The translations under genes and the position numbers were made by a program. Positions 1 through 64,000 of a stretch of DNA of 64,000 nucleotides are shown one piece after another. Origin of the DNA: Candidatus Methanoperedens sp. (GTDB taxonomy: Archaea > Halobacteriota > Methanosarcinia > Methanosarcinales > Methanoperedenaceae); the NCBI GenBank assembly GCA_027460615.1, contig JAPZAO010000078.1:1-64000 (forward strand), in the 5' to 3' direction. The notes below the pieces were generated by a model. It was not told the DNA's origin and made no database searches. It was given only the letters and a program-made list of their open reading frames with translations. Every line of letters begins with the position of its first letter. Position 1 is the stretch's first letter.

Positions 1-1
1 C

Positions 2-184
2 AACATGGAGACCTCAGCGATTTTCGCACTCGCTCAATACAGGAATGTGGAGGCCGCATCCGCCCAAGTCATCTCCGATGTTTTGTCAGAGACCGGATGG
101 CTACAGGCCTTCGAACACCAACCCGTCAGAGTGAATACACAGATTCTTTTGAAAGAAGTCTTGGAGACACTCTCTGAAAGCTAA
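2..184 (+). CDS. Nucleoside phosphorylase (uridine phosphorylase-like), C-terminal end only
   Basis: This is the last 60 codons of a gene entering from the left edge, ending at TAA 182-184. The fragment contains METSAIFALA followed by a QVISD stretch. In PNP/UDP phosphorylases the ME-S region contacts the nucleoside ribose and the V-SD strand carries the catalytic Asp. Such enzymes cleave uridine or purine nucleosides with phosphate in cytosolic salvage. The substrate cannot be read from this fragment. The 3' end overlaps antisense with the end of the convergent HD-domain gene. No paralogue is visible in the window. The family assignment rests on these motifs only. Confidence 0.75.
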   Translation, partial: NMETSAIFALAQYRNVEAASAQVISDVLSETGWLQAFEHQPVRVNTQILLKEVLETLSES

Positions 185-544
185 GAGTGAAATCGCTCCT
201 TTTCTCAATAGTCCTTCCACGTTATCATGGCTTTTCCTTGTATAACGGACAATCAGCTTCTCGGTCGCATGGGAAAAAGGCCCGTGCCCTATATCATGGA
301 GTAAGGAAGCGGCAAGCAATTCATTCTGCTGGGGTTCATCTACATATTTTACCAGGTGTTTGGCGAGATGATAGGTGCCCAATGAATGTTCAAACCGGGT
401 ATGGTTTGCGCCCGGGTATACGAGATTTGAAAAACCAAGCTGCCGTATCCTCCGCAATCTCTGGACTTCGGGGGTATCGACAAGCGCCAGCGCAAGTTCG
501 TCCAGTTCAATGTAATCGTGTATCGGGTCGCGTATAACTTTCAT
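101..544 (-). pseudogene. Truncated HD-domain phosphohydrolase
   Basis: The 147 residues match the first third of the HD-superfamily phosphohydrolases (dGTPase/SAMHD1-like; usual length about 400). The N-terminal signature (VIRDPIHDYIEL), H53 in RFEHS, the H83-D84 pair in LLHDIGHGPFSH and the following His residues are all present. Family-like sequence stops near residue 118 (LLRKGAIS). The remaining residues look unrelated and are simply the antisense of the nucleoside phosphorylase 3' end. The distal metal-binding Asp and the whole C-terminal half are missing, so phosphohydrolase activity is unlikely. The break falls almost exactly at the neighbour's stop codon, suggesting a deletion or rearrangement that joined two convergent genes. 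A short HD protein with some activity cannot be excluded. Confidence 0.7.
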
Positions 545-570
545 AATTTACTCAAATAATTTCTATAAAC

Positions 571-580
571 AAATATATAG
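571..580. promoter_or_regulatory. A/T-rich TATA-like element between divergent genes
   Basis: An AAATATATAG stretch lies in the 103-bp gap between the HD-domain fragment (-) and the acetyltransferase (+). It resembles an archaeal TATA box and is symmetric enough to serve either direction. Which strand it drives is unknown. Confidence 0.35.
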
Positions 581-647
581 TATAAAGAATTATCTTAAGG
601 ATTATTGAATTATCCGATACGGAAAAGAAAGGGAAAAAATATATTAA

Positions 648-1076
648 ATGGATATTGAACTCAGGAAGGCAACGCAGGCTGATATTAAGGATATAAAAAC
701 GCTTCTTTCTTTTTATTATCTTGACACCGAGAAAGTTGAGAAAAACCTTCCTGAATTCATAGTTGCAGTGCTTGATAAAAAGACCGTGGGATGCGCCTGC
801 CTGGATATCGGGGATATAGTAGAATTGCGCTCGATAGCCGTGCTGCCGGCTTACCGTAATAAAGGTATAGGCTCAAGATTGGTAGATGCTATTTTAACCC
901 GTGCCGCCGACCTTGCAGATACGGTCTATCTTCGTACCACATCACCTGCCTTTTTTGGGAAAAAAGGGTTCGTTCGCCTTCAAAATGAGGAGAAAAAACT
1001 CATCTGGAAAGAGTGTGCGCAGTGTGATAAATATGAAATTTGCAGGCAAACCCTGATGAAGCGCGTATTAAGATAA
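648..1076 (+). CDS. GNAT-family N-acetyltransferase
   Basis: A 142-residue GNAT protein. The acetyl-CoA pyrophosphate loop is visible as RNKGIGSRL (about residues 69-77), preceded by the usual beta-strand SIAVLPAY. The order of elements resembles the small ArgA-like acetyltransferases that acetylate glutamate or other amino acids. An unusual C-terminal tail has three cysteines (C-AQ-C-DKYEI-C) and could bind a metal. The acceptor is not readable from sequence. The gene stands alone downstream of the truncated HD gene. The ATG start is preceded by a weak purine-rich stretch (GAAAGGG). Confident on family, not on substrate. Confidence 0.8.
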   Translation: MDIELRKATQADIKDIKTLLSFYYLDTEKVEKNLPEFIVAVLDKKTVGCACLDIGDIVELRSIAVLPAYRNKGIGSRLVDAILTRAADLADTVYLRTTSPAFFGKKGFVRLQNEEKKLIWKECAQCDKYEICRQTLMKRVLR

Positions 1077-1273
1077 TTTTTGATTTTAATGATTAAATAT
1101 TATTTATCTGCTTTGTGACCAACAAAACTATAATTGCATGTATGAAATTAATGATGGGGCATAGTAAGAATATCTCACAATTTAGATAAAACCAAATAAG
1201 AAACGGGGAAAAATGAGAATAGGGGTATTTGGATATCGGTGAGATTCTTTCTTTACTCATGAGGAGATTGGAA

Positions 1274-1381
1274 ATGAAGGCAAAAGTAATATATGTCGAA
1301 CGGAGCAAAGCAGATAAAATTAATAAGATTCTTGAGGCTGGAAGGGATTTCATGGAATACGGGAAAAAGAAGAAAATGTAA
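1274..1381 (+). CDS. Possible small protein (35 aa), unknown
   Basis: The 407-nt gap between the acetyltransferase and aIF2-gamma holds one short reading frame with coding character: a basic, helical-looking 35-residue peptide beginning MKAKVIYVERSKADK and ending in a Lys run. The start at 1274 has a good Shine-Dalgarno (GAGGAG at 1261-1266, 7 nt upstream). An in-frame ATG at 1259 would add five residues but has no such site. No family is recognised. It may be a real small protein or the remnant of a longer one. Nothing else is evident in the gap apart from the promoter of the next gene. Confidence 0.4.
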   Translation: MKAKVIYVERSKADKINKILEAGRDFMEYGKKKKM

Positions 1382-1431
1382 ATTCATCCCGGTTTAATGC
1401 TTTAATCCCGTAGCCTTTTATGTAAAAGCCA

Positions 1432-1439
1432 TTAAATAC
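1432..1439 (+). promoter_or_regulatory. TATA box of the aIF2-gamma operon
   Basis: TTAAATAC lies about 45-52 nt upstream of the TTG start of aIF2-gamma. A transcript starting about 25 nt downstream would have a leader of roughly 20 nt containing the GGAGG ribosome-binding site at 1473-1477. This is the only promoter-like element ahead of the seven-gene operon. Confidence 0.5.
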
Positions 1440-1483
1440 AAAGAGCCCAATGTAAGGCATCGTTTCCGTATTGGAGGATTTCA

Positions 1484-2713
1484 TTGCAACCAGTTGTAAA
1501 TATCGGCATTGTAGGGCATGTTGACCATGGCAAGACCACGCTTGTCAAGGCACTTTCGGGTGTCTGGACAGACAGGCACAGCGAAGAGATAAAAAGGGGA
1601 ATATCGATAAGGCTCGGCTATGCGGATATTGTGCTCAGGAAATGCCCTGACTGCCCCGAACCTGACGGTTATACAACCAAAGAAATATGCGAAAAATGCG
1701 GAGCAAAAACAGAAGTTCTTCGTGCTATTTCATTTGTGGATTCCCCGGGTCATGAGACCCTGATGGCAACCATGTTATCAGGAGCGGCATTGATGGACGG
1801 CGCACTCCTTGTTATCGCTGCCAATGAACAATGCCCGCAGCCGCAGACAAAAGAACATCTTATGGCATTGAATATCCTGGGGATTAAAAATATACTGATT
1901 ATCCAGAATAAGATCGATATTGTTCCGCGTGAGAAAGTCCTTGAGAGTTACAATCAGATCAAGGCATTCGTGAAAGGCACTGTGGCAGAAAATGCACCGA
2001 TTATCCCAATCTCAGCACAGCAGAATACAAATATCGATCTTGTCATTGAAGCCATTGAAAAATACATTCCGACCCCGAAACACGACCTCAAAAAATCACC
2101 ATTGATGTATGTGGCGCGGTCTTTTGATATCAATAAACCCGGTACACTTCCTGACAAACTTGTAGGAGGTGCCATCGGCGGTTCTTTGAATTTTGGTGTT
2201 TTTCATCCGGGTGATGAAATAGAGATGCGTCCCGGCAGAAAAGTTGAAAGCGGGGGAGTTGTCAAATGGGTTCCCATCAAAACCGTGATAACCACTATTC
2301 ATGCGGGGAAGGAAGAGTTAAAAGAAGCTGTACCGGGCGGCCTTATAGGCATTGGCACAAACCTTGACCCCACTCTTACCAAAAGCGATGCCCTTGTCGG
2401 GCAGGTCGCAGGGATTCCGGGGTCGCTGCCCCCGACACTTGAAGGGTTCCTGATGGAAACTAAACTTCTTGAACGTGTTGTCGGGATAAGCGATGAAGCA
2501 GCGGTCGAGCCCATACGGTCAAACGAACCGCTGATGCTTAATATCGGGACTGCAACCACGATTGGCGTCGTCGTAAGCGCAAGGGGAGCTGAAGCCGAAG
2601 TCAAACTTAAAAGACCGATATGCGCGGATAAAGGCGCACATATTGCAATAAGCAGGCGTGTGGGAGCGCGCTGGAGGCTTATAGGTTCAGGCGTGTTGAA
2701 AGAATTTAAATGA
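1484..2713 (+). CDS. eif2g: Translation initiation factor 2 subunit gamma (aIF2-gamma)
   Basis: This is the GTP-binding subunit that brings initiator Met-tRNA to the small ribosomal subunit with the alpha and beta subunits. The motifs are complete: G1 GHVDHGKT (residues 11-18), G3 DSPGH (96-100) and G4 NKID (142-145). A zinc knuckle with C54, C57, C69 and C72 is diagnostic for the gamma subunit over EF-Tu. Length (409 aa) is normal. The start is TTG, chosen because GGAGG at 1473-1477 sits 6 nt upstream and the protein then begins just before the first beta-strand. It heads an operon conserved in euryarchaea and overlaps the PIN gene by 4 nt (ATGA). Confidence 0.97.
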
Positions 2714-3081
2714 CAAGAAAAGTAATAATCGACACCAACGGGATGATGGTTCCCGGCCAGTTCGGTCTTGATATTTTTTCGGAGCTTGAAAGATTGGGTT
2801 TTGATTCTTATATGGTTCCAAGACCTTCTGTCAAGGAATTAGAAAAAATTTATGCAGAGGGGAAGGGCAGAAACAGGAAAGCCGCCAAAATTGCATTGTC
2901 ATTGGTGAGCAGGTGTACAGTCGTAGAAAAGAATGGATTCGCGGACGATGTCATTGTGGAACTGGCTATTACTGAAAAAGCGGCTGTCCTGACTAACGAT
3001 ATAGAATTAAAGAAAAGATTATGTAGTAAGGGAATCAGTACAGTGTATCTTCGAGAAAAAACTCGTTTGAGTATTCAATAA
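2710..3081 (+). CDS. PIN-domain nuclease (Fcf1/VapC9-like)
   Basis: A compact 123-residue PIN domain. The acidic residues expected for the metal site are visible: D8 (IIDTN), E43 (VKELEK), D79/D80 (FADD) and D97 (LTNDIEL). Its fixed place between aIF2-gamma and Rpo7 in euryarchaeal genomes suggests a housekeeping role in rRNA processing, like the eukaryotic Fcf1/Utp24 nucleases, rather than a toxin. No antitoxin-like gene is adjacent. It is translationally coupled to aIF2-gamma. The RNA substrate is inferred from context, not shown. Confidence 0.85.
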
Positions 3082-3101
3082 CTTTTATTAAGAGGATTTA
3101 G

Positions 3102-3737
3102 ATGTATAAGAAAATGAGATTATCGGATACGGTGAGAATTGCGCCGGAATTACTTGGTGAACCTGTCCAGGAAGCGGTTAAACTCGCTTTGCGCGAAAAA
3201 CTTGAAGGGCTTGTGGACAAGAGAATCGGCGCAATAGTCGCGGTAAAAGACGTGATTGAAGTCGGGGAAGGACATATACTGGCAGGGGATGGCGGCGTTT
3301 ATTACGACGCCGTCTTTGATGCCCTGACCTTCATGCCCGAACTTCAGGAAATCATTGAAGGAAGCGTTGTTGAAGTTGTCGAGTTCGGCGTTTTCGTGGG
3401 CATAGGTCCTCTTGACGGTCTTGTGCATGTAAGCCAGCTGACAGATGAATTCATCAGTTATGATGAGAAAAACTCACGCCTGATAACCAGGGAATCGGGG
3501 CGTGCAATAACAGAAGGGGATAAAATCCGCGCAAGAATAATTGCCGTAAGCTTAAATGAGCGCGAACCCAGGGACAGTAAAATAGGTCTCACCATGCGCC
3601 AGCATGCCCTTGGCAAACTTGAGTGGCTTGAAGAAGCCCGCAATCCCAAAGAGGGCGGCGAAGAAAAAGCAAAACCCAGGAAGAAAAAGAAAGAAGAGCC
3701 AAAAACCGGGAAATCAGATGAAACCGGGGGAACATAA
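3102..3737 (+). CDS. rpo7: RNA polymerase subunit Rpo7 (RpoE')
   Basis: This subunit forms the stalk of archaeal RNA polymerase with Rpo4 and contacts emerging RNA. An N-terminal RNP-like domain (about 1-80) is followed by an S1 RNA-binding domain (about 82-166) containing VVEFGVFVGIGPLDGLVH. At 211 aa it is about 20 residues longer than usual. The excess is a Lys/Glu/Pro-rich disordered tail (about 181-211). Its stop overlaps the first base of spt4 (TAATG). The tail resembles, in character, that of S24e in the same operon. Confidence 0.96.
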   Translation: MYKKMRLSDTVRIAPELLGEPVQEAVKLALREKLEGLVDKRIGAIVAVKDVIEVGEGHILAGDGGVYYDAVFDALTFMPELQEIIEGSVVEVVEFGVFVGIGPLDGLVHVSQLTDEFISYDEKNSRLITRESGRAITEGDKIRARIIAVSLNEREPRDSKIGLTMRQHALGKLEWLEEARNPKEGGEEKAKPRKKKKEEPKTGKSDETGGT

Positions 3738-3922
3738 TGGCAGAAAGCGTTTGCAGGCAATGTCACAGGATAGTCACAGGGCAGATATGCCAGGTCTGCA
3801 ATTCGACGGCGCTAACCTCTGATTGGAGCGGTTATGTGGTTATAATCGACCCGGAAAAATCACAGATCGCAAAGAGGCTTGGCGTTAATTTACCGGGAAA
3901 GTATGCATTGAAGGTACGCTAA
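3737..3922 (+). CDS. spt4: Transcription elongation factor Spt4 (RpoE'')
   Basis: A 61-residue zinc protein with C6-x2-C9 and C18-x2-C21, then the short beta-core of Spt4 (WSGYVVIIDPEKSQIAK). Spt4 binds Spt5 to make the processivity clamp on RNA polymerase. Length and position directly after rpo7 are typical for archaea. It overlaps rpo7 by one base and is followed by a one-base gap before the dephospho-CoA kinase gene, so it is certainly co-transcribed. Confidence 0.95.
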   Translation: MAESVCRQCHRIVTGQICQVCNSTALTSDWSGYVVIIDPEKSQIAKRLGVNLPGKYALKVR

Positions 3923-3923
3923 C

Positions 3924-4457
3924 TTGAAAAAATACTGCCTGCCGGAAGAGTTAAGAGAAGAACTTCGAAAACTCCATGGTGAACTTTATTCCGGAGACGG
4001 TATCGAGAATGCAAAGCAGATTGTCAAAGATTTACATAAATATTCTAAAATAATTTCTGTAGGGGATATTGTCACTTTCAATCTCCTGACAGCCGGGCTT
4101 GTCCCTGATATATCCTTTGTGGATGACAGGACAAAACGCGGTCCGGCTTCAGATAAAATCATGAAGGGCACAAGGCATGCGTATTTTAAAACAATAACGG
4201 TTGAAAACCCACCAGGAACAATAACGGAGGAACTGTTGCAGGAAATCGGAAGGGCAATGGAATCCAAAACACCGGTACAGATATTTATAAAAGGCGAAGA
4301 GGATCTTGCAGCCCTGCCATCGATTGCTATGGCGCCTATTTCATCAGTAATTATATATGGGTTGCCTGACAAAGGGGCGGTACTCGTCCGAGTGACCGAG
4401 GACAAGAAAAAAGAAATACAATCATTGCTTGATAAAATGAAGTGTAAGGAGAATTAA
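3924..4457 (+). CDS. GTP-dependent dephospho-CoA kinase (DUF359 family)
   Basis: A 177-residue protein of the former DUF359 family, shown in Thermococcus to phosphorylate dephospho-CoA with GTP, the last step of archaeal CoA synthesis. Conserved features include SVGDIVT (strand followed by Asp), the VDDRTKRGP segment and a GEEDLAALP stretch. The start is TTG, 1 nt after the spt4 stop. No other in-frame start gives a normal length. The gene sits in the same place in related euryarchaea. A second CoA gene, coaBC, lies 1.3 kb downstream on the opposite strand. Confidence 0.88.
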   Translation: MKKYCLPEELREELRKLHGELYSGDGIENAKQIVKDLHKYSKIISVGDIVTFNLLTAGLVPDISFVDDRTKRGPASDKIMKGTRHAYFKTITVENPPGTITEELLQEIGRAMESKTPVQIFIKGEEDLAALPSIAMAPISSVIIYGLPDKGAVLVRVTEDKKKEIQSLLDKMKCKEN

Positions 4458-4459
4458 TA

Positions 4460-4933
4460 ATGGAAGTTCAGATCATCAAGGATAAGACAAATCCCATATT
4501 GAAAAGAAGAGAAATATCGATAAAAGTTAAGGATAAAATAACCCCCTCAAGGATTGAGGTCAAGGGCAAACTTGCAGCGCTGCTGAATTCAAAACCCGAG
4601 TTAATAGTGATAGAGCGTCTCGGAACGAAGTATGGAAAACAGGAACTGGTAGGGACAGCCTGTATCTACCAGACCGAAGAGCGCTTAAAACAGTTAGCTC
4701 ACGAGCATCTTGTTGCGAGGGATGCGCCGAAGGTAAAAGAAGGCGAAGAGGCTCCTGCCCAGGCAGCTCCGGCTGCGCCTGCGGCTAAAGAGGCCGAAGT
4801 TAAAGCCGAGCCAAAGGCTGAAGCTAAACATGAACCTAAAGCCGAAGCTAAACCCAAGGCGGAAGCCAAAGCGGAAACCAAACCCAAAGCAGAAGCAAAA
4901 TCAGAAGAAAAGAAAAAACCTGAGAAGAAGTGA
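4460..4933 (+). CDS. rps24e: Ribosomal protein S24e with a long KAE/P-rich tail
   Basis: Residues 1 to about 90 are the S24e fold, with the KDKTNPILKRRE and YGKQELVG segments. A normal archaeal S24e is about 100 aa. This one is 157 because of a C-terminal tail (about 95-157) built of repeated Lys-Ala-Glu-(Ala/Pro) units, predicted to be disordered or helical and strongly charged. The gene starts 2 nt after the kinase gene and precedes S27ae. The tail could be lineage-specific rRNA contact or a solubility extension. Its function is unknown. Confidence 0.93.
   Translation: MEVQIIKDKTNPILKRREISIKVKDKITPSRIEVKGKLAALLNSKPELIVIERLGTKYGKQELVGTACIYQTEERLKQLAHEHLVARDAPKVKEGEEAPAQAAPAAPAAKEAEVKAEPKAEAKHEPKAEAKPKAEAKAETKPKAEAKSEEKKKPEKK
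4790..4912 (+). repeat. Imperfect in-frame repeats coding the S24e tail
   Basis: The 3' third of rps24e repeats variants of AAAGCCGAAGCTAAACC, each unit coding K-A-E-A-K-P or K-A-E-P. Third positions differ between units (GCC/GCG/GCA/GCT), so the repeat is kept at protein level rather than being a recent DNA expansion. Confidence 0.7.
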
Positions 4934-4938
4934 TTTTA

Positions 4939-5088
4939 ATGGCAGTTAATGAATTTTATGAAATAAGCGGGAACAAAGCGAAGAAGATAAAACCGTCATG
5001 CCCAAGATGCGGGCCCGGCGTATTCCTTGGCGAGCACAAGAACCGCCTTGCATGCGGTAAGTGCGGCTATACCGAGTTTAAGAAGTAA
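4939..5088 (+). CDS. rps27ae: Ribosomal protein S27ae
   Basis: A 49-residue protein with a C4 zinc ribbon: C21-x2-C24 (CPRC) and C39-x2-C42 (CGKC). It ends GYTEFKK as in other archaeal S27ae proteins. The ATG lies 5 nt after the rps24e stop, and S24e-S27ae is the standard archaeal order. It is the last gene of the operon and is followed at once by a T-run terminator. Confidence 0.93.
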   Translation: MAVNEFYEISGNKAKKIKPSCPRCGPGVFLGEHKNRLACGKCGYTEFKK

Positions 5089-5096
5089 TTTTTTTG
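5086..5096 (+). terminator. Poly-T terminator after S27ae
   Basis: Seven consecutive T residues (5089-5095) begin right after the S27ae stop codon. Archaeal polymerases stop on such tracts without a hairpin. The site lies in the 43-bp gap between the convergent S27ae and HIT genes. Confidence 0.55.
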
Positions 5097-5131
5097 TATG
5101 GGCGCTCCCTGCGCCTTTGCGGTGATTCAGG

Positions 5132-5479
5132 TTAAACTTTGGCGCCCCACCCGCCAATAAGATGTATGTGCAGGTGGAATATTACCTGCCCCCCGCCGCT
5201 GCCTACGTTTATTACAAGTTTGTAGCCGCTGTCGCGTATGCCAAACGTTTGGGCTATTTCCTTTGCTTTTAGCATCATTTTTGAGATGATGGCGCTGTGG
5301 CGCTCTTGCAGCGCATTGACGCTTTCGATATGCTCAACCGGAACTAGCAGCACATGGACGGGCGCTGATGGTCTTATATTGTGGAAAACCGCCATTTCGT
5401 CATCCTTATAAACGAAATTTGCTGGCGCTTCACCCTTAACTATTTTGCAGAAAATGCACTCGTCTGCCATATTTTTCAT
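5132..5479 (-). CDS. HIT-family (Hint-like) nucleotide hydrolase
   Basis: A 115-residue histidine-triad protein. The triad reads H102-L-H104-I-H106 and H104 would be the nucleophile. C8-x2-C11 near the N-terminus plus H50 form the zinc site typical of Hint-branch proteins. Such enzymes hydrolyse nucleoside phosphoramidates and AMP-lysine in the cytosol. The start overlaps the upstream 95-aa gene by 4 nt. A second ATG three codons later is also possible. It forms a three-gene - strand unit with that gene and coaBC. Confidence 0.92.
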   Translation of the reverse strand: MKNMADECIFCKIVKGEAPANFVYKDDEMAVFHNIRPSAPVHVLLVPVEHIESVNALQERHSAIISKMMLKAKEIAQTFGIRDSGYKLVINVGSGGGQVIFHLHIHLIGGWGAKV

Positions 5480-5763
5480 CCAGCAAGCACTTTCTCAAGC
5501 ATCTCAAACCTGCTCACTGCAAGCTCCTTACTTGCTATGCGCCTGATTATTGCGCGCCCGGTATCGAAAATGATAATTTTCTCAACAGGGGAATTCGTAA
5601 GAATCAGCATCTCGTTATCTGGCGTCACCTGCACATCCTCAAAGTGCTTTTTAAGCTCAAGAAGAGCCTGCGGCGTTATTTTTATAGCTCCGAGTTCAGC
5701 CTCGCCGCTGAATAAATCCTCATCCGCCTTCGTAAAACACGGTTCAATGGTTATAATTTTCAT
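5476..5763 (-). CDS. Small conserved-looking protein, unknown function
   Basis: A 95-residue acidic, soluble protein with no signal or membrane segment. It alternates strands and helices (KIITIEPCFTKADEDL; KIIIFDTGRAIIRRIASKEL). I do not recognise the family. It lies 6 nt downstream of coaBC and overlaps the HIT gene by 4 nt, so all three are probably made together. The sequence gives no catalytic motif. The single Cys (C9) is not part of a pair. Confidence 0.7.
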   Translation of the reverse strand: MKIITIEPCFTKADEDLFSGEAELGAIKITPQALLELKKHFEDVQVTPDNEMLILTNSPVEKIIIFDTGRAIIRRIASKELAVSRFEMLEKVLAG

Positions 5764-5769
5764 GGGTTT

Positions 5770-6957
5770 TTAGAGAAGTGCCTCGACTTTGTCCATTATC
5801 TCTTTTGCTATCACTTGCTTGGTTCCGCTGACTTTTTTAATCCCGTCATCGACAAGATAAACCTCATTTGTATCCGCGCCCATGCCGCCCGAAGATACAT
5901 CGTTCGCCACAACCATGCTGAGCCGGGACGATTCCATCGACTTACGCGCCCGTTTTACCAGCTCATTTTCTGTTACGCCCGTCTCTGCTTTAAAACCAAT
6001 AATCTTAAGTTTCGGGTACTTTGAACGCGCTTCCCTCAGGAGTTTAGGCGCAGGCTTCAATGTAAGTGTGACCTCTTTATCTGACTTTATCTTGGTCTTA
6101 GATGGTTTTACAGTGAAATCAGAAATTGCAGCCGCGCTGATGAGCAGGTCGTATCCTTTGCCCAGCTCTTCAATCACCGTATCCGTCATGTCTTTCGCGC
6201 TCTCGACATTGAACTCGCAAATCCCCTGAATCCCGATGCAGCCCCTGTGAACAAGTGTAACATCAGCGCCCCTCCTGAAAGCCAGAAGTGCAAGCTCGAT
6301 TCCTGTCTTTCCCGAGGCGCGGTTTGTAAGTATCCTTATGGGGTCAATGGCTTCGGCAGTTGCTCCGCCTGTAATCAATATGCTTTTGCCTGCAAGGGTC
6401 TTCCTGCCAAGCGTTCTCTCCGCCCGCAGCACAATTTCTTCATTTGAGGCTATCTTCGCTGCGCCTTCTTCCAGTATGGGAGTTACGAAGTCAACTCCCA
6501 GTTCTGTGAGTTTCCCAATATTTTCAATAACTATAGGGTGGTCATACATGGATTCATGCATGGCGGGGACTATCATTATCGGGATGCCTGAACCAAAAGC
6601 CGTTGTCGCAAATGTGGTGACAGGCGTATCATCGATTCCGTGTGCGATTTTGCCAATCGTGTTAGCGGTGCACGGGGCAATTAAAAGAAGAGAGGCTTTG
6701 CCACCAATTCCGCAGAATTCCACGTGCTCAACGCCGCCTGTAATTTCTGTAATCACAGGCTTGCCTGTGGCATAACGCATGGCTTCGGGATGAATGATTT
6801 TCTGCGCTGCCTGTGTCATCACGGCATGCACACTTGCACCGTGTCTCCTGAGTTCCCGGGCAAGCTCGACGCACCGGACGGCTGCGATGCTTCCTGTGAT
6901 TCCGAGAACTATGGTTTTGTCTTCGAGTGAGTTTGAGGTTCGGGTGATTTGTGCCAT
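5770..6957 (-). CDS. coaBC: Bifunctional phosphopantothenoylcysteine decarboxylase/synthetase
   Basis: CoaBC joins cysteine to 4'-phosphopantothenate and decarboxylates the product on the way to CoA. The N-terminal flavoprotein half (about 1-185) has the FMN-binding GITGSIAA, the catalytic His in GGVEHVEF (H78) and PAMHESMY in place of the bacterial PAMN-x-x-M. The C-terminal synthetase half (about 190-395) starts LITGGATAEAIDPIR with SGKTGIELA for nucleotide binding. Length (395) is normal. It heads the - strand unit with the unknown small gene and HIT, close to the dephospho-CoA kinase gene. Confidence 0.95.
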   Translation of the reverse strand: MAQITRTSNSLEDKTIVLGITGSIAAVRCVELARELRRHGASVHAVMTQAAQKIIHPEAMRYATGKPVITEITGGVEHVEFCGIGGKASLLLIAPCTANTIGKIAHGIDDTPVTTFATTAFGSGIPIMIVPAMHESMYDHPIVIENIGKLTELGVDFVTPILEEGAAKIASNEEIVLRAERTLGRKTLAGKSILITGGATAEAIDPIRILTNRASGKTGIELALLAFRRGADVTLVHRGCIGIQGICEFNVESAKDMTDTVIEELGKGYDLLISAAAISDFTVKPSKTKIKSDKEVTLTLKPAPKLLREARSKYPKLKIIGFKAETGVTENELVKRARKSMESSRLSMVVANDVSSGGMGADTNEVYLVDDGIKKVSGTKQVIAKEIMDKVEALL

Positions 6958-7054
6958 GGTTTTTTATGCTTTTATCTTATATTGTTAAACTATTATACAA
7001 AACTTCTTTAATGAACATAAGATTAACGGCAAATTGTGAAAAAACCAGAAACTA

Positions 7055-7066
7055 TTTATTATAATA
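7055..7066 (+). promoter_or_regulatory. TATA-like element of the surface-protein gene
   Basis: TTTATTATAATA lies about 60-70 nt upstream of the ATG/GTG starts of the surface protein, inside the A/T-rich divergent gap with coaBC. A transcript would begin near 7088. Confidence 0.4.
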
Positions 7067-7114
7067 ATTTCAAAATGTTAAAAAGTGGAAAGGTAATGTT
7101 AAAACAAAAAAGTA

Positions 7115-8704
7115 GTGGTAACTATGTTAAATCAAAAAAGATGGCTGGAAAATTGTTTGAACGGCATGAAATGGGCATCATTAATTCTGATAACTATTTT
7201 AACCTTATCTGGAACAGCACTTGCAACCATATCATATACTCTAGGCACAATACCGAACCCTCCTTCAATATATACTGGTGATAGTACTACCGTTTCATTT
7301 TCAATTGCAAATAATAATTTATTGTATAAAGGTATGTGCGCTGTTAGCGTGGATTCTTCCCCTTGGTCGTCTGAATTTCCAGTTAGTGCCGGACATTCTG
7401 TAACTCAATCAATCTCTGTACAAGCTCCTGCTTGGGGAAATGGGGCTGGAAGCGTACAACATACAGTTAATTCTTATTGCTACAGTACGCTGGATTCCAC
7501 GAAAGTTTACCAAAGTACTTCTTTTATTCTAACCTATACTGAAAATCCCGGATACATTGCAAGTCAGGTAATCAATTCTGTGCAGAGTGCTATAAACTCG
7601 GCACAATCCAGCATAAACAACGCACAAAATACTATAAATGATGCAAAGAATCTGGGCGCAGATGTCAGCCTTGCTGAGAATAAACTATCCAATGCTCAAA
7701 ATAATATACAGACTGCACAAAGTAAACAATCTTCTGCGAATTCGTATTATGCTTCCTCAAATTATAACCAAGCAACAAATACAGCTAATGAAGCTAAATC
7801 GTCAGCAGATTCAGCAAAAAACGACGCTGATAATGCATATTCTATAGCTGTTCAAGCAAAACAAACAGCCCAGGCTACAAAAGACAGCGCTTCAACAGCA
7901 ATTACCAGCGCTAAAAAAGCTATAGATTCAGCCAGTACTTCCAAAACAGAGGCGCAGAATGCAATAAATGATGCAAAAAATATTGGCGCCGATGTAGGTT
8001 CAGCCCAGACATTTTTAGATGCCGCTATTTCCAAATTAAATTCAGCAAACACAAAGTACGATGAGGCAAATTCATATTTCAATAATAAAAAATGGAACGA
8101 TGCAAAAACTATTGCAGATGAAGCAAAAACATATGCCAACGATGCCCTTACAAACGCTGGAATTACCAAATCTACCGCCATTCAGGCTAAAATGAACACA
8201 CCCACCCCCACACCGAAGGCAAGCGTTAGCATCGACCTTCACGGTGAAAAGACAGATGTTGTATTGGGTGAAGATATTTTGCTCAAGCTCTCGGCTGTTA
8301 ACTATATTTCAATGCCTAAAATGCATGTTCAAGTAATAATAATCCCGCCATCAGGTATGAGTGTGACATCATCTGATTTCAGCAAATCTGGAGCAGGACA
8401 GTTTACATCGGACTATGAACTTGACCCGGGAGGCGTCAGGGATATCGAGGTGAGAATAAAATCGAATCAGGTAGGGGACTTTAACGTGAAAGGCAAGGTC
8501 GTATATTATTTTGGCGAAGAAAAAGATAAATACGAGGAAAAACCAGTAAATTTGCCGATAACAGTAAGGAAAGAACCTGTTGATTCTCTTCAAAATTCGA
8601 TAACAAACCCGGCGCAGAAGTCAATTCCTGGGCTTGGGGTAATTGTTGGTCTAATTGGATTATTGTTTGCCATATTCTTAAAAAAGAAGTGGCAAAAAAA
8701 ATAA
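7115..8704 (+). CDS. Secreted coiled-coil surface protein with C-terminal anchor
   Basis: A 529-residue protein (526 if it starts at ATG 7124 instead of GTG 7115). It has a signal peptide (hydrophobic core about 20-37, cleavage near ALA), an N-terminal beta domain (about 40-145) and an Ala/Asn/Ser/Lys-rich coiled-coil region (about 150-360). A 110-residue unit occurs twice in that region (INDAKN at 174 and 284). A TPTPTP linker and a second beta domain (about 368-485) follow, then a C-terminal PGLGVIVGLIGLL transmembrane segment with a basic tail. The end resembles PGF-CTERM anchors cut by archaeosortases. It is probably an S-layer-associated or adhesive protein. Although it has 46 Asn residues, no N-x-S/T sequon is present. 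Confidence 0.85.
   Translation: MVTMLNQKRWLENCLNGMKWASLILITILTLSGTALATISYTLGTIPNPPSIYTGDSTTVSFSIANNNLLYKGMCAVSVDSSPWSSEFPVSAGHSVTQSISVQAPAWGNGAGSVQHTVNSYCYSTLDSTKVYQSTSFILTYTENPGYIASQVINSVQSAINSAQSSINNAQNTINDAKNLGADVSLAENKLSNAQNNIQTAQSKQSSANSYYASSNYNQATNTANEAKSSADSAKNDADNAYSIAVQAKQTAQATKDSASTAITSAKKAIDSASTSKTEAQNAINDAKNIGADVGSAQTFLDAAISKLNSANTKYDEANSYFNNKKWNDAKTIADEAKTYANDALTNAGITKSTAIQAKMNTPTPTPKASVSIDLHGEKTDVVLGEDILLKLSAVNYISMPKMHVQVIIIPPSGMSVTSSDFSKSGAGQFTSDYELDPGGVRDIEVRIKSNQVGDFNVKGKVVYYFGEEKDKYEEKPVNLPITVRKEPVDSLQNSITNPAQKSIPGLGVIVGLIGLLFAIFLKKKWQKK
7634..8165 (+). repeat. Two-copy coiled-coil repeat in the surface protein
   Basis: Two imperfect copies of a 330-bp unit start at about 7634 and 7964. 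Both open with ATAAATGATGCAAA and code IND-AKN-(L/I)-GADV. They continue through matching SANS-YY and EANS-YF segments and end in NEAK/DEAK helices. Divergence shows an old internal duplication. Confidence 0.7.
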
Positions 8705-8737
8705 ATAGCCATAATGCTTTAATTCAAAAATAAACCA

Positions 8738-9409
8738 ATGATATCAATCAGCGTAATAACGCGAGGGAAATACGGTCACCGCCTCATAGAAAATATTAAA
8801 AAAAATTCAGACTTTAAAGTCTCGACGATAGAAATCCCTGAGTTCCTTCCCGATTTCATAGAGGCTCCCTCTGATTTTTTGACAAATCTGAATCTTGATA
8901 AAAGCATTTTTTCAAGCGACCTCATCATAGCATACATCCTGCACCCCGACCTCACGCCCGAAATTGTGCGCCTTGCAGGAGAGAACGGCGCCCGCGCTGT
9001 AATTATCGCAGGCGGCGCAGAAAGGGCAGGCGGGTTATCCGAACTTAGAAAATTAGCGGAAAAATACAATATGCACGTTGAAGTCCATGAAATCTGCTGC
9101 GATATAGAACAATGCGGTAATAATGTCGTTGACGAATTCGCTTCATGTTTCGGAAGACCAAAGCTTAAAATAACCGCAAAAGCCGGTCTTATCACAAAGG
9201 TGGACGTACTCCGCGGCGCACCCTGCGGAAGCACATGGCACATGGCGAAGGGGCTTGTGGGGACGGGCATAAAAGATGCGCCTGCTAAAGCAGGGCTTCT
9301 CGTGCAGCAGTACCCGTGCAGAGCCGTCAGGGGTGTCAAAGGCGGAATACATAAAGCAGGGGAGTTACATAAAAAAGCTGTTGAGAATGCATTAGCGGTG
9401 GAGGATTAG
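8738..9409 (+). CDS. DUF166-family protein
   Basis: A 223-residue soluble protein resembling the archaeal DUF166 family, some members of which were once labelled thymidylate synthase. An N-terminal Rossmann-like part (about 1-110) contains AGGAERAGG. A Cys-rich part follows with EICCDIEQC (about 128-136), GAPCGSTW and the C-terminal QQYPCRAVRG, so the conserved cysteines could hold a metal or cluster. No reaction is established to my knowledge. The stop is immediately followed by the malic enzyme ATG, so the pair is probably co-expressed. Confidence 0.75.
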   Translation: MISISVITRGKYGHRLIENIKKNSDFKVSTIEIPEFLPDFIEAPSDFLTNLNLDKSIFSSDLIIAYILHPDLTPEIVRLAGENGARAVIIAGGAERAGGLSELRKLAEKYNMHVEVHEICCDIEQCGNNVVDEFASCFGRPKLKITAKAGLITKVDVLRGAPCGSTWHMAKGLVGTGIKDAPAKAGLLVQQYPCRAVRGVKGGIHKAGELHKKAVENALAVED

Positions 9410-10636
9410 ATGAAAGAATCAGTATATGAACGGTCGCTTGAATTTCATGAGCGTGCTCGCGGGAAAATTGCAGTGAAAAGCAAAGTCAGTATAAAGACAA
9501 AAGAAGAACTGAGTCTCGCTTATACACCCGGCGTTGCAGAACCTTGCAGGAGAATTCACAAAAAAAAGGATGAAGTTTACCGCTACACCGGAAAAGGGAA
9601 CTTTGTGGCTGTGGTTAGTGACGGCACGTCCGTGCTCGGGCTGGGCGACCTGGGCGCCCATGCTGCCATGCCTGTAATGGAAGGAAAAGCCATGCTTTTC
9701 AAGGTCTTTGCGGGTGTGGACGCATTTCCAATATGCCTTGATACAAAGGATACGGATGAGATAATCAATATAGTAAAGAATATTGCGCCTGTTTTCGGAG
9801 GTATCAATCTTGAGGATATTGGCGCGCCGAGGTGTTTTGAAATAGAGACTCGCTTAAAGAAATTGCTCGATATCCCTGTGTTTCATGATGACCAGCACGG
9901 GGCAGCGCTCGTAATGCTTGCGGGCTTGATTAACGCTTTAGTGGTAGTGGGAAAGAAGTTTGGAGAGATAAAAGTAGTCATAAGTGGGGCGGGAGCGGCA
10001 GGCACTGCAAGCGCCATGCTCCTTAAAAACGAAGGGGTAAAGGAAATCCTTGTATGCGATTCCACAGGCATAATTTACGAAGGAAGGGCCGGACTGAACC
10101 CTGCGAAAGAAGAGCTTGCGAAACTTACCAATAAAAACCGGATATCCGGGTCACTCGCAGATGCCATGAAAGGAGCCGATGTTTTCATTGGTCTGTCAGT
10201 AGCCGGTATAGTTTCCGAAGATATGGTGCGTTCGATGGCAGATGACGCGATTGTTTTCCCGCTTGCAAACCCGATACCTGAAATCATGCCAGAAAAAGCA
10301 AAACATGCCGGGGCGCGCATTGTCGGGACCGGTCGTTCGGACTGCATAAACCAGATAAACAACGCACTTGGTTTTCCGGGTGTTTTCAGGGGCGCGCTGG
10401 ACGTAAGGGCGAAGGATATCAATGAGGAAATGAAACTGGCTGCGGCAAATGCACTGGCTTCGCTTGTGCCCGAGCCATCCGAGGATATGATTATACCAGG
10501 TATTTTTGACCCGGAGGTTGCGCCGTCTGTTGCTTCTGCCGTGGCGAAGGCTGCTATGGATAGCGGCGTGGCAAGGCTGCGCGTTGACCCTCTGGAGGTT
10601 GCAGAACATACAAGAGAGCTTGTAAAATCGCAATGA
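9410..10636 (+). CDS. Malic enzyme (NAD(P)-dependent, short form)
   Basis: It decarboxylates malate to pyruvate with NAD(P)H formation. At 408 residues it is the short prokaryotic form without the phosphotransacetylase domain. Signatures are AYTPGVAEPC (catalytic Tyr), GLGDLGAHAAMPVMEGKAML, the Asp-rich FHDDQHGAA metal site and the cofactor fold at ISGAGAAG. It starts directly after the DUF166 stop. Coenzyme preference cannot be decided by eye. In an archaeon using the reductive acetyl-CoA pathway it could supply NADPH or pyruvate. Confidence 0.94.
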   Translation: MKESVYERSLEFHERARGKIAVKSKVSIKTKEELSLAYTPGVAEPCRRIHKKKDEVYRYTGKGNFVAVVSDGTSVLGLGDLGAHAAMPVMEGKAMLFKVFAGVDAFPICLDTKDTDEIINIVKNIAPVFGGINLEDIGAPRCFEIETRLKKLLDIPVFHDDQHGAALVMLAGLINALVVVGKKFGEIKVVISGAGAAGTASAMLLKNEGVKEILVCDSTGIIYEGRAGLNPAKEELAKLTNKNRISGSLADAMKGADVFIGLSVAGIVSEDMVRSMADDAIVFPLANPIPEIMPEKAKHAGARIVGTGRSDCINQINNALGFPGVFRGALDVRAKDINEEMKLAAANALASLVPEPSEDMIIPGIFDPEVAPSVASAVAKAAMDSGVARLRVDPLEVAEHTRELVKSQ

Positions 10637-10713
10637 TTGCAACATTCTATTGCGGAAAAGCCATGAACGAAAAGCCACTATTATCAGGAAAAAATTACGA
10701 GCAAAACCATACA

Positions 10714-10720
10714 CTTATAG
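10714..10720 (+). promoter_or_regulatory. TATA-like element ahead of the glycan locus
   Basis: CTTATAG in the 163-bp gap after malic enzyme would start a transcript near 10745, just before the relic reading frame at 10758. It is a plausible entry promoter for the glycan genes. Confidence 0.35.
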
Positions 10721-10757
10721 GCAATTGTTAAAATAAAGATAGAAAACAGGAAAACTC

Positions 10758-10799
10758 ATGAAAATTTCAGTAATCGGGACACGTGGTGTGATAAAATAA
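10758..10799 (+). pseudogene. 13-codon relic of a lost glycan gene start
   Basis: An ACAGGA Shine-Dalgarno-like stretch precedes ATG 10758, which opens MKISVIGTRGV and stops three codons later at 10797. The peptide matches the usual N-terminus of DUF1972-type rhamnosyl/glycosyltransferases (M-K-I-x-x-I-GTRG-I-P) and, less well, that of UDP-glucose dehydrogenases. The next gene's ATG abuts the stop. I read it as the 5' remnant of a gene deleted when the present cluster was inserted. It may still serve as a leader peptide coupling translation of the epimerase gene. Confidence 0.45.
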
Positions 10800-11705
10800 A
10801 TGAGGATATTAGTGACCGGTGGGCTGGGGCAGGTAGGTTCATATTTAGTGGAGAGGGGGCTATCAGAAAATTACGAAATTACTATTCTGGATAACTTTTC
10901 TAACAATTTAAATAATGTTAAATTCCCTCCAAATACCAGGATAATAAAAGGAGACATCCGCAACCCGAAAATAGTTAAAGAGCTTGCCGCAAAAGCGGAT
11001 ACGATTATTCATACAGCAGCCCAGATAAATGTAAACAAATCAATTGATGATCCTATATATGATGCAGATAACAATATCAATGGGACCTTAAATCTTCTTG
11101 AGGCGGCCAGGAAATCGGACATCAAGCGTTTCGTATATATAAGTTCGGCCGCAGTATATGGCGACCCGATAACCCTTCCGATTAATGAAGAACATTTCAC
11201 CAACCCGCTTTCACCTTACGGGCTTAGCAAACTTACAGGCGAGAAATATACGAGGCTTTACTACAATCTTTACGAGCTTCCGACGGTTTGTTTACGTCCT
11301 TTTAATATTTTCAGCCCCCGCCAGAATCCAAGCAGTCCCTATTCAGGCGTGATAACGAAGTTTATTGAAAAGGTAAGGAATAACCGGAATCCAATAATCT
11401 TCGGGGATGGAAACCAGACCAGGGATTTTGTATATATTGAGGATGTTGTAGCCGCTATATTTAATACAATTGAGAACAAAAAAGCGGTTGGAGATGTCTT
11501 TAATATAGGAACCGGCAAACCTACTCGAATTGAAGAACTGGCGAAAATGATAATTAAAGTTTCTAATAAAAAACTGGAACCGGAGTTCGCGCCCGCTTCG
11601 ATTGGAGATATCAGGGAAAGCTATGCGGATATTACAAAAGCGGGGAAAATACTCGGATACAAACCCAAATACTTATTAGAACAGGGACTGAAGTTATGCA
11701 TATAA
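10800..11705 (+). CDS. NAD-dependent nucleotide-sugar epimerase/dehydratase
   Basis: A 301-residue extended SDR. It has GGLGQVG (7-13) for NAD, the SSAAVYG strand and Y140-x3-K144 as catalytic pair. It most resembles UDP-glucose 4-epimerase-like proteins of surface-sugar loci. The C-terminus stops at GLKLCI, about ten residues before the family's usual end, possibly a small truncation at the join with the next gene. First gene of the glycan locus. The substrate is unknown and the UDP-hexose assignment is an inference. Confidence 0.85.
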   Translation: MRILVTGGLGQVGSYLVERGLSENYEITILDNFSNNLNNVKFPPNTRIIKGDIRNPKIVKELAAKADTIIHTAAQINVNKSIDDPIYDADNNINGTLNLLEAARKSDIKRFVYISSAAVYGDPITLPINEEHFTNPLSPYGLSKLTGEKYTRLYYNLYELPTVCLRPFNIFSPRQNPSSPYSGVITKFIEKVRNNRNPIIFGDGNQTRDFVYIEDVVAAIFNTIENKKAVGDVFNIGTGKPTRIEELAKMIIKVSNKKLEPEFAPASIGDIRESYADITKAGKILGYKPKYLLEQGLKLCI

Positions 11706-11727
11706 TAGCAGGTCAAGGAGATAAAAT

Positions 11728-12846
11728 ATGAATATACCAGCGGCTAAGATATTTTTCCCTGATGAGGATAGAAAAGAGATTTTAGGAAAAATCGATGAAA
11801 TCCTTACTACAGGGCAATTAACGTTAGGAAAGTTCGGTAAAGAATTTGAAAATAAATTCGCAGAATATGTGGGCGTGAAATATGCCGTTGCGGTAAATAG
11901 CGGAACGAGCGCACTTGAAATCCCGCTTCGGGCACTTGATGTTACAGGGCATTCTGTGATTGTCCCGACCAATACATTTTTTGCAACTCCGGCGTCTGTG
12001 ATGCATGCAGGCGGGAAGGTAATATTTGCAGATGCGAAAGATAATCTCTGTTTAGATGTTGATAGCGTGAATGAAAGTATCAGGAAAGATACAAAAGGGG
12101 TTATAGTTGTGCATATAGGCGGTAATATTCAGCCGGACATGAAGGCGCTCAGGGAAATATGCGATGACCATAAGCTCTTCCTGCTCGAGGATGCCGCACA
12201 TGCGCAGGGAAGCACGCTTGACGGGAAGAAAGCCGGAAGTTTCGGAGACGCGGCAGCATTCTCATTTTATCCCACGAAGGTAATGACAAGCGGCGAAGGC
12301 GGGATGATTACAACAAATGATGAAAATATTTACAAAAGGGCGCTCGTGTTCAGGGACCAGGGGAAGGCCGGCTTTTTCGGGAATGTCCACACAGAACTCG
12401 GGTACAACTGGCGCATGAGCGAGGTGCATGCCGCAATAGGTCTGTCGCAATTCGCAAGGCTTGAGGAGTTCATTGCGGACAGGAGAAGGGCGGCAGCGAT
12501 ATATGATAAAGAGCTTAAGAATATCAAAAAAATTAAGTCCATAAAAATATCGTCCAATGTCAGGTCTAATTATTATAAATATTGTGCATTACTTGAAAAA
12601 GGCGTTGACAGGGCTGCTCTTAAAAAGGAATTGAAGGAAAAATATACTGTAAGCTTAAGCGGGGAAGTTTATGAATTACCCTGCCATTTACAGCCGATAT
12701 TTAAGGAAAATCTTGGTTTCAAAGAAGGGGATTTCCCTGTGGCAGAGGATATGTGCAGGAGACATGTCTGCCTACCTGTATTTGCGACCATGACAGAGGA
12801 GCAGGCAAAATATGTTGTATCCTCATTAAAGGAGGTTTTGAAATGA
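11728..12846 (+). CDS. DegT/DnrJ/EryC1 family sugar aminotransferase
   Basis: A 372-residue PLP enzyme that would transfer an amino group to a keto nucleotide sugar. Family marks are NSGTSAL (phosphate cup), EDAAHAQGS (Asp contacting the pyridine) and the PLP lysine K184 in YPTKVMTSGEGG. The SD AAGGAGAT lies 6 nt before the ATG. The gene overlaps the following epimerase by 4 nt, suggesting that one makes the keto group the other aminates. The exact sugar position is not readable. Confidence 0.9.
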   Translation: MNIPAAKIFFPDEDRKEILGKIDEILTTGQLTLGKFGKEFENKFAEYVGVKYAVAVNSGTSALEIPLRALDVTGHSVIVPTNTFFATPASVMHAGGKVIFADAKDNLCLDVDSVNESIRKDTKGVIVVHIGGNIQPDMKALREICDDHKLFLLEDAAHAQGSTLDGKKAGSFGDAAAFSFYPTKVMTSGEGGMITTNDENIYKRALVFRDQGKAGFFGNVHTELGYNWRMSEVHAAIGLSQFARLEEFIADRRRAAAIYDKELKNIKKIKSIKISSNVRSNYYKYCALLEKGVDRAALKKELKEKYTVSLSGEVYELPCHLQPIFKENLGFKEGDFPVAEDMCRRHVCLPVFATMTEEQAKYVVSSLKEVLK

Positions 12847-13796
12847 AAGTTCTTGTAACTGGTGGATCCGGGTTCATAGGGTCTCATGTAGTTGATAAAC
12901 TGAGGGATAAAGGATTTGAAGTTCGGATATACGACATGGTGCTGCCATCTATAAGAAAAGATATTGAGTTTTATCAGGGAAGCATACTTGACCTTGAATC
13001 CCTGGGTATGGCGATGATGGGAGTTGATGCCGTGTACCATCTTGCTGCGATAGCGGATGTCAAGGATGTTTTCGAACGCCCCCACTATGCCGAGTCCATA
13101 AATGTGAGAGGCACGATTAACGTGCTGGAAGCAGCCCGCACGCATCAAAACGTAAAGAGGGTCGTATATGCCAGCACCACCTGGGTGTACAGTGATACGA
13201 TTGAGACCAATGTGGATGAAACCACACCTCTGCGTCCCCCATCGCATTTATACACAGCAACAAAACTCACATCAGAATATTACTGCCAGGCGTATTCGAA
13301 ATTATACGGTATGAATGTAACGATAATGAGATACGGCATTCCTTACGGTCCCCGTGCGCGCGGCGCTGCTGTTGTACCGATATTCGTGAGCAAGGCGCTA
13401 AAAGGCGAGCCGCTTACCATCGCAGGGGACGGATTGCAGTTCAGGAAGTTCGTGTATGTGGAAGACCTGGCAGAAGGGAACGTGCTGGCTCTGAAATCAA
13501 TAGCAAAGAATAAGATATATAACCTCGACGGCAAAGAAAAAGTCTCTATTAAGCAGATTGCTGAGACCGTAAAAAAGATCATCGGGAACGTGAAGATAGA
13601 ATACATCCCTGCACGCCCGGGCGATTTCTCAGGCAAAGAGGTTTCAAGTGAGCTTGCAAAGAAAGAGCTTGGCTGGGAACCAAAAGTTAGCTTTGAGGAA
13701 GGCGTACGCAGGTATATCAACTGGTATAAGAAAGTCGAGCAGGAGAAAGAGGCTGAATGGGCAAGACTGGATAATACCCTGAGGACTCAATTATAG
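12843..13796 (+). CDS. NAD-dependent epimerase/dehydratase
   Basis: A 317-residue extended SDR with GGSGFIG near the N-terminus, STTWVYSD (a Thr/Trp variant of the usual SS-A-VYG) and YTATK as the Tyr-Lys pair. The start at 12843 is chosen because the protein then begins at the first NAD-binding strand (MKVLVTGG) and the ATGA overlap with the aminotransferase is typical of this locus. An upstream in-frame extension lies inside the previous gene and is ignored. The reaction (4-epimerase, dehydratase or reductase) is undetermined. Confidence 0.85.
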   Translation: MKVLVTGGSGFIGSHVVDKLRDKGFEVRIYDMVLPSIRKDIEFYQGSILDLESLGMAMMGVDAVYHLAAIADVKDVFERPHYAESINVRGTINVLEAARTHQNVKRVVYASTTWVYSDTIETNVDETTPLRPPSHLYTATKLTSEYYCQAYSKLYGMNVTIMRYGIPYGPRARGAAVVPIFVSKALKGEPLTIAGDGLQFRKFVYVEDLAEGNVLALKSIAKNKIYNLDGKEKVSIKQIAETVKKIIGNVKIEYIPARPGDFSGKEVSSELAKKELGWEPKVSFEEGVRRYINWYKKVEQEKEAEWARLDNTLRTQL

Positions 13797-13803
13797 CTGA
13801 AAA

Positions 13804-14523
13804 ATGATAAGTGTAATTGTAGCTGCATATAACTGCGAGAAATACATTGAGAAAGCCCTTCAAAGTGTTTTTTCGCAGACACTTCCAGAAAATAATTACG
13901 AGATAATCGTTGTCAATGATGGCTCGACCGACAATACATCAGAAATCCTGGATAGATATGCAGATAGAATCAAGCTCATTACCCAGGAAAATAAAGGTCT
14001 CATTGCCTCATGCAACCGGGCAATCGGGAAAGCCTCAGGCGACTTTTTAATAAGACTGGACGCAGACGATTATTTTGATAAGGAATTATTATCCGCATCT
14101 CTTAAAATACTAAAAACAAATCCTGAATTTTACTGCACATATACAGACAGATATGAAGTTGATGAGTTGACAGGCAAGCAAAGTACAATATCTGTGGGGC
14201 AGAAAAATTTATTCGATATGGTGGCATGCGGGATAATGTTCAGGAAAGAGGTTTTCGAAACTATCGGGTTGTACGAAAATCTATTATTTGAAGAATACGA
14301 TTTGATGCTTCGGTTTTTCAAGAAAGGATTCAATGCTTATTATATTCAAAAACCACTTTATTATTATGTCAGGCACAAGTCAAATATGACGCAACAGAAG
14401 GACTACTGGAAAAACGGATGGAAACAACTGGCAGATAAATGGGGCGAGAAGGAATTAAAGAGATGGGTTGATATTCAGATCAAAGAAAATGGAGAATCAA
14501 GATTTTCCGGATATATCGGGTGA
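13804..14523 (+). CDS. GT2-family glycosyltransferase
   Basis: A 239-residue GT-A enzyme. The nucleotide-binding VVNDGSTDNT and the metal-binding RLDADDYF are clear. No membrane segment is seen, so it acts on the cytosolic face, adding a sugar to the growing glycan. At 239 residues it is short but complete, ending just before the NeuB-like gene. Donor and acceptor are unknown. Confidence 0.88.
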   Translation: MISVIVAAYNCEKYIEKALQSVFSQTLPENNYEIIVVNDGSTDNTSEILDRYADRIKLITQENKGLIASCNRAIGKASGDFLIRLDADDYFDKELLSASLKILKTNPEFYCTYTDRYEVDELTGKQSTISVGQKNLFDMVACGIMFRKEVFETIGLYENLLFEEYDLMLRFFKKGFNAYYIQKPLYYYVRHKSNMTQQKDYWKNGWKQLADKWGEKELKRWVDIQIKENGESRFSGYIG

Positions 14524-14530
14524 AAAACAG

Positions 14531-15337
14531 ATGGCACGAGCATTAATAATAGCAGAAATCGGTGAAAATCATATCGGGGATATGGAGCTTGCAAAGAAGA
14601 TGATACTTGAGGCTGCGTCGGCAGGTGCGGACATGGTTAAATTCCAGTCATATCTGGGCTCGGATGTCGCCGAAGGCGATCCGGAGAAGGACTGGTTCAG
14701 TAAGGTGCAGGTATCGGATGAAGCCCATCACGAACTCAAGAAATATGCAGAAGAGCATGGCATCGAGTTTTTGAGTTCGCCGTTCAGTCTTGAACGCGCG
14801 AGGTTCTTGTGCGAGAACCTGGGACTAAAGAAGATAAAGATTGCCTCCTCCGAGATGCTGAACCTGGCTCTTCTGGATTATGTCAATAACAATGCAGAAG
14901 TTGTATATCTTTCGACCGGAATGGCAACCCTTCCTGAAATAAAAAAAGCGGTAAAGCATCTCAACAGGATAAAATATCTCTATATCCTGCACTGCACCAC
15001 ACAATACCCCACAAAACCAGAGGATGCTAACCTGAGAGCGATCACGACCCTGAAAGAAGCGTTTCCGGATAAAAGGATCGGTTTTTCAGACCATACACTT
15101 GGCATAAAGGCTGCACTTGCCGCAACGGCGTTAGGCGCAGAGGTGATAGAAAAGCATTTCACTCTGGATAAATCCCTTCCAGGCACTGACCATGTACTCT
15201 CAGCCGACCCGAAGGAACTGCGTGAGCTCGTGGAAGGGGTCCGTGATGTGGAAACGCTGCTCGGTAATCCCGAGAAGAAACCAACGGGCCAGGAAGAAAA
15301 GATAAGGGAGTTCGTGAGACACAGGTTCCCGAAATGA
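14531..15337 (+). CDS. NeuB/SpsE-like ulosonate synthase lacking the SAF domain
   Basis: A 268-residue TIM-barrel of the N-acetylneuraminate synthase family, which condenses PEP with an aldose to make a 2-keto-3-deoxy acid. AEIGENHIGDMELAK, VKFQSY, IKIASSEM, LHCTTQYP and GFSDHTLG match the barrel motifs. The usual C-terminal SAF (antifreeze-like) domain of about 60 residues is absent. The protein ends just after the barrel (RHRFPK). Upstream in-frame ATGs overlap the previous gene, and ATG 14531 gives the expected N-terminus. It is followed at 4-nt overlap by a GT-B-like protein and then SpsF, an order recalling Bacillus spsE-spsF-spsG. Confidence 0.85.
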   Translation: MARALIIAEIGENHIGDMELAKKMILEAASAGADMVKFQSYLGSDVAEGDPEKDWFSKVQVSDEAHHELKKYAEEHGIEFLSSPFSLERARFLCENLGLKKIKIASSEMLNLALLDYVNNNAEVVYLSTGMATLPEIKKAVKHLNRIKYLYILHCTTQYPTKPEDANLRAITTLKEAFPDKRIGFSDHTLGIKAALAATALGAEVIEKHFTLDKSLPGTDHVLSADPKELRELVEGVRDVETLLGNPEKKPTGQEEKIREFVRHRFPK

Positions 15338-16476
15338 AAGTACTTGCTACGAACCATGATCCTGCGGGAGCAATGGCAATAGCCCCGGTCATAAAGAGGT
15401 TAAGACAGGAGGGCAAAGTGGAGGTCGCAGTCGTGGGCACCGGCTATTCGAAAGATGTATTCTCATCGCATGGCATAGGTTTCAGGGATGATGCAAGCTA
15501 TGGGGATTTTCCGGACGTCTCATATCTTGCAAGGAAAATTCTTGAAACCGAGAAACCCGAAATTCTACTGACAGGCACATCCAGGATCAGGAGCCTTGAG
15601 AAGGAACTGACGGTTTTGGGAAGAAAAACAGGGATTAAGTCCCTGGCTGTACTGGATTACTGGTCGAATTACTGGCAGAGGTTCAGCAATCTTGAGACCG
15701 GCAACAGGTTCGAATATCTGCCGGATAAAATCGCAGTCATGGATGAACTGGCAAAAAAAGAAATGGTGGCAGAGGGATTTCCTCAGGATACAATAGCAGT
15801 CACAGGAAACCCCCATTTTGATGATATCAAGAACTCAAAACATATGTTCACTGATGATGGATTACGAACCATAAGAAAAAACCTGTCCGTAAACCAGAAT
15901 CAGAACGTAGTAACTTTTGTTTCAGAAACCAATTCCCTGGATTACGGGACTTCACCTGAAAAAAAGGGATTGATAGGAGAGTATCTTGGATTTACAGAAG
16001 CAGATTCATTGAAAGGTCTGGTAAATGCCATGATTTCTATCAGCGAACAAGAAAAAGATAAATATTTCCTGGTAATAGTTAAACTGCATCCGAGAGAAGA
16101 AAATGCGCCTTTTTATCCTGACAATCTTCCTGAAAACATGGCTTTCAAAGTTATCAAAAAACATGACCCCAGAGAAGTTATTATGATTTCTGAACTGGTA
16201 GTTGGAATGGCTTCCGCTCTCATTTTTGAAGCAGGTATCATGGGAAAGCCTGTCATAAGTTATCAACCAAATCTTCGCTTAAAAGATAATGCTATCGGCA
16301 ATCGCATAGGACTTTCAATTCCCGTATATTCTGAAGGCGGGCTGCTTCCTCTTTTACAGAGAGTATTGGTCAAACATGAGAATATTATAAAGAAAAAGGC
16401 GAACAATACAATCATAGACGGGAAAGCCACTGACAGGGTTGTTAAAGAGATATATAAAATGCTGGGAGAACCATAA
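15334..16476 (+). CDS. GT-B-fold protein (NeuC/SpsG- or glycosyltransferase-like)
   Basis: A 380-residue soluble protein with two Rossmann-like halves. The first begins KVLATNHDPAGAMAIAPVIKRL. The second starts near IAVTGNPHFDDI and contains LVIVKLHPREE and an EAGIMGKPVISY donor-site segment. This layout is shared with UDP-GlcNAc 2-epimerases and with capsule GT-B transferases, and I cannot choose between them. Between a NeuB-like synthase and a cytidylyltransferase, it could supply the aldose (NeuC role) or transfer the product. Overlaps are 4 nt upstream and 1 nt downstream. Confidence 0.65.
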   Translation: MKVLATNHDPAGAMAIAPVIKRLRQEGKVEVAVVGTGYSKDVFSSHGIGFRDDASYGDFPDVSYLARKILETEKPEILLTGTSRIRSLEKELTVLGRKTGIKSLAVLDYWSNYWQRFSNLETGNRFEYLPDKIAVMDELAKKEMVAEGFPQDTIAVTGNPHFDDIKNSKHMFTDDGLRTIRKNLSVNQNQNVVTFVSETNSLDYGTSPEKKGLIGEYLGFTEADSLKGLVNAMISISEQEKDKYFLVIVKLHPREENAPFYPDNLPENMAFKVIKKHDPREVIMISELVVGMASALIFEAGIMGKPVISYQPNLRLKDNAIGNRIGLSIPVYSEGGLLPLLQRVLVKHENIIKKKANNTIIDGKATDRVVKEIYKMLGEP

Positions 16477-17237
16477 TGAAAATCGTTGCTGTTATCCAGG
16501 CCAGGATGGGCTCTACGCGCCTCCCCGGAAAGGTCATGAAGGAAGTTGTGGGCAAACCCGTCCTTGAACTCTTGATTGAACGTCTCAGGCACTCGAAATT
16601 AATCAATCAGATAGTTGTCGCAACGACGAGCCATAAGAAGGACGACGTCATCGTAGATTTGTGTAAGAAACTTGGTATAAATTATTTCCGGGGCAGTGAG
16701 GATGATGTGATGGGCAGGGTGCTCGGCGCATTAAAGCAGTATGGGGCTGATGCCGGCGTGGAAATATACGGGGATTGTCCCCTGATTGACCCTTCCATTG
16801 TTGATAGCATCATCCAGTACTATATCAGGAATATAGGAAAGTATGATTTCGTGAGCAACGATATCAAGACCACGTATCCTCCCGGACTTGAAACCGAAGT
16901 ATATTCGGCCAGTGCATTTGCCGATGCTGCGGACAGGACATCTGACCCCGAGATACGGGAGCATTCCACGTTATATATGCGGCAGCATCCTGAACTGTAC
17001 AGGCTCCATAATATCGAGGCGCCGCCAGAACTTCACTACCCTGAAACCTATATAGAGCTGGACACGCCTGAGGATTTCAAGGTCATAAAGACAATCTATG
17101 AATCGCTCTATGGCGAAGGGAAGATATTTTCAGCGCAGGAGATACTGGATTTCCTGAAACAGAACCCGCATATCGCTGAGCAGAACCGGAGGGTAGAGCG
17201 GCGCTGGAAGAAATACCGGAAGGAAGCAGATGTATAA
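16476..17237 (+). CDS. SpsF-like cytidylyltransferase
   Basis: A 253-residue nucleotidyltransferase with VIQARMGSTRLPGKVM, the CTP-binding N-terminus of the SpsF/KdsB-like group, and YGDCPLIDP for the metal Asp. It should activate an acidic sugar as a CMP derivative, probably the product of the NeuB-like enzyme two genes upstream. The end overlaps the Gfo/Idh gene by 8 nt. It is one of three different cytidylyltransferases in the window. Confidence 0.85.
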   Translation: MKIVAVIQARMGSTRLPGKVMKEVVGKPVLELLIERLRHSKLINQIVVATTSHKKDDVIVDLCKKLGINYFRGSEDDVMGRVLGALKQYGADAGVEIYGDCPLIDPSIVDSIIQYYIRNIGKYDFVSNDIKTTYPPGLETEVYSASAFADAADRTSDPEIREHSTLYMRQHPELYRLHNIEAPPELHYPETYIELDTPEDFKVIKTIYESLYGEGKIFSAQEILDFLKQNPHIAEQNRRVERRWKKYRKEADV

Positions 17238-18225
17238 AGCGGCAATAATCGGTTGCGGGAGGATAGCGGGACTTAACGATGACCCCAACTCGGATTCGAT
17301 AAGCACCCATGCAAAGGCGTACAGGAACAACGACAGGACGAATCTGGTATGCGCTGCTGATGTGGATCAGGAAAGATTGGGGAGATTTGGCAGTATCTGG
17401 TCAGTCGAAAAATTATATCTGGATTACAGGGATATGCTGTCCGGGGAAAGACCCGATATTGTCAGCATCTGCACTTCCAACAGCGCCCATTATGACATTT
17501 TGAAATACATCGCTGTAACGGGTGGCACGCGATTAGTTTTTTGCGAAAAGCCGATGACACTGTCGGTGGAGCAGGCAGAAGAAATCGTAAGGCTTTACAG
17601 TGAAAAAAATATCCTTCTTGCTGTGAACCACACGCGGCAGTGGGAACCGGGACATGAGCGCATAAAGGAGTTCATAAAGCAGGGCGGCATCGGGAAAATA
17701 CAAAAGGTCACCTGCTATTATTATAAAGGGATTGTCCACAACGGGGTTCATCTGCTGGATTATCTGCTGGATGTACTGGGAAAACCCCGGAGTGCACATG
17801 TGCTGGGAACGATGGAAGAACCGGACGAAGACATGACGCTGGACGCTTTTCTTGTGTTTGATGAGGGAGTCTCCTGTTATATCATAGGGTTAGATAAACA
17901 GTATTATGACGTCTTCGAGATGGATTTCATGGGAACAGAGGGCAGGATCAGGATAGACGATTTCGGGCAGATTTTCAGGTACTGGAACAGGGAGCAGAAT
18001 CCGCTTGCAGGTGGAGATATAGAGCTCATCGAGAAACCTCTTGGTTTTGAAAGTGAATACCGCTATGCTATGTCCTATACAGTCCGGAATCTCGTGGAGG
18101 CACTGGATGGCAAGGGAAAACTCAAATGCGACGGCGGGAAAGCGCTGGAAGTCCTGAAAATAGTTTTATGGCTTAAATCTCTTGTTTCGAGTAACTTTAA
18201 ATCAAATTACGACCTGGAAGGATAA
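17230..18225 (+). CDS. Gfo/Idh/MocA oxidoreductase
   Basis: A 331-residue NAD(P)-dependent oxidoreductase. It starts YKAAIIGCGRIAG (Rossmann), has the family's FCEKPM Lys and a HTRQW stretch in the substrate domain. The enzyme probably oxidises a sugar or cyclitol hydroxyl so that the next gene's aminotransferase can aminate it. It overlaps the cytidylyltransferase by 8 nt and is 2 nt from the DegT gene. The same three-gene order (cytidylyltransferase, Gfo/Idh, DegT) recurs at 28017-31042. Confidence 0.88.
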   Translation: MYKAAIIGCGRIAGLNDDPNSDSISTHAKAYRNNDRTNLVCAADVDQERLGRFGSIWSVEKLYLDYRDMLSGERPDIVSICTSNSAHYDILKYIAVTGGTRLVFCEKPMTLSVEQAEEIVRLYSEKNILLAVNHTRQWEPGHERIKEFIKQGGIGKIQKVTCYYYKGIVHNGVHLLDYLLDVLGKPRSAHVLGTMEEPDEDMTLDAFLVFDEGVSCYIIGLDKQYYDVFEMDFMGTEGRIRIDDFGQIFRYWNREQNPLAGGDIELIEKPLGFESEYRYAMSYTVRNLVEALDGKGKLKCDGGKALEVLKIVLWLKSLVSSNFKSNYDLEG

Positions 18226-18227
18226 AT

Positions 18228-19550
18228 ATGAAAGATGAACTGGCAATCTTTGGCGGGAAACCTGTAAGGGCTAAAGAAATACCTTCGCACATTACGACGG
18301 ATGATGAGGAAATCAAGGCTGTTGTCGAAGTGATGAAAAAGGGCAGATTGTCATTGTTTGAGGGCTCCTATAGCCCCGACCCGCCGTTCTCCTTTAACGG
18401 CGGCCCGTATGTGCAGAGATTGGAACGGGAATGGGAGAAGTACTATGGTGTGAAGCATGCAATAGCCGTGAACTCTGCAACATCTGGTTTATATGCTGCA
18501 ATGGGGGCGGCAGGCGTTGGACCCGGGGATGAGGTGATAGTATCGCCTTATACGATGACAGCATCTGCAACGTGCGCAATAATATATAATGCAGTGCCGG
18601 TTTTTGCCGACATCAGGGATGATTTATTCTGCCTCGATGCACAGGCTGTGGAGAACGCGATTACGCCATACACAAAGGCTATTGTGGTTATCCACCTGTT
18701 CGGTCATCCGGCTGATATGGACCCGATAATGGAGCTTGCCAAAAAGCACGACCTGTATGTCATCGAGGACTGCGCGCAGGTGCACGGGGCGCATTATAAA
18801 GGCAGGCATGTGGGGACAATCGGCGATATCGGGGTGTTCAGTCTCAACTGCAACAAGACCATACAGACAGGGGAAGGTGGGATAATAACCACCAATGACG
18901 ATGAACTTGCAGAAAGGCTTCGCCTGATCCGCAACCACGGAGAGGCGGTAGTAGGTCATATGGGACTTGCTGACATCGCCAATACGTTCGGGTGGAACTA
19001 CAGGATGACGGAGATTGAAGCAGCGATCGGCTCTGTGCAGCTTAAGAAGCTTAAAAAATTCAATAAACAGAGAACCGAGCTTGCGGCGTATCTGACAAAA
19101 GGCATATCGGATATCGATTTCCTTATCCCGCCAGTCGTTCGCGAGAACTGCGACCATGTCTATTACGTGTATCCTCTCAGGTACCTCGAAGAAGTTGCGG
19201 GCGTTCCCAGGAATGTGTTCGCCGCGGCTTTGAATGCAGAGGGGGTACCATTTTATGAGGGATATGTAAAACCCCTCTACCTGCTGCCCATGTACCAGCA
19301 GAAAACTGCGTACCACGGAGGATGTCCTTTCAAGTGTTCTAATTATAAAGGGAATGCCAGTTATGAGAAAGGACTTTGCCCGACTGCTGAGAGACTGCAC
19401 TATAAGGAAATAATGACTACTGAGATGTGCCGGTATCCGCTGACGAAGGCAGATATGGATGATGTTATAAATGCGATTCATAAGGTGGTCGATAATATGG
19501 ATGTGTTGAAAGAGCGCAGGGATAATATCAAAAGCAGTAATATATGGTAA
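18228..19550 (+). CDS. DegT-family aminotransferase with Cys-rich C-terminal insert
   Basis: A 440-residue PLP enzyme, about 60 residues longer than common sugar aminotransferases. It opens LAIFGGKPVR like the scyllo-inosose/StsC-type branch. K210 (NCNKTIQTGEGG) is the PLP lysine and EDCAQVHG carries the Asp. The extra length is partly a C-terminal insert (about 362-405) with CPFKC (C366, C370), YKGN and GLCP (C384). The paralogue at 29756 has the same insert. It probably aminates the keto product of the adjacent Gfo/Idh enzyme. Whether the Cys bind a metal is unknown. Confidence 0.88.
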   Translation: MKDELAIFGGKPVRAKEIPSHITTDDEEIKAVVEVMKKGRLSLFEGSYSPDPPFSFNGGPYVQRLEREWEKYYGVKHAIAVNSATSGLYAAMGAAGVGPGDEVIVSPYTMTASATCAIIYNAVPVFADIRDDLFCLDAQAVENAITPYTKAIVVIHLFGHPADMDPIMELAKKHDLYVIEDCAQVHGAHYKGRHVGTIGDIGVFSLNCNKTIQTGEGGIITTNDDELAERLRLIRNHGEAVVGHMGLADIANTFGWNYRMTEIEAAIGSVQLKKLKKFNKQRTELAAYLTKGISDIDFLIPPVVRENCDHVYYVYPLRYLEEVAGVPRNVFAAALNAEGVPFYEGYVKPLYLLPMYQQKTAYHGGCPFKCSNYKGNASYEKGLCPTAERLHYKEIMTTEMCRYPLTKADMDDVINAIHKVVDNMDVLKERRDNIKSSNIW

Positions 19551-19554
19551 CAAA

Positions 19555-19565
19555 TCATAATGTAG
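19555..19565 (+). repeat. Intergenic 11-mer shared with 22587-22597
   Basis: TCATAATGTAG occurs just after the aminotransferase stop and again just after the stop of the 637-aa gene at 22585, both in short intergenic gaps upstream of radical SAM genes. It may be a regulatory site or chance. Confidence 0.3.
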
Positions 19566-19580
19566 TAATTTGAAAGGAAT

Positions 19581-20675
19581 ATGTTCGACAGACTAAAAGA
19601 CAGCGGTAAGGTAAAGGTCAACTACGATTATTTCTCCCTGTCGTCACCAATCGCGCAGGCAAGGTATTTCATAAGCCAGGGGAACGTTGTATCGCATTTG
19701 ATAGACCGGATAAAGTGGCATAAGTTCCCGAAGTATTTTATCACGCCAGGCTTCCCAACGCATGTGGATATCGAGTCCTCAAGCGCATGCCAGATGAAAT
19801 GCCCGATGTGCATGGCGCATCTCATGAAGGACATGAAAAAGGGCGTGATGACCTTTGAATTATATAAGAAGATAGTGGATGAATGCGCCCGGGAGCACGT
19901 TTATTCGATCAGGCTTGACCACAGGGGCGAGCCGCTACTGAACCCGAAGATTGTTGAAATGGTGAGGTATGCAAAAAATAAAGGGATAAAGGACGTGGCG
20001 TTCCTGACCAATGGCGAGCGGCTCAATCCCGACATTATAAAAGATCTCATAGAAGCACGGCTTGACTGGATCAGCATTTCGTTTGACGGCATAGGCGAGG
20101 TCTACAACAGGATACGTTATCCTGCAATCTATGAAGAAACATTAGAGAAGGTAAAGCTAATTCGCAAGATAAGAGACGAGGCCGGGATGAAAAAACCCTT
20201 GATACGCATACAGTCAATTTATTCAGCTATAAAAGATAATCCCGAGAAGTTCCTGAACCTCTGGGACGGCATTGCGGACAGGGTAAACATTATCGCAGAC
20301 CAGGACAGGTCGCACACCAAAGGAAAATTCATTCATGATCCTGATTTTATCTGTCCTTCTCCATGGCAGCGGATGGTAATTACATACGACGGTAAAGTGG
20401 TACAGTGCTGCAGTGATTTCCTGGAAGGAAATATTCTCGGGGATGTGGCACAGAAAAGCCTGCGTGAAATATGGCACGGAAGCGAATTCGAAAACGTTCG
20501 AACGCTGTTTCGGAACAGGCAGAGATTGAAGACAAAGCCGTGCCAGGTGTGCTGCGATGGGGCTTATTATAAGGAAAAAGTAATCGATGTCGGAGGAAGA
20601 AAGATCAATATAATTGAATATATCGATCAGGAAATCGATGTCCTGCGCATTGATGCAAGGAAAAAACCTGAATGA
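19581..20675 (+). CDS. Radical SAM/SPASM protein
   Basis: A 364-residue radical SAM enzyme. The [4Fe-4S] motif is C70-x3-C74-x2-C77. A SPASM-type C-terminal domain holds further cysteines (CPSPWQRM, VVQCCSD, KPCQVCCDG) for auxiliary clusters. SPASM enzymes modify peptides or, as in BtrN, sugars and cyclitols by radical dehydrogenation. Its place after the Gfo/Idh-DegT pair suggests action on the same glycan precursor. A paralogue with the same motifs lies at 38945. It overlaps the next gene by 4 nt. Confidence 0.87.
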   Translation: MFDRLKDSGKVKVNYDYFSLSSPIAQARYFISQGNVVSHLIDRIKWHKFPKYFITPGFPTHVDIESSSACQMKCPMCMAHLMKDMKKGVMTFELYKKIVDECAREHVYSIRLDHRGEPLLNPKIVEMVRYAKNKGIKDVAFLTNGERLNPDIIKDLIEARLDWISISFDGIGEVYNRIRYPAIYEETLEKVKLIRKIRDEAGMKKPLIRIQSIYSAIKDNPEKFLNLWDGIADRVNIIADQDRSHTKGKFIHDPDFICPSPWQRMVITYDGKVVQCCSDFLEGNILGDVAQKSLREIWHGSEFENVRTLFRNRQRLKTKPCQVCCDGAYYKEKVIDVGGRKINIIEYIDQEIDVLRIDARKKPE

Positions 20676-22585
20676 AAAACATAATCTTTATCGAGAAAAA
20701 AAGCCACATCGATAAAGCCCTTTCGCTTGCAGATTATCCGGATAACCTCATTATCTCTCTTTTTCCAGCGGTTTCAGTTGAGCTTGAAGAAAGAAAAGTG
20801 CAGTTTAAAACACCTGAGGATTTTTTCCTTCCTGACCGGCTCAATGATATGGGAATGGACAATTACGGACGTACTGACGGCTTCTGTAAATACCTGGACG
20901 AAGTTATAAAATCAAAAATCAGTATATTCAGCGATGAAAATATTAATGCGGCGTCCATGCATTACTATTATTTCAAAATCCTTTTTGATTCGGTTCTCTC
21001 AAAATATTTCATGCTTGAGCAGATTATAAAAGCTGAAAACCCCGAAACTCTTTTTTATATTACATCCCAAAAAGAAATAATCGACAGAACGCTGTTTTTC
21101 AGGAGAAGTTCTATTTATTCACAGATAATCCCGGTCATTTCAAAAAAATATAATCTCAAATATGTACCTTACGGAGACGAAGCGGAATTTTACTATACGA
21201 AAAAAAGGGATAGTATAAAACTTGTAACCGAGTTGATTCGCTATTCACCCGGAACCTTAATAGAATATATCAAAACATTTACCCTAAATAGCCTGTTATC
21301 AATAAAATTGAACATAGAAAATAAAAAAAATAAGAATTCGATATTTATTTTAGCATCCGGACATGATATTCCTCATGTAATAGAAGAGCTGAAGAAAGCA
21401 AAGTCCTGGAATATACTTCAACTATATTATGATGAAATAAAAACCCCATCCCCAATTTTTCCATATGAGAAGCCGTTATCTTTTGAGAGTGATACAGAAA
21501 TACTATCAGCGCTTAAGAATTCTGTTGAGGGATTATGGGACGAGTTGCTGGAAAACAAGAGATTTCATGAATTTTTCGTTTTTGAAGATTGCGATATGTT
21601 CCCGGTTTTTGAAGATCGCCTGGGTTTTTTCATAAAAAAAGGAATTGTCGAGATTCTGGATGTATATCTCAGGCATAAGAAAGCATTTGAGTTTTATAAA
21701 TCCGGGTTAATTCTCACTTCCACTACAAATCTTGGGTATATCGGCCAGTCCATAATACATGCCGCAAAAAAAGCAGGTATTCCTACCGTGACATATCAGG
21801 AAGGGGCTGGGTACGGATCACCCGATGCCCCGATGTACGAACATACCGAATACCTTACCTGCGATTATTTCCTTTCGTACGGGGAAGGGACAGAGAACCA
21901 TCTTAAAAAAACAGGGGCGCAATACAGTTCAAAGATTATCCCCACAGGTTCTGCCAGATTAGATAAAATAATGCAGAAGTGTCAGGAAAAGAAAAACAAT
22001 ACGATAAAAAACATCATGTACATACCCGGTTATGTCCATAACAACATCCAGCACTTTCCATATAACGCCGGAACTGCCAATTATAATTTTGGTGTGCAAA
22101 GAAAAATCATAGATATCCTGAAAGAGTATAATGAATATACCATATTTGTCAAATGTGCATGGTACAGCCATAAAGAGCTTGCGCAGTATATAAAGAATCA
22201 AAAGTTACGGAACATCAAAATAATTGAAAATATCCCGCTTGAGTATGTTCTTGCCCGGGCTGACATGTATGTCCTGGATTTTCCTTCGACTGTTCACCTG
22301 GAATGCCTTGTTACAGGAAAACCTGTGTTCTTATATCTTGATAACTTTATGACCAGGATGGACCCTGAATATCGCGAACTGCTTGAAAAAAGGGTTTTTT
22401 GCTGCCAGAGCCTCGAAGACCTTGAAAAAGAACTCTCAGAAGCGCTGGTTTCCCGTCATGTTCCGGAAAAAAATGACGACCTTTATATTAAAAAGTTCTG
22501 CACTTACTTGAACGATAGGAAAAGCCTGGAGAGAGTAAAATGTTTTATTGAAACGCTTAATACGCAAAATAGCAAAAAGTTATAA
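20672..22585 (+). CDS. Large GT-B-like surface carbohydrate protein
   Basis: A 637-residue soluble protein with no signal peptide. Two halves are suggested: an N-terminal unknown domain (about 1-200) and a GT-B-like part. The latter contains TVTYQEGAGYG (compare the Q-x-G turn of capsule transferases), IIPTGSARLDKIM at the start of the last Rossmann domain and FPSTVHLECLVTGKPV at the presumed donor site. This is the layout of CDP-glycerol/KpsS-like and Kdo-type transferases, so it could use a CMP-ulosonate. Family and donor are not certain. The A+T-rich codon use differs from block D. Confidence 0.6.
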   Translation: MKNIIFIEKKSHIDKALSLADYPDNLIISLFPAVSVELEERKVQFKTPEDFFLPDRLNDMGMDNYGRTDGFCKYLDEVIKSKISIFSDENINAASMHYYYFKILFDSVLSKYFMLEQIIKAENPETLFYITSQKEIIDRTLFFRRSSIYSQIIPVISKKYNLKYVPYGDEAEFYYTKKRDSIKLVTELIRYSPGTLIEYIKTFTLNSLLSIKLNIENKKNKNSIFILASGHDIPHVIEELKKAKSWNILQLYYDEIKTPSPIFPYEKPLSFESDTEILSALKNSVEGLWDELLENKRFHEFFVFEDCDMFPVFEDRLGFFIKKGIVEILDVYLRHKKAFEFYKSGLILTSTTNLGYIGQSIIHAAKKAGIPTVTYQEGAGYGSPDAPMYEHTEYLTCDYFLSYGEGTENHLKKTGAQYSSKIIPTGSARLDKIMQKCQEKKNNTIKNIMYIPGYVHNNIQHFPYNAGTANYNFGVQRKIIDILKEYNEYTIFVKCAWYSHKELAQYIKNQKLRNIKIIENIPLEYVLARADMYVLDFPSTVHLECLVTGKPVFLYLDNFMTRMDPEYRELLEKRVFCCQSLEDLEKELSEALVSRHVPEKNDDLYIKKFCTYLNDRKSLERVKCFIETLNTQNSKKL

Positions 22586-22586
22586 T

Positions 22587-22597
22587 TCATAATGTAG
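22587..22597 (+). repeat. Intergenic 11-mer shared with 19555-19565
   Basis: Second copy of TCATAATGTAG, 36-46 nt upstream of the radical SAM gene at 22633. Confidence 0.3.
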
Positions 22598-22632
22598 ATT
22601 AAAAACAAAAGATTAACATCACGGAGAAAAAT

Positions 22633-24108
22633 ATGAAAGTTTTAATTATAAACCCACCCGTCCGCCTGCACGCAAAAGCAGACATACTCCCATGGGGACT
22701 GGTATATATCGCTCAATCCATGCTGGATGAAGGGCATGATGTGACAGTACTGGACGTGAATGCCAACAGGTGGTCTGATGAGGAGATGATGGAAGAAATC
22801 TCTAAAATCGATTTCGAGGTTGTGGCGATCGGGGGGATCATCACGGTCTATTCATATCTGAAATGGGTTACCCTTGAAATCAGGAAAAGGTACCCGGCTG
22901 TCCCGATAATCGCGGGCGGCTTCGTGGCTGCGCCCATGCCAGAACTGATATTCTCAAGAACCGGTGCAAACATCATCTGTTACGGGGAGGGGGATATAAC
23001 GATAAAAGAGCTATTGAAAGCGCTGGAGACCGGCGGTGACCTGAAATCGGTGAACGGTCTTTACCTGAAAGAGAAGGAAGGCTTCATACAGACCCCCCCA
23101 AGGCAGATCATCAAGAACCTGGATGATATACCGATCCCGAAAAAAGCATACGAGAAGTTCCCTATGGAAATATACCTGAGAAACGGGAAGGACAGCAGGC
23201 TCCTGGCTTCCGATTGGGCTAAAAACAAAAATATTGAAGATCTTGACCTTACGAGTTTCACGCTGCTTTCAGGGAGGGGCTGCACCCACAACTGCACTTT
23301 TTGCTACAGGATGATAAAAGGGATGAGAAAATTCTCATCGGATTATATGATAGAACATATAACGTTCTTAAAGAACAGGTACGGTGTCAATAATTTCATA
23401 TTCTCTGATGAGCTGTTTGTTTCGAAGCCCGAATGGGTCAACGAATTCTGCGACAAGATAATCTCCAATAACCTGAACATCAATTTCAGGACATACGCCA
23501 GGGCGAATTCGATAAGTAAAGAATTACTTGATAAGATGAAAAAAGCCGGCTGTTTCTGGCTTTCCATTGGCTTTGAATCCGGCAGCCAGAGAATGCTGGA
23601 TTCCATGAATAAAAAAATAGATGTCAGGAAGAACTATGAAGCCGTCGGGCTGATAAAAGATGCAGGGATCAACCTTACTCCAACATTTATCATCGGGCTT
23701 CCGGGAGAGCAGGAAGATACTCTGGAAGAAACACGCGAATTTATCCAGAAAACCGGGATAGATGAAGCCGGGACATTTTATGCAACGCCGTACCCCGGTT
23801 CCATGATATACGATTTTGCAATAGAGAAAGGTTTAATAAAAAATATCGACCAGTTCATCGAATCACTGGACGACGCCGATAGATTCACCATTAATCTGAC
23901 CGATCTCAAAGACGGCACCCTGATGAAGTACATGTACCTTATTGTGTGCGACCTGAAACGAAACAAGAACAACAGGTTGAAAAAAGAACATCCGCTGAAA
24001 GGTGCCCTGGCAAATCTCTATCTTGGCATTGAGCGATTTATTTACACAAATTCTTTCACTTTTGGGCTGGATGGATTTTTAAGACGGCTGAAAAACAGAG
24101 GCGCATGA
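22633..24108 (+). CDS. Radical SAM protein with B12-binding-like N-domain
   Basis: A 491-residue class-B-type radical SAM protein. The N-terminal flavodoxin-like domain (about 1-135) starts LIINPPVRLHAKAD with AGGFVAAP and YGEGD. It lacks the DxHxxG cobalamin ligand (DVNANR at that place), so B12 could only bind without a protein His ligand. The radical SAM core has C217-x3-C221-x2-C224. Members build or methylate unactivated carbons. It could C-methylate or rearrange a sugar or the lipid carrier here. SD GGAG lies 8 nt before the ATG. Paralogues are at 32101 and 58084. Confidence 0.85.
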   Translation: MKVLIINPPVRLHAKADILPWGLVYIAQSMLDEGHDVTVLDVNANRWSDEEMMEEISKIDFEVVAIGGIITVYSYLKWVTLEIRKRYPAVPIIAGGFVAAPMPELIFSRTGANIICYGEGDITIKELLKALETGGDLKSVNGLYLKEKEGFIQTPPRQIIKNLDDIPIPKKAYEKFPMEIYLRNGKDSRLLASDWAKNKNIEDLDLTSFTLLSGRGCTHNCTFCYRMIKGMRKFSSDYMIEHITFLKNRYGVNNFIFSDELFVSKPEWVNEFCDKIISNNLNINFRTYARANSISKELLDKMKKAGCFWLSIGFESGSQRMLDSMNKKIDVRKNYEAVGLIKDAGINLTPTFIIGLPGEQEDTLEETREFIQKTGIDEAGTFYATPYPGSMIYDFAIEKGLIKNIDQFIESLDDADRFTINLTDLKDGTLMKYMYLIVCDLKRNKNNRLKKEHPLKGALANLYLGIERFIYTNSFTFGLDGFLRRLKNRGA

Positions 24109-24132
24109 TAATAGAGTAATAGAGAGCATTCG

Positions 24133-25917
24133 ATGAATTTTCAACCTTTTTATAAATATTTGCGCCGCGACAGGACCCGGATTATCCTGTTTTCTCTCTT
24201 CACGGTTCTATTCGCCGTCTTTGAAGGAGCAAGCATAGGGCTTTTGATGCCCGCCCTGCAGTTCGTGGAAACCGGGAACCTGACAGGGGTCTGGAGCTTT
24301 TTAAATACGGTTCTTGAATCACTGGGCATAAAGCTGAGTTTTGTACTGATCCTTTTTGCGATACTGGGTATGGTTGTTTTGAAACAGGTGGCAGGTTATC
24401 TGCAGAAATGGTTTGAGACCCGGATAAGGGAGGATTTCGTGGTCAGGCTCAGGAGCGAGGCATTTGAGAAAATCCTGAATGCGGACATACGGTATTTTCA
24501 TAATAAGAAAACAGGTAATTTGATAGATACGCTGACCGCACAGACGAACAATTCCGGTTCAGGGCTTTTTGTTTTAATCAGGATATTCAGCAATATTATA
24601 ATAATTATAATATATCTTGTCTTGTTGCTGATCATCTCATGGCAGATGACGCTCATCGCTTTCATTATCATGTTCATCGCATCTGTCATTGTAAATTATC
24701 GCATCAAGAAATCCTTTGACTATGGGAAAAAGCTTGTTGAATTGAACAATAGTTTCAATGATTTTATTGTTGAGAGGCTGAGTGGCATCAGGGTCATCAA
24801 ATCTGCCGCATCTGAAAAGAAAGAGGTGGCGAAGCTGAATGAGATTGCCAGCAACGTCGCCACATTCAATGACCATTTCGCAGTGAATGCACAAAAAATA
24901 GTTTCCATATTCGAGCTGATTATACTTTCAGCCGTGCTCTTTATTTTTTATTATTCAGTCCAGGTATTGAAGATGCCCATCGCTACCCTGGCAGTTTTCA
25001 TGTTGGTAGTGGTAAGGATGGTGCCGCTGGCTATGACAGTAAATAATCTTCGAAATGAGATCGCCCTGCACCTTGGCAGTTTTGAGAACGTGAACAGGAT
25101 AATAAGAGAAAGTGAGGAGTATACAACTATCAAATCCGGCGTTACCCCGTTCAAAGGGCTGATGAACAGTATTGAGTTTAAGGAAGTGAGTTTTGCATAC
25201 AGTCCGGGCAATCAGGTTTTGAACAATGTCTCAATTTCCATCAAACGCGGGGAGACCGTAGCGATTGTCGGCGCTTCCGGGGCAGGGAAATCCACGCTGG
25301 CTGACCTGATATTGCGGCTGCATGATGCTACCTCAGGAAGGATTACTATAGACGGAATAGATATCAAAGAGTATGATGTTTTCACCCTGCGCAGGGGTAT
25401 AGGTTTTGTGAGTCAGGATGTGTTTCTTTTTAACGGCACAGTGAGTGAGAATATTGGCTATGGTTATGACGGTGCGAAACAATCAGATATCATAAACGCT
25501 GCCAGGATCGCACACGCGCATGATTTCATCGAAAAATTGTCAGAAGGTTATAATACCATACTGGGAGATCGGGGCGTGAAGCTCTCAGGTGGACAGAGGC
25601 AGAGGCTCGCGCTTGCGCGGGCTGTCCTGCAAAACCCTTCAATCCTGATTCTGGATGAAGCCACAAGCGCCCTTGATTCCGAGTCGGAACAGATGATACA
25701 GGAGTCCCTGGATAAGATCCGGGAGGAACACACCATAATTGCAATAGCGCATCGATTATCTACTATAGAGAATGCGGATAAAATAGTAGTGCTTGAAAAT
25801 GGAAGCGTGGTTGAAGAAGGGAAGCATGAGAACCTGATAAAAAAAGGGAAATATTATGCAAAGTATTATAATCTCCAGCATAATATTCAAAACAGCAATA
25901 AAACAATAGGCTCATAA
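24133..25917 (+). CDS. ABC transporter, fused permease-ATPase (PglK/MsbA type)
   Basis: A 594-residue half-transporter with an N-terminal six-helix exporter domain (about 15-310) and an ATPase domain. The ATPase has Walker A GASGAGKST (about 380), signature LSGGQRQRLALARA (about 485), Walker B ILILDEATSALD and the switch His in AIAHRLST. As a homodimer it would flip lipid-linked oligosaccharide across the membrane, as PglK does in Campylobacter. No Wzx-type flippase is seen in the window, so this is the only visible export candidate. The stop overlaps the next gene's ATG by 1 nt. Confidence 0.9.
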   Translation: MNFQPFYKYLRRDRTRIILFSLFTVLFAVFEGASIGLLMPALQFVETGNLTGVWSFLNTVLESLGIKLSFVLILFAILGMVVLKQVAGYLQKWFETRIREDFVVRLRSEAFEKILNADIRYFHNKKTGNLIDTLTAQTNNSGSGLFVLIRIFSNIIIIIIYLVLLLIISWQMTLIAFIIMFIASVIVNYRIKKSFDYGKKLVELNNSFNDFIVERLSGIRVIKSAASEKKEVAKLNEIASNVATFNDHFAVNAQKIVSIFELIILSAVLFIFYYSVQVLKMPIATLAVFMLVVVRMVPLAMTVNNLRNEIALHLGSFENVNRIIRESEEYTTIKSGVTPFKGLMNSIEFKEVSFAYSPGNQVLNNVSISIKRGETVAIVGASGAGKSTLADLILRLHDATSGRITIDGIDIKEYDVFTLRRGIGFVSQDVFLFNGTVSENIGYGYDGAKQSDIINAARIAHAHDFIEKLSEGYNTILGDRGVKLSGGQRQRLALARAVLQNPSILILDEATSALDSESEQMIQESLDKIREEHTIIAIAHRLSTIENADKIVVLENGSVVEEGKHENLIKKGKYYAKYYNLQHNIQNSNKTIGS

Positions 25918-27782
25918 TGAATAAAAAGACCCTTGTTATAGAAAAACTTGGCATTGTTCAACTTATCTATTATATTCTTTTTTCATGGCAGTTCAATGAG
26001 GCATTCTATCTGTCCGATGTATTCTATCTGTCTGAAAAAAGAAAAATTTTTAAGAAAATTATCCGGCCTTTATTATCGCGAATGAAAAAGCTCCGGGTGT
26101 TGAGGGATAAAGATTTCCCTGGGGCATATTACGATGTCCAGAAAGAGTCCGTTTTAAACGCCAATGAAAGATTTTATGAATCTAATCGGAACAAAACCGC
26201 ATTCAGGGATTTCTTGCTGAAGTTTAAAAACAATCCTCTTGTGGAGGTCAGTTTGAAAAAAGGATTGTTTGATTATACCTCAAGCAGGGTCAGGACATAC
26301 ATTTTTATTAAAAGAATGCTGGAAAAAAGTGATGATTCAATTGAATTCATACCAGTTGACAATATCGATTTTTCGGAGTATATCTCAAAGCCTTTGATCC
26401 CACCTTCGGATAGGATTCATATACCAATCAGCATAAAGTTTTTCAATAGATTAAAACAAACATTCAGCGGTGTAAACACAATTCTTTATGCAACTGCTAT
26501 TGCAGGATTTCTTATCCTCTCAAGAGGTGTTGTATGGCGCAAGCCCAAGCCCAAAAAATATGCAATTGGGCTTTTTGTTTTCAACGAGGGTATATACTGG
26601 ACAAGACCATACCATGACACATTTATTTATGGGGAAGGCATTTTCAGACCGGAGAATATTCTTCATGTCGTGGCAGACAAACTGCAGGATGAAAAAACAA
26701 AAAAATTTTATAAGGATTCAGGGTCCCAATATGTTGATTATGGAAAGATAAAAATCCCGGTCACTTATTTTGTAAAAAGAGTTATATTTGATTTTTATTT
26801 TAATGTTGTATCAACTGTTATCCGTTCTAAACATTCCAGTCCGTTTAATTCGATAACTTCAAAGCCTGCGATTCTGACAGCATATTATATCATTTTAAAT
26901 GAAATATTGTACTTAAATTATAATATAAAACTGTTTATCGCCAGGGATGAATATATTATTAATCATATTGCCCGGACTATCGTCGCCAATGAAAACAAAG
27001 GAAAAACGCTGGGTTTCATGCATGGCGACGACAGCTGTTTGTATTTTGGGAATAACTATTTATGTTTTGATTATTACTGCATCCATGGACAATTTTATAA
27101 AGAACTTCAAAGCCAGAGTCTTAAATATACCAAAAATATAGAAATCATCGGGGCAGGATTAGTTGGTCTTGACCAGACCTATAACTATATTTCAGAGGGA
27201 AAAGTTACCGAAAAATATAAAAAAACCGGTGAGAAATACAGGATAGTAACGGTCTTTGCATCTACGTTTGATCCAGATATTTATCTTACAAAAGAATTGA
27301 CATTATATTTCTATAAAACGGTCTTATCTTTACTAACAATTTATGACGATATATTCATCGTCATTAAACCGAAACATAAGGATCTATTGAAAACTGAAAT
27401 CATGCAGTTAATCGAAGAGACTCACAGAAACAGGGTAGTAATTGAGAACGATATCGATACATATGGACTTATTCCGATTAGCGATCTTATGATTGTTATC
27501 GGGTGCGGTACTGTTGGTATTGAGGGATTGATGGCAAATAAAAAAGTCCTATATTTCGATGTGTCAAATTATCAGGAGCATCCATATAAGGAATACGATG
27601 AGCATCTTGTTTCATATACTGAAAATGAATTTTATAGAAATGTCGAATGGATTTTAAAAGAAGGTAAGTATTTATCCCCTGAGACTTTGGAACATATCCG
27701 CTCTCGCCACGGTTTCAAATTTGACGGCAAGGTTGTTGAGAGACTAAGAAATACAGCACAGAAGGCACTGGCAGCTGAATAG
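25917..27782 (+). CDS. Large GT-B-like surface carbohydrate protein
   Basis: A 621-residue protein, basic and A+T-rich in codon use. A hydrophobic stretch near 190-205 (LYATAIAGFLILSRG) may touch the membrane. The C-terminal half has GKTLGFMHGDD, then IEIIGAGLVGLDQ, FIVIKPKHKD and IGCGTVGIEGLMANKKVLYF, the same order of elements as in the 637-aa protein at 20672. It is probably a distant GT-B transferase. The assignment is by pattern only and no catalytic residue can be named. Confidence 0.55.
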   Translation: MNKKTLVIEKLGIVQLIYYILFSWQFNEAFYLSDVFYLSEKRKIFKKIIRPLLSRMKKLRVLRDKDFPGAYYDVQKESVLNANERFYESNRNKTAFRDFLLKFKNNPLVEVSLKKGLFDYTSSRVRTYIFIKRMLEKSDDSIEFIPVDNIDFSEYISKPLIPPSDRIHIPISIKFFNRLKQTFSGVNTILYATAIAGFLILSRGVVWRKPKPKKYAIGLFVFNEGIYWTRPYHDTFIYGEGIFRPENILHVVADKLQDEKTKKFYKDSGSQYVDYGKIKIPVTYFVKRVIFDFYFNVVSTVIRSKHSSPFNSITSKPAILTAYYIILNEILYLNYNIKLFIARDEYIINHIARTIVANENKGKTLGFMHGDDSCLYFGNNYLCFDYYCIHGQFYKELQSQSLKYTKNIEIIGAGLVGLDQTYNYISEGKVTEKYKKTGEKYRIVTVFASTFDPDIYLTKELTLYFYKTVLSLLTIYDDIFIVIKPKHKDLLKTEIMQLIEETHRNRVVIENDIDTYGLIPISDLMIVIGCGTVGIEGLMANKKVLYFDVSNYQEHPYKEYDEHLVSYTENEFYRNVEWILKEGKYLSPETLEHIRSRHGFKFDGKVVERLRNTAQKALAAE

Positions 27783-27858
27783 AAGATGAAAATGCTTTGC
27801 AATTGTGAGACTGCGGATCGATTGATGGGATTGGCTAAATATAGACCAGATAAAAATG

Positions 27859-27867
27859 TTTAAATAC
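27859..27867 (+). promoter_or_regulatory. TATA box in the gap before block B
   Basis: TTTAAATAC sits in the 234-bp gap between the block A and block B genes, the largest gap of the glycan locus. Transcription would start near 27890, giving a leader of about 130 nt to neuA. A second weaker TTTTATAT lies at 27998-28005. No RNA gene or repeat is evident in the gap. Confidence 0.4.
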
Positions 27868-28016
27868 AGTATCGTGGATTAACCTGCTTGAACATGAAGT
27901 ATGCAGCGAGTGAATAAAATACCGATGAACTTTAAAGCATGAATTAAGAAAAAGAGATTAATTTAGTTTTCCATTAATTGAGAAGAATTCCCAAAGGTTT
28001 TATATGAAGTGGTTAG

Positions 28017-28742
28017 ATGTTGTTAAAAAATAAAAAAAATTTGAAAATCGTAGGCATAATCCATGCGAGAGGAGGTTCTAAAAGAATCCCTCTAAAAAAC
28101 ATTAAATTATTGGCAGGCAAGCCATTGATTGCACATATGATCGAATCAGCCCTTAAAAGCAGGAGATTGAACAAGGTTATAGTTTCGACAGACCATGATG
28201 AAATTGCAAGAATATCGAGAGAATATGGAGCTGAGGTTCCTTTCAAGAGACCAGTGGAACTGGCAGAAGACGTACCATCTGAACTTGTGAGTCAGCATGC
28301 GGTTGATTACCTGATAAAAAATGAAAATTATTATCCAGATATAGCTGTCACCATGCAGCCAACCACTCCTTTTTGCAGTCCTGAGGATATCGATGCATGT
28401 ATCGACAAGCTGATAGAAACTGATGCAGATTCTGTCATAACGGTCAGAGAGGTCAGAGAAAGACCGGAATGGATGTATAGGCTTGAAGGCGACAGGACTG
28501 TATCCTTAACAGGTATTTTGATACAGGGGGAAATTGGGGTTACACAGAGCCTGCAAAAACTGTACACGCCCAACGGAGCGGTATATGCCACGAAAATGAG
28601 GGTATTGAAGGAGCAAAACTTAATAATCGGCAGGGATAACAGGGCTGTAGTTATGCCTCCTGAGAGATCGATCGATATTGATGAGCCGATAGATTTTGTA
28701 CTGGCTGAAATTATGGCTAAAGAGCTTGGTTATGGTCTATAA
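28017..28742 (+). CDS. neuA: CMP-nonulosonate cytidylyltransferase (NeuA-like)
   Basis: A 241-residue enzyme that would activate a nonulosonic acid with CTP. GIIHARGGSKRIPLKNIKLLAGKPLI is the NeuA-type CTP-binding loop and MQPTTPF carries conserved contacts. No C-terminal esterase domain is present. The ATG at 28017 adds eight Lys-rich residues. TTG 28041 would give the more usual start MKIVGIIHARGG, so the true start is open. It overlaps the Gfo/Idh gene by 11 nt. NeuB, NeuC and the rest of the pathway lie 5-10 kb downstream. Confidence 0.9.
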   Translation: MLLKNKKNLKIVGIIHARGGSKRIPLKNIKLLAGKPLIAHMIESALKSRRLNKVIVSTDHDEIARISREYGAEVPFKRPVELAEDVPSELVSQHAVDYLIKNENYYPDIAVTMQPTTPFCSPEDIDACIDKLIETDADSVITVREVRERPEWMYRLEGDRTVSLTGILIQGEIGVTQSLQKLYTPNGAVYATKMRVLKEQNLIIGRDNRAVVMPPERSIDIDEPIDFVLAEIMAKELGYGL

Positions 28743-29751
28743 AGTGGGGATAATAGGCTGCGGTCAGATTGCCAGCATTTTTGAGGAAGATGCATGGAGG
28801 GAGCATCCCTGCACGCATGCGGGAGCATATGATGCAGTAAAAAGGACAAGGATCGTTGCAGCCGCGGACATAAGTGAAGAGAGACTGGACAGGTTCTCAA
28901 AGAGATGGGGGGGTAAAGTTTATACTGATTATAAAGAGATGCTGGAGAATGAAGACTTGGACATAGTAAGCGTCACCGCAAATACGCCGTATCATTCTGA
29001 GATGGTAATCAAAGCTGCAAAATCAGGTGTTAAGGCTATTTTCTGCGAGAAACCAATCGCTACCTGCATAGCTGAAGCTGATGAAATGATTCAGGCATGC
29101 GATGAACAAGGTGTGAAGCTGATAATCAACCACACCAGGCGATGGCATCCATTTTATCAGAAAGCAAAAGAGCTTGTAAACAATGGAGAGATAGGGGAAC
29201 TGACATCCATAACAGGATATTTTACGTCCGGGTTATTAATAGTAGGAACCCATTTCTTTGATACATTAAGATTCATAGCAGGGGATGCGGGATGGGTCAT
29301 TGGCAGCATTGAAAGGAACCAATCTGGCGATCCCAGCGGAAGCGGCTTAATAGGGTTCAAAAGCGGGATTGCGGGTTCGGTATTCGGGAGCAGCCAGAAG
29401 CAATACCTCATTTTCGAGATGGATATACAGGGAACACAGGGCAGGATATGTATAAAAGACAATGGAACAACTTTTAAACTTTGGACTACAAATAAAGAAA
29501 AGAAACATATAGATTTCAATGTACCAGGTGAACTTGTGCCAAGAAAAATATCCATAGAAAAAAAGAACAGCATGATAGCAGCAGTATCGGATGTAGTGGC
29601 TTCCATAGAAAATGACAGAGATGGGCTTTGTTCAGGAAGGGATGGAAAAGCAGCGCTTGAGCTGGCTTTAGCTTTTCATGAATCCGACCGGATGGGGGAA
29701 AAAGTGGAACTTCCACTTCAGGATAAGATATTGAGAATAGTATCAAGGTGA
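28732..29751 (+). CDS. Gfo/Idh/MocA oxidoreductase (second copy)
   Basis: A 339-residue oxidoreductase starting at ATG 28732 (MVYKVGIIGCGQIASIF). The upstream in-frame extension lies within neuA and is discarded. The EKP motif (FCEKPIAT), HTRRWHP and the beta-sheet domain parallel the protein at 17230. Both are followed by a DegT aminotransferase with a Cys-rich insert. It likely oxidises a hydroxyl before amination. The substrate is unknown. Confidence 0.88.
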   Translation: MVYKVGIIGCGQIASIFEEDAWREHPCTHAGAYDAVKRTRIVAAADISEERLDRFSKRWGGKVYTDYKEMLENEDLDIVSVTANTPYHSEMVIKAAKSGVKAIFCEKPIATCIAEADEMIQACDEQGVKLIINHTRRWHPFYQKAKELVNNGEIGELTSITGYFTSGLLIVGTHFFDTLRFIAGDAGWVIGSIERNQSGDPSGSGLIGFKSGIAGSVFGSSQKQYLIFEMDIQGTQGRICIKDNGTTFKLWTTNKEKKHIDFNVPGELVPRKISIEKKNSMIAAVSDVVASIENDRDGLCSGRDGKAALELALAFHESDRMGEKVELPLQDKILRIVSR

Positions 29752-29755
29752 TTAT

Positions 29756-31042
29756 ATGAGCGAAAAACTTGCAATTCTTGGCGGCGAGCCTGTACGCAAA
29801 AAGCCATTCCCACCATACCCTGTGATAGGAAAGGAAGAGATTGATGCTGTCAATGAAGTTTTGAAGAGCGGTAATCTATCCAGTTTTGCAGCCAGCGCGG
29901 GACCAAAGTTCCTTGGCGGGAGGAAAATTCGTGAATTTGAGGAAAACTTTGCAAAGTATCATAGTCTGGAATATGCGATCGCAGTGAACTCTGCCACCGC
30001 AGGACTTCATGTGGCTCTTGCAGCTTCGGGTATCGGCCCGGGGGATGAGGTTATTGTTCCCCCATATACTTTTACTGCGACAGCAACAAGCGTTTTGATG
30101 CACAATGCAATTCCAGTTTTTGCGGATGTAGACCCGAGAACATATTGTATAGACCCTGAGAGAATAGAGGAGGCAATAAACCCTTCCACAAAAGCAATCA
30201 TTCCAGTGCATCTTCTGGGGCATCCGGCTGAGATGGATGCGATTATGAAATTGGCGAATGAACATGATTTGACAGTCATAGAGGACTGTGCGCAAGCTCC
30301 TGGAGCAAAATATAAAGGAAAGCTCGTGGGAACGATAGGTGACGCAGGAGTATTCAGTTTCCAGGAAACCAAGAACATGATGACTGGAGAGGGGGGGATG
30401 ATTATTACAAAGGATGAAGAGCTTGCAGAAAGATGCAGGATGATCCGGAATCATGGAGAAGCGATAATCGAAGGCAAGAAGAGGTCATACATATCCAATA
30501 TCGTGGGATGGAATTACAGGATGACTGAAATGGAGGCAGCGATTGGCAATGAACAACTTAAGAAGCTAGACAGATTCAATGAAATCCGAATAAAAAACTC
30601 AAAATTTTTGACTAAAAATCTCTCAAAGATAGAAGGATTTAATGTGCCTTATGAAGCTCCGTCTATTCTTCATGTATATCATGTTTATGGAATGATATAT
30701 GAAGAAGAAAAAACGGGTATTCCAAGAAAAGCAATTGTTGAAGCACTGAATGCAGAAGGCATACCGTTCGGTACAGGCTACCCGCATCCTCTCTATGAAA
30801 ACCCGGTCTTCAAGGAAAAGATTGCATATGGGGATCATGGCTGTCCATTTACATGCCAGTTTTATAAAGGCAACGTGAGGTATGAGAGCGGATTATGCTC
30901 GGTTGCAGAGAGTTTATGTTACAAGAAAGCATTGTGGTTTTTTGGAGCGCGCCCTCCGGCTGCACAGATTGACATGCAGGATGTAGTTGATGCTTTTATT
31001 AAGATAGAAGAAAACATTGATGTACTGCGTGAATTAAAATAG
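29756..31042 (+). CDS. DegT-family aminotransferase with Cys-rich insert (second copy)
   Basis: A 428-residue PLP enzyme opening LAILGGEPVR. The PLP lysine is K206 (FQETKNMMTGEGG) and EDCAQAPGA is conserved. The C-terminal insert repeats the pattern of the 18228 protein: CPFTC (C363, C367), YKGN and GLC (C381), with an extra C388. It starts 4 nt after the Gfo/Idh stop. This duplicated oxidoreductase-aminotransferase module implies two related amino sugars or cyclitols, or two positions on one. Confidence 0.88.
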   Translation: MSEKLAILGGEPVRKKPFPPYPVIGKEEIDAVNEVLKSGNLSSFAASAGPKFLGGRKIREFEENFAKYHSLEYAIAVNSATAGLHVALAASGIGPGDEVIVPPYTFTATATSVLMHNAIPVFADVDPRTYCIDPERIEEAINPSTKAIIPVHLLGHPAEMDAIMKLANEHDLTVIEDCAQAPGAKYKGKLVGTIGDAGVFSFQETKNMMTGEGGMIITKDEELAERCRMIRNHGEAIIEGKKRSYISNIVGWNYRMTEMEAAIGNEQLKKLDRFNEIRIKNSKFLTKNLSKIEGFNVPYEAPSILHVYHVYGMIYEEEKTGIPRKAIVEALNAEGIPFGTGYPHPLYENPVFKEKIAYGDHGCPFTCQFYKGNVRYESGLCSVAESLCYKKALWFFGARPPAAQIDMQDVVDAFIKIEENIDVLRELK

Positions 31043-31052
31043 AGAGATTATT

Positions 31053-32108
31053 ATGAATTATATAAAAACTTCATGGAAAAAAGAGAAAAAGACAGATATA
31101 TCTATCGAAGTATTAAACCATATAGCTGCTAGAGGTTCGTTTGTTGTTATTGGGAGCAAAAGACTTTATAGGGATTTTAATGATGATGAGAATATATCGG
31201 AGACCGAAATAACTCCAAATCAGAGTTTACCTGAGAAGATTAACAATAAAATAAGGGAAGTTAACCTCAAATCCTGGATGGAAAACCTTGCAGACAATAT
31301 GGATGTCATCAAGTCGAATAAAGATATATCGCATATTCCAAAACAGAATGGTAAAGATGTCATAATAGTAGGCGGGGGTCCAAGTTTCAAAGAAAAAGGA
31401 CATATTGAAATTTTGAAACATCTTAAGGGGAAGACTATTATTTCAACAGATAAAATGTTGATTCCATTATTGAAATCCGGCATTACTCCCGACTTTGTTC
31501 TGAGCGTGGATGGACACAGACAATTAATAGAGACATTTTATGAAAGTGAACTGTTTGATGCGAAACTTTCTACTATTGGAATAATGGCAATTATGGTCGC
31601 ACCAAAGGTGGTTCAGAGATTTAAAGGGGAGAAAATTTTCTTTACACCAATGATCGATGATGTGGATCAACCTGTTTCACTCAGCATGGCACTAAGTCAT
31701 ATAACCAAAAAATCCATTTTATCTACTGGCGGTAATACGGGCATTACTTGCATAAATCTTGCGTATTATCTAGGTTTTAAAAATATAATATTGACAGGCA
31801 TGGATTTAGGTTACACTATGGAAACACCAATTGAAAAATCTGCATATTATCCCGTAGTAAAAGAAGTTGATCCAACAATAACACCTGAAAGATACAAGGA
31901 AACATATGTTATAGAAGGATACAACCCGGATTTCAAGATTAATTATTATACTGATGTGACATGGAAATCCCATATTGATAATCTTGTGCAGCAGTCAATA
32001 CAAATGTCTAAAGATGGGGTAAATATTATCAATGCCACAGAAGGAGGGGCGCTTCATGGCGGAGCGATCAAATCTATGAAATTGGAAGAAGCTATACATT
32101 ATGAATAA
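31053..32108 (+). CDS. Maf-type / DUF115 glycosyltransferase-like protein
   Basis: A 351-residue protein with the DUF115 (MAF_flag10) core: VIIVGGGPSFKEKG (about 105-118), IISTDKMLIPLLKSGITPDFVLSVDGH and NIILTGMDLGYT. Bacterial Maf proteins move pseudaminic or legionaminic acid from CMP donors onto flagellin Ser/Thr. The archaeal relative MptE instead makes a pterin pyrophosphate. Because neuA, neuB and neuC surround it, a nonulosonate transfer role is favoured. It overlaps the next gene by 8 nt. No membrane segment is present. Confidence 0.75.
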   Translation: MNYIKTSWKKEKKTDISIEVLNHIAARGSFVVIGSKRLYRDFNDDENISETEITPNQSLPEKINNKIREVNLKSWMENLADNMDVIKSNKDISHIPKQNGKDVIIVGGGPSFKEKGHIEILKHLKGKTIISTDKMLIPLLKSGITPDFVLSVDGHRQLIETFYESELFDAKLSTIGIMAIMVAPKVVQRFKGEKIFFTPMIDDVDQPVSLSMALSHITKKSILSTGGNTGITCINLAYYLGFKNIILTGMDLGYTMETPIEKSAYYPVVKEVDPTITPERYKETYVIEGYNPDFKINYYTDVTWKSHIDNLVQQSIQMSKDGVNIINATEGGALHGGAIKSMKLEEAIHYE

Positions 32109-33525
32109 ATTAAAAGTATTACTTATAAATCCTCCAATTAAACCCAAAGAACCTCCATATAATATACCTCTTGGTTTGATAAGTATAGCGGCAGTAATCA
32201 ATTCAGATGGTCATGATGTTGCTATTTTTGATAATAATGCGTATAAATTGAAACATGAAGAAGTAATAGGACAAATCAATGATACAATATGGGATATCAT
32301 AGGTATTGGGAATCTTGTCACCACATATAGGTGGCAGAAAAGAATGTTCACTCTTTTGAGAAATGAGTTCCCCAACACCATTCTGCTTGCAGGCGGAGGA
32401 CTTGCGACCAGCCTGCAGTACGACCTGATGCAATGGGTTCCGGAAATTGATATTCTTTCTATCGGAGAAGGGGAACGAACGATCCATCAGATATTAGAGA
32501 ATTTTGAGGATAAGAATTGGGGAAATGTCCGAGGAATCTATTATAGAGAAAATGAAAAAATACATTCTACTCCCCCTCAACAATTATTATCAGAAGAGGA
32601 ACTCAGCAATCTGCCTTTTCCCATGTATGAACTGTTACCACTCGAAGAAGTGTATTTCAAACATAGCGGTATACCTCTATCACCTGAAGCGATGGTTTCT
32701 AAACGCAGATTATCGATTGAATCTTCGAGAGGATGTCCTTTTTCATGCAGCTTTTGTATTGATTTGCCCACAGGTACGCCTCGAAATTTATCACACAAAA
32801 GAAAACTAAGATATTACAATCCAAGGCGAACGGTAGAACTCATAAAATATTTGCGATTGAAATATGCAATAGATTTTATTACATTTAGTGATGAGAATTT
32901 CACAGTAAATAAAAAATATGTTTTGGAATTCTGCGATTTGATGGAAAAGGGAGGATTAACAGATCTTGAACCGCCATTGCATTTCGGAACAACAGCTCAT
33001 GTCAATACTTTAGATAGAGAAATTCTGGACAAATTGAAGAATGCGGGATGCAGTTGTCTTGATATAGGGGCTGAATCGATGAATGCTGATATACTATCAA
33101 AAGATATAATAAAAAATTCAACACCGTTAAAAAATGAGTGGGCATTTAATGAATGTCTTAAAGCCGGAATATACCCCATAACAAACTTCATAATAGGATT
33201 ACCAAATGAGAATATGCAGTCAATTTATGATACTACAAAATTTCTAGTTGATAACGATATAGAATGCGGTCCCTTTTTTGTTACTCCCTATCCCAGAACG
33301 GGACTTTTTGAGAGATTCAGAGAACGCATCATTAAAGATTTTGTTTCCATTGAGAAATTCGTTATCAAATGCGAGGATGATGTTAGCCGGGATTTTGTCA
33401 TCAATTTAACAAAATACAATGATGCTGAACTCTTAGGAATAAGGCAGATGATCATTAATCATGATTTAGCGCAGATTATTAAATTTGCATCTCAAAAAGG
33501 AGAAAAGGTTGTTGAGAAGCAATAA
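32101..33525 (+). CDS. Radical SAM protein with B12-binding-like N-domain (second)
   Basis: A 474-residue paralogue of the 22633 protein. It shares the LLINPPIKP start, LAGGGLATS and IGEGE, again with no DxHxxG (DNNAYK). The cluster motif is C212-x3-C216-x2-C219. Late residues (FFVTPYPRTGLFERF) match the family's barrel end. The gene overlaps the Maf gene by 8 nt. The reaction is unknown. Co-location with the nonulosonate genes suggests it acts on that sugar, its acceptor or the lipid. Confidence 0.83.
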   Translation: MNKLKVLLINPPIKPKEPPYNIPLGLISIAAVINSDGHDVAIFDNNAYKLKHEEVIGQINDTIWDIIGIGNLVTTYRWQKRMFTLLRNEFPNTILLAGGGLATSLQYDLMQWVPEIDILSIGEGERTIHQILENFEDKNWGNVRGIYYRENEKIHSTPPQQLLSEEELSNLPFPMYELLPLEEVYFKHSGIPLSPEAMVSKRRLSIESSRGCPFSCSFCIDLPTGTPRNLSHKRKLRYYNPRRTVELIKYLRLKYAIDFITFSDENFTVNKKYVLEFCDLMEKGGLTDLEPPLHFGTTAHVNTLDREILDKLKNAGCSCLDIGAESMNADILSKDIIKNSTPLKNEWAFNECLKAGIYPITNFIIGLPNENMQSIYDTTKFLVDNDIECGPFFVTPYPRTGLFERFRERIIKDFVSIEKFVIKCEDDVSRDFVINLTKYNDAELLGIRQMIINHDLAQIIKFASQKGEKVVEKQ

Positions 33526-33532
33526 ACAAATC

Positions 33533-34585
33533 ATGCAAAAAAATATTAAAATACAGGCGAGAAATATCGGAGTTAATGAACCAGTATTTGTAATCGCAGA
33601 AGCTGGGGTAAATCATAACGGCAGTGTTGTTCTTGCAAAAAAACTGATAGATGCTGCCGCTTCTGCAGGGGCAGATGCCGTGAAATTCCAGACATTTATA
33701 GCTGAAGAAGTAGTTAGCATCAATGCACCGAAAGCAGAATATCAAAAACTGACCACGGATGTATCGGAATCACAGTTTGATATGATTAAAAAACTGGAGT
33801 TATCGCAAGAAGATCATCAGATATTAATCGAATATGCAGGACATAAGAATATCACATTCATATCAACACCCTTCGATGAAAGGAGCGTAGATATACTATT
33901 GGATATTGGAGTCCCATTGATAAAAATAGGTTCTGGCGAGATTACAAATCATCCTTTTTTAAAATATATAGCAAAAAAAAGCATACCAATTATCCTCTCA
34001 ACAGGCATGTCAACCCTGGAAGAGGTCGCGGAGGCAGTAATCATACTAAAAGAAGCCGGATGCAAGGATTTAATTTTGCTTCATTGCACATCAAATTATC
34101 CTGCAAAAGTGGAAGACTGCAACCTGCGAGCTATGAAGACCATGGCAGACTCATTCAATCTACTTGTTGGATATTCTGACCATACGCCTGGTATTTTTGT
34201 ATCTATTGCTGCCGTTGCTGTGGGTGCATGTGTGATTGAGAAACATTTCACGCTTGATAAAAACCTTTCAGGTCCAGATCATAAGGCCTCTCTTGAACCA
34301 AATGAGTTAAAAGAGATGGTTTATGGTATAAGAGTGGTTGAGAAAGCACTTGGTTCAGCAATAAAAGCGCCTGTACAGTCTGAACTTGAAGTAAGGGATG
34401 TTGCGAGGAGGAGCATCGTGGCTAAGGTAAATATCCCAGAAGGCGCTGTAATTACAGAAGATATGCTTGCTTTTAAAAGACCTGGAGTCGGAATAGCACC
34501 AAAGCATGAAAATCTTATTGTTGGAAAAATTGCTAAACAAAATATCCATAAAGATGAAATAATTAAATATGAAAATATTAAATAA
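33533..34585 (+). CDS. neuB: N-acetylneuraminate synthase family (NeuB/LegI)
   Basis: A 350-residue full-length NeuB. The PEP-condensing barrel shows VIAEAGVNHNGS, AVKFQTF, IGSGEI, LHCTSNYP and YSDHTPG. A C-terminal SAF domain (about 285-350) includes RRSIVAKVNIPEGA and KRPGVGI, which closes the active site of the dimer partner. It would join PEP with a 6-deoxy-diacetamido-mannose or ManNAc. An upstream ATG at 33485 would overlap the radical SAM gene by 41 nt and adds Lys/Arg-rich residues unlike the family, so 33533 is preferred. Confidence 0.93.
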   Translation: MQKNIKIQARNIGVNEPVFVIAEAGVNHNGSVVLAKKLIDAAASAGADAVKFQTFIAEEVVSINAPKAEYQKLTTDVSESQFDMIKKLELSQEDHQILIEYAGHKNITFISTPFDERSVDILLDIGVPLIKIGSGEITNHPFLKYIAKKSIPIILSTGMSTLEEVAEAVIILKEAGCKDLILLHCTSNYPAKVEDCNLRAMKTMADSFNLLVGYSDHTPGIFVSIAAVAVGACVIEKHFTLDKNLSGPDHKASLEPNELKEMVYGIRVVEKALGSAIKAPVQSELEVRDVARRSIVAKVNIPEGAVITEDMLAFKRPGVGIAPKHENLIVGKIAKQNIHKDEIIKYENIK

Positions 34586-34587
34586 AT

Positions 34588-34986
34588 ATGACATCTAGAT
34601 TTGAGAACTGGGAATATCCTTTAATTGAAGAGAATAAATTGACAGAATATCACTGGTTAGTCCAGCATAAAGACAAACTCAAGCTTGGCTATAAAACGGA
34701 TATAGGAGCGTTTACCTACATCAACGCCAAGAATGGAGTAATAATTGAAGATTATGTGCAGATAGGTTCACACTGCTCCCTGTACACAGTTTCCACAATA
34801 GATGATAAGAAAGGTCCGATAATCTTAAAAAAGAACTGCAAAATAGGGAGCCACAGCACCATAATGCCCAATGTGACCGTAGGAAGTAATTCAATAATAG
34901 GCGCGCACAGCTTTGTTAATAAAGATATCCCTGATAACGTATTAGCCTTCGGAACACCAGTAAAAGTAATAAAAAAACTGAAATGA
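34588..34986 (+). CDS. Left-handed beta-helix acyltransferase
   Basis: A 132-residue hexapeptide-repeat protein (about 40-125: IGAFTYINA, IEDYVQIGSHCS, KIGSHSTIMPNVTVGSNSIIGAHSFVNKDI). The ending PVKVIKKL is typical of sugar O- or N-acetyltransferases. It lies between NeuB and NeuC and overlaps NeuC by 4 nt, so it may acylate the nonulosonate or its precursor. A second acetyltransferase (NeuD type) is at 36143. The acyl donor is presumed to be acetyl-CoA. Confidence 0.85.
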   Translation: MTSRFENWEYPLIEENKLTEYHWLVQHKDKLKLGYKTDIGAFTYINAKNGVIIEDYVQIGSHCSLYTVSTIDDKKGPIILKKNCKIGSHSTIMPNVTVGSNSIIGAHSFVNKDIPDNVLAFGTPVKVIKKLK

Positions 34987-36146
34987 AACGAAAAATTGCA
35001 GTAATCACAGGAACAAGGTCCGAGTATGGGCTGCTATACCCTGTCATGCAAGCAATCCAAAATCACCCTGGATTGGAACTTTCAGTGATAGCAACTGGCA
35101 TGCATTTGTCCTATGAACATGGCTATACTATCAACGAAATAAAAAAAGACGGTTTTAAAATCGAGGCTTCAGTAGACATGCTATTCTGCGACGATACAGG
35201 CGCTGCCATGGCAAAATCACTTGGCAAAGGGATAATCGGGATAACCGAGGTGCTGGAAAAAATCAAGCCGGATATTGTTCTTGTCCTCGGTGACCGGGAT
35301 GAGCCTTTTGCAGGTGCAATTGCAGCAGTTCATATGAACATTCCCATTGCACATATACATGGGGGGGATTCAACAACCGGGGGATGTATAGATGAAAGTA
35401 TACGCCATGCTATCACAAAGTTCGCCCACATCCATTTTCCTGCGACAGAAGAAAGTGCAGAGAGGATAAAAAAATTGGGTGAAGAACTCTGGCGGATACA
35501 TACAGTAGGAGCCCCTGGACTCGATACAGTTTTAAATACTGAGATGATTCCCAGAGAGCAATTAATTGAAAAATTCTCGCTCAAACCGGATGAGCCCTTG
35601 CTGCTTGTGGTACAACATCCCGTCACAACTCAACCTGAAAATGCAGCAAAAGAGATGAGAATTACGCTGGAAGCACTTGCCGAATTGAAAATACAGACAA
35701 TATTGATATATCCAAACTCAGATGCAGGCGGGCACTCGATGATTGAAGTCATTAAAAAATATGAAAATCTGCCTTTTCTGCATACATTTAAAAGTTTGTC
35801 CCACATAGAATATATAAGTTTAATGAACATTGCAAGTGCACTGATCGGAAATTCGAGCAGCGGTATAATCGAAGCTCCTTCGTTCCATTTACCTGCCGTA
35901 AATATCGGTATTCGGCAGGAAGGAAGGCAGCGTGTATGTAATGTCATAGATGTAGACCATGACAAAACGAAGATTATCCAGGCAATCAATATCGCTTTGA
36001 ATGATAAAATATTCAAAAATAAAATCAGCAAATGTGTGAACATTTATGGCGATGGCAAAACAGGAATGCGAATTGCTAAAGTGCTGGCTGAACTTGAAAT
36101 AAATCAAAAATTAATCCAGAAAAAATTACTTATTGAGTTTTCATGA
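34983..36146 (+). CDS. neuC: UDP-sugar hydrolysing 2-epimerase (NeuC/LegG)
   Basis: A 387-residue GT-B-fold enzyme. ITGTRSEYGLLYP, IVLVLGDRDEPFAG, HIHGGD and GNSSSGIIEAPSF are the hallmarks of the hydrolysing UDP-GlcNAc 2-epimerase branch. It would release UDP from UDP-GlcNAc or UDP-diacetamido-trideoxyglucose and invert C2, giving the mannose-configured substrate for NeuB. It has 4-nt overlaps on both sides. The presence of the dehydratase-aminotransferase-acetyltransferase genes favours the LegG substrate. Confidence 0.92.
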   Translation: MKRKIAVITGTRSEYGLLYPVMQAIQNHPGLELSVIATGMHLSYEHGYTINEIKKDGFKIEASVDMLFCDDTGAAMAKSLGKGIIGITEVLEKIKPDIVLVLGDRDEPFAGAIAAVHMNIPIAHIHGGDSTTGGCIDESIRHAITKFAHIHFPATEESAERIKKLGEELWRIHTVGAPGLDTVLNTEMIPREQLIEKFSLKPDEPLLLVVQHPVTTQPENAAKEMRITLEALAELKIQTILIYPNSDAGGHSMIEVIKKYENLPFLHTFKSLSHIEYISLMNIASALIGNSSSGIIEAPSFHLPAVNIGIRQEGRQRVCNVIDVDHDKTKIIQAINIALNDKIFKNKISKCVNIYGDGKTGMRIAKVLAELEINQKLIQKKLLIEFS

Positions 36147-36781
36147 AAGCTATGATATATGGTTCTGGGGAACATGGGAGGATTGTGATGGATATACTTC
36201 AACATGCGGGTATAGAAACAATTGGCTTTTTGGATGATAATATTAAATCACATGGAACGATTGTTAATGAAGTTCCTGTACTTGGCGGTTTTGAAATCGT
36301 AAAAAAAGGCATGCATGATGTTCAATTTATTGTAGCACTGGGAGATAATGCGATAAGGGCGCAAAAATATTCAGAACTTGAAAAGGCAGGAAAAATATTG
36401 CTTAATGCCATTCATCCGGGGGCTATAATTTCAAAACATGTGACGATTGGAAAAGGTGTGGTAATAGCGCCGAATTCCGTTATTAATACCGGTGCTGTGA
36501 TAGGGAATAACGTCATCATAAATACAGGTGCTATAATCGAACATGACAACATAATAGAAGATAATTCCCATGTAGCCCCAGGAGTATGCATGGCAGGAGG
36601 GGTACGAGTAAAAAATGGGGCAACAGTCGGCATTGGAGCAATCGTTCTAGATGATTTAACGATTGGCAGAAATGCGACCATTGGCGCCGGAGCAGTTGTC
36701 ACCAAAGATGTACCTGATAATGCCGTGATTGTAGGCATACCTGCAAAGGTTATTAAATACAAAAACAAAAGGGAGAGCTAA
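36143..36781 (+). CDS. NeuD/PglD-like sugar acetyltransferase
   Basis: A 212-residue protein with an N-terminal Rossmann-like domain (MIYGSGEHGRIVMDIL; FLDD) and a C-terminal left-handed beta-helix (about 85-205). The catalytic His is expected in AIIEHDN, with SHVAPG following, as in PglD. In the legionaminate/bacillosamine route it N-acetylates the 4-amino group made by the adjacent aminotransferase. It overlaps neuC by 4 nt and the aminotransferase by 1 nt. Confidence 0.9.
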   Translation: MKAMIYGSGEHGRIVMDILQHAGIETIGFLDDNIKSHGTIVNEVPVLGGFEIVKKGMHDVQFIVALGDNAIRAQKYSELEKAGKILLNAIHPGAIISKHVTIGKGVVIAPNSVINTGAVIGNNVIINTGAIIEHDNIIEDNSHVAPGVCMAGGVRVKNGATVGIGAIVLDDLTIGRNATIGAGAVVTKDVPDNAVIVGIPAKVIKYKNKRES

Positions 36782-37914
36782 TGGCCGAATGGAAAATACC
36801 TCTATTTAAAATATATTGGGATAACAAAGACTTTGAGCAGGTCTCGGAAGCAATTAAAAAAGGCATGTTCTGGGCAATAGGTCCAAATATAGATGCATTT
36901 GAAGAGAAAATCTCCAAATACATAGGGTCAAAATACGCAGTAACCTTCAATTCAGGCACATCTGCGTTGCATGCTACCCTGTTGGCCTATGGGATTGGAG
37001 AAGGCGATGAAGTCATCGTTCCTTCCTTTACATTCATAGCAACTGCAAATGCACCCCTCTTTGTTGGTGCAAGACCTGTTTTTGCTGATATAGAGGAAAA
37101 AACATTCGGCTTAGATCCCGAGGATGTTGCAGAGAAAATTACAAAAAAGACAAAAGCGATAATACCAGTTCATTATGGCGGTTGCCCCTGTATGATAAGG
37201 GAGCTGAAGAAGATAGCCGATGATAATAATATTCTTTTGATTGAGGATGCAGCCGAGGCTTTCGGCGCAGGTATAAATAAAAAAATGGTAGGAACATTTG
37301 GTCAATCCTCGATACTCAGTTTTTGTTCAAATAAGATAATTACCACAGGGGAAGGGGGAGCAGTAGTGACCGAGTCAAAGGCGATATTTGAAAAATTGAA
37401 ACTGCTTCGCTCCCATGGCAGACTGGAAACCTCTAACTACTTCAGTTGCGCTGATAATATGGAGTACGTTTCTTTGGGATACAATTTCAGAATGTCAAAT
37501 ATAACTGCAGCGCTGGGCATAGCCCAGATCGATAAAGTAAATAAAATTATTGATTTAAGAAGAGAAAAGGCAGAGTATATATCGAAAAAATTATCCAGTA
37601 TAGATGAGATTGTTATACACATGCCTCCCAGCGATTATTTTCATGTGTACCAGATGTACACAATAAGAGTAAAAAATGGTCGAAGAGATGAATTAGCTAA
37701 ATTTTTAGGTGAAAATGGCATTATGACAAAAATATATTTTACACCTGTGCATCATAGTTATTTTTATAAGAATATACTTAAATATAGATGTAAGCTTCCA
37801 GTTACAGAAGAGTTATCGGAACAGGTCTTAACCTTGCCAATGCATCCTTTATTAACTATCGACGAAATGGATTTCATTACTTCAAAAATAGAGACTTTCT
37901 TCTCAGGGACATAA
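36781..37914 (+). CDS. DegT-family aminotransferase (LegC/PglE role)
   Basis: A 377-residue PLP enzyme of ordinary sugar-aminotransferase length. NSGTSALHA, EDAAEAFGA and PLP lysine K185 (CSNKIITTGEGG) are in place. It lacks the Cys-rich insert of the other two large DegT proteins. It sits between the NeuD-like acetyltransferase and the 4,6-dehydratase (gap 0 nt), so the best assignment is amination of UDP-4-keto-6-deoxy-GlcNAc at C4. Confidence 0.88.
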   Translation: MAEWKIPLFKIYWDNKDFEQVSEAIKKGMFWAIGPNIDAFEEKISKYIGSKYAVTFNSGTSALHATLLAYGIGEGDEVIVPSFTFIATANAPLFVGARPVFADIEEKTFGLDPEDVAEKITKKTKAIIPVHYGGCPCMIRELKKIADDNNILLIEDAAEAFGAGINKKMVGTFGQSSILSFCSNKIITTGEGGAVVTESKAIFEKLKLLRSHGRLETSNYFSCADNMEYVSLGYNFRMSNITAALGIAQIDKVNKIIDLRREKAEYISKKLSSIDEIVIHMPPSDYFHVYQMYTIRVKNGRRDELAKFLGENGIMTKIYFTPVHHSYFYKNILKYRCKLPVTEELSEQVLTLPMHPLLTIDEMDFITSKIETFFSGT

Positions 37915-38964
37915 ATGATATCAAATAAAGAAATCAGCGAACAGATTAAAGGCAAAAAAATTTTAGTAATAGGTGGTACAGGTTCTATAGGCAGTGAGAT
38001 AGTTCGTCTGTTACTGCAATATGAACCTGAAGTTGTTCGAATATTGAGCAACGATGAAGCCTGCCTATTCGAATTACAGCAAGAACTGAAAGGAAACATG
38101 AATGTGAGATTTCTTTTAGGGGATATTCGAGACATAGAGCGAATGAAAATTGCAATGGAAAATATAGACTTAGTATTCCATGCCGCTGCGCTCAAGCACG
38201 TACCGCTTTGCGAATATAATCCAATGGAAGCAATTAATACCAATGTCATTGGTACGGATAATGTTATCAAAGCAGCGATATACAATAAAGTGGACAAATG
38301 TATTTTTATAAGCACAGACAAGGCAGTTAATCCAACAAGCGTAATGGGCGCAACCAAAATGCTGGCTGAAAGGCTAGTAATACTTGCCAACAGTCACCTG
38401 AGCAGTATAACAAAATTTTCGGTCGTAAGATTCGGGAATGTACTGGATTCAAGAGGCTCTATAATACCGTTAATAAGAAAACAAATAATATCCGACGGCC
38501 GCGTAACAATCACTGACCCTAATATGACCAGATTCATTATGTCGATACCCCAGGCTGTCAATCTTGTTTTCAAGGCCGCTGCTCTTTCCAATGGCGGTGA
38601 AATCTTTGTCTTTAAGATGCCAGCTGTAAGAATAATGGATCTGATTGAAGTGCTGATTGAAGAACTGGCCCCGGAATATGGCATTGCGCCGGAATCGATA
38701 GAACGGGTTTTCATTGGGCCAAGAGCAAGAGAGAAAATCCACGAAGAATTAATGATAGAAGATGAAATAAAATGGATGAAGGAAAAGAAGGATATGTTCA
38801 TAATAACATATCCCATAGAACTTCATGGCATTGTCATTGCAGGAAACAATGGAATGAATATGATAGCTCCCGTTAAAGGTTATTCTTCCGAAAGTACAGT
38901 ATTATTGAGCAAAGAAGAAATAAAAAACCTCCTCTCAAAAGAGGGTGTCAATCATAGTCATTGA
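37915..38964 (+). CDS. UDP-GlcNAc 4,6-dehydratase (FlaA1/CapD family, retaining type)
   Basis: A 349-residue short-form CapD/FlaA1 protein, without the membrane domain of PglF/WbpM. NAD loop GGTGSIG (20-26), FHAAALKHVPL and STDKAV (T124-D125-K126) are present. In place of the usual Tyr-x3-Lys it has S132-x-M134-x3-K138. The Ser-Met-Lys triad is that of WbpM/PglF, which retain C5 configuration and lead to bacillosamine or legionaminate. PseB, leading to pseudaminate, keeps Tyr. The end overlaps the radical SAM/SPASM gene by 20 nt. Confidence 0.9.
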   Translation: MISNKEISEQIKGKKILVIGGTGSIGSEIVRLLLQYEPEVVRILSNDEACLFELQQELKGNMNVRFLLGDIRDIERMKIAMENIDLVFHAAALKHVPLCEYNPMEAINTNVIGTDNVIKAAIYNKVDKCIFISTDKAVNPTSVMGATKMLAERLVILANSHLSSITKFSVVRFGNVLDSRGSIIPLIRKQIISDGRVTITDPNMTRFIMSIPQAVNLVFKAAALSNGGEIFVFKMPAVRIMDLIEVLIEELAPEYGIAPESIERVFIGPRAREKIHEELMIEDEIKWMKEKKDMFIITYPIELHGIVIAGNNGMNMIAPVKGYSSESTVLLSKEEIKNLLSKEGVNHSH

Positions 38965-39928
38965 AGTCAACGCCAATTTCCACACCATCGGTGGCAAAAG
39001 CGTTCTGAGCAGGAGTGACCCAATTTTCCATGAATACCGGATGAAATGGGATGAATGGCCCAGGAATTTCTATACAGGCCAATTTCCGCTTCACCTTGAC
39101 ATCGAAGCATCCAGTGTGTGCAACCTGAGATGCGAGTTTTGCGAAACTAACTATGAAAAAGTAGGAACAAAGTACGGCTATATGGAATTCGACGTTTTCA
39201 AAAAGATCATTGACGAAGGCGCTGAATACGGTCTTTACGCCATAAAGCTGAACTCGGGCGCACGGGGTGAACCGCTGCTCCATAAGAAGATAGTTCAGAT
39301 GGTGGAGTATGCAAAAAAGAAAGGCATAATAGATGTCTATATGAATACGAACGCCGTGCTCCTGACACGGGAACTTGGCAGAAAACTGATAGATGCCGGG
39401 CTGGACAGGATATCAATATCATTTGAAGGAACCAAACCTCAAATCTATGAAAAATATAGAATTGGCGCGAAATTCGATAAGGTGCGCAGGAATATTCTTG
39501 AGTTTATAGACTTGAGGAACAGTCTGAATTCAGAGACTAAGATAAGAATCCAGACCGTGGCTACGCCTGATATTCTGCCTGATATAAAGGAATACGGGGA
39601 ATACTGGGGCAAGCTTGTGGATGAGGTCGCATTTATAGATTTCAAGGATTACGGAGCCAGGAAAAAAGACTTGATATCCGATTGGGCATGCCCCTATATC
39701 TGGCAGAGGATGATGGTCACCTGGGACGGTACTATTTCAGTATGCGGATTTGATTACACTGACGACCATAAGCTCAGAAATGCAAAAATTGACACTATCC
39801 GCGCTGCATGGAAAGGAGACGAAATGGAACGCATACGCAAACTTCATAGAGAAGGAAATGCTCATAAGATAGCCATATGCAACGGTTGTCCGTTCAGGAC
39901 CACTGAGATATTAAAAAGGTTGGAGTAA
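38945..39928 (+). CDS. Radical SAM/SPASM protein (second)
   Basis: A 327-residue paralogue of the 19581 protein. The cluster motif is C59-x3-C63-x2-C66, preceded by HLDIEASS as in its paralogue. The C-terminal SPASM-like part has CPYIWQRMMVTWDG, SVCGFDY and ICNGCPF. The start is taken at GTG 38945, which overlaps the dehydratase by 20 nt. A later ATG (39041) would keep the whole core too. It precedes a cytidylyltransferase by 2 nt. In both places the SPASM gene lies next to a block boundary. Confidence 0.85.
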   Translation: MSIIVIEVNANFHTIGGKSVLSRSDPIFHEYRMKWDEWPRNFYTGQFPLHLDIEASSVCNLRCEFCETNYEKVGTKYGYMEFDVFKKIIDEGAEYGLYAIKLNSGARGEPLLHKKIVQMVEYAKKKGIIDVYMNTNAVLLTRELGRKLIDAGLDRISISFEGTKPQIYEKYRIGAKFDKVRRNILEFIDLRNSLNSETKIRIQTVATPDILPDIKEYGEYWGKLVDEVAFIDFKDYGARKKDLISDWACPYIWQRMMVTWDGTISVCGFDYTDDHKLRNAKIDTIRAAWKGDEMERIRKLHREGNAHKIAICNGCPFRTTEILKRLE

Positions 39929-39930
39929 TC

Positions 39931-40683
39931 ATGATTGCAGCACTATTACTGGGCAGGGAAGGGAGCCAGGGATTTCCAGGAAAGAACCTGTATCCTGTTA
40001 TGGGAAGGCCGCTTATGGAATACCCGCTGCTTGCGGCAAAGTATGCGAAAACGGTTAATGCAACGTATGTTTCCACAGATTCGCCCAAGATCAAAGAGAT
40101 AGGAAGAAAAAATGGGGCACGAATAATAGACCGCCCCCCGGAACTGTGTACACCCCAGGCGCTGGGAGAGGATGCATTCGCGCATGGTTACAGATATATA
40201 AAGGACGAAGGGAACGATGTGGAATTTATGGTATTGCTATTCTGCAATGCGGTCACAGTCCTTTCTGAGACCATTGACGAAGGCATAAAAGTTCTTCGGG
40301 AAAATCCGGAGCTTGATTCCGCAGTTACAGTTTCCCGTTACAATATGTGGAGCCCTCTCAGGGCAAGAAAGATCGGTGATGACGGATGTCTTCATCCATT
40401 CGTCCCATTTGAAACATTCGGTGATCCCAGAACGCTGAACTGTGACCGGGATTCACAGGGCGATGTATGGTTCGCAGATATGGGTGTATCAATCGTGAGA
40501 CCACACTGCCTGGAACATATGGAAGATGGTCTGCTGCCGCAAAAATGGATGGGGCAGAAAATCCACCCCCTGAAGCAGTGGGGCGGCCTTGATGTGGATT
40601 ACGAATGGCAGGTGCCTTCGGTTGAATTCTGGCTCATGAAACACGGTTTCACAAACGATAAGATTCCTTACGAGGATATGTAG
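39931..40683 (+). CDS. Third cytidylyltransferase (NeuA/KdsB-like)
   Basis: A 250-residue enzyme with the loop LLLGREGSQGFPGKNLYPV, a variant of R-x-G-S-K-x-x-x-x-KN in NeuA, and an LFCNAVT stretch where NeuA has QPTSP. It should make a CMP-sugar distinct from those of the two other cytidylyltransferases. It is followed at 0 nt by an SDR rather than a Gfo/Idh gene and begins block C. Confidence 0.83.
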   Translation: MIAALLLGREGSQGFPGKNLYPVMGRPLMEYPLLAAKYAKTVNATYVSTDSPKIKEIGRKNGARIIDRPPELCTPQALGEDAFAHGYRYIKDEGNDVEFMVLLFCNAVTVLSETIDEGIKVLRENPELDSAVTVSRYNMWSPLRARKIGDDGCLHPFVPFETFGDPRTLNCDRDSQGDVWFADMGVSIVRPHCLEHMEDGLLPQKWMGQKIHPLKQWGGLDVDYEWQVPSVEFWLMKHGFTNDKIPYEDM

Positions 40684-41439
40684 ATGTTTGAAAGCATTAA
40701 GGGGAAAAAAGTCCTGATCACCGGCGCAAGTTCAGGCATAGGCGCAGAAACTGCAAAATTGTTCGCAAGTTATGGTGCACATGTTGGAATACATTATAAT
40801 AGAAATGAAGAAAATGCGATAAAACTTCAAAAAGACATTGAGGATACAGGAGGAAGCGCAGATGTCCTTGCAGGTGATTTGCTTGAAGAATCAACAAGAT
40901 CAGACCTGATCCAGTCTTTTATTGATGCTTTCGGTAGTATTGATGTACTGATCAACAATGCAGGCGGAGTTATTGGAAACATGCCGTTCTTAGAGCTGGA
41001 TGAGATGTCTTGGAGAGATACCATGGCGCTGAATGCAACTGCTCCATTTTTTCTATCAAGGGATGCCTTTCTTTTCATGAAAGATAACGGCGGCGGAAGG
41101 ATTATCAATATCAGCTCGATTTCAGCAAAATATGGCGGTTCGATGAATACGATGCACTACGGGGCTGCCAAGGCGGCACTGGAAACTCTGACAAAAGGAT
41201 TTGCAAAAGCAGGTGCTCCCCACAATATCCTGGTGAACTGTATTCGGGGTGGAGTAATAGATACACCGCTTCATTCCAGGATAGAACGAAACAGCCCAGC
41301 CATGGAAAAACGCATTTCTCTTATCCCGTTAAAAAGAATGGGCAAACCTGTGGACATTGCAAGGCTGGCATTATTCCTGGCCTCCGAAGCAGGCGATTTT
41401 ATCACGGGGGAAGTTTTTACTGTAGCTGGAGGGGATTAA
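40684..41439 (+). CDS. Short-chain dehydrogenase/reductase
   Basis: A 251-residue classical SDR, the FabG type. It has TGASSGIG (13-20), INNAGG, the catalytic Ser in NISSISAK and Tyr-x3-Lys in MHYGAAK, ending FTVAGGD. It would oxidise or reduce a hydroxyl or keto group with NAD(P). Its position right after a cytidylyltransferase suggests a carbohydrate or cyclitol substrate rather than fatty acid synthesis. Confidence 0.9.
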   Translation: MFESIKGKKVLITGASSGIGAETAKLFASYGAHVGIHYNRNEENAIKLQKDIEDTGGSADVLAGDLLEESTRSDLIQSFIDAFGSIDVLINNAGGVIGNMPFLELDEMSWRDTMALNATAPFFLSRDAFLFMKDNGGGRIINISSISAKYGGSMNTMHYGAAKAALETLTKGFAKAGAPHNILVNCIRGGVIDTPLHSRIERNSPAMEKRISLIPLKRMGKPVDIARLALFLASEAGDFITGEVFTVAGGD

Positions 41440-41445
41440 CCCCGG

Positions 41446-42258
41446 ATGCAAATATCTGTGAATAATTTCTCCAAATACGTTTATTTAAGATCGCTTCAAG
41501 AGGCGGCCAGAGAGCAGAATCTGACTGGATTGGCACGCAAGCTTGAACATATCGTTCCAGATATCTCTGAGCAGTATTCCACGTTCAAACTCGACAATGA
41601 ATATCTCAGGACAAAGGTGAGGAATGTGCATGCATTCCAGATGTCGCTCGTTGCAGAGGTCGCGGAAGAATTTAAAAATATGGTGATAGTTGATATCGGG
41701 GACTCATCAGGCACACACCTCCAATATCTATCCGGTCTCTATGAAAAGAATATAAAATGCTTAAGCGTGAACCTTGACCCGAAAGCTGTGGAAAAGATAC
41801 GGAATAAGGGGCTTGAGGCAGTGCTTGCAAGGGCTGAGAATCTTTCAGATTATGATATTAACCCTGATATCTTCCTCTGTTTTGAGACGCTCGAACATCT
41901 GATGGATCCATTCCATTTCCTGCATGAACTGTCATCAAAGACGAGTGCAAAATATATGATAATCACAGTTCCATATGTAAGGAAAAGCCGCATCGGTCTA
42001 CACCATATTCGGCAGGGAAGGGAGGATGGTGTAAATGCCGAGAATACTCATATTTTCGAGCTCGACCCGGAGGATTGGAAACTGCTCATGAGACATTCGG
42101 GATGGGAGATCGTCAGGGAAAAGATATATCTCCAGTATCCAATATGGAGTATATTATATTTAACAAAATCCATGTGGAGAAAGTATGATTTCGAAGGATT
42201 CTATGGAGTAATTCTAAAAAGAGACGATAATTGGTCAAAGCGATATCTCGATTGGTAG
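41446..42258 (+). CDS. SAM-dependent methyltransferase (class I)
   Basis: A 270-residue protein with the SAM motif VIVDIGDSSGTHLQYLSG (about 84-101), the acidic VNLDPKA after strand 2 and FLCFETLEHLMDP (post-motif strand 4). It probably methylates a hydroxyl or carboxyl of the glycan precursor. The N-terminal 80 residues are helical and unassigned. The acceptor is unknown. Confidence 0.82.
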   Translation: MQISVNNFSKYVYLRSLQEAAREQNLTGLARKLEHIVPDISEQYSTFKLDNEYLRTKVRNVHAFQMSLVAEVAEEFKNMVIVDIGDSSGTHLQYLSGLYEKNIKCLSVNLDPKAVEKIRNKGLEAVLARAENLSDYDINPDIFLCFETLEHLMDPFHFLHELSSKTSAKYMIITVPYVRKSRIGLHHIRQGREDGVNAENTHIFELDPEDWKLLMRHSGWEIVREKIYLQYPIWSILYLTKSMWRKYDFEGFYGVILKRDDNWSKRYLDW

Positions 42259-42268
42259 TTCGATAAAT

Positions 42269-43198
42269 ATGAAAATCCTGATTTCAAGCGCATCCTTTGG
42301 AAAAATAAACCGCGACCCTATCACTATGCTTGAGAAGGCGGGTTTTGAAACTGTAAGCAATACACGGGGAAAAAAGCTTGAATTCGATGAATTCGCCGAA
42401 CTGATAAAGGACGCCGCAGGTCTCATCGCTGGCACAGAAAAAATAACAGGAAAGCTCCTTGAAAAAGCGCCGAAATTAAAAGTAATATCAAGATATGGCG
42501 TCGGCATGGATAATATCGATATGGAAGCAGCCAAAAAATTGGGAATCATTGTACGCAGCACCCCTGAAGCTCCCTCGCAGGCAGTGGCAGAACTTGCACT
42601 TGCCCTGATGCTTAATCTTTCAAGACGTGTGGCAGAGGCGGACAGGAACCTCCGCAAAGACAACTGGAACCAGTTGATGGGAAGGCTTCTTACCGGCAGG
42701 ACCCTGGGAATCATAGGGCTCGGGAGGATAGGGAAGAAACTGGTGCGGCTCGTCCAGCCTTTCAAGATGGATCTGCGCGCTTATGAGCCATATCCGGATG
42801 TGGATTTTATCCGTGAGAACAACATCGTACTGGGCTCACTGCAGGACGTACTATCAGACAGCGATATCATATCCCTGCACCTGCCACTCTCGGATGCCAC
42901 GTTTCACATGATAGGAAAAAAGGAATTATCACTTATGAAGAAGGATGCAATCATCATCAATACATCGCGCGGCGGCTTGATAGACGAAGAAGCTCTTATC
43001 GGGGCATTAAGGAACGGAACTATTGCCGGGGCGGGCATTGATACATTTGAAACCGAGCCCTACAAGGGAGGACTTACTGACCTTGACAATGTGGTGCTGA
43101 CATGTCACATGGGTTCATCTGCCATAGAAACGAGGAAACAGATGGAGCTTGAGACCGTGAACAACCTGATAAGTGCCCTGAAGGAGGCTGGCATATGA
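42269..43198 (+). CDS. D-2-hydroxyacid dehydrogenase (SerA-like)
   Basis: A 309-residue enzyme of the phosphoglycerate dehydrogenase family: NAD fold GLGRIGKKLV, catalytic Arg in NTSRGGLIDEEAL, Glu in FETEP and His in TCHMGSS. It lacks the C-terminal ACT domain of biosynthetic SerA. In a glycan operon it more likely makes or reduces a sugar acid or a C3 side-chain such as glycerate. It overlaps the next epimerase by 4 nt. Confidence 0.88.
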   Translation: MKILISSASFGKINRDPITMLEKAGFETVSNTRGKKLEFDEFAELIKDAAGLIAGTEKITGKLLEKAPKLKVISRYGVGMDNIDMEAAKKLGIIVRSTPEAPSQAVAELALALMLNLSRRVAEADRNLRKDNWNQLMGRLLTGRTLGIIGLGRIGKKLVRLVQPFKMDLRAYEPYPDVDFIRENNIVLGSLQDVLSDSDIISLHLPLSDATFHMIGKKELSLMKKDAIIINTSRGGLIDEEALIGALRNGTIAGAGIDTFETEPYKGGLTDLDNVVLTCHMGSSAIETRKQMELETVNNLISALKEAGI

Positions 43199-44097
43199 AA
43201 GCAATAGTATTCGGCGGCTCGGGATTTCTTGGAAGTCATGTTGCAGATTCACTAACCGCAGCTGGATACGATGTGAAGATATTTGACCTCAGGGAGTCGC
43301 CATATCTGCGGGAAGGGCAGGAGATGATCACCGGCAATATACTCGACAGGGAAGCCGTAAGGAAGGCTGTCACCGGATGCGACATTGTATATTCATTTGC
43401 CGGCATAGCCGATATCGAAAAAGCCAACGAGAAGCCGGTTGAAACAGTGGAGATAAATATACTCGGGACCACGATTATCCTGGATGCATGCAGGGCATGC
43501 GACATAAAAAGATTTGTTTTCGCAAGCAGCATGTATGTGTACAGCAAAATGGGCGCTTTCTACAGGAGCAGCAAACAGGCATGTGAGCTCATTATCGAGA
43601 ACTTCAATGAATCATACGGTCTCCCATATACCATACTCAGGTACGGTTCGCTCTATGGACCGCGCTCGGACGAAAGCAACTGGATATACAGGATACTGAA
43701 ACAGGCGGTGGTGGAAGGGAAGATCACGCGCCATGGGGATGGGGAAGAACTCAGGGAATATATCCATGTGGAGGATGCCGCACGGTACAGCGTGGAGATA
43801 CTGGCGGATGATTTCAAGAATGAGTACGTCATCCTCACAGGCAACCAGTTCATGAAAATCAAGGACCTGATGCTGATGATCCGGGAGATGATGGGGGATA
43901 CCATCGACCTCGAATTCCTGCCTGAGGATTCGGGTCTGCATTACGAGATTACCCCTTATTCCTTCAGACCGAAGATAGCCAAGAAATATGTGGGCAGATA
44001 CCATCTTGATATAGGGCAGGGCATACTCGCGATGCTGGGGGATGTATATCAAAATAACTTCCCATACAAGAAACAGAACGGTCTGTATTTCAAGTGA
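43195..44097 (+). CDS. NAD-dependent epimerase/dehydratase
   Basis: A 300-residue extended SDR: GGSGFLG, the strand FASSMYVYS, then YRSSK as the Tyr-Lys pair. The segment between the Ser strand and the Tyr is about a dozen residues shorter than in UDP-galactose epimerases, so the substrate may differ. It overlaps both neighbours by 4 nt. The product is not assignable. Confidence 0.85.
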   Translation: MKAIVFGGSGFLGSHVADSLTAAGYDVKIFDLRESPYLREGQEMITGNILDREAVRKAVTGCDIVYSFAGIADIEKANEKPVETVEINILGTTIILDACRACDIKRFVFASSMYVYSKMGAFYRSSKQACELIIENFNESYGLPYTILRYGSLYGPRSDESNWIYRILKQAVVEGKITRHGDGEELREYIHVEDAARYSVEILADDFKNEYVILTGNQFMKIKDLMLMIREMMGDTIDLEFLPEDSGLHYEITPYSFRPKIAKKYVGRYHLDIGQGILAMLGDVYQNNFPYKKQNGLYFK

Positions 44098-46070
44098 ATA
44101 TGAACATTCTGTATGTTTTTGATGAGACTTCGGAAATAGAGCGGCTGGAGGCATCTCTTGACAGGACAACGAAAAAGCTGGTGCTATGCCCAATCACGAC
44201 TGATCAGGACTTTATTTCAGCCGTCGTTGACAGATTGGGCAAAGAGAAACTTGAAGTGGAAGTGGTGAATTTCACCGAACTCTTCAACAAGACCTCGTTT
44301 TCCATAAGAGAAGAATACCTGCGTTTCATTTCTGAATTTCCGAATAAGATGACAGTCTCAGGCAGGAATCTTAAAGAATATTTCAGAATCTCCTCCGGGA
44401 ACTTCTCAGCATGGTGGTTCTCGCTGCTTGCAGAAAAAAATACCCTTAAAACAGGCTCCTACAGCCAGCTTTCAAGGACCCTGAGCATACTGGACATCCA
44501 GGAAAAACATTCATGCGGCATCATTCTTTGCGATATTGCGGATAATAAGCTATACAGGACGCTTCGCGACAATGCGACGAAGAACAGAGGCTTTCACTGC
44601 CGCTCCTTACGAAAAAATGTCTCCGGGAGCCCGGAGCTATTGCAGGCGCTCGTGGGATCATCCGCGTTTCTTGCGCGCCAGTTCATCAAGATGCTTGCCA
44701 TTAAATGGCGGATGCATGGGCTTCATTCAAGAAAAGAGATATTGAAGAAGAGCAAGTTCCTCCTTGTCACGTATTTTCCACTCATTGACAGGAAACAATT
44801 GAAAGACAAAAAATTCATCAACCGGTATTATCAGCCCATCCAGCGCGCGCTTGAAAAAAAATACCCGGGTGAATTCATCTGGCTCGCAATGACCGTGAAC
44901 CTTGAAGGATTTGACTGGAACAGCAGCGCAAAACTGGGAAAAAGTATCAATGAAGGGGGCTATCCATTGTATCTATGCGAGGAATGGGTCACCATTCACG
45001 ACATGTGCTTTGCTTTTCTCGAATATGCCCGTATATTGTTAAGATATTTGCGGATATCTTCATCTATTTCGCGGTCGTTCGTTTATCCCGGGGATGTCAA
45101 TATCTGGACGATATTTGAAAAGGACTGGCATGAATCCTTCGCCGGGACTACCATGATAAATAGCATAGTCAATTACCATATGTTCAGAAGGCTGTTCGGT
45201 GAAATGGAGAAACAAACGACAGTCACTTATTTCTTCGAGAATCAGCCGTGGGAGAAGGCGCTCAACATTGCGGCATCCGAGAGAAAAATAAAAAATGTAA
45301 TTGGTATTCAGCATACGACTGTTCCCCTGCTTCTCCTGAATTATTTCAATCATGCTTCAGAGTTTAAGGACCAGGACTTCCTTCAAACAATTCCTGCACA
45401 TGTGGGATGCGTGGGACGAATACCCCGGGAACTGTTCATATCATCAGGATGGGACAGGGAAAAAGTCTTTGTGCTCGGTGCCATCCGGTTCCAGCAATTG
45501 AAGAAGCACATCGAGAAGGAGATCCCATGGGAAACCAGGGACAACATTGTAATCGTGGCTTTGTCCATAGAACTCATGGAATCGATGGAATTGCTTTCAT
45601 ATGTAATTCATGCTTTCAGTAATCAGACGAAGTTCAAGGTTCTAATCAAGGGACATCCCGCCCTCTCAGTCGGGACTATTCTTCATTCCATGTGCATGCA
45701 TCCCGATCCTGATATATTCACGATAGTTGACACACCTCTGCATGAGCACCTCCCAAAATGCAAGGTTATGATTGTAACTGGTTCCTCATCATCCCTGGAG
45801 AGCATCGCGTGCCAGTGCCCGATAATAATACCGAGACTGGTAAGCACGATAGATATGAATCCCCTGTCAGGCATAAGCGATATACCTGTCTTTGCCGACA
45901 GTCCGCAGGAGCTTAGAAGAATAACGGAGGAAATAATAGAACGAAGCGATTCGCCGCTAAATTATGAAAAATGCAGGGATTTTATCATACGTTACTGCGA
46001 TTTCATTCCGGATGACGAATTCCGGAAGAGAATAGAGGATTTAAATAAAGAGAATATACATGAGAAATGA
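44094..46070 (+). CDS. Large GT-B-like surface carbohydrate protein
   Basis: A 658-residue protein, the largest unknown here. The N-terminal part has FSAWWFSLLAEKNTLKTG. The C-terminal part has KNVIGIQHTT, VGCVGRIPRELF, VFVLGAIRFQQL and LIKGHPAL, then VTGSSSSLESIACQCP at the expected donor site. These elements recall KpsS/WaaA-like GT-B transferases and a family labelled 'surface carbohydrate biosynthesis' in Leptospira (from memory, low certainty). It is a likely transferase for the block C CMP-sugar. Confidence 0.6.
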   Translation: MNMNILYVFDETSEIERLEASLDRTTKKLVLCPITTDQDFISAVVDRLGKEKLEVEVVNFTELFNKTSFSIREEYLRFISEFPNKMTVSGRNLKEYFRISSGNFSAWWFSLLAEKNTLKTGSYSQLSRTLSILDIQEKHSCGIILCDIADNKLYRTLRDNATKNRGFHCRSLRKNVSGSPELLQALVGSSAFLARQFIKMLAIKWRMHGLHSRKEILKKSKFLLVTYFPLIDRKQLKDKKFINRYYQPIQRALEKKYPGEFIWLAMTVNLEGFDWNSSAKLGKSINEGGYPLYLCEEWVTIHDMCFAFLEYARILLRYLRISSSISRSFVYPGDVNIWTIFEKDWHESFAGTTMINSIVNYHMFRRLFGEMEKQTTVTYFFENQPWEKALNIAASERKIKNVIGIQHTTVPLLLLNYFNHASEFKDQDFLQTIPAHVGCVGRIPRELFISSGWDREKVFVLGAIRFQQLKKHIEKEIPWETRDNIVIVALSIELMESMELLSYVIHAFSNQTKFKVLIKGHPALSVGTILHSMCMHPDPDIFTIVDTPLHEHLPKCKVMIVTGSSSSLESIACQCPIIIPRLVSTIDMNPLSGISDIPVFADSPQELRRITEEIIERSDSPLNYEKCRDFIIRYCDFIPDDEFRKRIEDLNKENIHEK

Positions 46071-46719
46071 CATGGCGCTCAGATCGATAATCCTTGATTT
46101 TGACGGTGTAATCATAGAATCCGTGGACATAAAGACCCGTGCTTTCAGGGAGCTTTTCCGGGAATATCCTGAGCATGTGGATGAGATTGCGCAGTACCAC
46201 CTGAAAAACGGCGGCATGTCGCGCTTCAAGAAGTTTTCATATATATACGAGAACATTTTGAAGCAGCCGCTTGACGAGGTCAAAATGAAGGAACTGGGCG
46301 AGGCTTTTTCAAAGATAGTCAGGTCAGAGATGATCTCGTGCCCTTTTGTGGTTGGGGCGGAGGATTTCATGGAAAAATATTCGGAACGCACCATGCTTTT
46401 TATTGCCTCAGGAACGCCTGAGGATGAACTCAGGGAGATAGTACTTGAGCGGGGTATTTCACGATTTTTTAGAGGCATCTTCGGCACGCCCAGGACGAAA
46501 TCTGATATCATCCTTGGAATACTGGAGGAATTCGATCTCGATAAGGAGGAGGTCTTTTTCGTGGGCGATTCGTTCAATGACTATGAAGGTGCAAGGATTG
46601 CGGGCGTCCCTTTTATCAGCCGCATCTCAGGACATGACCCCAGGATGAAAGGACTGGGGTTCGCCTCAGTCAGGGACCTTTCTGAACTGGATATCCTGCT
46701 GGAAGGATCGGGACTATGA
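46060..46719 (+). CDS. HAD-superfamily phosphatase
   Basis: A 219-residue HAD hydrolase. The nucleophile motif is D13-F-D15-G, motif II lies in IASGTPED, and motif IV is VGDSFNDYEGA. A helical cap follows motif I (subclass I). In ulosonate pathways a HAD enzyme removes the phosphate left by a phosphosugar-using synthase (KdsC and N-acylneuraminate-9-phosphatase). The start at 46060 has AAAGAG 8 nt upstream, and ATG 46072 is a possible alternative. It overlaps both neighbours. Confidence 0.87.
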   Translation: MRNDMALRSIILDFDGVIIESVDIKTRAFRELFREYPEHVDEIAQYHLKNGGMSRFKKFSYIYENILKQPLDEVKMKELGEAFSKIVRSEMISCPFVVGAEDFMEKYSERTMLFIASGTPEDELREIVLERGISRFFRGIFGTPRTKSDIILGILEEFDLDKEEVFFVGDSFNDYEGARIAGVPFISRISGHDPRMKGLGFASVRDLSELDILLEGSGL

Positions 46720-47381
46720 GCCGATATGTCCTGCTTTCATACACAATCGATGACCGCACACCGCTGTACGGCAACACCCCGGCGCCAATTGTTAGCAGTT
46801 ATAGCAGCATCTCCGAAGGGTCATCCTCAAATACATATATTATCAAAATTCATAATCATACCGGCACGCATGTGGATGCACCCGGGCATTTCATCGCGGG
46901 CGGGAGGACTATCTCGGAGTATGACCTGCGGGATCTCGTGTTCCACAATCCGGTGATGGTGGAATGTCCGGCCGGAGAGGATGAGAGGATCCCTCTGAAG
47001 GACGCATCATTTGGTAAAGAGAGTATCGATTGCCTGCTTGTGAGGACAGGTTTTGCCAGATACAGGCATGAAGAGATATACAGCACCCATAACCCCTGGT
47101 TTGCATCCGAAGACATCTCATGGCTCAGGAAGAATTATCCATCCATCAGGTGCCTCGGCGTTGACAGCCTCACGATATCGGGTTTCCAGAACCGGGATGA
47201 AGGAAGGAAGGCGCACAAGGCGGCTTTTATAGATATTATTGGAGCCGAACCTTTATTGCTCATAGAGGATATAAATCTCGCACCGATATCAGGTCAGAGA
47301 TTAAAGAAAATATTAGTCCTTCCCTTGATGATAAAGGGCATTGACAGTGCGCCGTGCAGTGTAATAGCCGAAGTGAAATAA
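46716..47381 (+). CDS. Cyclase-family (kynurenine formamidase-like) hydrolase
   Basis: A 221-residue metal hydrolase of the putative-cyclase family. The metal motif H48-TGTH52-VD54-A-P56-GH58 is intact. Members open amides or lactones (arylformamidase, isatin hydrolase). In a glycan operon it could deformylate an N-formyl sugar or open a lactone of an aldonic or ulosonic acid. This is an unusual partner for glycan genes. It overlaps the HAD gene by 4 nt. Confidence 0.85.
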   Translation: MSRYVLLSYTIDDRTPLYGNTPAPIVSSYSSISEGSSSNTYIIKIHNHTGTHVDAPGHFIAGGRTISEYDLRDLVFHNPVMVECPAGEDERIPLKDASFGKESIDCLLVRTGFARYRHEEIYSTHNPWFASEDISWLRKNYPSIRCLGVDSLTISGFQNRDEGRKAHKAAFIDIIGAEPLLLIEDINLAPISGQRLKKILVLPLMIKGIDSAPCSVIAEVK

Positions 47382-47466
47382 GAGAAAATTGTAATTGAAG
47401 AGCCGCCAATCAAATGAAAAAACAGGAAAACATATTAGGGATGTAGTATTTAATAGAGATAATTCA

Positions 47467-48459
47467 ATGTTCTGGCAAGATAAGAAAGTTCTGGTAACGG
47501 GAGCAGGTGGATTTATTGGAAGCCACCTTGTCGAAGAATTATTAAGAGAGAATGCTGATGTAAAAGCATTTGTCCATTATAATTCAAGGAACGATTGGGG
47601 CAACCTCGAACTCTTACAGCGCGATGTCCTTGAAAAGATAGAAATCATTACGGGTGATATAAGGGACCCTTTCTGCGTAAGAGATGCTGTCAAAGGGTGC
47701 GACACAGTGTTCCACCTCGCCGCATTAATAGCGATCCCGTATTCATATGTGGCTCCCAAGGATTTCGTGGACACCAACATACAGGGAACAGTTAATGTGA
47801 TGCAGGCGTGCAGGGATGAGAGCATCAGGAAGGTAGTGCACACATCCACAAGTGAAGTTTACGGAACAGCTTTGTACACTCCCATCGATGAAAAACATCC
47901 TCTCCAGGGGCAGTCTCCTTATTCTGCAAGCAAGATCGGAGCCGATAAAATGGCGGAAAGCTATTATAATTCTTTTGAGCTGCCCGTAGCCACGATCCGG
48001 CCGTTCAACACGTTCGGTCCCAGGCAGTCAGCAAGGGCGGTCATTCCGGCCATATGCTCCCAGATACTCTCGGGGAGAAAGGAAATACATATGGGACTCC
48101 TGAGCCCGGTGCGCGACTTCACGTTCGTGCAGGATACTGTGAACGGGTTCCTCAAGATTGCTGAGTCCAAAAGATCCATCGGGGAAGTTATCAACATAGG
48201 CTCTGGAAAAGGCATAAGCATCGGGGACCTTTTAAAGACCATCATGAAGCTTACGGGAACGGATATCGACATCATAAGCGATGATGAGCGCATGCGCCCG
48301 TCAAAGAGCGAGGTCATGAACCTGCTCTGCGATAACAGGAAAGCCAGGGAACTGGTGGACTGGGAACCAACTTTCACGCTGGAGGAAGGGCTGAAAGAAA
48401 CCATACGCTATGTAGAGGAACATCCGGAGAAATATAAAGCTGATATATATAATATTTGA
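47467..48459 (+). CDS. legB: LegB-like NAD-dependent 4,6-dehydratase
   Basis: A 330-residue extended SDR beginning MFWQDKKVLVTGAGGFIGSH. Residues such as VHYNSRNDWGNL, HLAALIAIPYSY, TSTSEVYGTA and PYSASKIGADKMAESYY match, as I recall it, the LegB family, which dehydrates GDP- or UDP-GlcNAc in legionaminate synthesis. ATG 47467 is chosen over upstream TTG 47395 because the family starts here. A nucleotidyltransferase follows 6 nt later. This is a second 4,6-dehydratase besides the CapD type at 37915. Confidence 0.87.
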   Translation: MFWQDKKVLVTGAGGFIGSHLVEELLRENADVKAFVHYNSRNDWGNLELLQRDVLEKIEIITGDIRDPFCVRDAVKGCDTVFHLAALIAIPYSYVAPKDFVDTNIQGTVNVMQACRDESIRKVVHTSTSEVYGTALYTPIDEKHPLQGQSPYSASKIGADKMAESYYNSFELPVATIRPFNTFGPRQSARAVIPAICSQILSGRKEIHMGLLSPVRDFTFVQDTVNGFLKIAESKRSIGEVINIGSGKGISIGDLLKTIMKLTGTDIDIISDDERMRPSKSEVMNLLCDNRKARELVDWEPTFTLEEGLKETIRYVEEHPEKYKADIYNI

Positions 48460-48465
48460 GGATAC

Positions 48466-49179
48466 ATGCAAGCAGTAATACTGGCGGGCGGAAAAGGGAC
48501 AAGACTTAGGCCATACACGACCGTATTTCCGAAACCTCTCGTTCCCGTGGCTGATGTTCCGATACTTGAAATCATAATAAGGCAGTTGAAGAAACACAGC
48601 TTCGATGAGATTGTCATCTCGACCGGTCATCTTGCCGAGCTCATAGAGGCATATTTCGGGGACGGCTCACGCTGGGGTGTTAATATCGATTATGTGAGGG
48701 AATACAAGCCCCTGAATACGGCAGGCGCCCTGGGATTGATTGATAACCTCAAGGACAATTTCCTTGTGATGAACGGGGACATCCTCACCACGCTCGATTA
48801 CAGCCGCTTCTTCGATTTCCATATTGAGAAAAAGGGTATCGCGACCATAAGCCTGCACAAACGCGAGGCGAAGATAGATTACGGTGTCATCGAGATGACG
48901 CAGGATTCCAGGCTCGATAAATACATAGAAAAACCGGCATACCAGTTCCTTGTGAGCATGGGAGTGAACGTGCTGAATGCGCGGTGCAGGGAATACATAA
49001 AGAGGAACGAGTCCATAGGGCTTCCCGATCTTATGATGAGAATGAAAGGGGAAGGGGAAAACATATATTGCTATCCCAGCGATTGCTACTGGCTTGATAT
49101 AGGAAGAGTTGAGGATTATCAGGTCGCACAGGATGAATTCGAACACCACAGGGAAAAATTCCTACCAGATGAACAATAA
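48466..49179 (+). CDS. Sugar-phosphate nucleotidyltransferase
   Basis: A 237-residue NTP-transferase: LAGGKGTRLRPYT, the PKPLVPVADVP loop and VMNGDILTT with the metal Asp. Closest in kind are mannose-1-P and glucosamine-1-P guanylyltransferases such as PtmE. It lies directly after the LegB-like gene, so it may supply that enzyme's nucleotide sugar. GTP versus TTP use cannot be told by eye. It overlaps the next epimerase by 11 nt. Confidence 0.88.
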   Translation: MQAVILAGGKGTRLRPYTTVFPKPLVPVADVPILEIIIRQLKKHSFDEIVISTGHLAELIEAYFGDGSRWGVNIDYVREYKPLNTAGALGLIDNLKDNFLVMNGDILTTLDYSRFFDFHIEKKGIATISLHKREAKIDYGVIEMTQDSRLDKYIEKPAYQFLVSMGVNVLNARCREYIKRNESIGLPDLMMRMKGEGENIYCYPSDCYWLDIGRVEDYQVAQDEFEHHREKFLPDEQ

Positions 49180-50086
49180 AAAAATCATCATCACGGGGAT
49201 CAACGGCTTTATAGGAAGGAACTTTCTGCAGGTTCTCCTGGAAAAAAGCCCTGATGCGCATGTATACGGGATTGACCGCGTATTTAATAATTCGGAAAAA
49301 TTCACCCCAGTGGAATGCGACCTCAATAAAAAAGAAAAAGTAAAATCCATCCTCTCTGAGATATCGCCGGATTATATTTTCCATTTCGCAGGCACAGCCT
49401 ATAATAATGACTGGGATGCCCTTTTTTCCGCGAACGTTAAGTCCACCGTGAACCTTCTTGAATCTGCAAGAGAACTGGCATTCAATCCCAGGTTCATCAT
49501 CATCGGGTCTGCTGCAGAATACGGCATTGCCGAAAAAATGCCAGTGGACGAAACGGCAGCGCCAAACCCGACATCCCCATATGGCGCATCCATGAGCTGC
49601 AGGACGAATATTGCAATGGCGTTTCGGAATATGGGCAGTGATGTCATGGTCGGGAGGGTGTTTAACACCACCGGCGCCGGCGTGACTGACCGGACGCCAG
49701 TTGGATCGTTTGCCAGACAGGTTGCGGCGATAGAAAAAGGACTGAATGAACCCGTTCATGCCGGCAACCTGAGCCCTCAGAGGGATTTTATTGACATCGA
49801 AGACGTTTCGAATGCGTTCTACTTTCTTGCATTAAAAAGCAAAAAGGGCGGCATATATAATATCTGCTCCGGGAAACCGCATTCTATAGCAACAATCCTG
49901 GACACGTATAAGGAACTTTCATGCCGGAAGTTCAGTATCATCACCGACCCAGCATTAATCAGGCAAAATGATACTGCCGCAATGTACGGGGATAACAGGA
50001 AAATCCGTGCTGAAACCGGATGGAAACCGGAAATTGGTCTTCATGAAAGCTTAAAGAGAACGCTGGATTTCTACAGGAAGGTGTGA
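49169..50086 (+). CDS. NAD-dependent epimerase/reductase (RMD/GDP-sugar type)
   Basis: A 305-residue extended SDR beginning MNNKKIIITGINGFIGRNF. It has an IGSAAEYG strand and SPYGASMSC in which the usual catalytic Lys position is occupied by Met-Ser (Tyr kept, YGASM instead of Y-x3-K). That is notable, and activity may be altered or use another Lys. The late segment RDFIDIEDVSNAFYFL is typical of GDP-4-keto-6-deoxyhexose reductases. The start at 49169 replaces a longer frame that runs into the previous gene. Confidence 0.8.
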   Translation: MNNKKIIITGINGFIGRNFLQVLLEKSPDAHVYGIDRVFNNSEKFTPVECDLNKKEKVKSILSEISPDYIFHFAGTAYNNDWDALFSANVKSTVNLLESARELAFNPRFIIIGSAAEYGIAEKMPVDETAAPNPTSPYGASMSCRTNIAMAFRNMGSDVMVGRVFNTTGAGVTDRTPVGSFARQVAAIEKGLNEPVHAGNLSPQRDFIDIEDVSNAFYFLALKSKKGGIYNICSGKPHSIATILDTYKELSCRKFSIITDPALIRQNDTAAMYGDNRKIRAETGWKPEIGLHESLKRTLDFYRKV

Positions 50087-50135
50087 ATCATTAACCTTTT
50101 AATACTATCCTCAATGTTTAGACAGTGGTGAAAAA

Positions 50136-50909
50136 ATGAAAGTCGTGATTCTTTGCGGTGGATTTGGTACCCGCCTGAGAGAAGAAACGGAATACAAACC
50201 AAAGCCCATGGTAGAAATAGGTGACAGGCCGATACTCTGGCACATAATGAAAACATATGCTTCTTATGGATTCAATGAATTTGTTCTATGCCTTGGATAT
50301 AAAGGAGATATGATAAAAGACTATTTCTATCACTATAAAATGAGAAATAACGATTTTTCCATAAAACTTGGAAGCGGTGATATTACCATCCACGATTCCG
50401 TGGAGGAGAACGACTGGAATATCATCCTTGCCAATACGGGTCTCTCTTCCATGACAGGAGCAAGAATAAAGAGGATAGAAAAGTACATCGATGGAGACCA
50501 GTTCATGGTAACCTATGGGGATGGCGTTACAGACCTTGATATATCAAAACTCCTGAAATTTCATGAGCAGCATGGAAAAATCGGGACAGTGACCGGGGTG
50601 TATCCTCCTTCTCGCTATGGGGAATTGAGGATCGAGGAAGATAGGGTCGTATCCTTTGATGAGAAACCTGAAACCGGAGTGGCTCCGATAAGCGGCGGCT
50701 ATTTTGTGTTCAATAAAGAATTCTTTGACTATTTGAAGCCTGACGAGTCCTGCGTTCTTGAGAAAGAACCGCTTTCAAATCTTGCAGGAGACGGCCAGTT
50801 GAAAGTATATAATCATAAGGGATTCTGGCAGTGCATGGACACATACAGGGATAATATGTTTCTTAATGACTTATGGAAATCAAACAGGGCGAAATGGAAG
50901 GTATGGTAG
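50136..50909 (+). CDS. rfbF: Glucose-1-phosphate cytidylyltransferase
   Basis: A 257-residue enzyme with CGGFGTRLREETEYKPKPMVEIGDRPILWHIMK-type signatures throughout, ISGGYFVFN and the end FWQCMDTYRDN. It makes CDP-glucose from CTP and glucose-1-phosphate. Length is standard. A 49-nt gap precedes it with GTGG upstream of the ATG. The next gene starts immediately after its stop. Confidence 0.95.
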   Translation: MKVVILCGGFGTRLREETEYKPKPMVEIGDRPILWHIMKTYASYGFNEFVLCLGYKGDMIKDYFYHYKMRNNDFSIKLGSGDITIHDSVEENDWNIILANTGLSSMTGARIKRIEKYIDGDQFMVTYGDGVTDLDISKLLKFHEQHGKIGTVTGVYPPSRYGELRIEEDRVVSFDEKPETGVAPISGGYFVFNKEFFDYLKPDESCVLEKEPLSNLAGDGQLKVYNHKGFWQCMDTYRDNMFLNDLWKSNRAKWKVW

Positions 50910-51881
50910 ATGAAATGGAAAGATAGGCCGGTTTTCGTAACAGGATGCACCGGACTCCTCGGTTCATGGTTATGCAAGGAACTCATTGCAAGAAAAGCAA
51001 ATGTAGTCGGCCTGATCCGTGATTGGGTCCCAGGGTCTGTGCTCATCAACGACCGCTATATCGACAGGATGGTCACGGTGCGCGGCGACCTCAATGATTT
51101 TTCATTAATAGAGAGGGCGCTCAATGAATATGAAATTGATACTGTCTTCCACCTGGGAGCGCAGACAATAGTAGAAATAGCGAACCGGAACCCGCTTTCG
51201 ACATTCGAAACTAACATCAAAGGAACATGGAATTTACTTGAGGCGACGAGAAGGGTTCCAACAGTAAAAAAAATCATCATAGCTTCAAGCGATAAAGCAT
51301 ACGGCGACCAGCCGGTGCTGCCGTATAGCGAAGATACGCCTTTGCAGGGAACTCACCCTTATGACGTTTCCAAGAGCTGCGCAGATCTTATTGCGAAAAC
51401 ATATCATACGACGTATGGAACACCTGTGTGCGTGACCCGCTGCGGGAATTTCTACGGGGGGGGCGACATAAATTTCAACAGGGTGGTCCCCGGGACAATC
51501 AGGGCGCTGCTGAATGACGAGCAGCCGGTGATAAGGAGCGATGGTTCTTACATAAGGGATTATTTCTACGTGGAGGACGGCGTGAATGCCTATTTGCATC
51601 TGGCCGAAAAAATGGAGAACAAAAATATTCATGGAGAAGCGTTCAATTTCAGTAACGAACTTCAGATAACTGTGCTTGAACTTGTGAAAAATATCATATC
51701 ATTGATGGGAAAAGAGGATATCGAACCAAAAATACTCGGAATTGCGAAGAATGAGATTAAACATCAATATCTTTCTGCAAAAAAAGCGCGGGAAGTGCTC
51801 GGCTGGTCGCCGAAATACACACTGGATGAGGGGCTTCTTAGAACCATTCAATGGTACAGTAAATTCCTGAAGGAGGTATGA
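50910..51881 (+). CDS. rfbG: CDP-glucose 4,6-dehydratase-like protein
   Basis: A 323-residue extended SDR with [32 protein letters not shown] and [17 protein letters not shown], the features of RfbG and relatives. It should convert CDP-glucose to CDP-4-keto-6-deoxyglucose. It is about 35 residues shorter than Yersinia or Salmonella RfbG. It is followed by an RmlC-like epimerase and a reductase. The PLP/iron-sulfur dehydrase RfbH for 3-deoxygenation is missing from the window. Confidence 0.88.
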
Positions 51882-51882
51882 A

Positions 51883-52332
51883 ATGATAGATGGAGTCAAG
51901 GTCAATCCGCTGGCAATAATACCTGATGAACGCGGGATGATAATAAAAATGCTCAGGTGCGATGATAACGTTTTCCAGGAATTTGGCGAGATATATTTTT
52001 CCATGATTTACCCCGGGGTGGTTAAAGGATGGCATATTCATAAGAAAATGACTTTGAACTATGCTGTAGTAAGCGGTTTCATTAAACTTGTCCTGTATGA
52101 TGACAGGGACGGGTCTCCTACAAAAGGAGAGCTCCAGGAGATATTTCTGGGACGGGAGAACTATAAACTTGTTACAATTCCTCCACTGGTATGGAACGGG
52201 TTTAAGGGCATCGGGACGGAACCCGCTATTGTTGCCAACTGCGCAACCATTCCGCATGACCCTTCCGAGATAGAACGTTTAGACCCGTATAATAACCACA
52301 TTCCATATAACTGGGAGCGAAAGGACGGATGA
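51883..52332 (+). CDS. RmlC-like sugar 3,5-epimerase (cupin)
   Basis: A 149-residue cupin with VVKGWHIHKKMT (the catalytic His region), YDDRDGSPT and IPPLVWNGFKGIG. It is shorter than RmlC (about 180). It probably epimerises C3 and/or C5 of the 4-keto-6-deoxy sugar from the adjacent RfbG-like enzyme. A near-perfect ribosome-binding site AGGAGGT (51871-51877) lies 5 nt before the ATG and overlaps the end of rfbG. The stop overlaps the next gene by 4 nt. Confidence 0.87.
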   Translation: MIDGVKVNPLAIIPDERGMIIKMLRCDDNVFQEFGEIYFSMIYPGVVKGWHIHKKMTLNYAVVSGFIKLVLYDDRDGSPTKGELQEIFLGRENYKLVTIPPLVWNGFKGIGTEPAIVANCATIPHDPSEIERLDPYNNHIPYNWERKDG

Positions 52333-53303
52333 ATCTCCTTATAACGGGTGGACTCGGTTATATTGGAGGTCGCCTTGCGCAATATCTGGAAAATAACAGG
52401 GAAATTAATGTAAGACTTCTCGCGAGAAGTGATAGCCATATCCCGGAATGGGTGCATAGCAAAACAATAGTCGGCGATGTTCTCGATATAACTTCCTTAA
52501 AAAAAGCCTGTGAAAATGTAGATACTGTTATCCACCTTGCAGCATTAAATGAGATTGATTCGGGAAAAAATCCGCTTGAGGCGTTAAGGGTAAACGGGGA
52601 GGGAACCCTGAACCTGATAAATGCAGCTATTGCGAATAAAGTCAAACGGCTGATATACTTTTCTACTTTCCATGTATACGGCCTGAACGCCTCCGGGAAC
52701 ATTACTGAAGAAACCCTGCCTTTGCCAGTACATCCGTATGCTATAACCCATCATGTATCTGAAGATTTCATCCGGATGGCTGCATATAAAAAAGAGCTGG
52801 AAGGCGTAATATTACGGTTGTCAAATGGATTCGGATATCCCGCGCATGCCCGGATAAACCGGTGGAGTCTTGTAGTTAATAATCTCTGTCTCCAGGCTGT
52901 TTTGAACAGGAAAATAGTACTGAAAACTTCAGGGAAGCAGTACAGGGATTTTATCACATTAACCGATGTATCGAGATGCGTGGATCATATATTATCTATT
53001 GATACATCAAAACTCGATAAGAAGAACTGCATCTACAATCTCGGAGGGGAATTCTCCGTTACTATTCTGGATATGGCGAAACTGATTAAAGAAAGATGCG
53101 AAGAAACACTGGACATATGCCCCGAAATTGTCATCGGGAAGGATGATTCATCAAATACTGTTCTTGAAAAACCAGTAATTTATAATATCGATAAAATTAA
53201 AAAAACCGGCTTTCGGCTCATATCGAATGTGAATGAAGAGATAGATAAGACTCTTGTATTTTGCGATACACATAAGGATTTACTAAAATGCAGCCTACCG
53301 TGA
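52329..53303 (+). CDS. NAD-dependent 4-ketoreductase/epimerase
   Basis: A 324-residue extended SDR: GGLGYIGGRL, FHVYGLN at the Ser strand, then HPYAITHHVSE, in which the Tyr-x3-Lys pair reads Y-A-I-T-H, so the Lys is replaced by His. This resembles some CDP-tyvelose/abequose-type reductases only loosely. It presumably finishes the CDP-6-deoxyhexose by reducing C4. Activity needs testing given the missing Lys. It overlaps the following GT2 gene by 16 nt. Confidence 0.82.
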   Translation: MNLLITGGLGYIGGRLAQYLENNREINVRLLARSDSHIPEWVHSKTIVGDVLDITSLKKACENVDTVIHLAALNEIDSGKNPLEALRVNGEGTLNLINAAIANKVKRLIYFSTFHVYGLNASGNITEETLPLPVHPYAITHHVSEDFIRMAAYKKELEGVILRLSNGFGYPAHARINRWSLVVNNLCLQAVLNRKIVLKTSGKQYRDFITLTDVSRCVDHILSIDTSKLDKKNCIYNLGGEFSVTILDMAKLIKERCEETLDICPEIVIGKDDSSNTVLEKPVIYNIDKIKKTGFRLISNVNEEIDKTLVFCDTHKDLLKCSLP

Positions 53304-54247
53304 GCGTTATCATCCCAACGTACAACAGGGCAAATTATCTTAAAAAATCGCTACAATCCGCTATATCCCAGACAGTCAGGGATATTGAGATTATCATAAT
53401 CAACAATTACTCTACGGACAATACGCTGGAAGTCATCAGCTCATTCAACGATCAAAGAATAAAAATCATAAATTTTAAAAATGGCGGAGTGATTGCAAAG
53501 TCAAGAAACCAGGGTATGATCCAATCCACTGGCAGGTATATTGCATTCCTGGATGATGATGATTTGTGGTGCCCGGATAAACTTGAACTTCAAATCGATT
53601 ATCTGGAGTCGCATCCTGAATTTGGCGCAGTATATTCAAATGCGATAATAATAGATGAAAAAGATAACAGAAAAGGTTTTCTCATTAATCGCGGTCAGGC
53701 AAAGGAAGGACAGGTTTTCCAATACCTTTTAGGCGGGAATTTCATTACAATCCTCACGGTTTTGATGAGGAGAGAATTACTTGAATCTGTTGGATTATTT
53801 AATGAAGAACCTTCGCTTATAGCTGTAGAGGATTATGAATACTGGATGCGCACGTCTTTTAAGTTCGGGTTTGGCTATATCGGCAAGCCCCTGGCATTGT
53901 ACAGGATACACAGCACGAGCGTAAGTAAAAGGAATAGCGTGGCATTATTGCGCCAAAAAGTCCTGCGAATGATGCTTGATAATAGCAGCGTGGCCGAAAA
54001 GTACAGGGATAAAATTGTCAGCAATATTGAACGATTGAATTTTTCTGCCTCTGTCTATCACTGGAGTGTTTCAGACCGCGTTAACGCAAAAAGATGTGCC
54101 AGGAAATATATTTCTTTTAATTTGAAAGAAATTCATTTTCTGAATGTTTTATTTGGTGTTTTATTATATATAATTATTAATTTCAATTTCGACACTTTCA
54201 GAAGCTTTGTAAATGTTTACGAAAATAAAATCGCTAAAATAATTTAG
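53288..54247 (+). CDS. GT2-family glycosyltransferase
   Basis: A 319-residue GT-A enzyme: SVIIPTYNRANYLKKSL, the FLDDDDLW metal motif and an ED-Y (VEDYEYWMR) catalytic stretch. The C-terminal hydrophobic segment (about 285-305) may bind the membrane. It likely transfers the CDP-deoxysugar or another sugar to the lipid-linked chain. Its 16-nt overlap with the reductase gene is the second longest in the locus. Confidence 0.88.
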   Translation: MQPTVSVIIPTYNRANYLKKSLQSAISQTVRDIEIIIINNYSTDNTLEVISSFNDQRIKIINFKNGGVIAKSRNQGMIQSTGRYIAFLDDDDLWCPDKLELQIDYLESHPEFGAVYSNAIIIDEKDNRKGFLINRGQAKEGQVFQYLLGGNFITILTVLMRRELLESVGLFNEEPSLIAVEDYEYWMRTSFKFGFGYIGKPLALYRIHSTSVSKRNSVALLRQKVLRMMLDNSSVAEKYRDKIVSNIERLNFSASVYHWSVSDRVNAKRCARKYISFNLKEIHFLNVLFGVLLYIIINFNFDTFRSFVNVYENKIAKII

Positions 54248-54262
54248 TTAAACTCCTATTAA

Positions 54263-54994
54263 ATGAACTATCAATTCAATAACGAAGCATCAAAAATGAT
54301 ATCCATAATTGTTCCAGCGTATAACGAAGAAAAGCGTATCAAAGACATGCTTGGCATATATGGTGAATATTTTTTTCCCAGATACCCCGATTGTGAGTTC
54401 CTGGTCGTATGCGATGGAAATGACCGCACGGCAGCGATTGTTAAAAGCATGAGCGAGGTTTACAAGGGAATCATCCTGATGGAATATAAAAACAGGCTGG
54501 GTAAAGGGGGAGGGATTATGGAAGGATTCAAGTATGCAAAAGGGGATGTAATAGCATTTGTAGACGCGGACGAGTCAGTTTCCCCGTCCGACTTTGAAAA
54601 AATTATAAACGAATTAAAGATCGCAGATTGCGCCATAGGCTCGCGCCGGGTATCAGGCTCAACGATAGTGAAAAAGCAGCCTTTCAAAAGAGCAACTATC
54701 AGCAGGGCTTTTAATCTGATGGTCAATTTATTTTTCAACCTCAATATCAGGGATACCCAATGCGGAGCAAAGGCATTCAGGAAAGAGGCAATCGTATCGG
54801 TATTGCCGGAAATCAGGTCAAACGGGTTTGAGTTCGACGTGGAATTACTGTGGCGGATAAAAAACCTCGGATTTTCAATCAGGGAAGTTCCTATCAACTG
54901 GAAACATAGCGAACATTCCCAATTCAGCCTTAAACATGCGCCATCCATGTTTATGAATCTGATGAAGATAAGATTTAAAAGTAAACGCCTCTAA
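54263..54994 (+). CDS. Dolichol-phosphate sugar synthase-like GT2 (DPM1/ALG5 type)
   Basis: A 243-residue GT2: SIIVPAYNEEKRI, NRLGKGGGIMEGFKYAKGD and FVDADES, then DTQCGAKAFRKEA. These are the marks of enzymes that load a sugar onto dolichyl phosphate. ATG 54298 would trim twelve residues and also fits. The neighbour downstream is a GT-C membrane transferase, the type that uses dolichol-linked sugars, so the two may work as a pair. Confidence 0.87.
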   Translation: MNYQFNNEASKMISIIVPAYNEEKRIKDMLGIYGEYFFPRYPDCEFLVVCDGNDRTAAIVKSMSEVYKGIILMEYKNRLGKGGGIMEGFKYAKGDVIAFVDADESVSPSDFEKIINELKIADCAIGSRRVSGSTIVKKQPFKRATISRAFNLMVNLFFNLNIRDTQCGAKAFRKEAIVSVLPEIRSNGFEFDVELLWRIKNLGFSIREVPINWKHSEHSQFSLKHAPSMFMNLMKIRFKSKRL

Positions 54995-55074
54995 AGCTGT
55001 TAAATCAAAAGATATTTAAATTCCGGTTGTGTAACTTACTGGCATCTGGAATACAAAGTAATTCAGGAGTTTTT

Positions 55075-56814
55075 TTGGCCAGGAAAAGTCAAATAAAAGG
55101 AAAACGGCTTGGTAAAGCAGCTCAGCATGAACCCGGTCGGAGCGGACGGCTGGCGGGTTTATTCGGGTCAAAAATCGATATTTTTATACCTATAATTTTC
55201 TTTTTTTCCTTTATTAATTCGTTGCGCGCCGCGCTGTCCCAGTATTATATTCTCGAATATCCGGATGATATCGTGTGGGTATCCTGGGCAAGCAAGCACT
55301 TCAATGAGCCATTGGCCATACTATTAGACAAACAGGGAACAGGACTTCGGCCAATGATTAATTTGCTGTATGCCATTGGTTACTCGGTATGGGGTTCAAA
55401 CGCGACCTATTATTATCTCATGAATGGCGTGCTTTTCGCCGGCGCAATGGTGTTCCTGTACTTGCTGATAAAACAACTGCACAGCAGGGCAGCAGGGGTT
55501 ATAGCGGTCTTTTTATATCTGTTTCTGGATGCAAGTTTCATTCTTGTCTGGAAAATGAATTATACTACTTCCATTGCAGAGATGTTTTTCATAACTTCAA
55601 GCCTTTATTATTCCATACATTTCTTTGAAAAAGCAGATAAAAAAAGTCTGGTTCTGGCGTTTGTTCTCGGTATTTTTGCGTTTCTCTCAAAAGAGCCAAG
55701 TATCCTGATTATTCCAACAGTTAATATCATATATCTCCTGCATAAATGGAAGTCCATTGAAGCAAAAACAAGAATCGCGTCCCTTCTTGTGAATGTATCT
55801 TTGCCTCTTTTGTTTTTACTGCTGACCTTCATGGTTTCATCAGAGGTCAATGCACCGGGAACGTCTCCTCTTTCCGAACTTATCAAATCCCGTTTAGTTA
55901 CTTATTTCGAACTTGAACTGTCAACTACCCAGGGACAGTTGAAAAATCCTTATCTTCTTTTTTTGGGTTGCATAGGTACATTCTATTTCCATAGATTTAA
56001 AAAGGAAGAATTGGGCGGAGTGCCAATAAACTTAATCAAGAATGCAATATCCATACTGTTAATAGCGATTGTATTTATTTCGTCTCAATCCTTGTATTCG
56101 CTGACAGGAGCAATATTAATAGTATTATTGCTGGCTCTTGGCTTTATCTTCGGCGACATTAACCGGAGGCTTGGCATTGCATGGTTTGGCGTGGGATTGG
56201 CGCCACTTCTTATCACCTCCCAGCAAGTGCAGCCGACCTATTTAGCTGAAGCAAACCTGGGAATGGTTTTGTTCATTGGCGTTACTGTCTCTGAATACCT
56301 AAAATATATTTTTTCAAAAGAAAATTCCGGTGTAAAAGATACCCAGGTTTCAAGCGTATTTAAAACAGTAAATATCGTAATTGTCGTATTAATCCTGGTC
56401 TTACAACTCTCAGCAATACCCACTGAGATCAGCAATACAAATAATTATCAGAAAGTAGTTTCAGAAAGTCAAACAAGTTTCAAAGAAGCCATTGATTATA
56501 TGATGACAACGGTTCCTAAAAACGGAACCGTGTACTATATACCATCGGAAGAGCGCGAAAAAGTGGGGGGATCCCAGATAACGGAGGGCGTCTTTTATGA
56601 TGTTCTATGTATGAAGGAACGCTGCGACATAAAAGTAAAAAACCTCTTACCTTCCACAAACCTCGAAAAGGGCGGGTTCGTAGTTTTATTGAGTAATTTA
56701 GATGCATATATTTTCAGTAAAGAGTACACCTCTTTAAACAACAATGTTTACATACTGAAACAAATAAAAAATGGTGACGGTGTCGCATATATTTTAGGAG
56801 TGAAAAGCGCCTGA
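55075..56814 (+). CDS. GT-C membrane glycosyltransferase (GT39-like)
   Basis: A 579-residue protein with roughly ten or more transmembrane segments. The first outer loop has YPDDIVW, with the acidic pair expected for the catalytic site. FLSKEPS resembles the Lys-Glu motif of ArnT/PMT relatives. The start is TTG 55075 with CAGGAG (55064-55069) 5 nt upstream. A longer frame from 55027 has no such site. A soluble outer domain follows at about 450-579. It would add a dolichol-linked sugar outside the membrane. It converges on the GT4 gene with 21 nt overlap. Confidence 0.8.
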   Translation: MARKSQIKGKRLGKAAQHEPGRSGRLAGLFGSKIDIFIPIIFFFSFINSLRAALSQYYILEYPDDIVWVSWASKHFNEPLAILLDKQGTGLRPMINLLYAIGYSVWGSNATYYYLMNGVLFAGAMVFLYLLIKQLHSRAAGVIAVFLYLFLDASFILVWKMNYTTSIAEMFFITSSLYYSIHFFEKADKKSLVLAFVLGIFAFLSKEPSILIIPTVNIIYLLHKWKSIEAKTRIASLLVNVSLPLLFLLLTFMVSSEVNAPGTSPLSELIKSRLVTYFELELSTTQGQLKNPYLLFLGCIGTFYFHRFKKEELGGVPINLIKNAISILLIAIVFISSQSLYSLTGAILIVLLLALGFIFGDINRRLGIAWFGVGLAPLLITSQQVQPTYLAEANLGMVLFIGVTVSEYLKYIFSKENSGVKDTQVSSVFKTVNIVIVVLILVLQLSAIPTEISNTNNYQKVVSESQTSFKEAIDYMMTTVPKNGTVYYIPSEEREKVGGSQITEGVFYDVLCMKERCDIKVKNLLPSTNLEKGGFVVLLSNLDAYIFSKEYTSLNNNVYILKQIKNGDGVAYILGVKSA

Positions 56815-57912
56815 ATTATTACAATCATTCTTTGCGTTGTATATCTGTAAATATTCCGAAATAACATTGTTGATGTCGTATCTGTTTTCAACTATGATTC
56901 TCCCTGCCTGTCCAATCTTAATTGCCTGTTTTTTATTTTCTATCAACCAGATGATTTTTTCAGCCATGTCGCACGGGTCGTCTATTTTTGTAAACAAGCA
57001 GTCCTTCCCGTCTTGAAATATCTGGGGCAATTCCCCAACCGGAGTCGTTACAACGGGAATCCCCCTTGACATTGCTTCAATGACAGCTCTTGGTGATACT
57101 TCAAATCTGGAAGGCAGGACGAAGATGTCGATATCATCTATAAAATTGTTCAAATCACTTTGTGACAACCTTCCAAGGAAACTAACACCATCGACATTTT
57201 TCCCGTAATCTTCGAGATTTTTTCTTAAAGGCCCTTCACCTGCGATGAAAAGACCGGAGTTTTTATACTTCTCTTTAACAGGTTTAAATGCGGATATTAA
57301 AACTTTGATATTTTTTTCCGATGATAATCTTCCGAAATATGCTATCTTGATGGTACTTCTGTCTTGTTTTTTATGAAGTGTTGCGACTGAGTTTATGGGG
57401 AGAGGGATATAAACTAACTTTGATTCCGGTATCTTAAACGTCTTTAACAACCAGTTCCTTTCAAATTGTGCAGTTGAAATTATTTTATCAGCTGAATTAA
57501 AAATATATGAGCCCAATGGTTTGTATAGTTTATGAAGAATGTTTTTAATCAGCGACTTTGAAAAACCAAATGTGTGGGGAGTGAATATAAATCTGTTTTT
57601 TTTGGCCAAAGCCGCAAATAGTGCCTGGAAGGAATGGTAGTTATGTGCATGTATCACATCATATTCCTGACCCCTTAAATAAAAATACATTGCAGGCGAG
57701 AAATAATATGCTTCCCTGGGTGCAAATGCCCAGAAACGCGTTATTTTTACTCCATTTATGATTTCTTTCTCTGGCAGCTTGTGTGATGAATAAGTGCACA
57801 CAACTTCAACTTCATGCCCTTTATTCACAAGTATTTCACTTAATTCTTTTACGTGTGTTGCTATGCCGCCGATTGCGGGAAAATACGTAGGGCAGACCTG
57901 GATTATTTTCAT
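56794..57912 (-). CDS. GT4-family glycosyltransferase
   Basis: A 372-residue GT-B enzyme: QVCPTYFPAIGGIATHVKEL (GGIA-HV loop), then IAYFGRLSSEKN, FIAGEGPLR and the E-x7-E motif region PRAVIEAMSRGIPVV. It uses a nucleotide sugar and retains configuration. It is the only - strand gene of the glycan region and its end overlaps the GT-C gene's end. A TATA-like TTTAAAAT about 25-30 nt upstream of the ATG would give an almost leaderless transcript. Confidence 0.92.
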   Translation of the reverse strand: MKIIQVCPTYFPAIGGIATHVKELSEILVNKGHEVEVVCTYSSHKLPEKEIINGVKITRFWAFAPREAYYFSPAMYFYLRGQEYDVIHAHNYHSFQALFAALAKKNRFIFTPHTFGFSKSLIKNILHKLYKPLGSYIFNSADKIISTAQFERNWLLKTFKIPESKLVYIPLPINSVATLHKKQDRSTIKIAYFGRLSSEKNIKVLISAFKPVKEKYKNSGLFIAGEGPLRKNLEDYGKNVDGVSFLGRLSQSDLNNFIDDIDIFVLPSRFEVSPRAVIEAMSRGIPVVTTPVGELPQIFQDGKDCLFTKIDDPCDMAEKIIWLIENKKQAIKIGQAGRIIVENRYDINNVISEYLQIYNAKNDCNNSGAFHS

Positions 57913-57987
57913 ATTGTCCTTGGTTGAAATTAATAATTTTAAATCTTAATTCGATTGTATTGATATTTCCTCCAATTTATGAGATGG

Positions 57988-58035
57988 CTACTTAAGTTTA
58001 ACTATATCCCGATTATCAAGGGAAAACTTAAGTAG
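57988..58035. promoter_or_regulatory. Perfect 12-bp inverted repeat in a divergent promoter region
   Basis: CTACTTAAGTTT (57988-57999) and AAACTTAAGTAG (58024-58035) are exact inverse complements, 24 bp apart. Each arm contains the 8-bp palindrome ACTTAAGT, and the two palindromes are 36 bp apart. The repeat lies between the GT4 gene (-) and the radical SAM gene (+). A TATA-like ACTATATC sits between the arms. An operator binding two dimers, or a hairpin in RNA, are the main options. Confidence 0.6.
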
Positions 58036-58083
58036 AAACACATGATTTGTGAGTTATAACCGATAGACGATGATGAGACAAGT

Positions 58084-59559
58084 ATGAAGATAATGCTTAT
58101 TCTACCTCCATTGATGGTTAAGGAAAATGAACTTTTTGGAGTAACTCCGCCTCTCGGCATTGCATATCTCGCTTCGGTTTTAGAAAAAAACAGCTACGAG
58201 GTAAGTCTCCTTGACTGCATAGTTGAGGGATATAATCGGCCTGAGAAACAAAACGAATACACCCATCTGGGATTAAGATGGCATGAGATTGAAGAAAGAG
58301 TGCGCACGTTCGCGCCGGATGTCGTTGGCATCTCTTGTATATTCTCCCGGATGTTTCCGGAAGCCTTGAAAGTGGCTGAAATAGTCAAAGGTATTGATAC
58401 AAATATTAAAGTAGTTATGGGCGGCGCACATCCATCGTCGGTCCCGTATGATGTATTAAGCAATACTAATATTGATTTTATTGTTATCGGTGAAGGGGAA
58501 ATGACATTGCTGGAACTGGCACGCTGCATCGGGCAGGGAAGTACTGAGTACTCGCATATCGATGGTTTGGGTTACAAAGTGGATGGGGTTTTAAAGCTTA
58601 ATCCGAAGACTAAGTTTATTGAGACACTGGATACAATCCCATTTCCCGCACGTCACTTATTACCACTGGAAAAATATTATAGTATAGGCGAATCCCATGG
58701 CGGTTTAAAAAGAAACCGGTATGCCAGTATAATAACGAGCCGGGGATGCCCTGGAAATTGTGTTTACTGCTCTATACATACTGTATGGGGTAGGAGCTGG
58801 AGACCCAGGAGCCCGGCCAATGTAATCGAAGAAATAAAGCATTTAGTGAACGATTATGGTATTGAGGAGATTCATTTCGAAGATGATAACCTGACGTTTG
58901 ACCGTGAAAGAGCAAGAATGATATTCCAGGGAATCATAGACGAAGGATTGGATATCACATGGACGACACCTAACGGAGTGGCTATCTGGAAGCTGGATGA
59001 AGAATTATTGAAGCTGATGAAAAAATCCGGATGCTATCAGCTTAACGTTGGAATCGAATCCGGTAATGAGCAGGTTCTCAGGAAAATAATAAAAAAGCCG
59101 CTAAAGCTTGAAAAAGCCCTGGAAATCGTTAAAAAAATACGGGAACTGGGCATCTGGACGCATGGTTTTTTTATACTTGGAATGCCCGGGGAAACTAAAC
59201 AAACAATGGAAGATACAATTAATTTTGCCATCAAATTGGATCTGGACAGCGCAAATTTCTTTGTAGCTACGCCATACCCTGGCACAACACTGTATGATCT
59301 CTGCAAAGAACATGGATTTATACAGGATTATGATTTGAGACGTCTGATGGTGCAATCAGCAATGATATCGACTGGGGAGTTTACTTCCGATGAAGTGCTA
59401 AAATTACAGAAAGAGGCATACCAGAGATTTATGCTGCATACAATAAAAAGAGAGATTATTTATTTGAATATGGTGCGCAGGTTAATGCAGTTAAAAACAA
59501 TGGATGATGTCCGCTTTATGTATCGAAAGCTATCCAGATTAATAAAAATGGTAGTATGA
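58084..59559 (+). CDS. Radical SAM protein with B12-binding-like N-domain (third)
   Basis: A 491-residue relative of the 22633 and 32101 proteins. It starts IMLILPPLMVKENELFGVTPPLGIAYLA, then VMGGAHPSS and VIGEGE. No DxHxxG is found at the cobalamin site (LLDCIVEGY). The cluster motif is C222-x3-C226-x2-C229, followed by HTVWGRSWRPRSP. Its barrel end (FFVATPYPGTTLYD) is shared with its paralogues. It lies upstream of the GT2 and AglB genes, so it may modify the lipid carrier or glycan. Confidence 0.85.
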   Translation: MKIMLILPPLMVKENELFGVTPPLGIAYLASVLEKNSYEVSLLDCIVEGYNRPEKQNEYTHLGLRWHEIEERVRTFAPDVVGISCIFSRMFPEALKVAEIVKGIDTNIKVVMGGAHPSSVPYDVLSNTNIDFIVIGEGEMTLLELARCIGQGSTEYSHIDGLGYKVDGVLKLNPKTKFIETLDTIPFPARHLLPLEKYYSIGESHGGLKRNRYASIITSRGCPGNCVYCSIHTVWGRSWRPRSPANVIEEIKHLVNDYGIEEIHFEDDNLTFDRERARMIFQGIIDEGLDITWTTPNGVAIWKLDEELLKLMKKSGCYQLNVGIESGNEQVLRKIIKKPLKLEKALEIVKKIRELGIWTHGFFILGMPGETKQTMEDTINFAIKLDLDSANFFVATPYPGTTLYDLCKEHGFIQDYDLRRLMVQSAMISTGEFTSDEVLKLQKEAYQRFMLHTIKREIIYLNMVRRLMQLKTMDDVRFMYRKLSRLIKMVV

Positions 59560-59601
59560 GTTTTTTGGTAGAGAGGTCACCAAACTTTAAATGGTTTGGT
59601 G

Positions 59602-59610
59602 TATATATAA
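59602..59610 (+). promoter_or_regulatory. TATA box of the membrane GT2 gene
   Basis: TATATATAA lies 14-22 nt before the ATG at 59624. Transcription would then begin at or near that ATG, implying a leaderless or very short-leader mRNA and arguing against the upstream in-frame ATG at 59591. Confidence 0.5.
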
Positions 59611-59623
59611 GCCGGACAGAACA

Positions 59624-60832
59624 ATGAATATATTTTTAATTTTTTTTATTATTTGTCTGTCTGTATTGTCTATTCTGGCCCTCTGGTTTCTAAGGTACTG
59701 CGATCTCCTTATTAATTATAAAAAGGCAGATTCGGGCATTAAAGCGGACGTTGATTATAAACCATTAATTTCTATAATAATTCCTACTTATAATGAAGAG
59801 GTAATGATAGGGAACAAAATAAAGAACACATTTGAGCTGATTTACCCGAAAGACAAATGTGAAGTCATCGTAGTAGATTCTGCATCGACAGATAATACAA
59901 TTAATATTGTTAAAAGTTTTGATTCAATAAACTTGATAACACAAAAAGAAAGGAAGGGCAAAGCTAATGCACTGGCTGAGGCATTCAAACAGGCTACCGG
60001 CGAGCTTTTATTAATCACAGATGCAGACGCGATGTTAAATAGGGATGTTCTTGAAAAAATAGTTCCTTTTTTCGCAGATGATACACTCGGAGCGGCTACA
60101 GGAAAATTGTCATTGCTGGGCAAAGAGTCTGCTTCAAAAACGTCTGAGCAGGCGTATAGAACTTTTTTTGATATTTTACGCATTTTTGAAAGCAGGATAG
60201 CCGCCACAATGATTTTTAATGGGCCCCTCATGGTATTCAGGGCAAGCATCATAGAGCCGCCTTCTGTAAATTCAGTTGCCGATGATACGGAAATGGCTTT
60301 GCAGGTAATAAGAAAGGGTTATAGAACAATGTATATTCCTGAAGCTATATTTTTCGAACGCGTGCCTTCAAGCAATAATATTCGATTAATGCAGAAAGAA
60401 AGAAGAGCACAGGGCCTCGTACAGTCCTTCATCAGGCACAGGGATATGATTTTCAATGATAAATACGGAGTGTTTGGAAAAGTGATTTTCCCGGCTGAAT
60501 TCATAGTCCATATATTGCTTCCGTTTGCCCTGGTAATTGCGATTTTTTCAATGATACTTGCATTCTTATATGAACCTGTCCAAACATTTATTATCGCTAT
60601 CACAGTGGCTGCAGGCGTCATGGTATATGCTGTCAATGTCTATCGAAAATTAGAACGGAAAATTGAGATTGGAACAAAGTCGAACCTGAATGATGTCATA
60701 GTAACTATAATTTCTTTTTTCCAGCTTGAATTTGCGTTGTTTAAAGGTGCAGTGAAACTCCTGCTTTTTGGCAGCAGTCACAAATGGGAGCAGATAAAGG
60801 AAGTACGCGTAGGGGAAGTTACTGATAAGTAA
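59624..60832 (+). CDS. Membrane-bound GT2 glycosyltransferase
   Basis: A 402-residue processive-type GT2. One N-terminal transmembrane segment (about 1-22) is followed by the catalytic domain with IIPTYNEEVMIGNKI, VVDSASTDNT, ITDADAM and DDTEM. QKERRAQG stands in place of the Q-x-x-RW motif. Two or three C-terminal transmembrane segments follow. The variant motif suggests addition of single residues rather than cellulose-like chains. ATG 59624 is preferred because a TATA box lies just upstream of it. It is the last gene before aglB. Confidence 0.87.
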   Translation: MNIFLIFFIICLSVLSILALWFLRYCDLLINYKKADSGIKADVDYKPLISIIIPTYNEEVMIGNKIKNTFELIYPKDKCEVIVVDSASTDNTINIVKSFDSINLITQKERKGKANALAEAFKQATGELLLITDADAMLNRDVLEKIVPFFADDTLGAATGKLSLLGKESASKTSEQAYRTFFDILRIFESRIAATMIFNGPLMVFRASIIEPPSVNSVADDTEMALQVIRKGYRTMYIPEAIFFERVPSSNNIRLMQKERRAQGLVQSFIRHRDMIFNDKYGVFGKVIFPAEFIVHILLPFALVIAIFSMILAFLYEPVQTFIIAITVAAGVMVYAVNVYRKLERKIEIGTKSNLNDVIVTIISFFQLEFALFKGAVKLLLFGSSHKWEQIKEVRVGEVTDK

Positions 60833-60935
60833 TTTAATTCGTGATATTACGAAACAATGGATTTGATATACAGGGTCTGAATATTGACCAAAACGTCGGC
60901 GCTCATTTCCACAATCTTTATTAATTGCGACATCC

Positions 60936-60943
60936 ACTTATAA
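60936..60943 (+). promoter_or_regulatory. TATA-like element of aglB
   Basis: ACTTATAA is 20-27 nt upstream of the TTG start of aglB. A GAGGTG ribosome-binding site (60953-60958) also lies there, so either a very short leader or a second upstream promoter must be used. Confidence 0.4.
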
Positions 60944-60962
60944 CCCAACCCTGAGGTGTATT

Positions 60963-63947
60963 TTGGCGAAAGTTAAATCCAATAAAAAGCATAAGGAAAA
61001 AACTGAAAAAAGTAAAAACTATACGGAAGAAAGGAAAACTGAAGGGTTTTTCACAGTAAAATCTCTTTCTTATATTATACTTTTTGCAATATTCCTGTTC
61101 TCATTCTATATCAGAGGGATAGTCCCTTATAACAATGTCTTCGGGGGGGAGACAGTGGGTTTTGCAATGGACGATTCCGTATTCCAGATGAGACTTGTTG
61201 AAAATACCATTCATTTTTTCCCCCATCGTATATTTTTTGATGCATTTACCCAATACCCTTATGGAACTCAGTTAAGCTGGGGGCCTTTATTTGGCCAGAT
61301 GATTGCCTTTTTTGCAATGATTGCGGGTTTCATCACAAATAATTGGAATCCCGCAACTGTAGGAATGCCTGTGCAATCTGTTATCGACACGACGGGTGTA
61401 TTTTTCCCCGCAATTATCGGGGCTTTGATAGTATTCCCGGTTTATTTTATGGGCAAAGAATTATTAAATGAAAAAGCCGGTCTTCTCGCGGCTTTTTTAA
61501 TAGCGATAATGCCAGGTCAGTTCCGTGACCGCTCGGTTCTTGGATTCACAGACCACCATATAGCTGAGGCTTTTTTTACGACTCTGATGATGATGTTTTT
61601 CATTCTAGCCATTAAAAAGGCGGAAAATATCACTTTTGATCACTGGCTGAATAAGGATTGGGCTGCATTAAAGAAGCCAGTGGCATATTCTCTTTTGGCA
61701 GGCATCTCGTTCGGGGCTTATCTTCTTACCTGGACGTATGGTGTGTTCTTCGCGGTTGTATTTGGCATTTTTATCGTAATCCAGTATGTTATAGATCATT
61801 TTAGAGGAAAATCTACAGAATATCTGGGTGTTGTGGGTATAATAGCATATGTTGTGGCAATGATAATGGTGTTGCCTTATGTTGACATAAGTAATGGATT
61901 TAAACCTCAATATTATTCTCTTATGCATCTGACAATAACCGGAGGTGGTGCATTAATTTTTGCATTTTTAAGTCTCGTTTCCAGGGAAATGAATAAGCGG
62001 GAATTGAAAGGATATTATTATTTGCTATTTGTATCAGCCACGATATTGATTGGTTTAATAATCGTGAAGTTATTTATCCCGGGACTTTATGATTACACTA
62101 TAGGCGAGTGGAATTTTATATTTAAGTCAGGAGGCAGCTTGACGATAGCAGAAGCGTCGCCAACTATGTTTTTGAATACTCCTGGCGACCTATTAAACGG
62201 TTACTCCGGTATTGGATATTTATTGGCTTTCTTCGGTATTCCTATCGGCGAGGCAAAGGATTACATCGTAAATAATGCTCTGGGAAATTTTGGTTATAAT
62301 TTTTATCTGGCTTACATTACAATTTTTGTTCTTGGCTATTACATAATCAAGAAACCGAAAGCTGAATACACATTAGTGGCTGTCTGGAGTGTTTTTGTCC
62401 TTGCCATAATGCTGGCACAAAACAGATTTGCCTATTACTATGCAGTAAACGTGGTAATACTTTCTGGTTTTCTGGGTTCTAAAATTTTAGATTTATGTGA
62501 TTGGAATAGTTTTAGCTCAAACGATATAGTTGAATGCTTGAAGAAAGTAAGGATTCAGCATTATCTTTCTTTAATTGTGGTTATAATAGTAGTAGCATTA
62601 TTGGGTGGAGATGCCTCCTTTTCAGAAAAAACAATGATTTTTATATTGGTTTTTATGATTATAGTGGGTAAATCTGATGGCTTTGGCAATAAACTGTTGA
62701 TGACCATTCTTTCTTTAATTCTTTTGTTTTTATTAATGGGATTTTTGCCATCCGAAGCCATTATTTTAAAAATCGTCCTGGTTTTTTCTTTGATTTTTAT
62801 GATTGGAGCAATAATATATTTGCAATCTGAAGCTTCTTATTATAGATTAGCAATGATGTTATTTTCTCTGATTCTTATTATTACATTAGTAATGTACATT
62901 CCATCTAATGCTTCTCCTTTTAAAAGCACATGCGGCCTCGATACCAGTAAGTGGCCCTGGTCATGCGAAGCAACGAAATGGGGCGCACTTGGCGAAGGGC
63001 AGTATGAATGGTATAATGCCCTTAACTGGATGAGGTACAACACGCCAGTGCCTGATTTACCATATAATTCGATTTATGAAAAGCCGCCTTCGGGACAACC
63101 ATATAATTATTCCAAAAACGATTACGGTGTAATGAGCTGGTGGGACTACGGACATATCATCACTTACTGGGGGCACAGGATACCCAATGCCAACCCATTC
63201 CAGGCAGGCATCGGCGGCGGGTCAGTGCATGCGCCCGGGGCTTCTACTTTCCTGATAGCACCTACTGAAGAAGGCGCGAACGAGGTTCTTGATAAGCTCG
63301 GCATTAACGGAAAACCGGGAGCAAGATACGTTGTGAGCAATGCCTATATGGCTTATGCGATTCTTACAGTTTTTGCAGACTGGGATGAAACTGATCAGGG
63401 ATACTATACGCAGGTACAATCATCACAGGGACCCGTATGGGTCCCTACAATGAAATATTACGAAACTATGGAGGCAAAACTCCATATATTCGATACAAAT
63501 GGTTTGCATAATTACAGGCTTGTTCATGAATCCACACCCAACCCATATGTACGCGGCGGCGCTCAAGAAAAACAGGACAAGTATATTTACAATGTATTAT
63601 ACCGTGGTAATCTGCCAGTCGAGGACTCTGGGTATGCCAAGATATTTGAATATGTAAAAGGCGCAAAAATCACTGGACGAGCCCAGCCAAATACCACAGT
63701 CACGCTGACAAATACCATCAAAACAAACATCGGAAGAACCGTATCATATTCGCAGACAACTTCCTCTAACGGGACTTATGAGTTCACAGTTCCTTATTCG
63801 ACACTCGGTCCAATTTCAGGGGAGACACAGTTTGATACAAAACCGACCGGTCCTTATACTGTGACTATGGGCAATGTTTCAAAGCAAATTGATGTCGGTG
63901 AAAAAGATGTTCTTGAGGGCAATACCTTAACCCTCAATTTTGTTTAA
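60963..63947 (+). CDS. aglB: Oligosaccharyltransferase AglB (STT3 family)
   Basis: A 994-residue GT66 enzyme that moves the lipid-linked glycan onto Asn of N-x-S/T sites outside the membrane. A basic cytosolic tail (1-33) precedes about 13 transmembrane segments. The first outer loop has MD70-D71 (metal/catalytic acid) and the soluble domain has W726-W-D-Y-G730, the sequon-binding motif. A C-terminal beta domain (about 890-994) resembles carboxypeptidase-regulatory or Ig-like folds. The start is TTG with GAGGTG 4 nt upstream. It is the natural end-user of the glycan built by this locus. Confidence 0.97.
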   Translation: MAKVKSNKKHKEKTEKSKNYTEERKTEGFFTVKSLSYIILFAIFLFSFYIRGIVPYNNVFGGETVGFAMDDSVFQMRLVENTIHFFPHRIFFDAFTQYPYGTQLSWGPLFGQMIAFFAMIAGFITNNWNPATVGMPVQSVIDTTGVFFPAIIGALIVFPVYFMGKELLNEKAGLLAAFLIAIMPGQFRDRSVLGFTDHHIAEAFFTTLMMMFFILAIKKAENITFDHWLNKDWAALKKPVAYSLLAGISFGAYLLTWTYGVFFAVVFGIFIVIQYVIDHFRGKSTEYLGVVGIIAYVVAMIMVLPYVDISNGFKPQYYSLMHLTITGGGALIFAFLSLVSREMNKRELKGYYYLLFVSATILIGLIIVKLFIPGLYDYTIGEWNFIFKSGGSLTIAEASPTMFLNTPGDLLNGYSGIGYLLAFFGIPIGEAKDYIVNNALGNFGYNFYLAYITIFVLGYYIIKKPKAEYTLVAVWSVFVLAIMLAQNRFAYYYAVNVVILSGFLGSKILDLCDWNSFSSNDIVECLKKVRIQHYLSLIVVIIVVALLGGDASFSEKTMIFILVFMIIVGKSDGFGNKLLMTILSLILLFLLMGFLPSEAIILKIVLVFSLIFMIGAIIYLQSEASYYRLAMMLFSLILIITLVMYIPSNASPFKSTCGLDTSKWPWSCEATKWGALGEGQYEWYNALNWMRYNTPVPDLPYNSIYEKPPSGQPYNYSKNDYGVMSWWDYGHIITYWGHRIPNANPFQAGIGGGSVHAPGASTFLIAPTEEGANEVLDKLGINGKPGARYVVSNAYMAYAILTVFADWDETDQGYYTQVQSSQGPVWVPTMKYYETMEAKLHIFDTNGLHNYRLVHESTPNPYVRGGAQEKQDKYIYNVLYRGNLPVEDSGYAKIFEYVKGAKITGRAQPNTTVTLTNTIKTNIGRTVSYSQTTSSNGTYEFTVPYSTLGPISGETQFDTKPTGPYTVTMGNVSKQIDVGEKDVLEGNTLTLNFV

Positions 63948-64000
63948 TTTAAACATTTTATAAAGAAATTAGGAACAGCAAATTCTTTGATTAGCCTAAT

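Follow-up and report, generated by a model that had tools for sequence, protein, structure and literature searches.

A conserved nine-gene cassette in Candidatus Methanoperedens as a candidate route to a CMP-activated acidic sugar

The window analyzed here is a 64,000-nucleotide stretch of DNA from Candidatus Methanoperedens sp. Between positions 39931 and 47381 it carries the eight forward-strand open reading frames described in an earlier note as a candidate CMP-sugar cassette, and their packing was as reported there, with gaps of 0, 6, and 10 nt followed by overlaps of 4, 4, 11, and 4 nt. The gene families named in the note were likewise confirmed: seven of the products scored above their Pfam cut-offs, and the eighth, a 658-aa protein without a Pfam match, gave an AlphaFold2 model (pLDDT 85.5) of the proposed GT-B-like type. 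The boundary, on the other hand, had been drawn one gene too short, as a radical SAM/SPASM gene (38945–39928, forward strand) lies only 2 nt upstream and had been missed. A single operon of nine genes spanning 38945–47381 is the best explanation of this arrangement. No NeuB-family synthase was found within it, in agreement with the note.

The radical SAM enzyme matched the Pfam families Radical_SAM (68.7 bits) and SPASM (38.8 bits). Its CxxxCxxC cysteines (C59, C63, and C66) and four further cysteines (C249, C267, C312, and C315) were invariant in 23 relatives. The latter align with the four auxiliary (twitch) cysteines of BtrN, so that the pattern is that of a BtrN-type enzyme with one auxiliary cluster held by four Cys ligands. 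BtrN was also the best PDB match of the profile (E 3e-26) and ranked first in a Foldseek search with the predicted structure (pLDDT 90.3; E 1e-13). The reaction of BtrN itself is the oxidation of an aminocyclitol alcohol, with a ketone as product (PMC9012708), and on the basis of sequence and model the enzyme of the cassette is proposed to be a BtrN-like sugar-alcohol dehydrogenase acting in the same sense.

The next gene (39931–40683, forward strand) encodes a cytidylyltransferase, assessed by the gathering score of PF02348 (CTP_transf_3, the NeuA/KdsB/PseF superfamily), the N-terminal R-x-G-S-x-x-x-P-x-K-N loop, and the C-terminal D-x-D pair. Family membership was clear (45.1 bits, cut-off 22.6), and residues K18, N19, D221, and D223 were invariant in a 43-row alignment. 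In the PDB, its profile matched NeuA and KdsB structures only, the nearest being NeuA enzymes. Assignment to a more specific function was rejected for both candidates considered: the closest NCBIfam model, PseF (TIGR03584), reached 62.5 bits against an equivalog cut-off of 205.7, and the best KdsB model only 35.3 bits against cut-offs of 193–255. Judged from its sequence, the enzyme is likely to perform CMP activation, and it is proposed to be a CMP-sugar (acid) synthetase.

Four genes of the cassette form a module of their own. The first (42269–43198, forward strand; 2-Hacid_dh_C, 194.7 bits) encodes a D-2-hydroxyacid dehydrogenase resembling SerA and 2-ketoaldonate reductases, with invariant columns for the catalytic Arg, Glu, and His (R237, E266, and H283) and a conserved GxGxxG glycine motif. 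Its PDB matches included 3-phosphoglycerate dehydrogenase (1e-72) and 2-ketogluconate reductase (5e-53). The second (43195–44097, forward strand; Epimerase, 154.8 bits) encodes an extended-SDR "epimerase" with an NAD-type Asp31 and invariant S111, Y123, and K127, whose profile is nearest to solved UDP-glucose 4-epimerases. In its RYxNxYGP motif, Ser replaces the Asn found in 4zrm, a change that is only suggestive of an aldose 1-dehydrogenase role; its nearest relatives included no proven 1-dehydrogenase, and its best PDB matches no uronate dehydrogenase structure. The third gene (46060–46719, forward strand; HAD_2, 62.5 bits) encodes a HAD-IA phosphatase with invariant D13, D15, K147, D170, and D174. 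The fourth (46716–47381, forward strand; Cyclase, 73.4 bits) encodes a PF04199 metal hydrolase, proposed to be a lactonase, which carries the HxGTHxDxPxH motif with a downstream His and Glu; H47, T50, H51, D53, H57, H166, and E183 were invariant or nearly so in 16 rows. The lactone intermediate raised in the earlier note is plausible in view of this intact motif.

The remaining three genes comprise an SDR reductase (40684–41439, forward strand; adh_short_C2, 183 bits), whose proposed substrate for reduction is the radical SAM enzyme's ketone product, and two variable genes. One of these encodes a class I methyltransferase (41446–42258, forward strand; Methyltransf_23, 35.7 bits), in place of which other loci carry methyltransferases of other types. 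The other encodes the 658-aa GT-B-fold surface-carbohydrate protein (44094–46070, forward strand), a proposed CMP-sugar transferase. It is related to TIGR04326 but lies below the cut-off for membership (219.2 bits against 250). Foldseek comparison of its AlphaFold2 model returned GT-B proteins, NeuC/WecB-type epimerases, and TarL, with no close match, and did not reveal the sugar donor.

Conservation of the cassette was determined from 58 distinct loci, 56 cassette genomes, and a background sample of 246 Nitrospirota genomes. The cytidylyltransferase family comprised 46 relatives in as many loci, with 56–77% identity, in archaea and many bacterial phyla, and the genes for the dehydrogenase, epimerase, HAD, cyclase, and SDR enzymes recurred beside it. 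The earlier note had named lack of co-location in other genomes as the outcome that would speak against its proposal; the opposite was found, as the same neighbours recur across phyla. Two of the eight genes it listed, those for the methyltransferase and the 658-aa protein, vary and fall outside the set that is widely conserved. At the genome level, a cassette-type cyclase (defined by 238 bits or more, with generic cyclases at 116 bits or less) occurred in nine of the 246 Nitrospirota genomes, seven of which also carried the cytidylyltransferase (Fisher 2.9e-11). Together with the recurrence across phyla, this places the association of the genes above chance. Two genomes, G464 and G484, carried a cassette-type cyclase with neither the cytidylyltransferase nor other module genes beside it, and these gave no clue to the substrate. 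Plasmid and phage records yielded only remote NeuA-like or generic cyclase matches and no family members, and one IMG/VR contig contained a family member.

The 2-hydroxyacid dehydrogenase was present in 42 of the 58 loci, the epimerase in 43, and the HAD phosphatase in 31; in 22 loci the dehydrogenase and epimerase genes were adjacent in that order. The cyclase was missing within 10 kb at many loci. In genome G460 the four genes form a lone operon (L107:8078–11245), and in a close relative (L003/L108) they are contiguous about 9.5 kb downstream. It follows from these two arrangements that the four enzymes act together.

Two mutual exclusions were observed. The SDR gene occurred in 23 of the 58 loci and a HisC-type aminotransferase, which replaces it in sister cassettes, in 22, with no locus carrying both (Fisher 2.7e-7). 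Similarly, the radical SAM gene, often immediately adjoining that of the cytidylyltransferase, was present in 41 loci and a Gfo/Idh dehydrogenase in six, never together. Ketone makers and ketone users occurred jointly in 43 loci, alone in four and two, respectively, and neither in nine (Fisher 3e-6); 13 loci had neither SDR nor HisC. On the cytidylyltransferase tree, the SDR/HisC pattern involved about 12 changes, at least five of them forced by well supported branches, and thus reflects more than a division into two clades. Phylogeny-corrected pair tests of the exclusions, based on a small sample of six supported pairs that never went the same way, did not reach 0.05. Taken with the likeness to BtrN, the exclusions suggest that a hydroxyl is probably oxidized and then either reduced or aminated.

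These observations are tentatively combined in the following explanation, which we favour with somewhat restrained confidence: the cassette makes, CMP-activates, and transfers an acidic sugar whose keto-acid arises by oxidation of a sugar phosphate, with tailoring by the radical SAM and SDR enzymes. The reactions, their order, and the substrate are all inferred. The epimerase-like dehydrogenase would oxidize a sugar phosphate at C1, the cyclase-family enzyme would open the resulting lactone, and oxidation at C2 by the 2-hydroxyacid dehydrogenase would yield a 2-keto (ulosonic) acid, with the phosphate removed by the HAD enzyme. The cytidylyltransferase would then join CMP to the anomeric hydroxyl of the keto-acid, as NeuA and KdsB do. 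Before or after this activation, the BtrN-like enzyme may turn one hydroxyl into a keto group; the SDR would reduce this again, probably with inverted stereochemistry, while in sister cassettes the HisC-type enzyme would transaminate it. The methyltransferase could methylate the sugar, and the GT-B protein could transfer it to a surface glycan.

This explanation is supported by the recurrence of the set across phyla, the genome-level co-occurrence, the lone module, the exclusions, the pairing of ketone makers with users, and the BtrN match, as well as by the closeness of the 2-hydroxyacid dehydrogenase to 2-ketogluconate reductase and phosphoglycerate dehydrogenase and the restriction of cytidylyltransferase matches to NeuA and KdsB. 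It is weakened by the position of the epimerase nearest to UDP-glucose 4-epimerases, the pair tests above 0.05, the loci lacking both SDR and HisC, the frequent absence of the cyclase, and the unrevealed donor of the GT-B protein. A further weakness is the over-representation of NeuB, which would also fit a PEP-derived nonulosonate.

The latter point leads to a rather unlikely alternative, in which the substrate of the cytidylyltransferase is a nonulosonic acid of the NeuB type, such as legionaminic acid, pseudaminic acid, or a relative, and the remaining enzymes act on that acid or its precursor to modify it. NeuB was found in 51 of the 56 cassette genomes compared with 86 of 246 (35%) background Nitrospirota, and in all eight Nitrospirota cassette carriers, and PseF is the nearest NCBIfam model. 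Genes for LegB and a PtmE-like protein lie directly downstream of the cassette in the window, which also agrees with this alternative. However, the enrichment may only reflect that glycan-rich genomes have both, and the PseF score falls far short of its cut-off. Moreover, the cassette has no NeuB, and the NeuB genes in the window each lie in a block with a CTP_transf_3 gene of their own (16476–17237 and 28017–28742). No NeuB match was obtained in the isolate draft genome of Pararhodospirillum oryzae (G304), which contains the cassette, and no strong one in four metagenome-assembled cassette genomes; these exceptions are all drafts or metagenome-assembled, one being from an isolate. The suggestion in the earlier note that the keto-acid is supplied by the upstream NeuB enzymes is unsupported, given their own cytidylyltransferases and the case of G304, although the enrichment leaves some probability to a dependence on NeuB.

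Less probable still is that the four-gene module makes a separate block, such as a hydroxy- or amino-acid-like substituent, and merely travels with a second module of the radical SAM, cytidylyltransferase, and SDR enzymes that produces the CMP-sugar from an unrelated source, e.g., Kdo. The four-gene module is indeed separable, being unlinked in G460 and about 9.5 kb away in L003/L108, and 17 of the 58 loci have none or one of its genes within 12 kb; most loci, however, have two or more within that distance, and co-occurrence at the genome level is tight even without linkage. We consider it improbable that the radical SAM enzyme is a decarboxylase shortening a CMP-linked sugar acid in the manner of BlsE. 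BlsE is cytosylglucuronate decarboxylase, whose substrate is a cytosine-linked uronic acid, and it ranked second in Foldseek (E 3e-12). Against it, BtrN came first in both searches, scoring 95 profile bits to 43 for BlsE, or about twice as many; the four auxiliary cysteines of BtrN align with the enzyme; and an aminotransferase or SDR partner fits a ketone product, although BlsE passes through a ketone too. A CMP-activated phosphonate of a phosphonoglycan pathway is very improbable. Such pathways do employ analogous enzyme classes, namely a dehydrogenase, an aminotransferase, and HAD, radical SAM, and cytidylyltransferase enzymes, and CMP-phosphonates are known in surface pathways (PMC6697681), but the cytidylyltransferase belongs to the NeuA/KdsB family. 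Of the 56 cassette genomes, only 5 had a PEP mutase (TIGR02320) scoring above the cut-off, and the genome of the window had none, which largely refutes such a pathway.

The reading of the cassette in the earlier note as an undescribed CMP-sugar pathway is supported, with co-location strongly conserved. Searches of an open-access library for the gene combination, TIGR04326, a radical SAM enzyme with a cytidylyltransferase, and hexulosonic acids returned no description of the gene set as a pathway. It is possible, though we hold this with less confidence, that the family represents a widespread, modular route to CMP-ulosonic acids free of PEP condensation, in which a dehydrogenase, a lactonase, a 2-hydroxyacid dehydrogenase, and a phosphatase form the 2-keto acid by oxidation of a sugar phosphate and the sugar is then diversified by a radical SAM dehydrogenase whose ketone is reduced again or aminated. 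The known CMP-sugars (Kdo and sialic, legionaminic, and pseudaminic acids) all begin, to our knowledge, with a PEP-condensing synthase; a synthase-free cassette in archaea and many bacterial phyla would point to a further class, as well as to components of surface glycans that current glycan analyses would fail to look for. If correct, the route would provide the surface glycans of archaea and bacteria with new keto-sugars and be, as far as we know, the first case of a radical SAM dehydrogenase in CMP-sugar biosynthesis. The SDR/aminotransferase and radical SAM/Gfo/Idh swaps provide a testable rule for whether the finished sugar bears a hydroxyl or an amine, and carriage by named strains (Methanolobus psychrotolerans YSF-03 and Pararhodospirillum oryzae NBRC 107573) opens the cassette to testing.

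Among known systems, the Kdo pathway (KdsA-KdsC-KdsB) likewise has a HAD phosphatase and, as the next step, a CTP_transf_3 enzyme making a CMP-activated 2-keto sugar acid. In the cassette, however, a 2-hydroxyacid dehydrogenase, an extended SDR, and a cyclase-family hydrolase would stand in place of the PEP-condensing synthase, a radical SAM tailoring step is added, and the HAD enzyme is of the capped IA type. The NeuB/NeuA, PseI/PseF, and LegI/LegF pathways are alike in CMP activation, enzyme superfamily, and location in glycan islands, and differ in possessing a NeuB synthase, in the cytidylyltransferase of the cassette lying far under the PseF cut-off, and in their other enzymes. The logic of Kdo8N synthesis by KdnB and KdnA, in which a sugar acid is oxidized and then aminated on its way to CMP activation, is also shared; KdnB, however, is an iron-type alcohol dehydrogenase, while in the cassettes a radical SAM enzyme or one of Gfo/Idh type is present, and the aminotransferase often gives way to an SDR. 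Butirosin biosynthesis offers, in BtrN and its aminotransferase, a radical SAM dehydrogenase of the twitch type, likewise carrying four auxiliary cysteines, and the partner seen in HisC variants, whereas the cassette lies in a surface-glycan context beside a cytidylyltransferase and the ketone in the window would be reduced by the SDR, not aminated. Finally, judging from the title of ref. 32 in PMC10433991, the E. coli K3 capsule has 4-deoxy-2-hexulosonic acid; compared by the sugar alone, this indicates that hexulosonic acids do occur in bacterial capsules.

Eight packed open reading frames were confirmed at 39931-47381, spaced by 0-10 nt or overlapping by 4-11 nt, as reported in the earlier note. 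The extent proposed there held for these eight genes, while its boundary did not, as a radical SAM/SPASM gene (38945-39928, + strand), two bases upstream of the cytidylyltransferase, also belongs to the cassette. Profile matches were obtained to CTP_transf_3, adh_short SDR, class I methyltransferase, D-2-hydroxyacid dehydrogenase, NAD epimerase/dehydratase, HAD and PF04199 cyclase families; the 658-aa protein scored 219 bits against TIGR04326, below the cut-off of 250. The downstream gene is a true LegB (487 bits vs. a cut-off of 475, the match starting about 30 residues inside the ORF) and is the start of another block.

The nine-gene CMP-sugar cassette is real and conserved, with seven genes forming a recurring set; the methyltransferase and the 658-aa-type gene differ between loci. 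No description of it was found in the open-access literature searched. The general claim of a conserved CMP-sugar cassette is strong, and its chemistry we infer. Completeness of the genome that holds the window is 82% and contamination 5%, and the majority of compared loci come from metagenome-assembled genomes.

In a single scan of 84,980 species genomes, relatives of the cytidylyltransferase were detected at 46 loci (56-77% identity), among them Methanoperedenaceae, Methanolobus, Methanoregula, Elusimicrobia, NC10, Nitrospirae, Acidobacteria, Acidimicrobiia, Magnetococcales, Chloroflexi, Scalindua, Geobacter, Omnitrophota, SAR324, Riflebacteria, Rhodospirillaceae, Pelagibacteraceae, Spirochaetia and others. 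The distribution is sporadic: 2 of 295 genomes in its own phylum, 8/246 in Nitrospirota, 2/198 in Spirochaetota (phylum of genome G306), 3/297 in the phylum of the Geobacter genome G302 and 3/150 in that of the Elusimicrobia genome G296. One 115-kb IMG/VR contig carried cytidylyltransferase, radical SAM and SDR genes (L079:7497-10717); a phage-borne copy is one possible explanation, misassignment of the contig another.

Neighborhoods were compared at 58 distinct loci, including those fetched from phylum surveys, using profile HMMs built from gene clusters. Within 12 kb of the cytidylyltransferase, the epimerase was found at 43 loci, 2-hydroxyacid dehydrogenase at 42, radical SAM at 41, HAD at 31, SDR at 23, HisC-type aminotransferase at 22 and cyclase at 18, all lower bounds, because at L003, a Methanoperedenaceae relative, contiguous dehydrogenase, epimerase, HAD and cyclase genes (L108:1471-4602) fall just past the stretch compared. 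As a control, the cyclase profile was run across the 246 Nitrospirota genomes, where it separated nine genomes at 238-335 bits, seven of them among the eight cytidylyltransferase carriers, from sixteen at 96-116 bits, none of which carries it (Fisher 2.9e-11, kinship ignored). Cassette-type cyclase genes were also present in two Nitrospirota genomes lacking the cytidylyltransferase (L105:9887-10579 and L106:3684-4388), one adjoining a GHMP kinase and a DegT aminotransferase.

Genome G460 carries dehydrogenase-epimerase-cyclase-HAD as a separate four-gene operon (L107:8078-11245), away from cytidylyltransferase-epimeraseX-radical SAM-HisC on a different contig (L069). The cassette therefore comprises two modules, this four-gene one and radical SAM/cytidylyltransferase/SDR. 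Catalytic residues were intact in the dehydrogenase (Arg/Glu/His), which lies near phosphoglycerate dehydrogenase and 2-ketogluconate reductase, in the epimerase (Ser/Tyr/Lys) and in the HAD (aspartates and lysine); the cyclase likewise keeps its HxGTHxDxPxH metal motif and has extra invariant arginines. The four-gene module would convert a sugar phosphate via a lactone, an aldonate phosphate and a 2-keto acid to a free ulosonate. The epimerase is the weak point of this route, because the structures nearest to it are those of UDP-glucose 4-epimerases. Where 4zrm and 6dnt have Asn in the RYxNxYGP motif, the cassette family has Ser, which only hints at a different substrate.

Upstream NeuB enzymes had been proposed as a keto-acid source. 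Of the 56 cassette genomes, 51 carry NeuB, vs. 35% of the Nitrospirota sample. We read this enrichment as shared residence in glycan-rich genomes. Each of the two NeuB genes in the window (14468-15337 and 33485-34585) belongs to a block with a CTP_transf_3 gene of its own (16476-17237 and 28017-28742), and the five cassette genomes without a NeuB match include the isolate P. oryzae. A NeuB-derived substrate is the less likely alternative. A phosphonate pathway is argued against by PEP mutase, which exceeded its cut-off in only 5 of the 56 genomes. As for transfer, the 658-aa protein was modeled well as a GT-B fold (pLDDT 85.5), its best structural matches being NeuC/WecB-type epimerases and TarL (TM-scores of 0.3-0.4 on the query), which did not reveal the sugar donor.

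SDR and HisC-type aminotransferase never occurred jointly at the 58 loci (Fisher 2.7e-7), although phylogeny-corrected pairs numbered only six, not significant, with none in the opposite sense. This exclusion was first noticed in 48 loci and persisted in those fetched later; the cytidylyltransferase tree needs about 12 switches of the label, five or more of them forced by well supported branches. Radical SAM and Gfo/Idh dehydrogenase (6 loci) were likewise never found together. A putative ketone maker (either of these two) and ketone user (SDR or HisC) were both present at 43 loci, the other combinations accounting for 4, 2 and 9. Such a pattern is expected if either of two enzymes oxidizes one hydroxyl and the ketone is then reduced or aminated. 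At L029:7341-9248, cytidylyltransferase and HisC-type aminotransferase are fused in a single ORF.

A second block in the window, 16476-20675 (CTP_transf_3, Gfo/Idh oxidoreductase, DegT aminotransferase and a radical SAM/SPASM gene at 19581-20675), is reminiscent of the same oxidize-and-aminate logic. A third, 28017-34585, holds a PseF-like CTP_transf_3 (153 bits), Gfo/Idh, DegT, an MptE-like (PF01973) protein, a B12-binding radical SAM protein and NeuB. In other species (L005-L047), the surroundings of the cassette repeatedly include B12-binding radical SAM proteins and methyltransferases of the zinc-finger type, suggesting that the sugar also exists in branched or C-methylated versions.

The cassette's own radical SAM family has CxxxCxxC and four more invariant cysteines (spacings 18, 45 and 3). 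The top match of its profile was BtrN (E 3e-26), which scored some 40 bits above the second hit and aligned at all four auxiliary cysteines; a search with the AlphaFold2 model (pLDDT 90.3) also placed BtrN on top (E 1e-13), followed by BlsE (E 3e-12). BtrN oxidizes an aminocyclitol alcohol by two electrons, its four cysteines holding an auxiliary cluster (PMC9012708).
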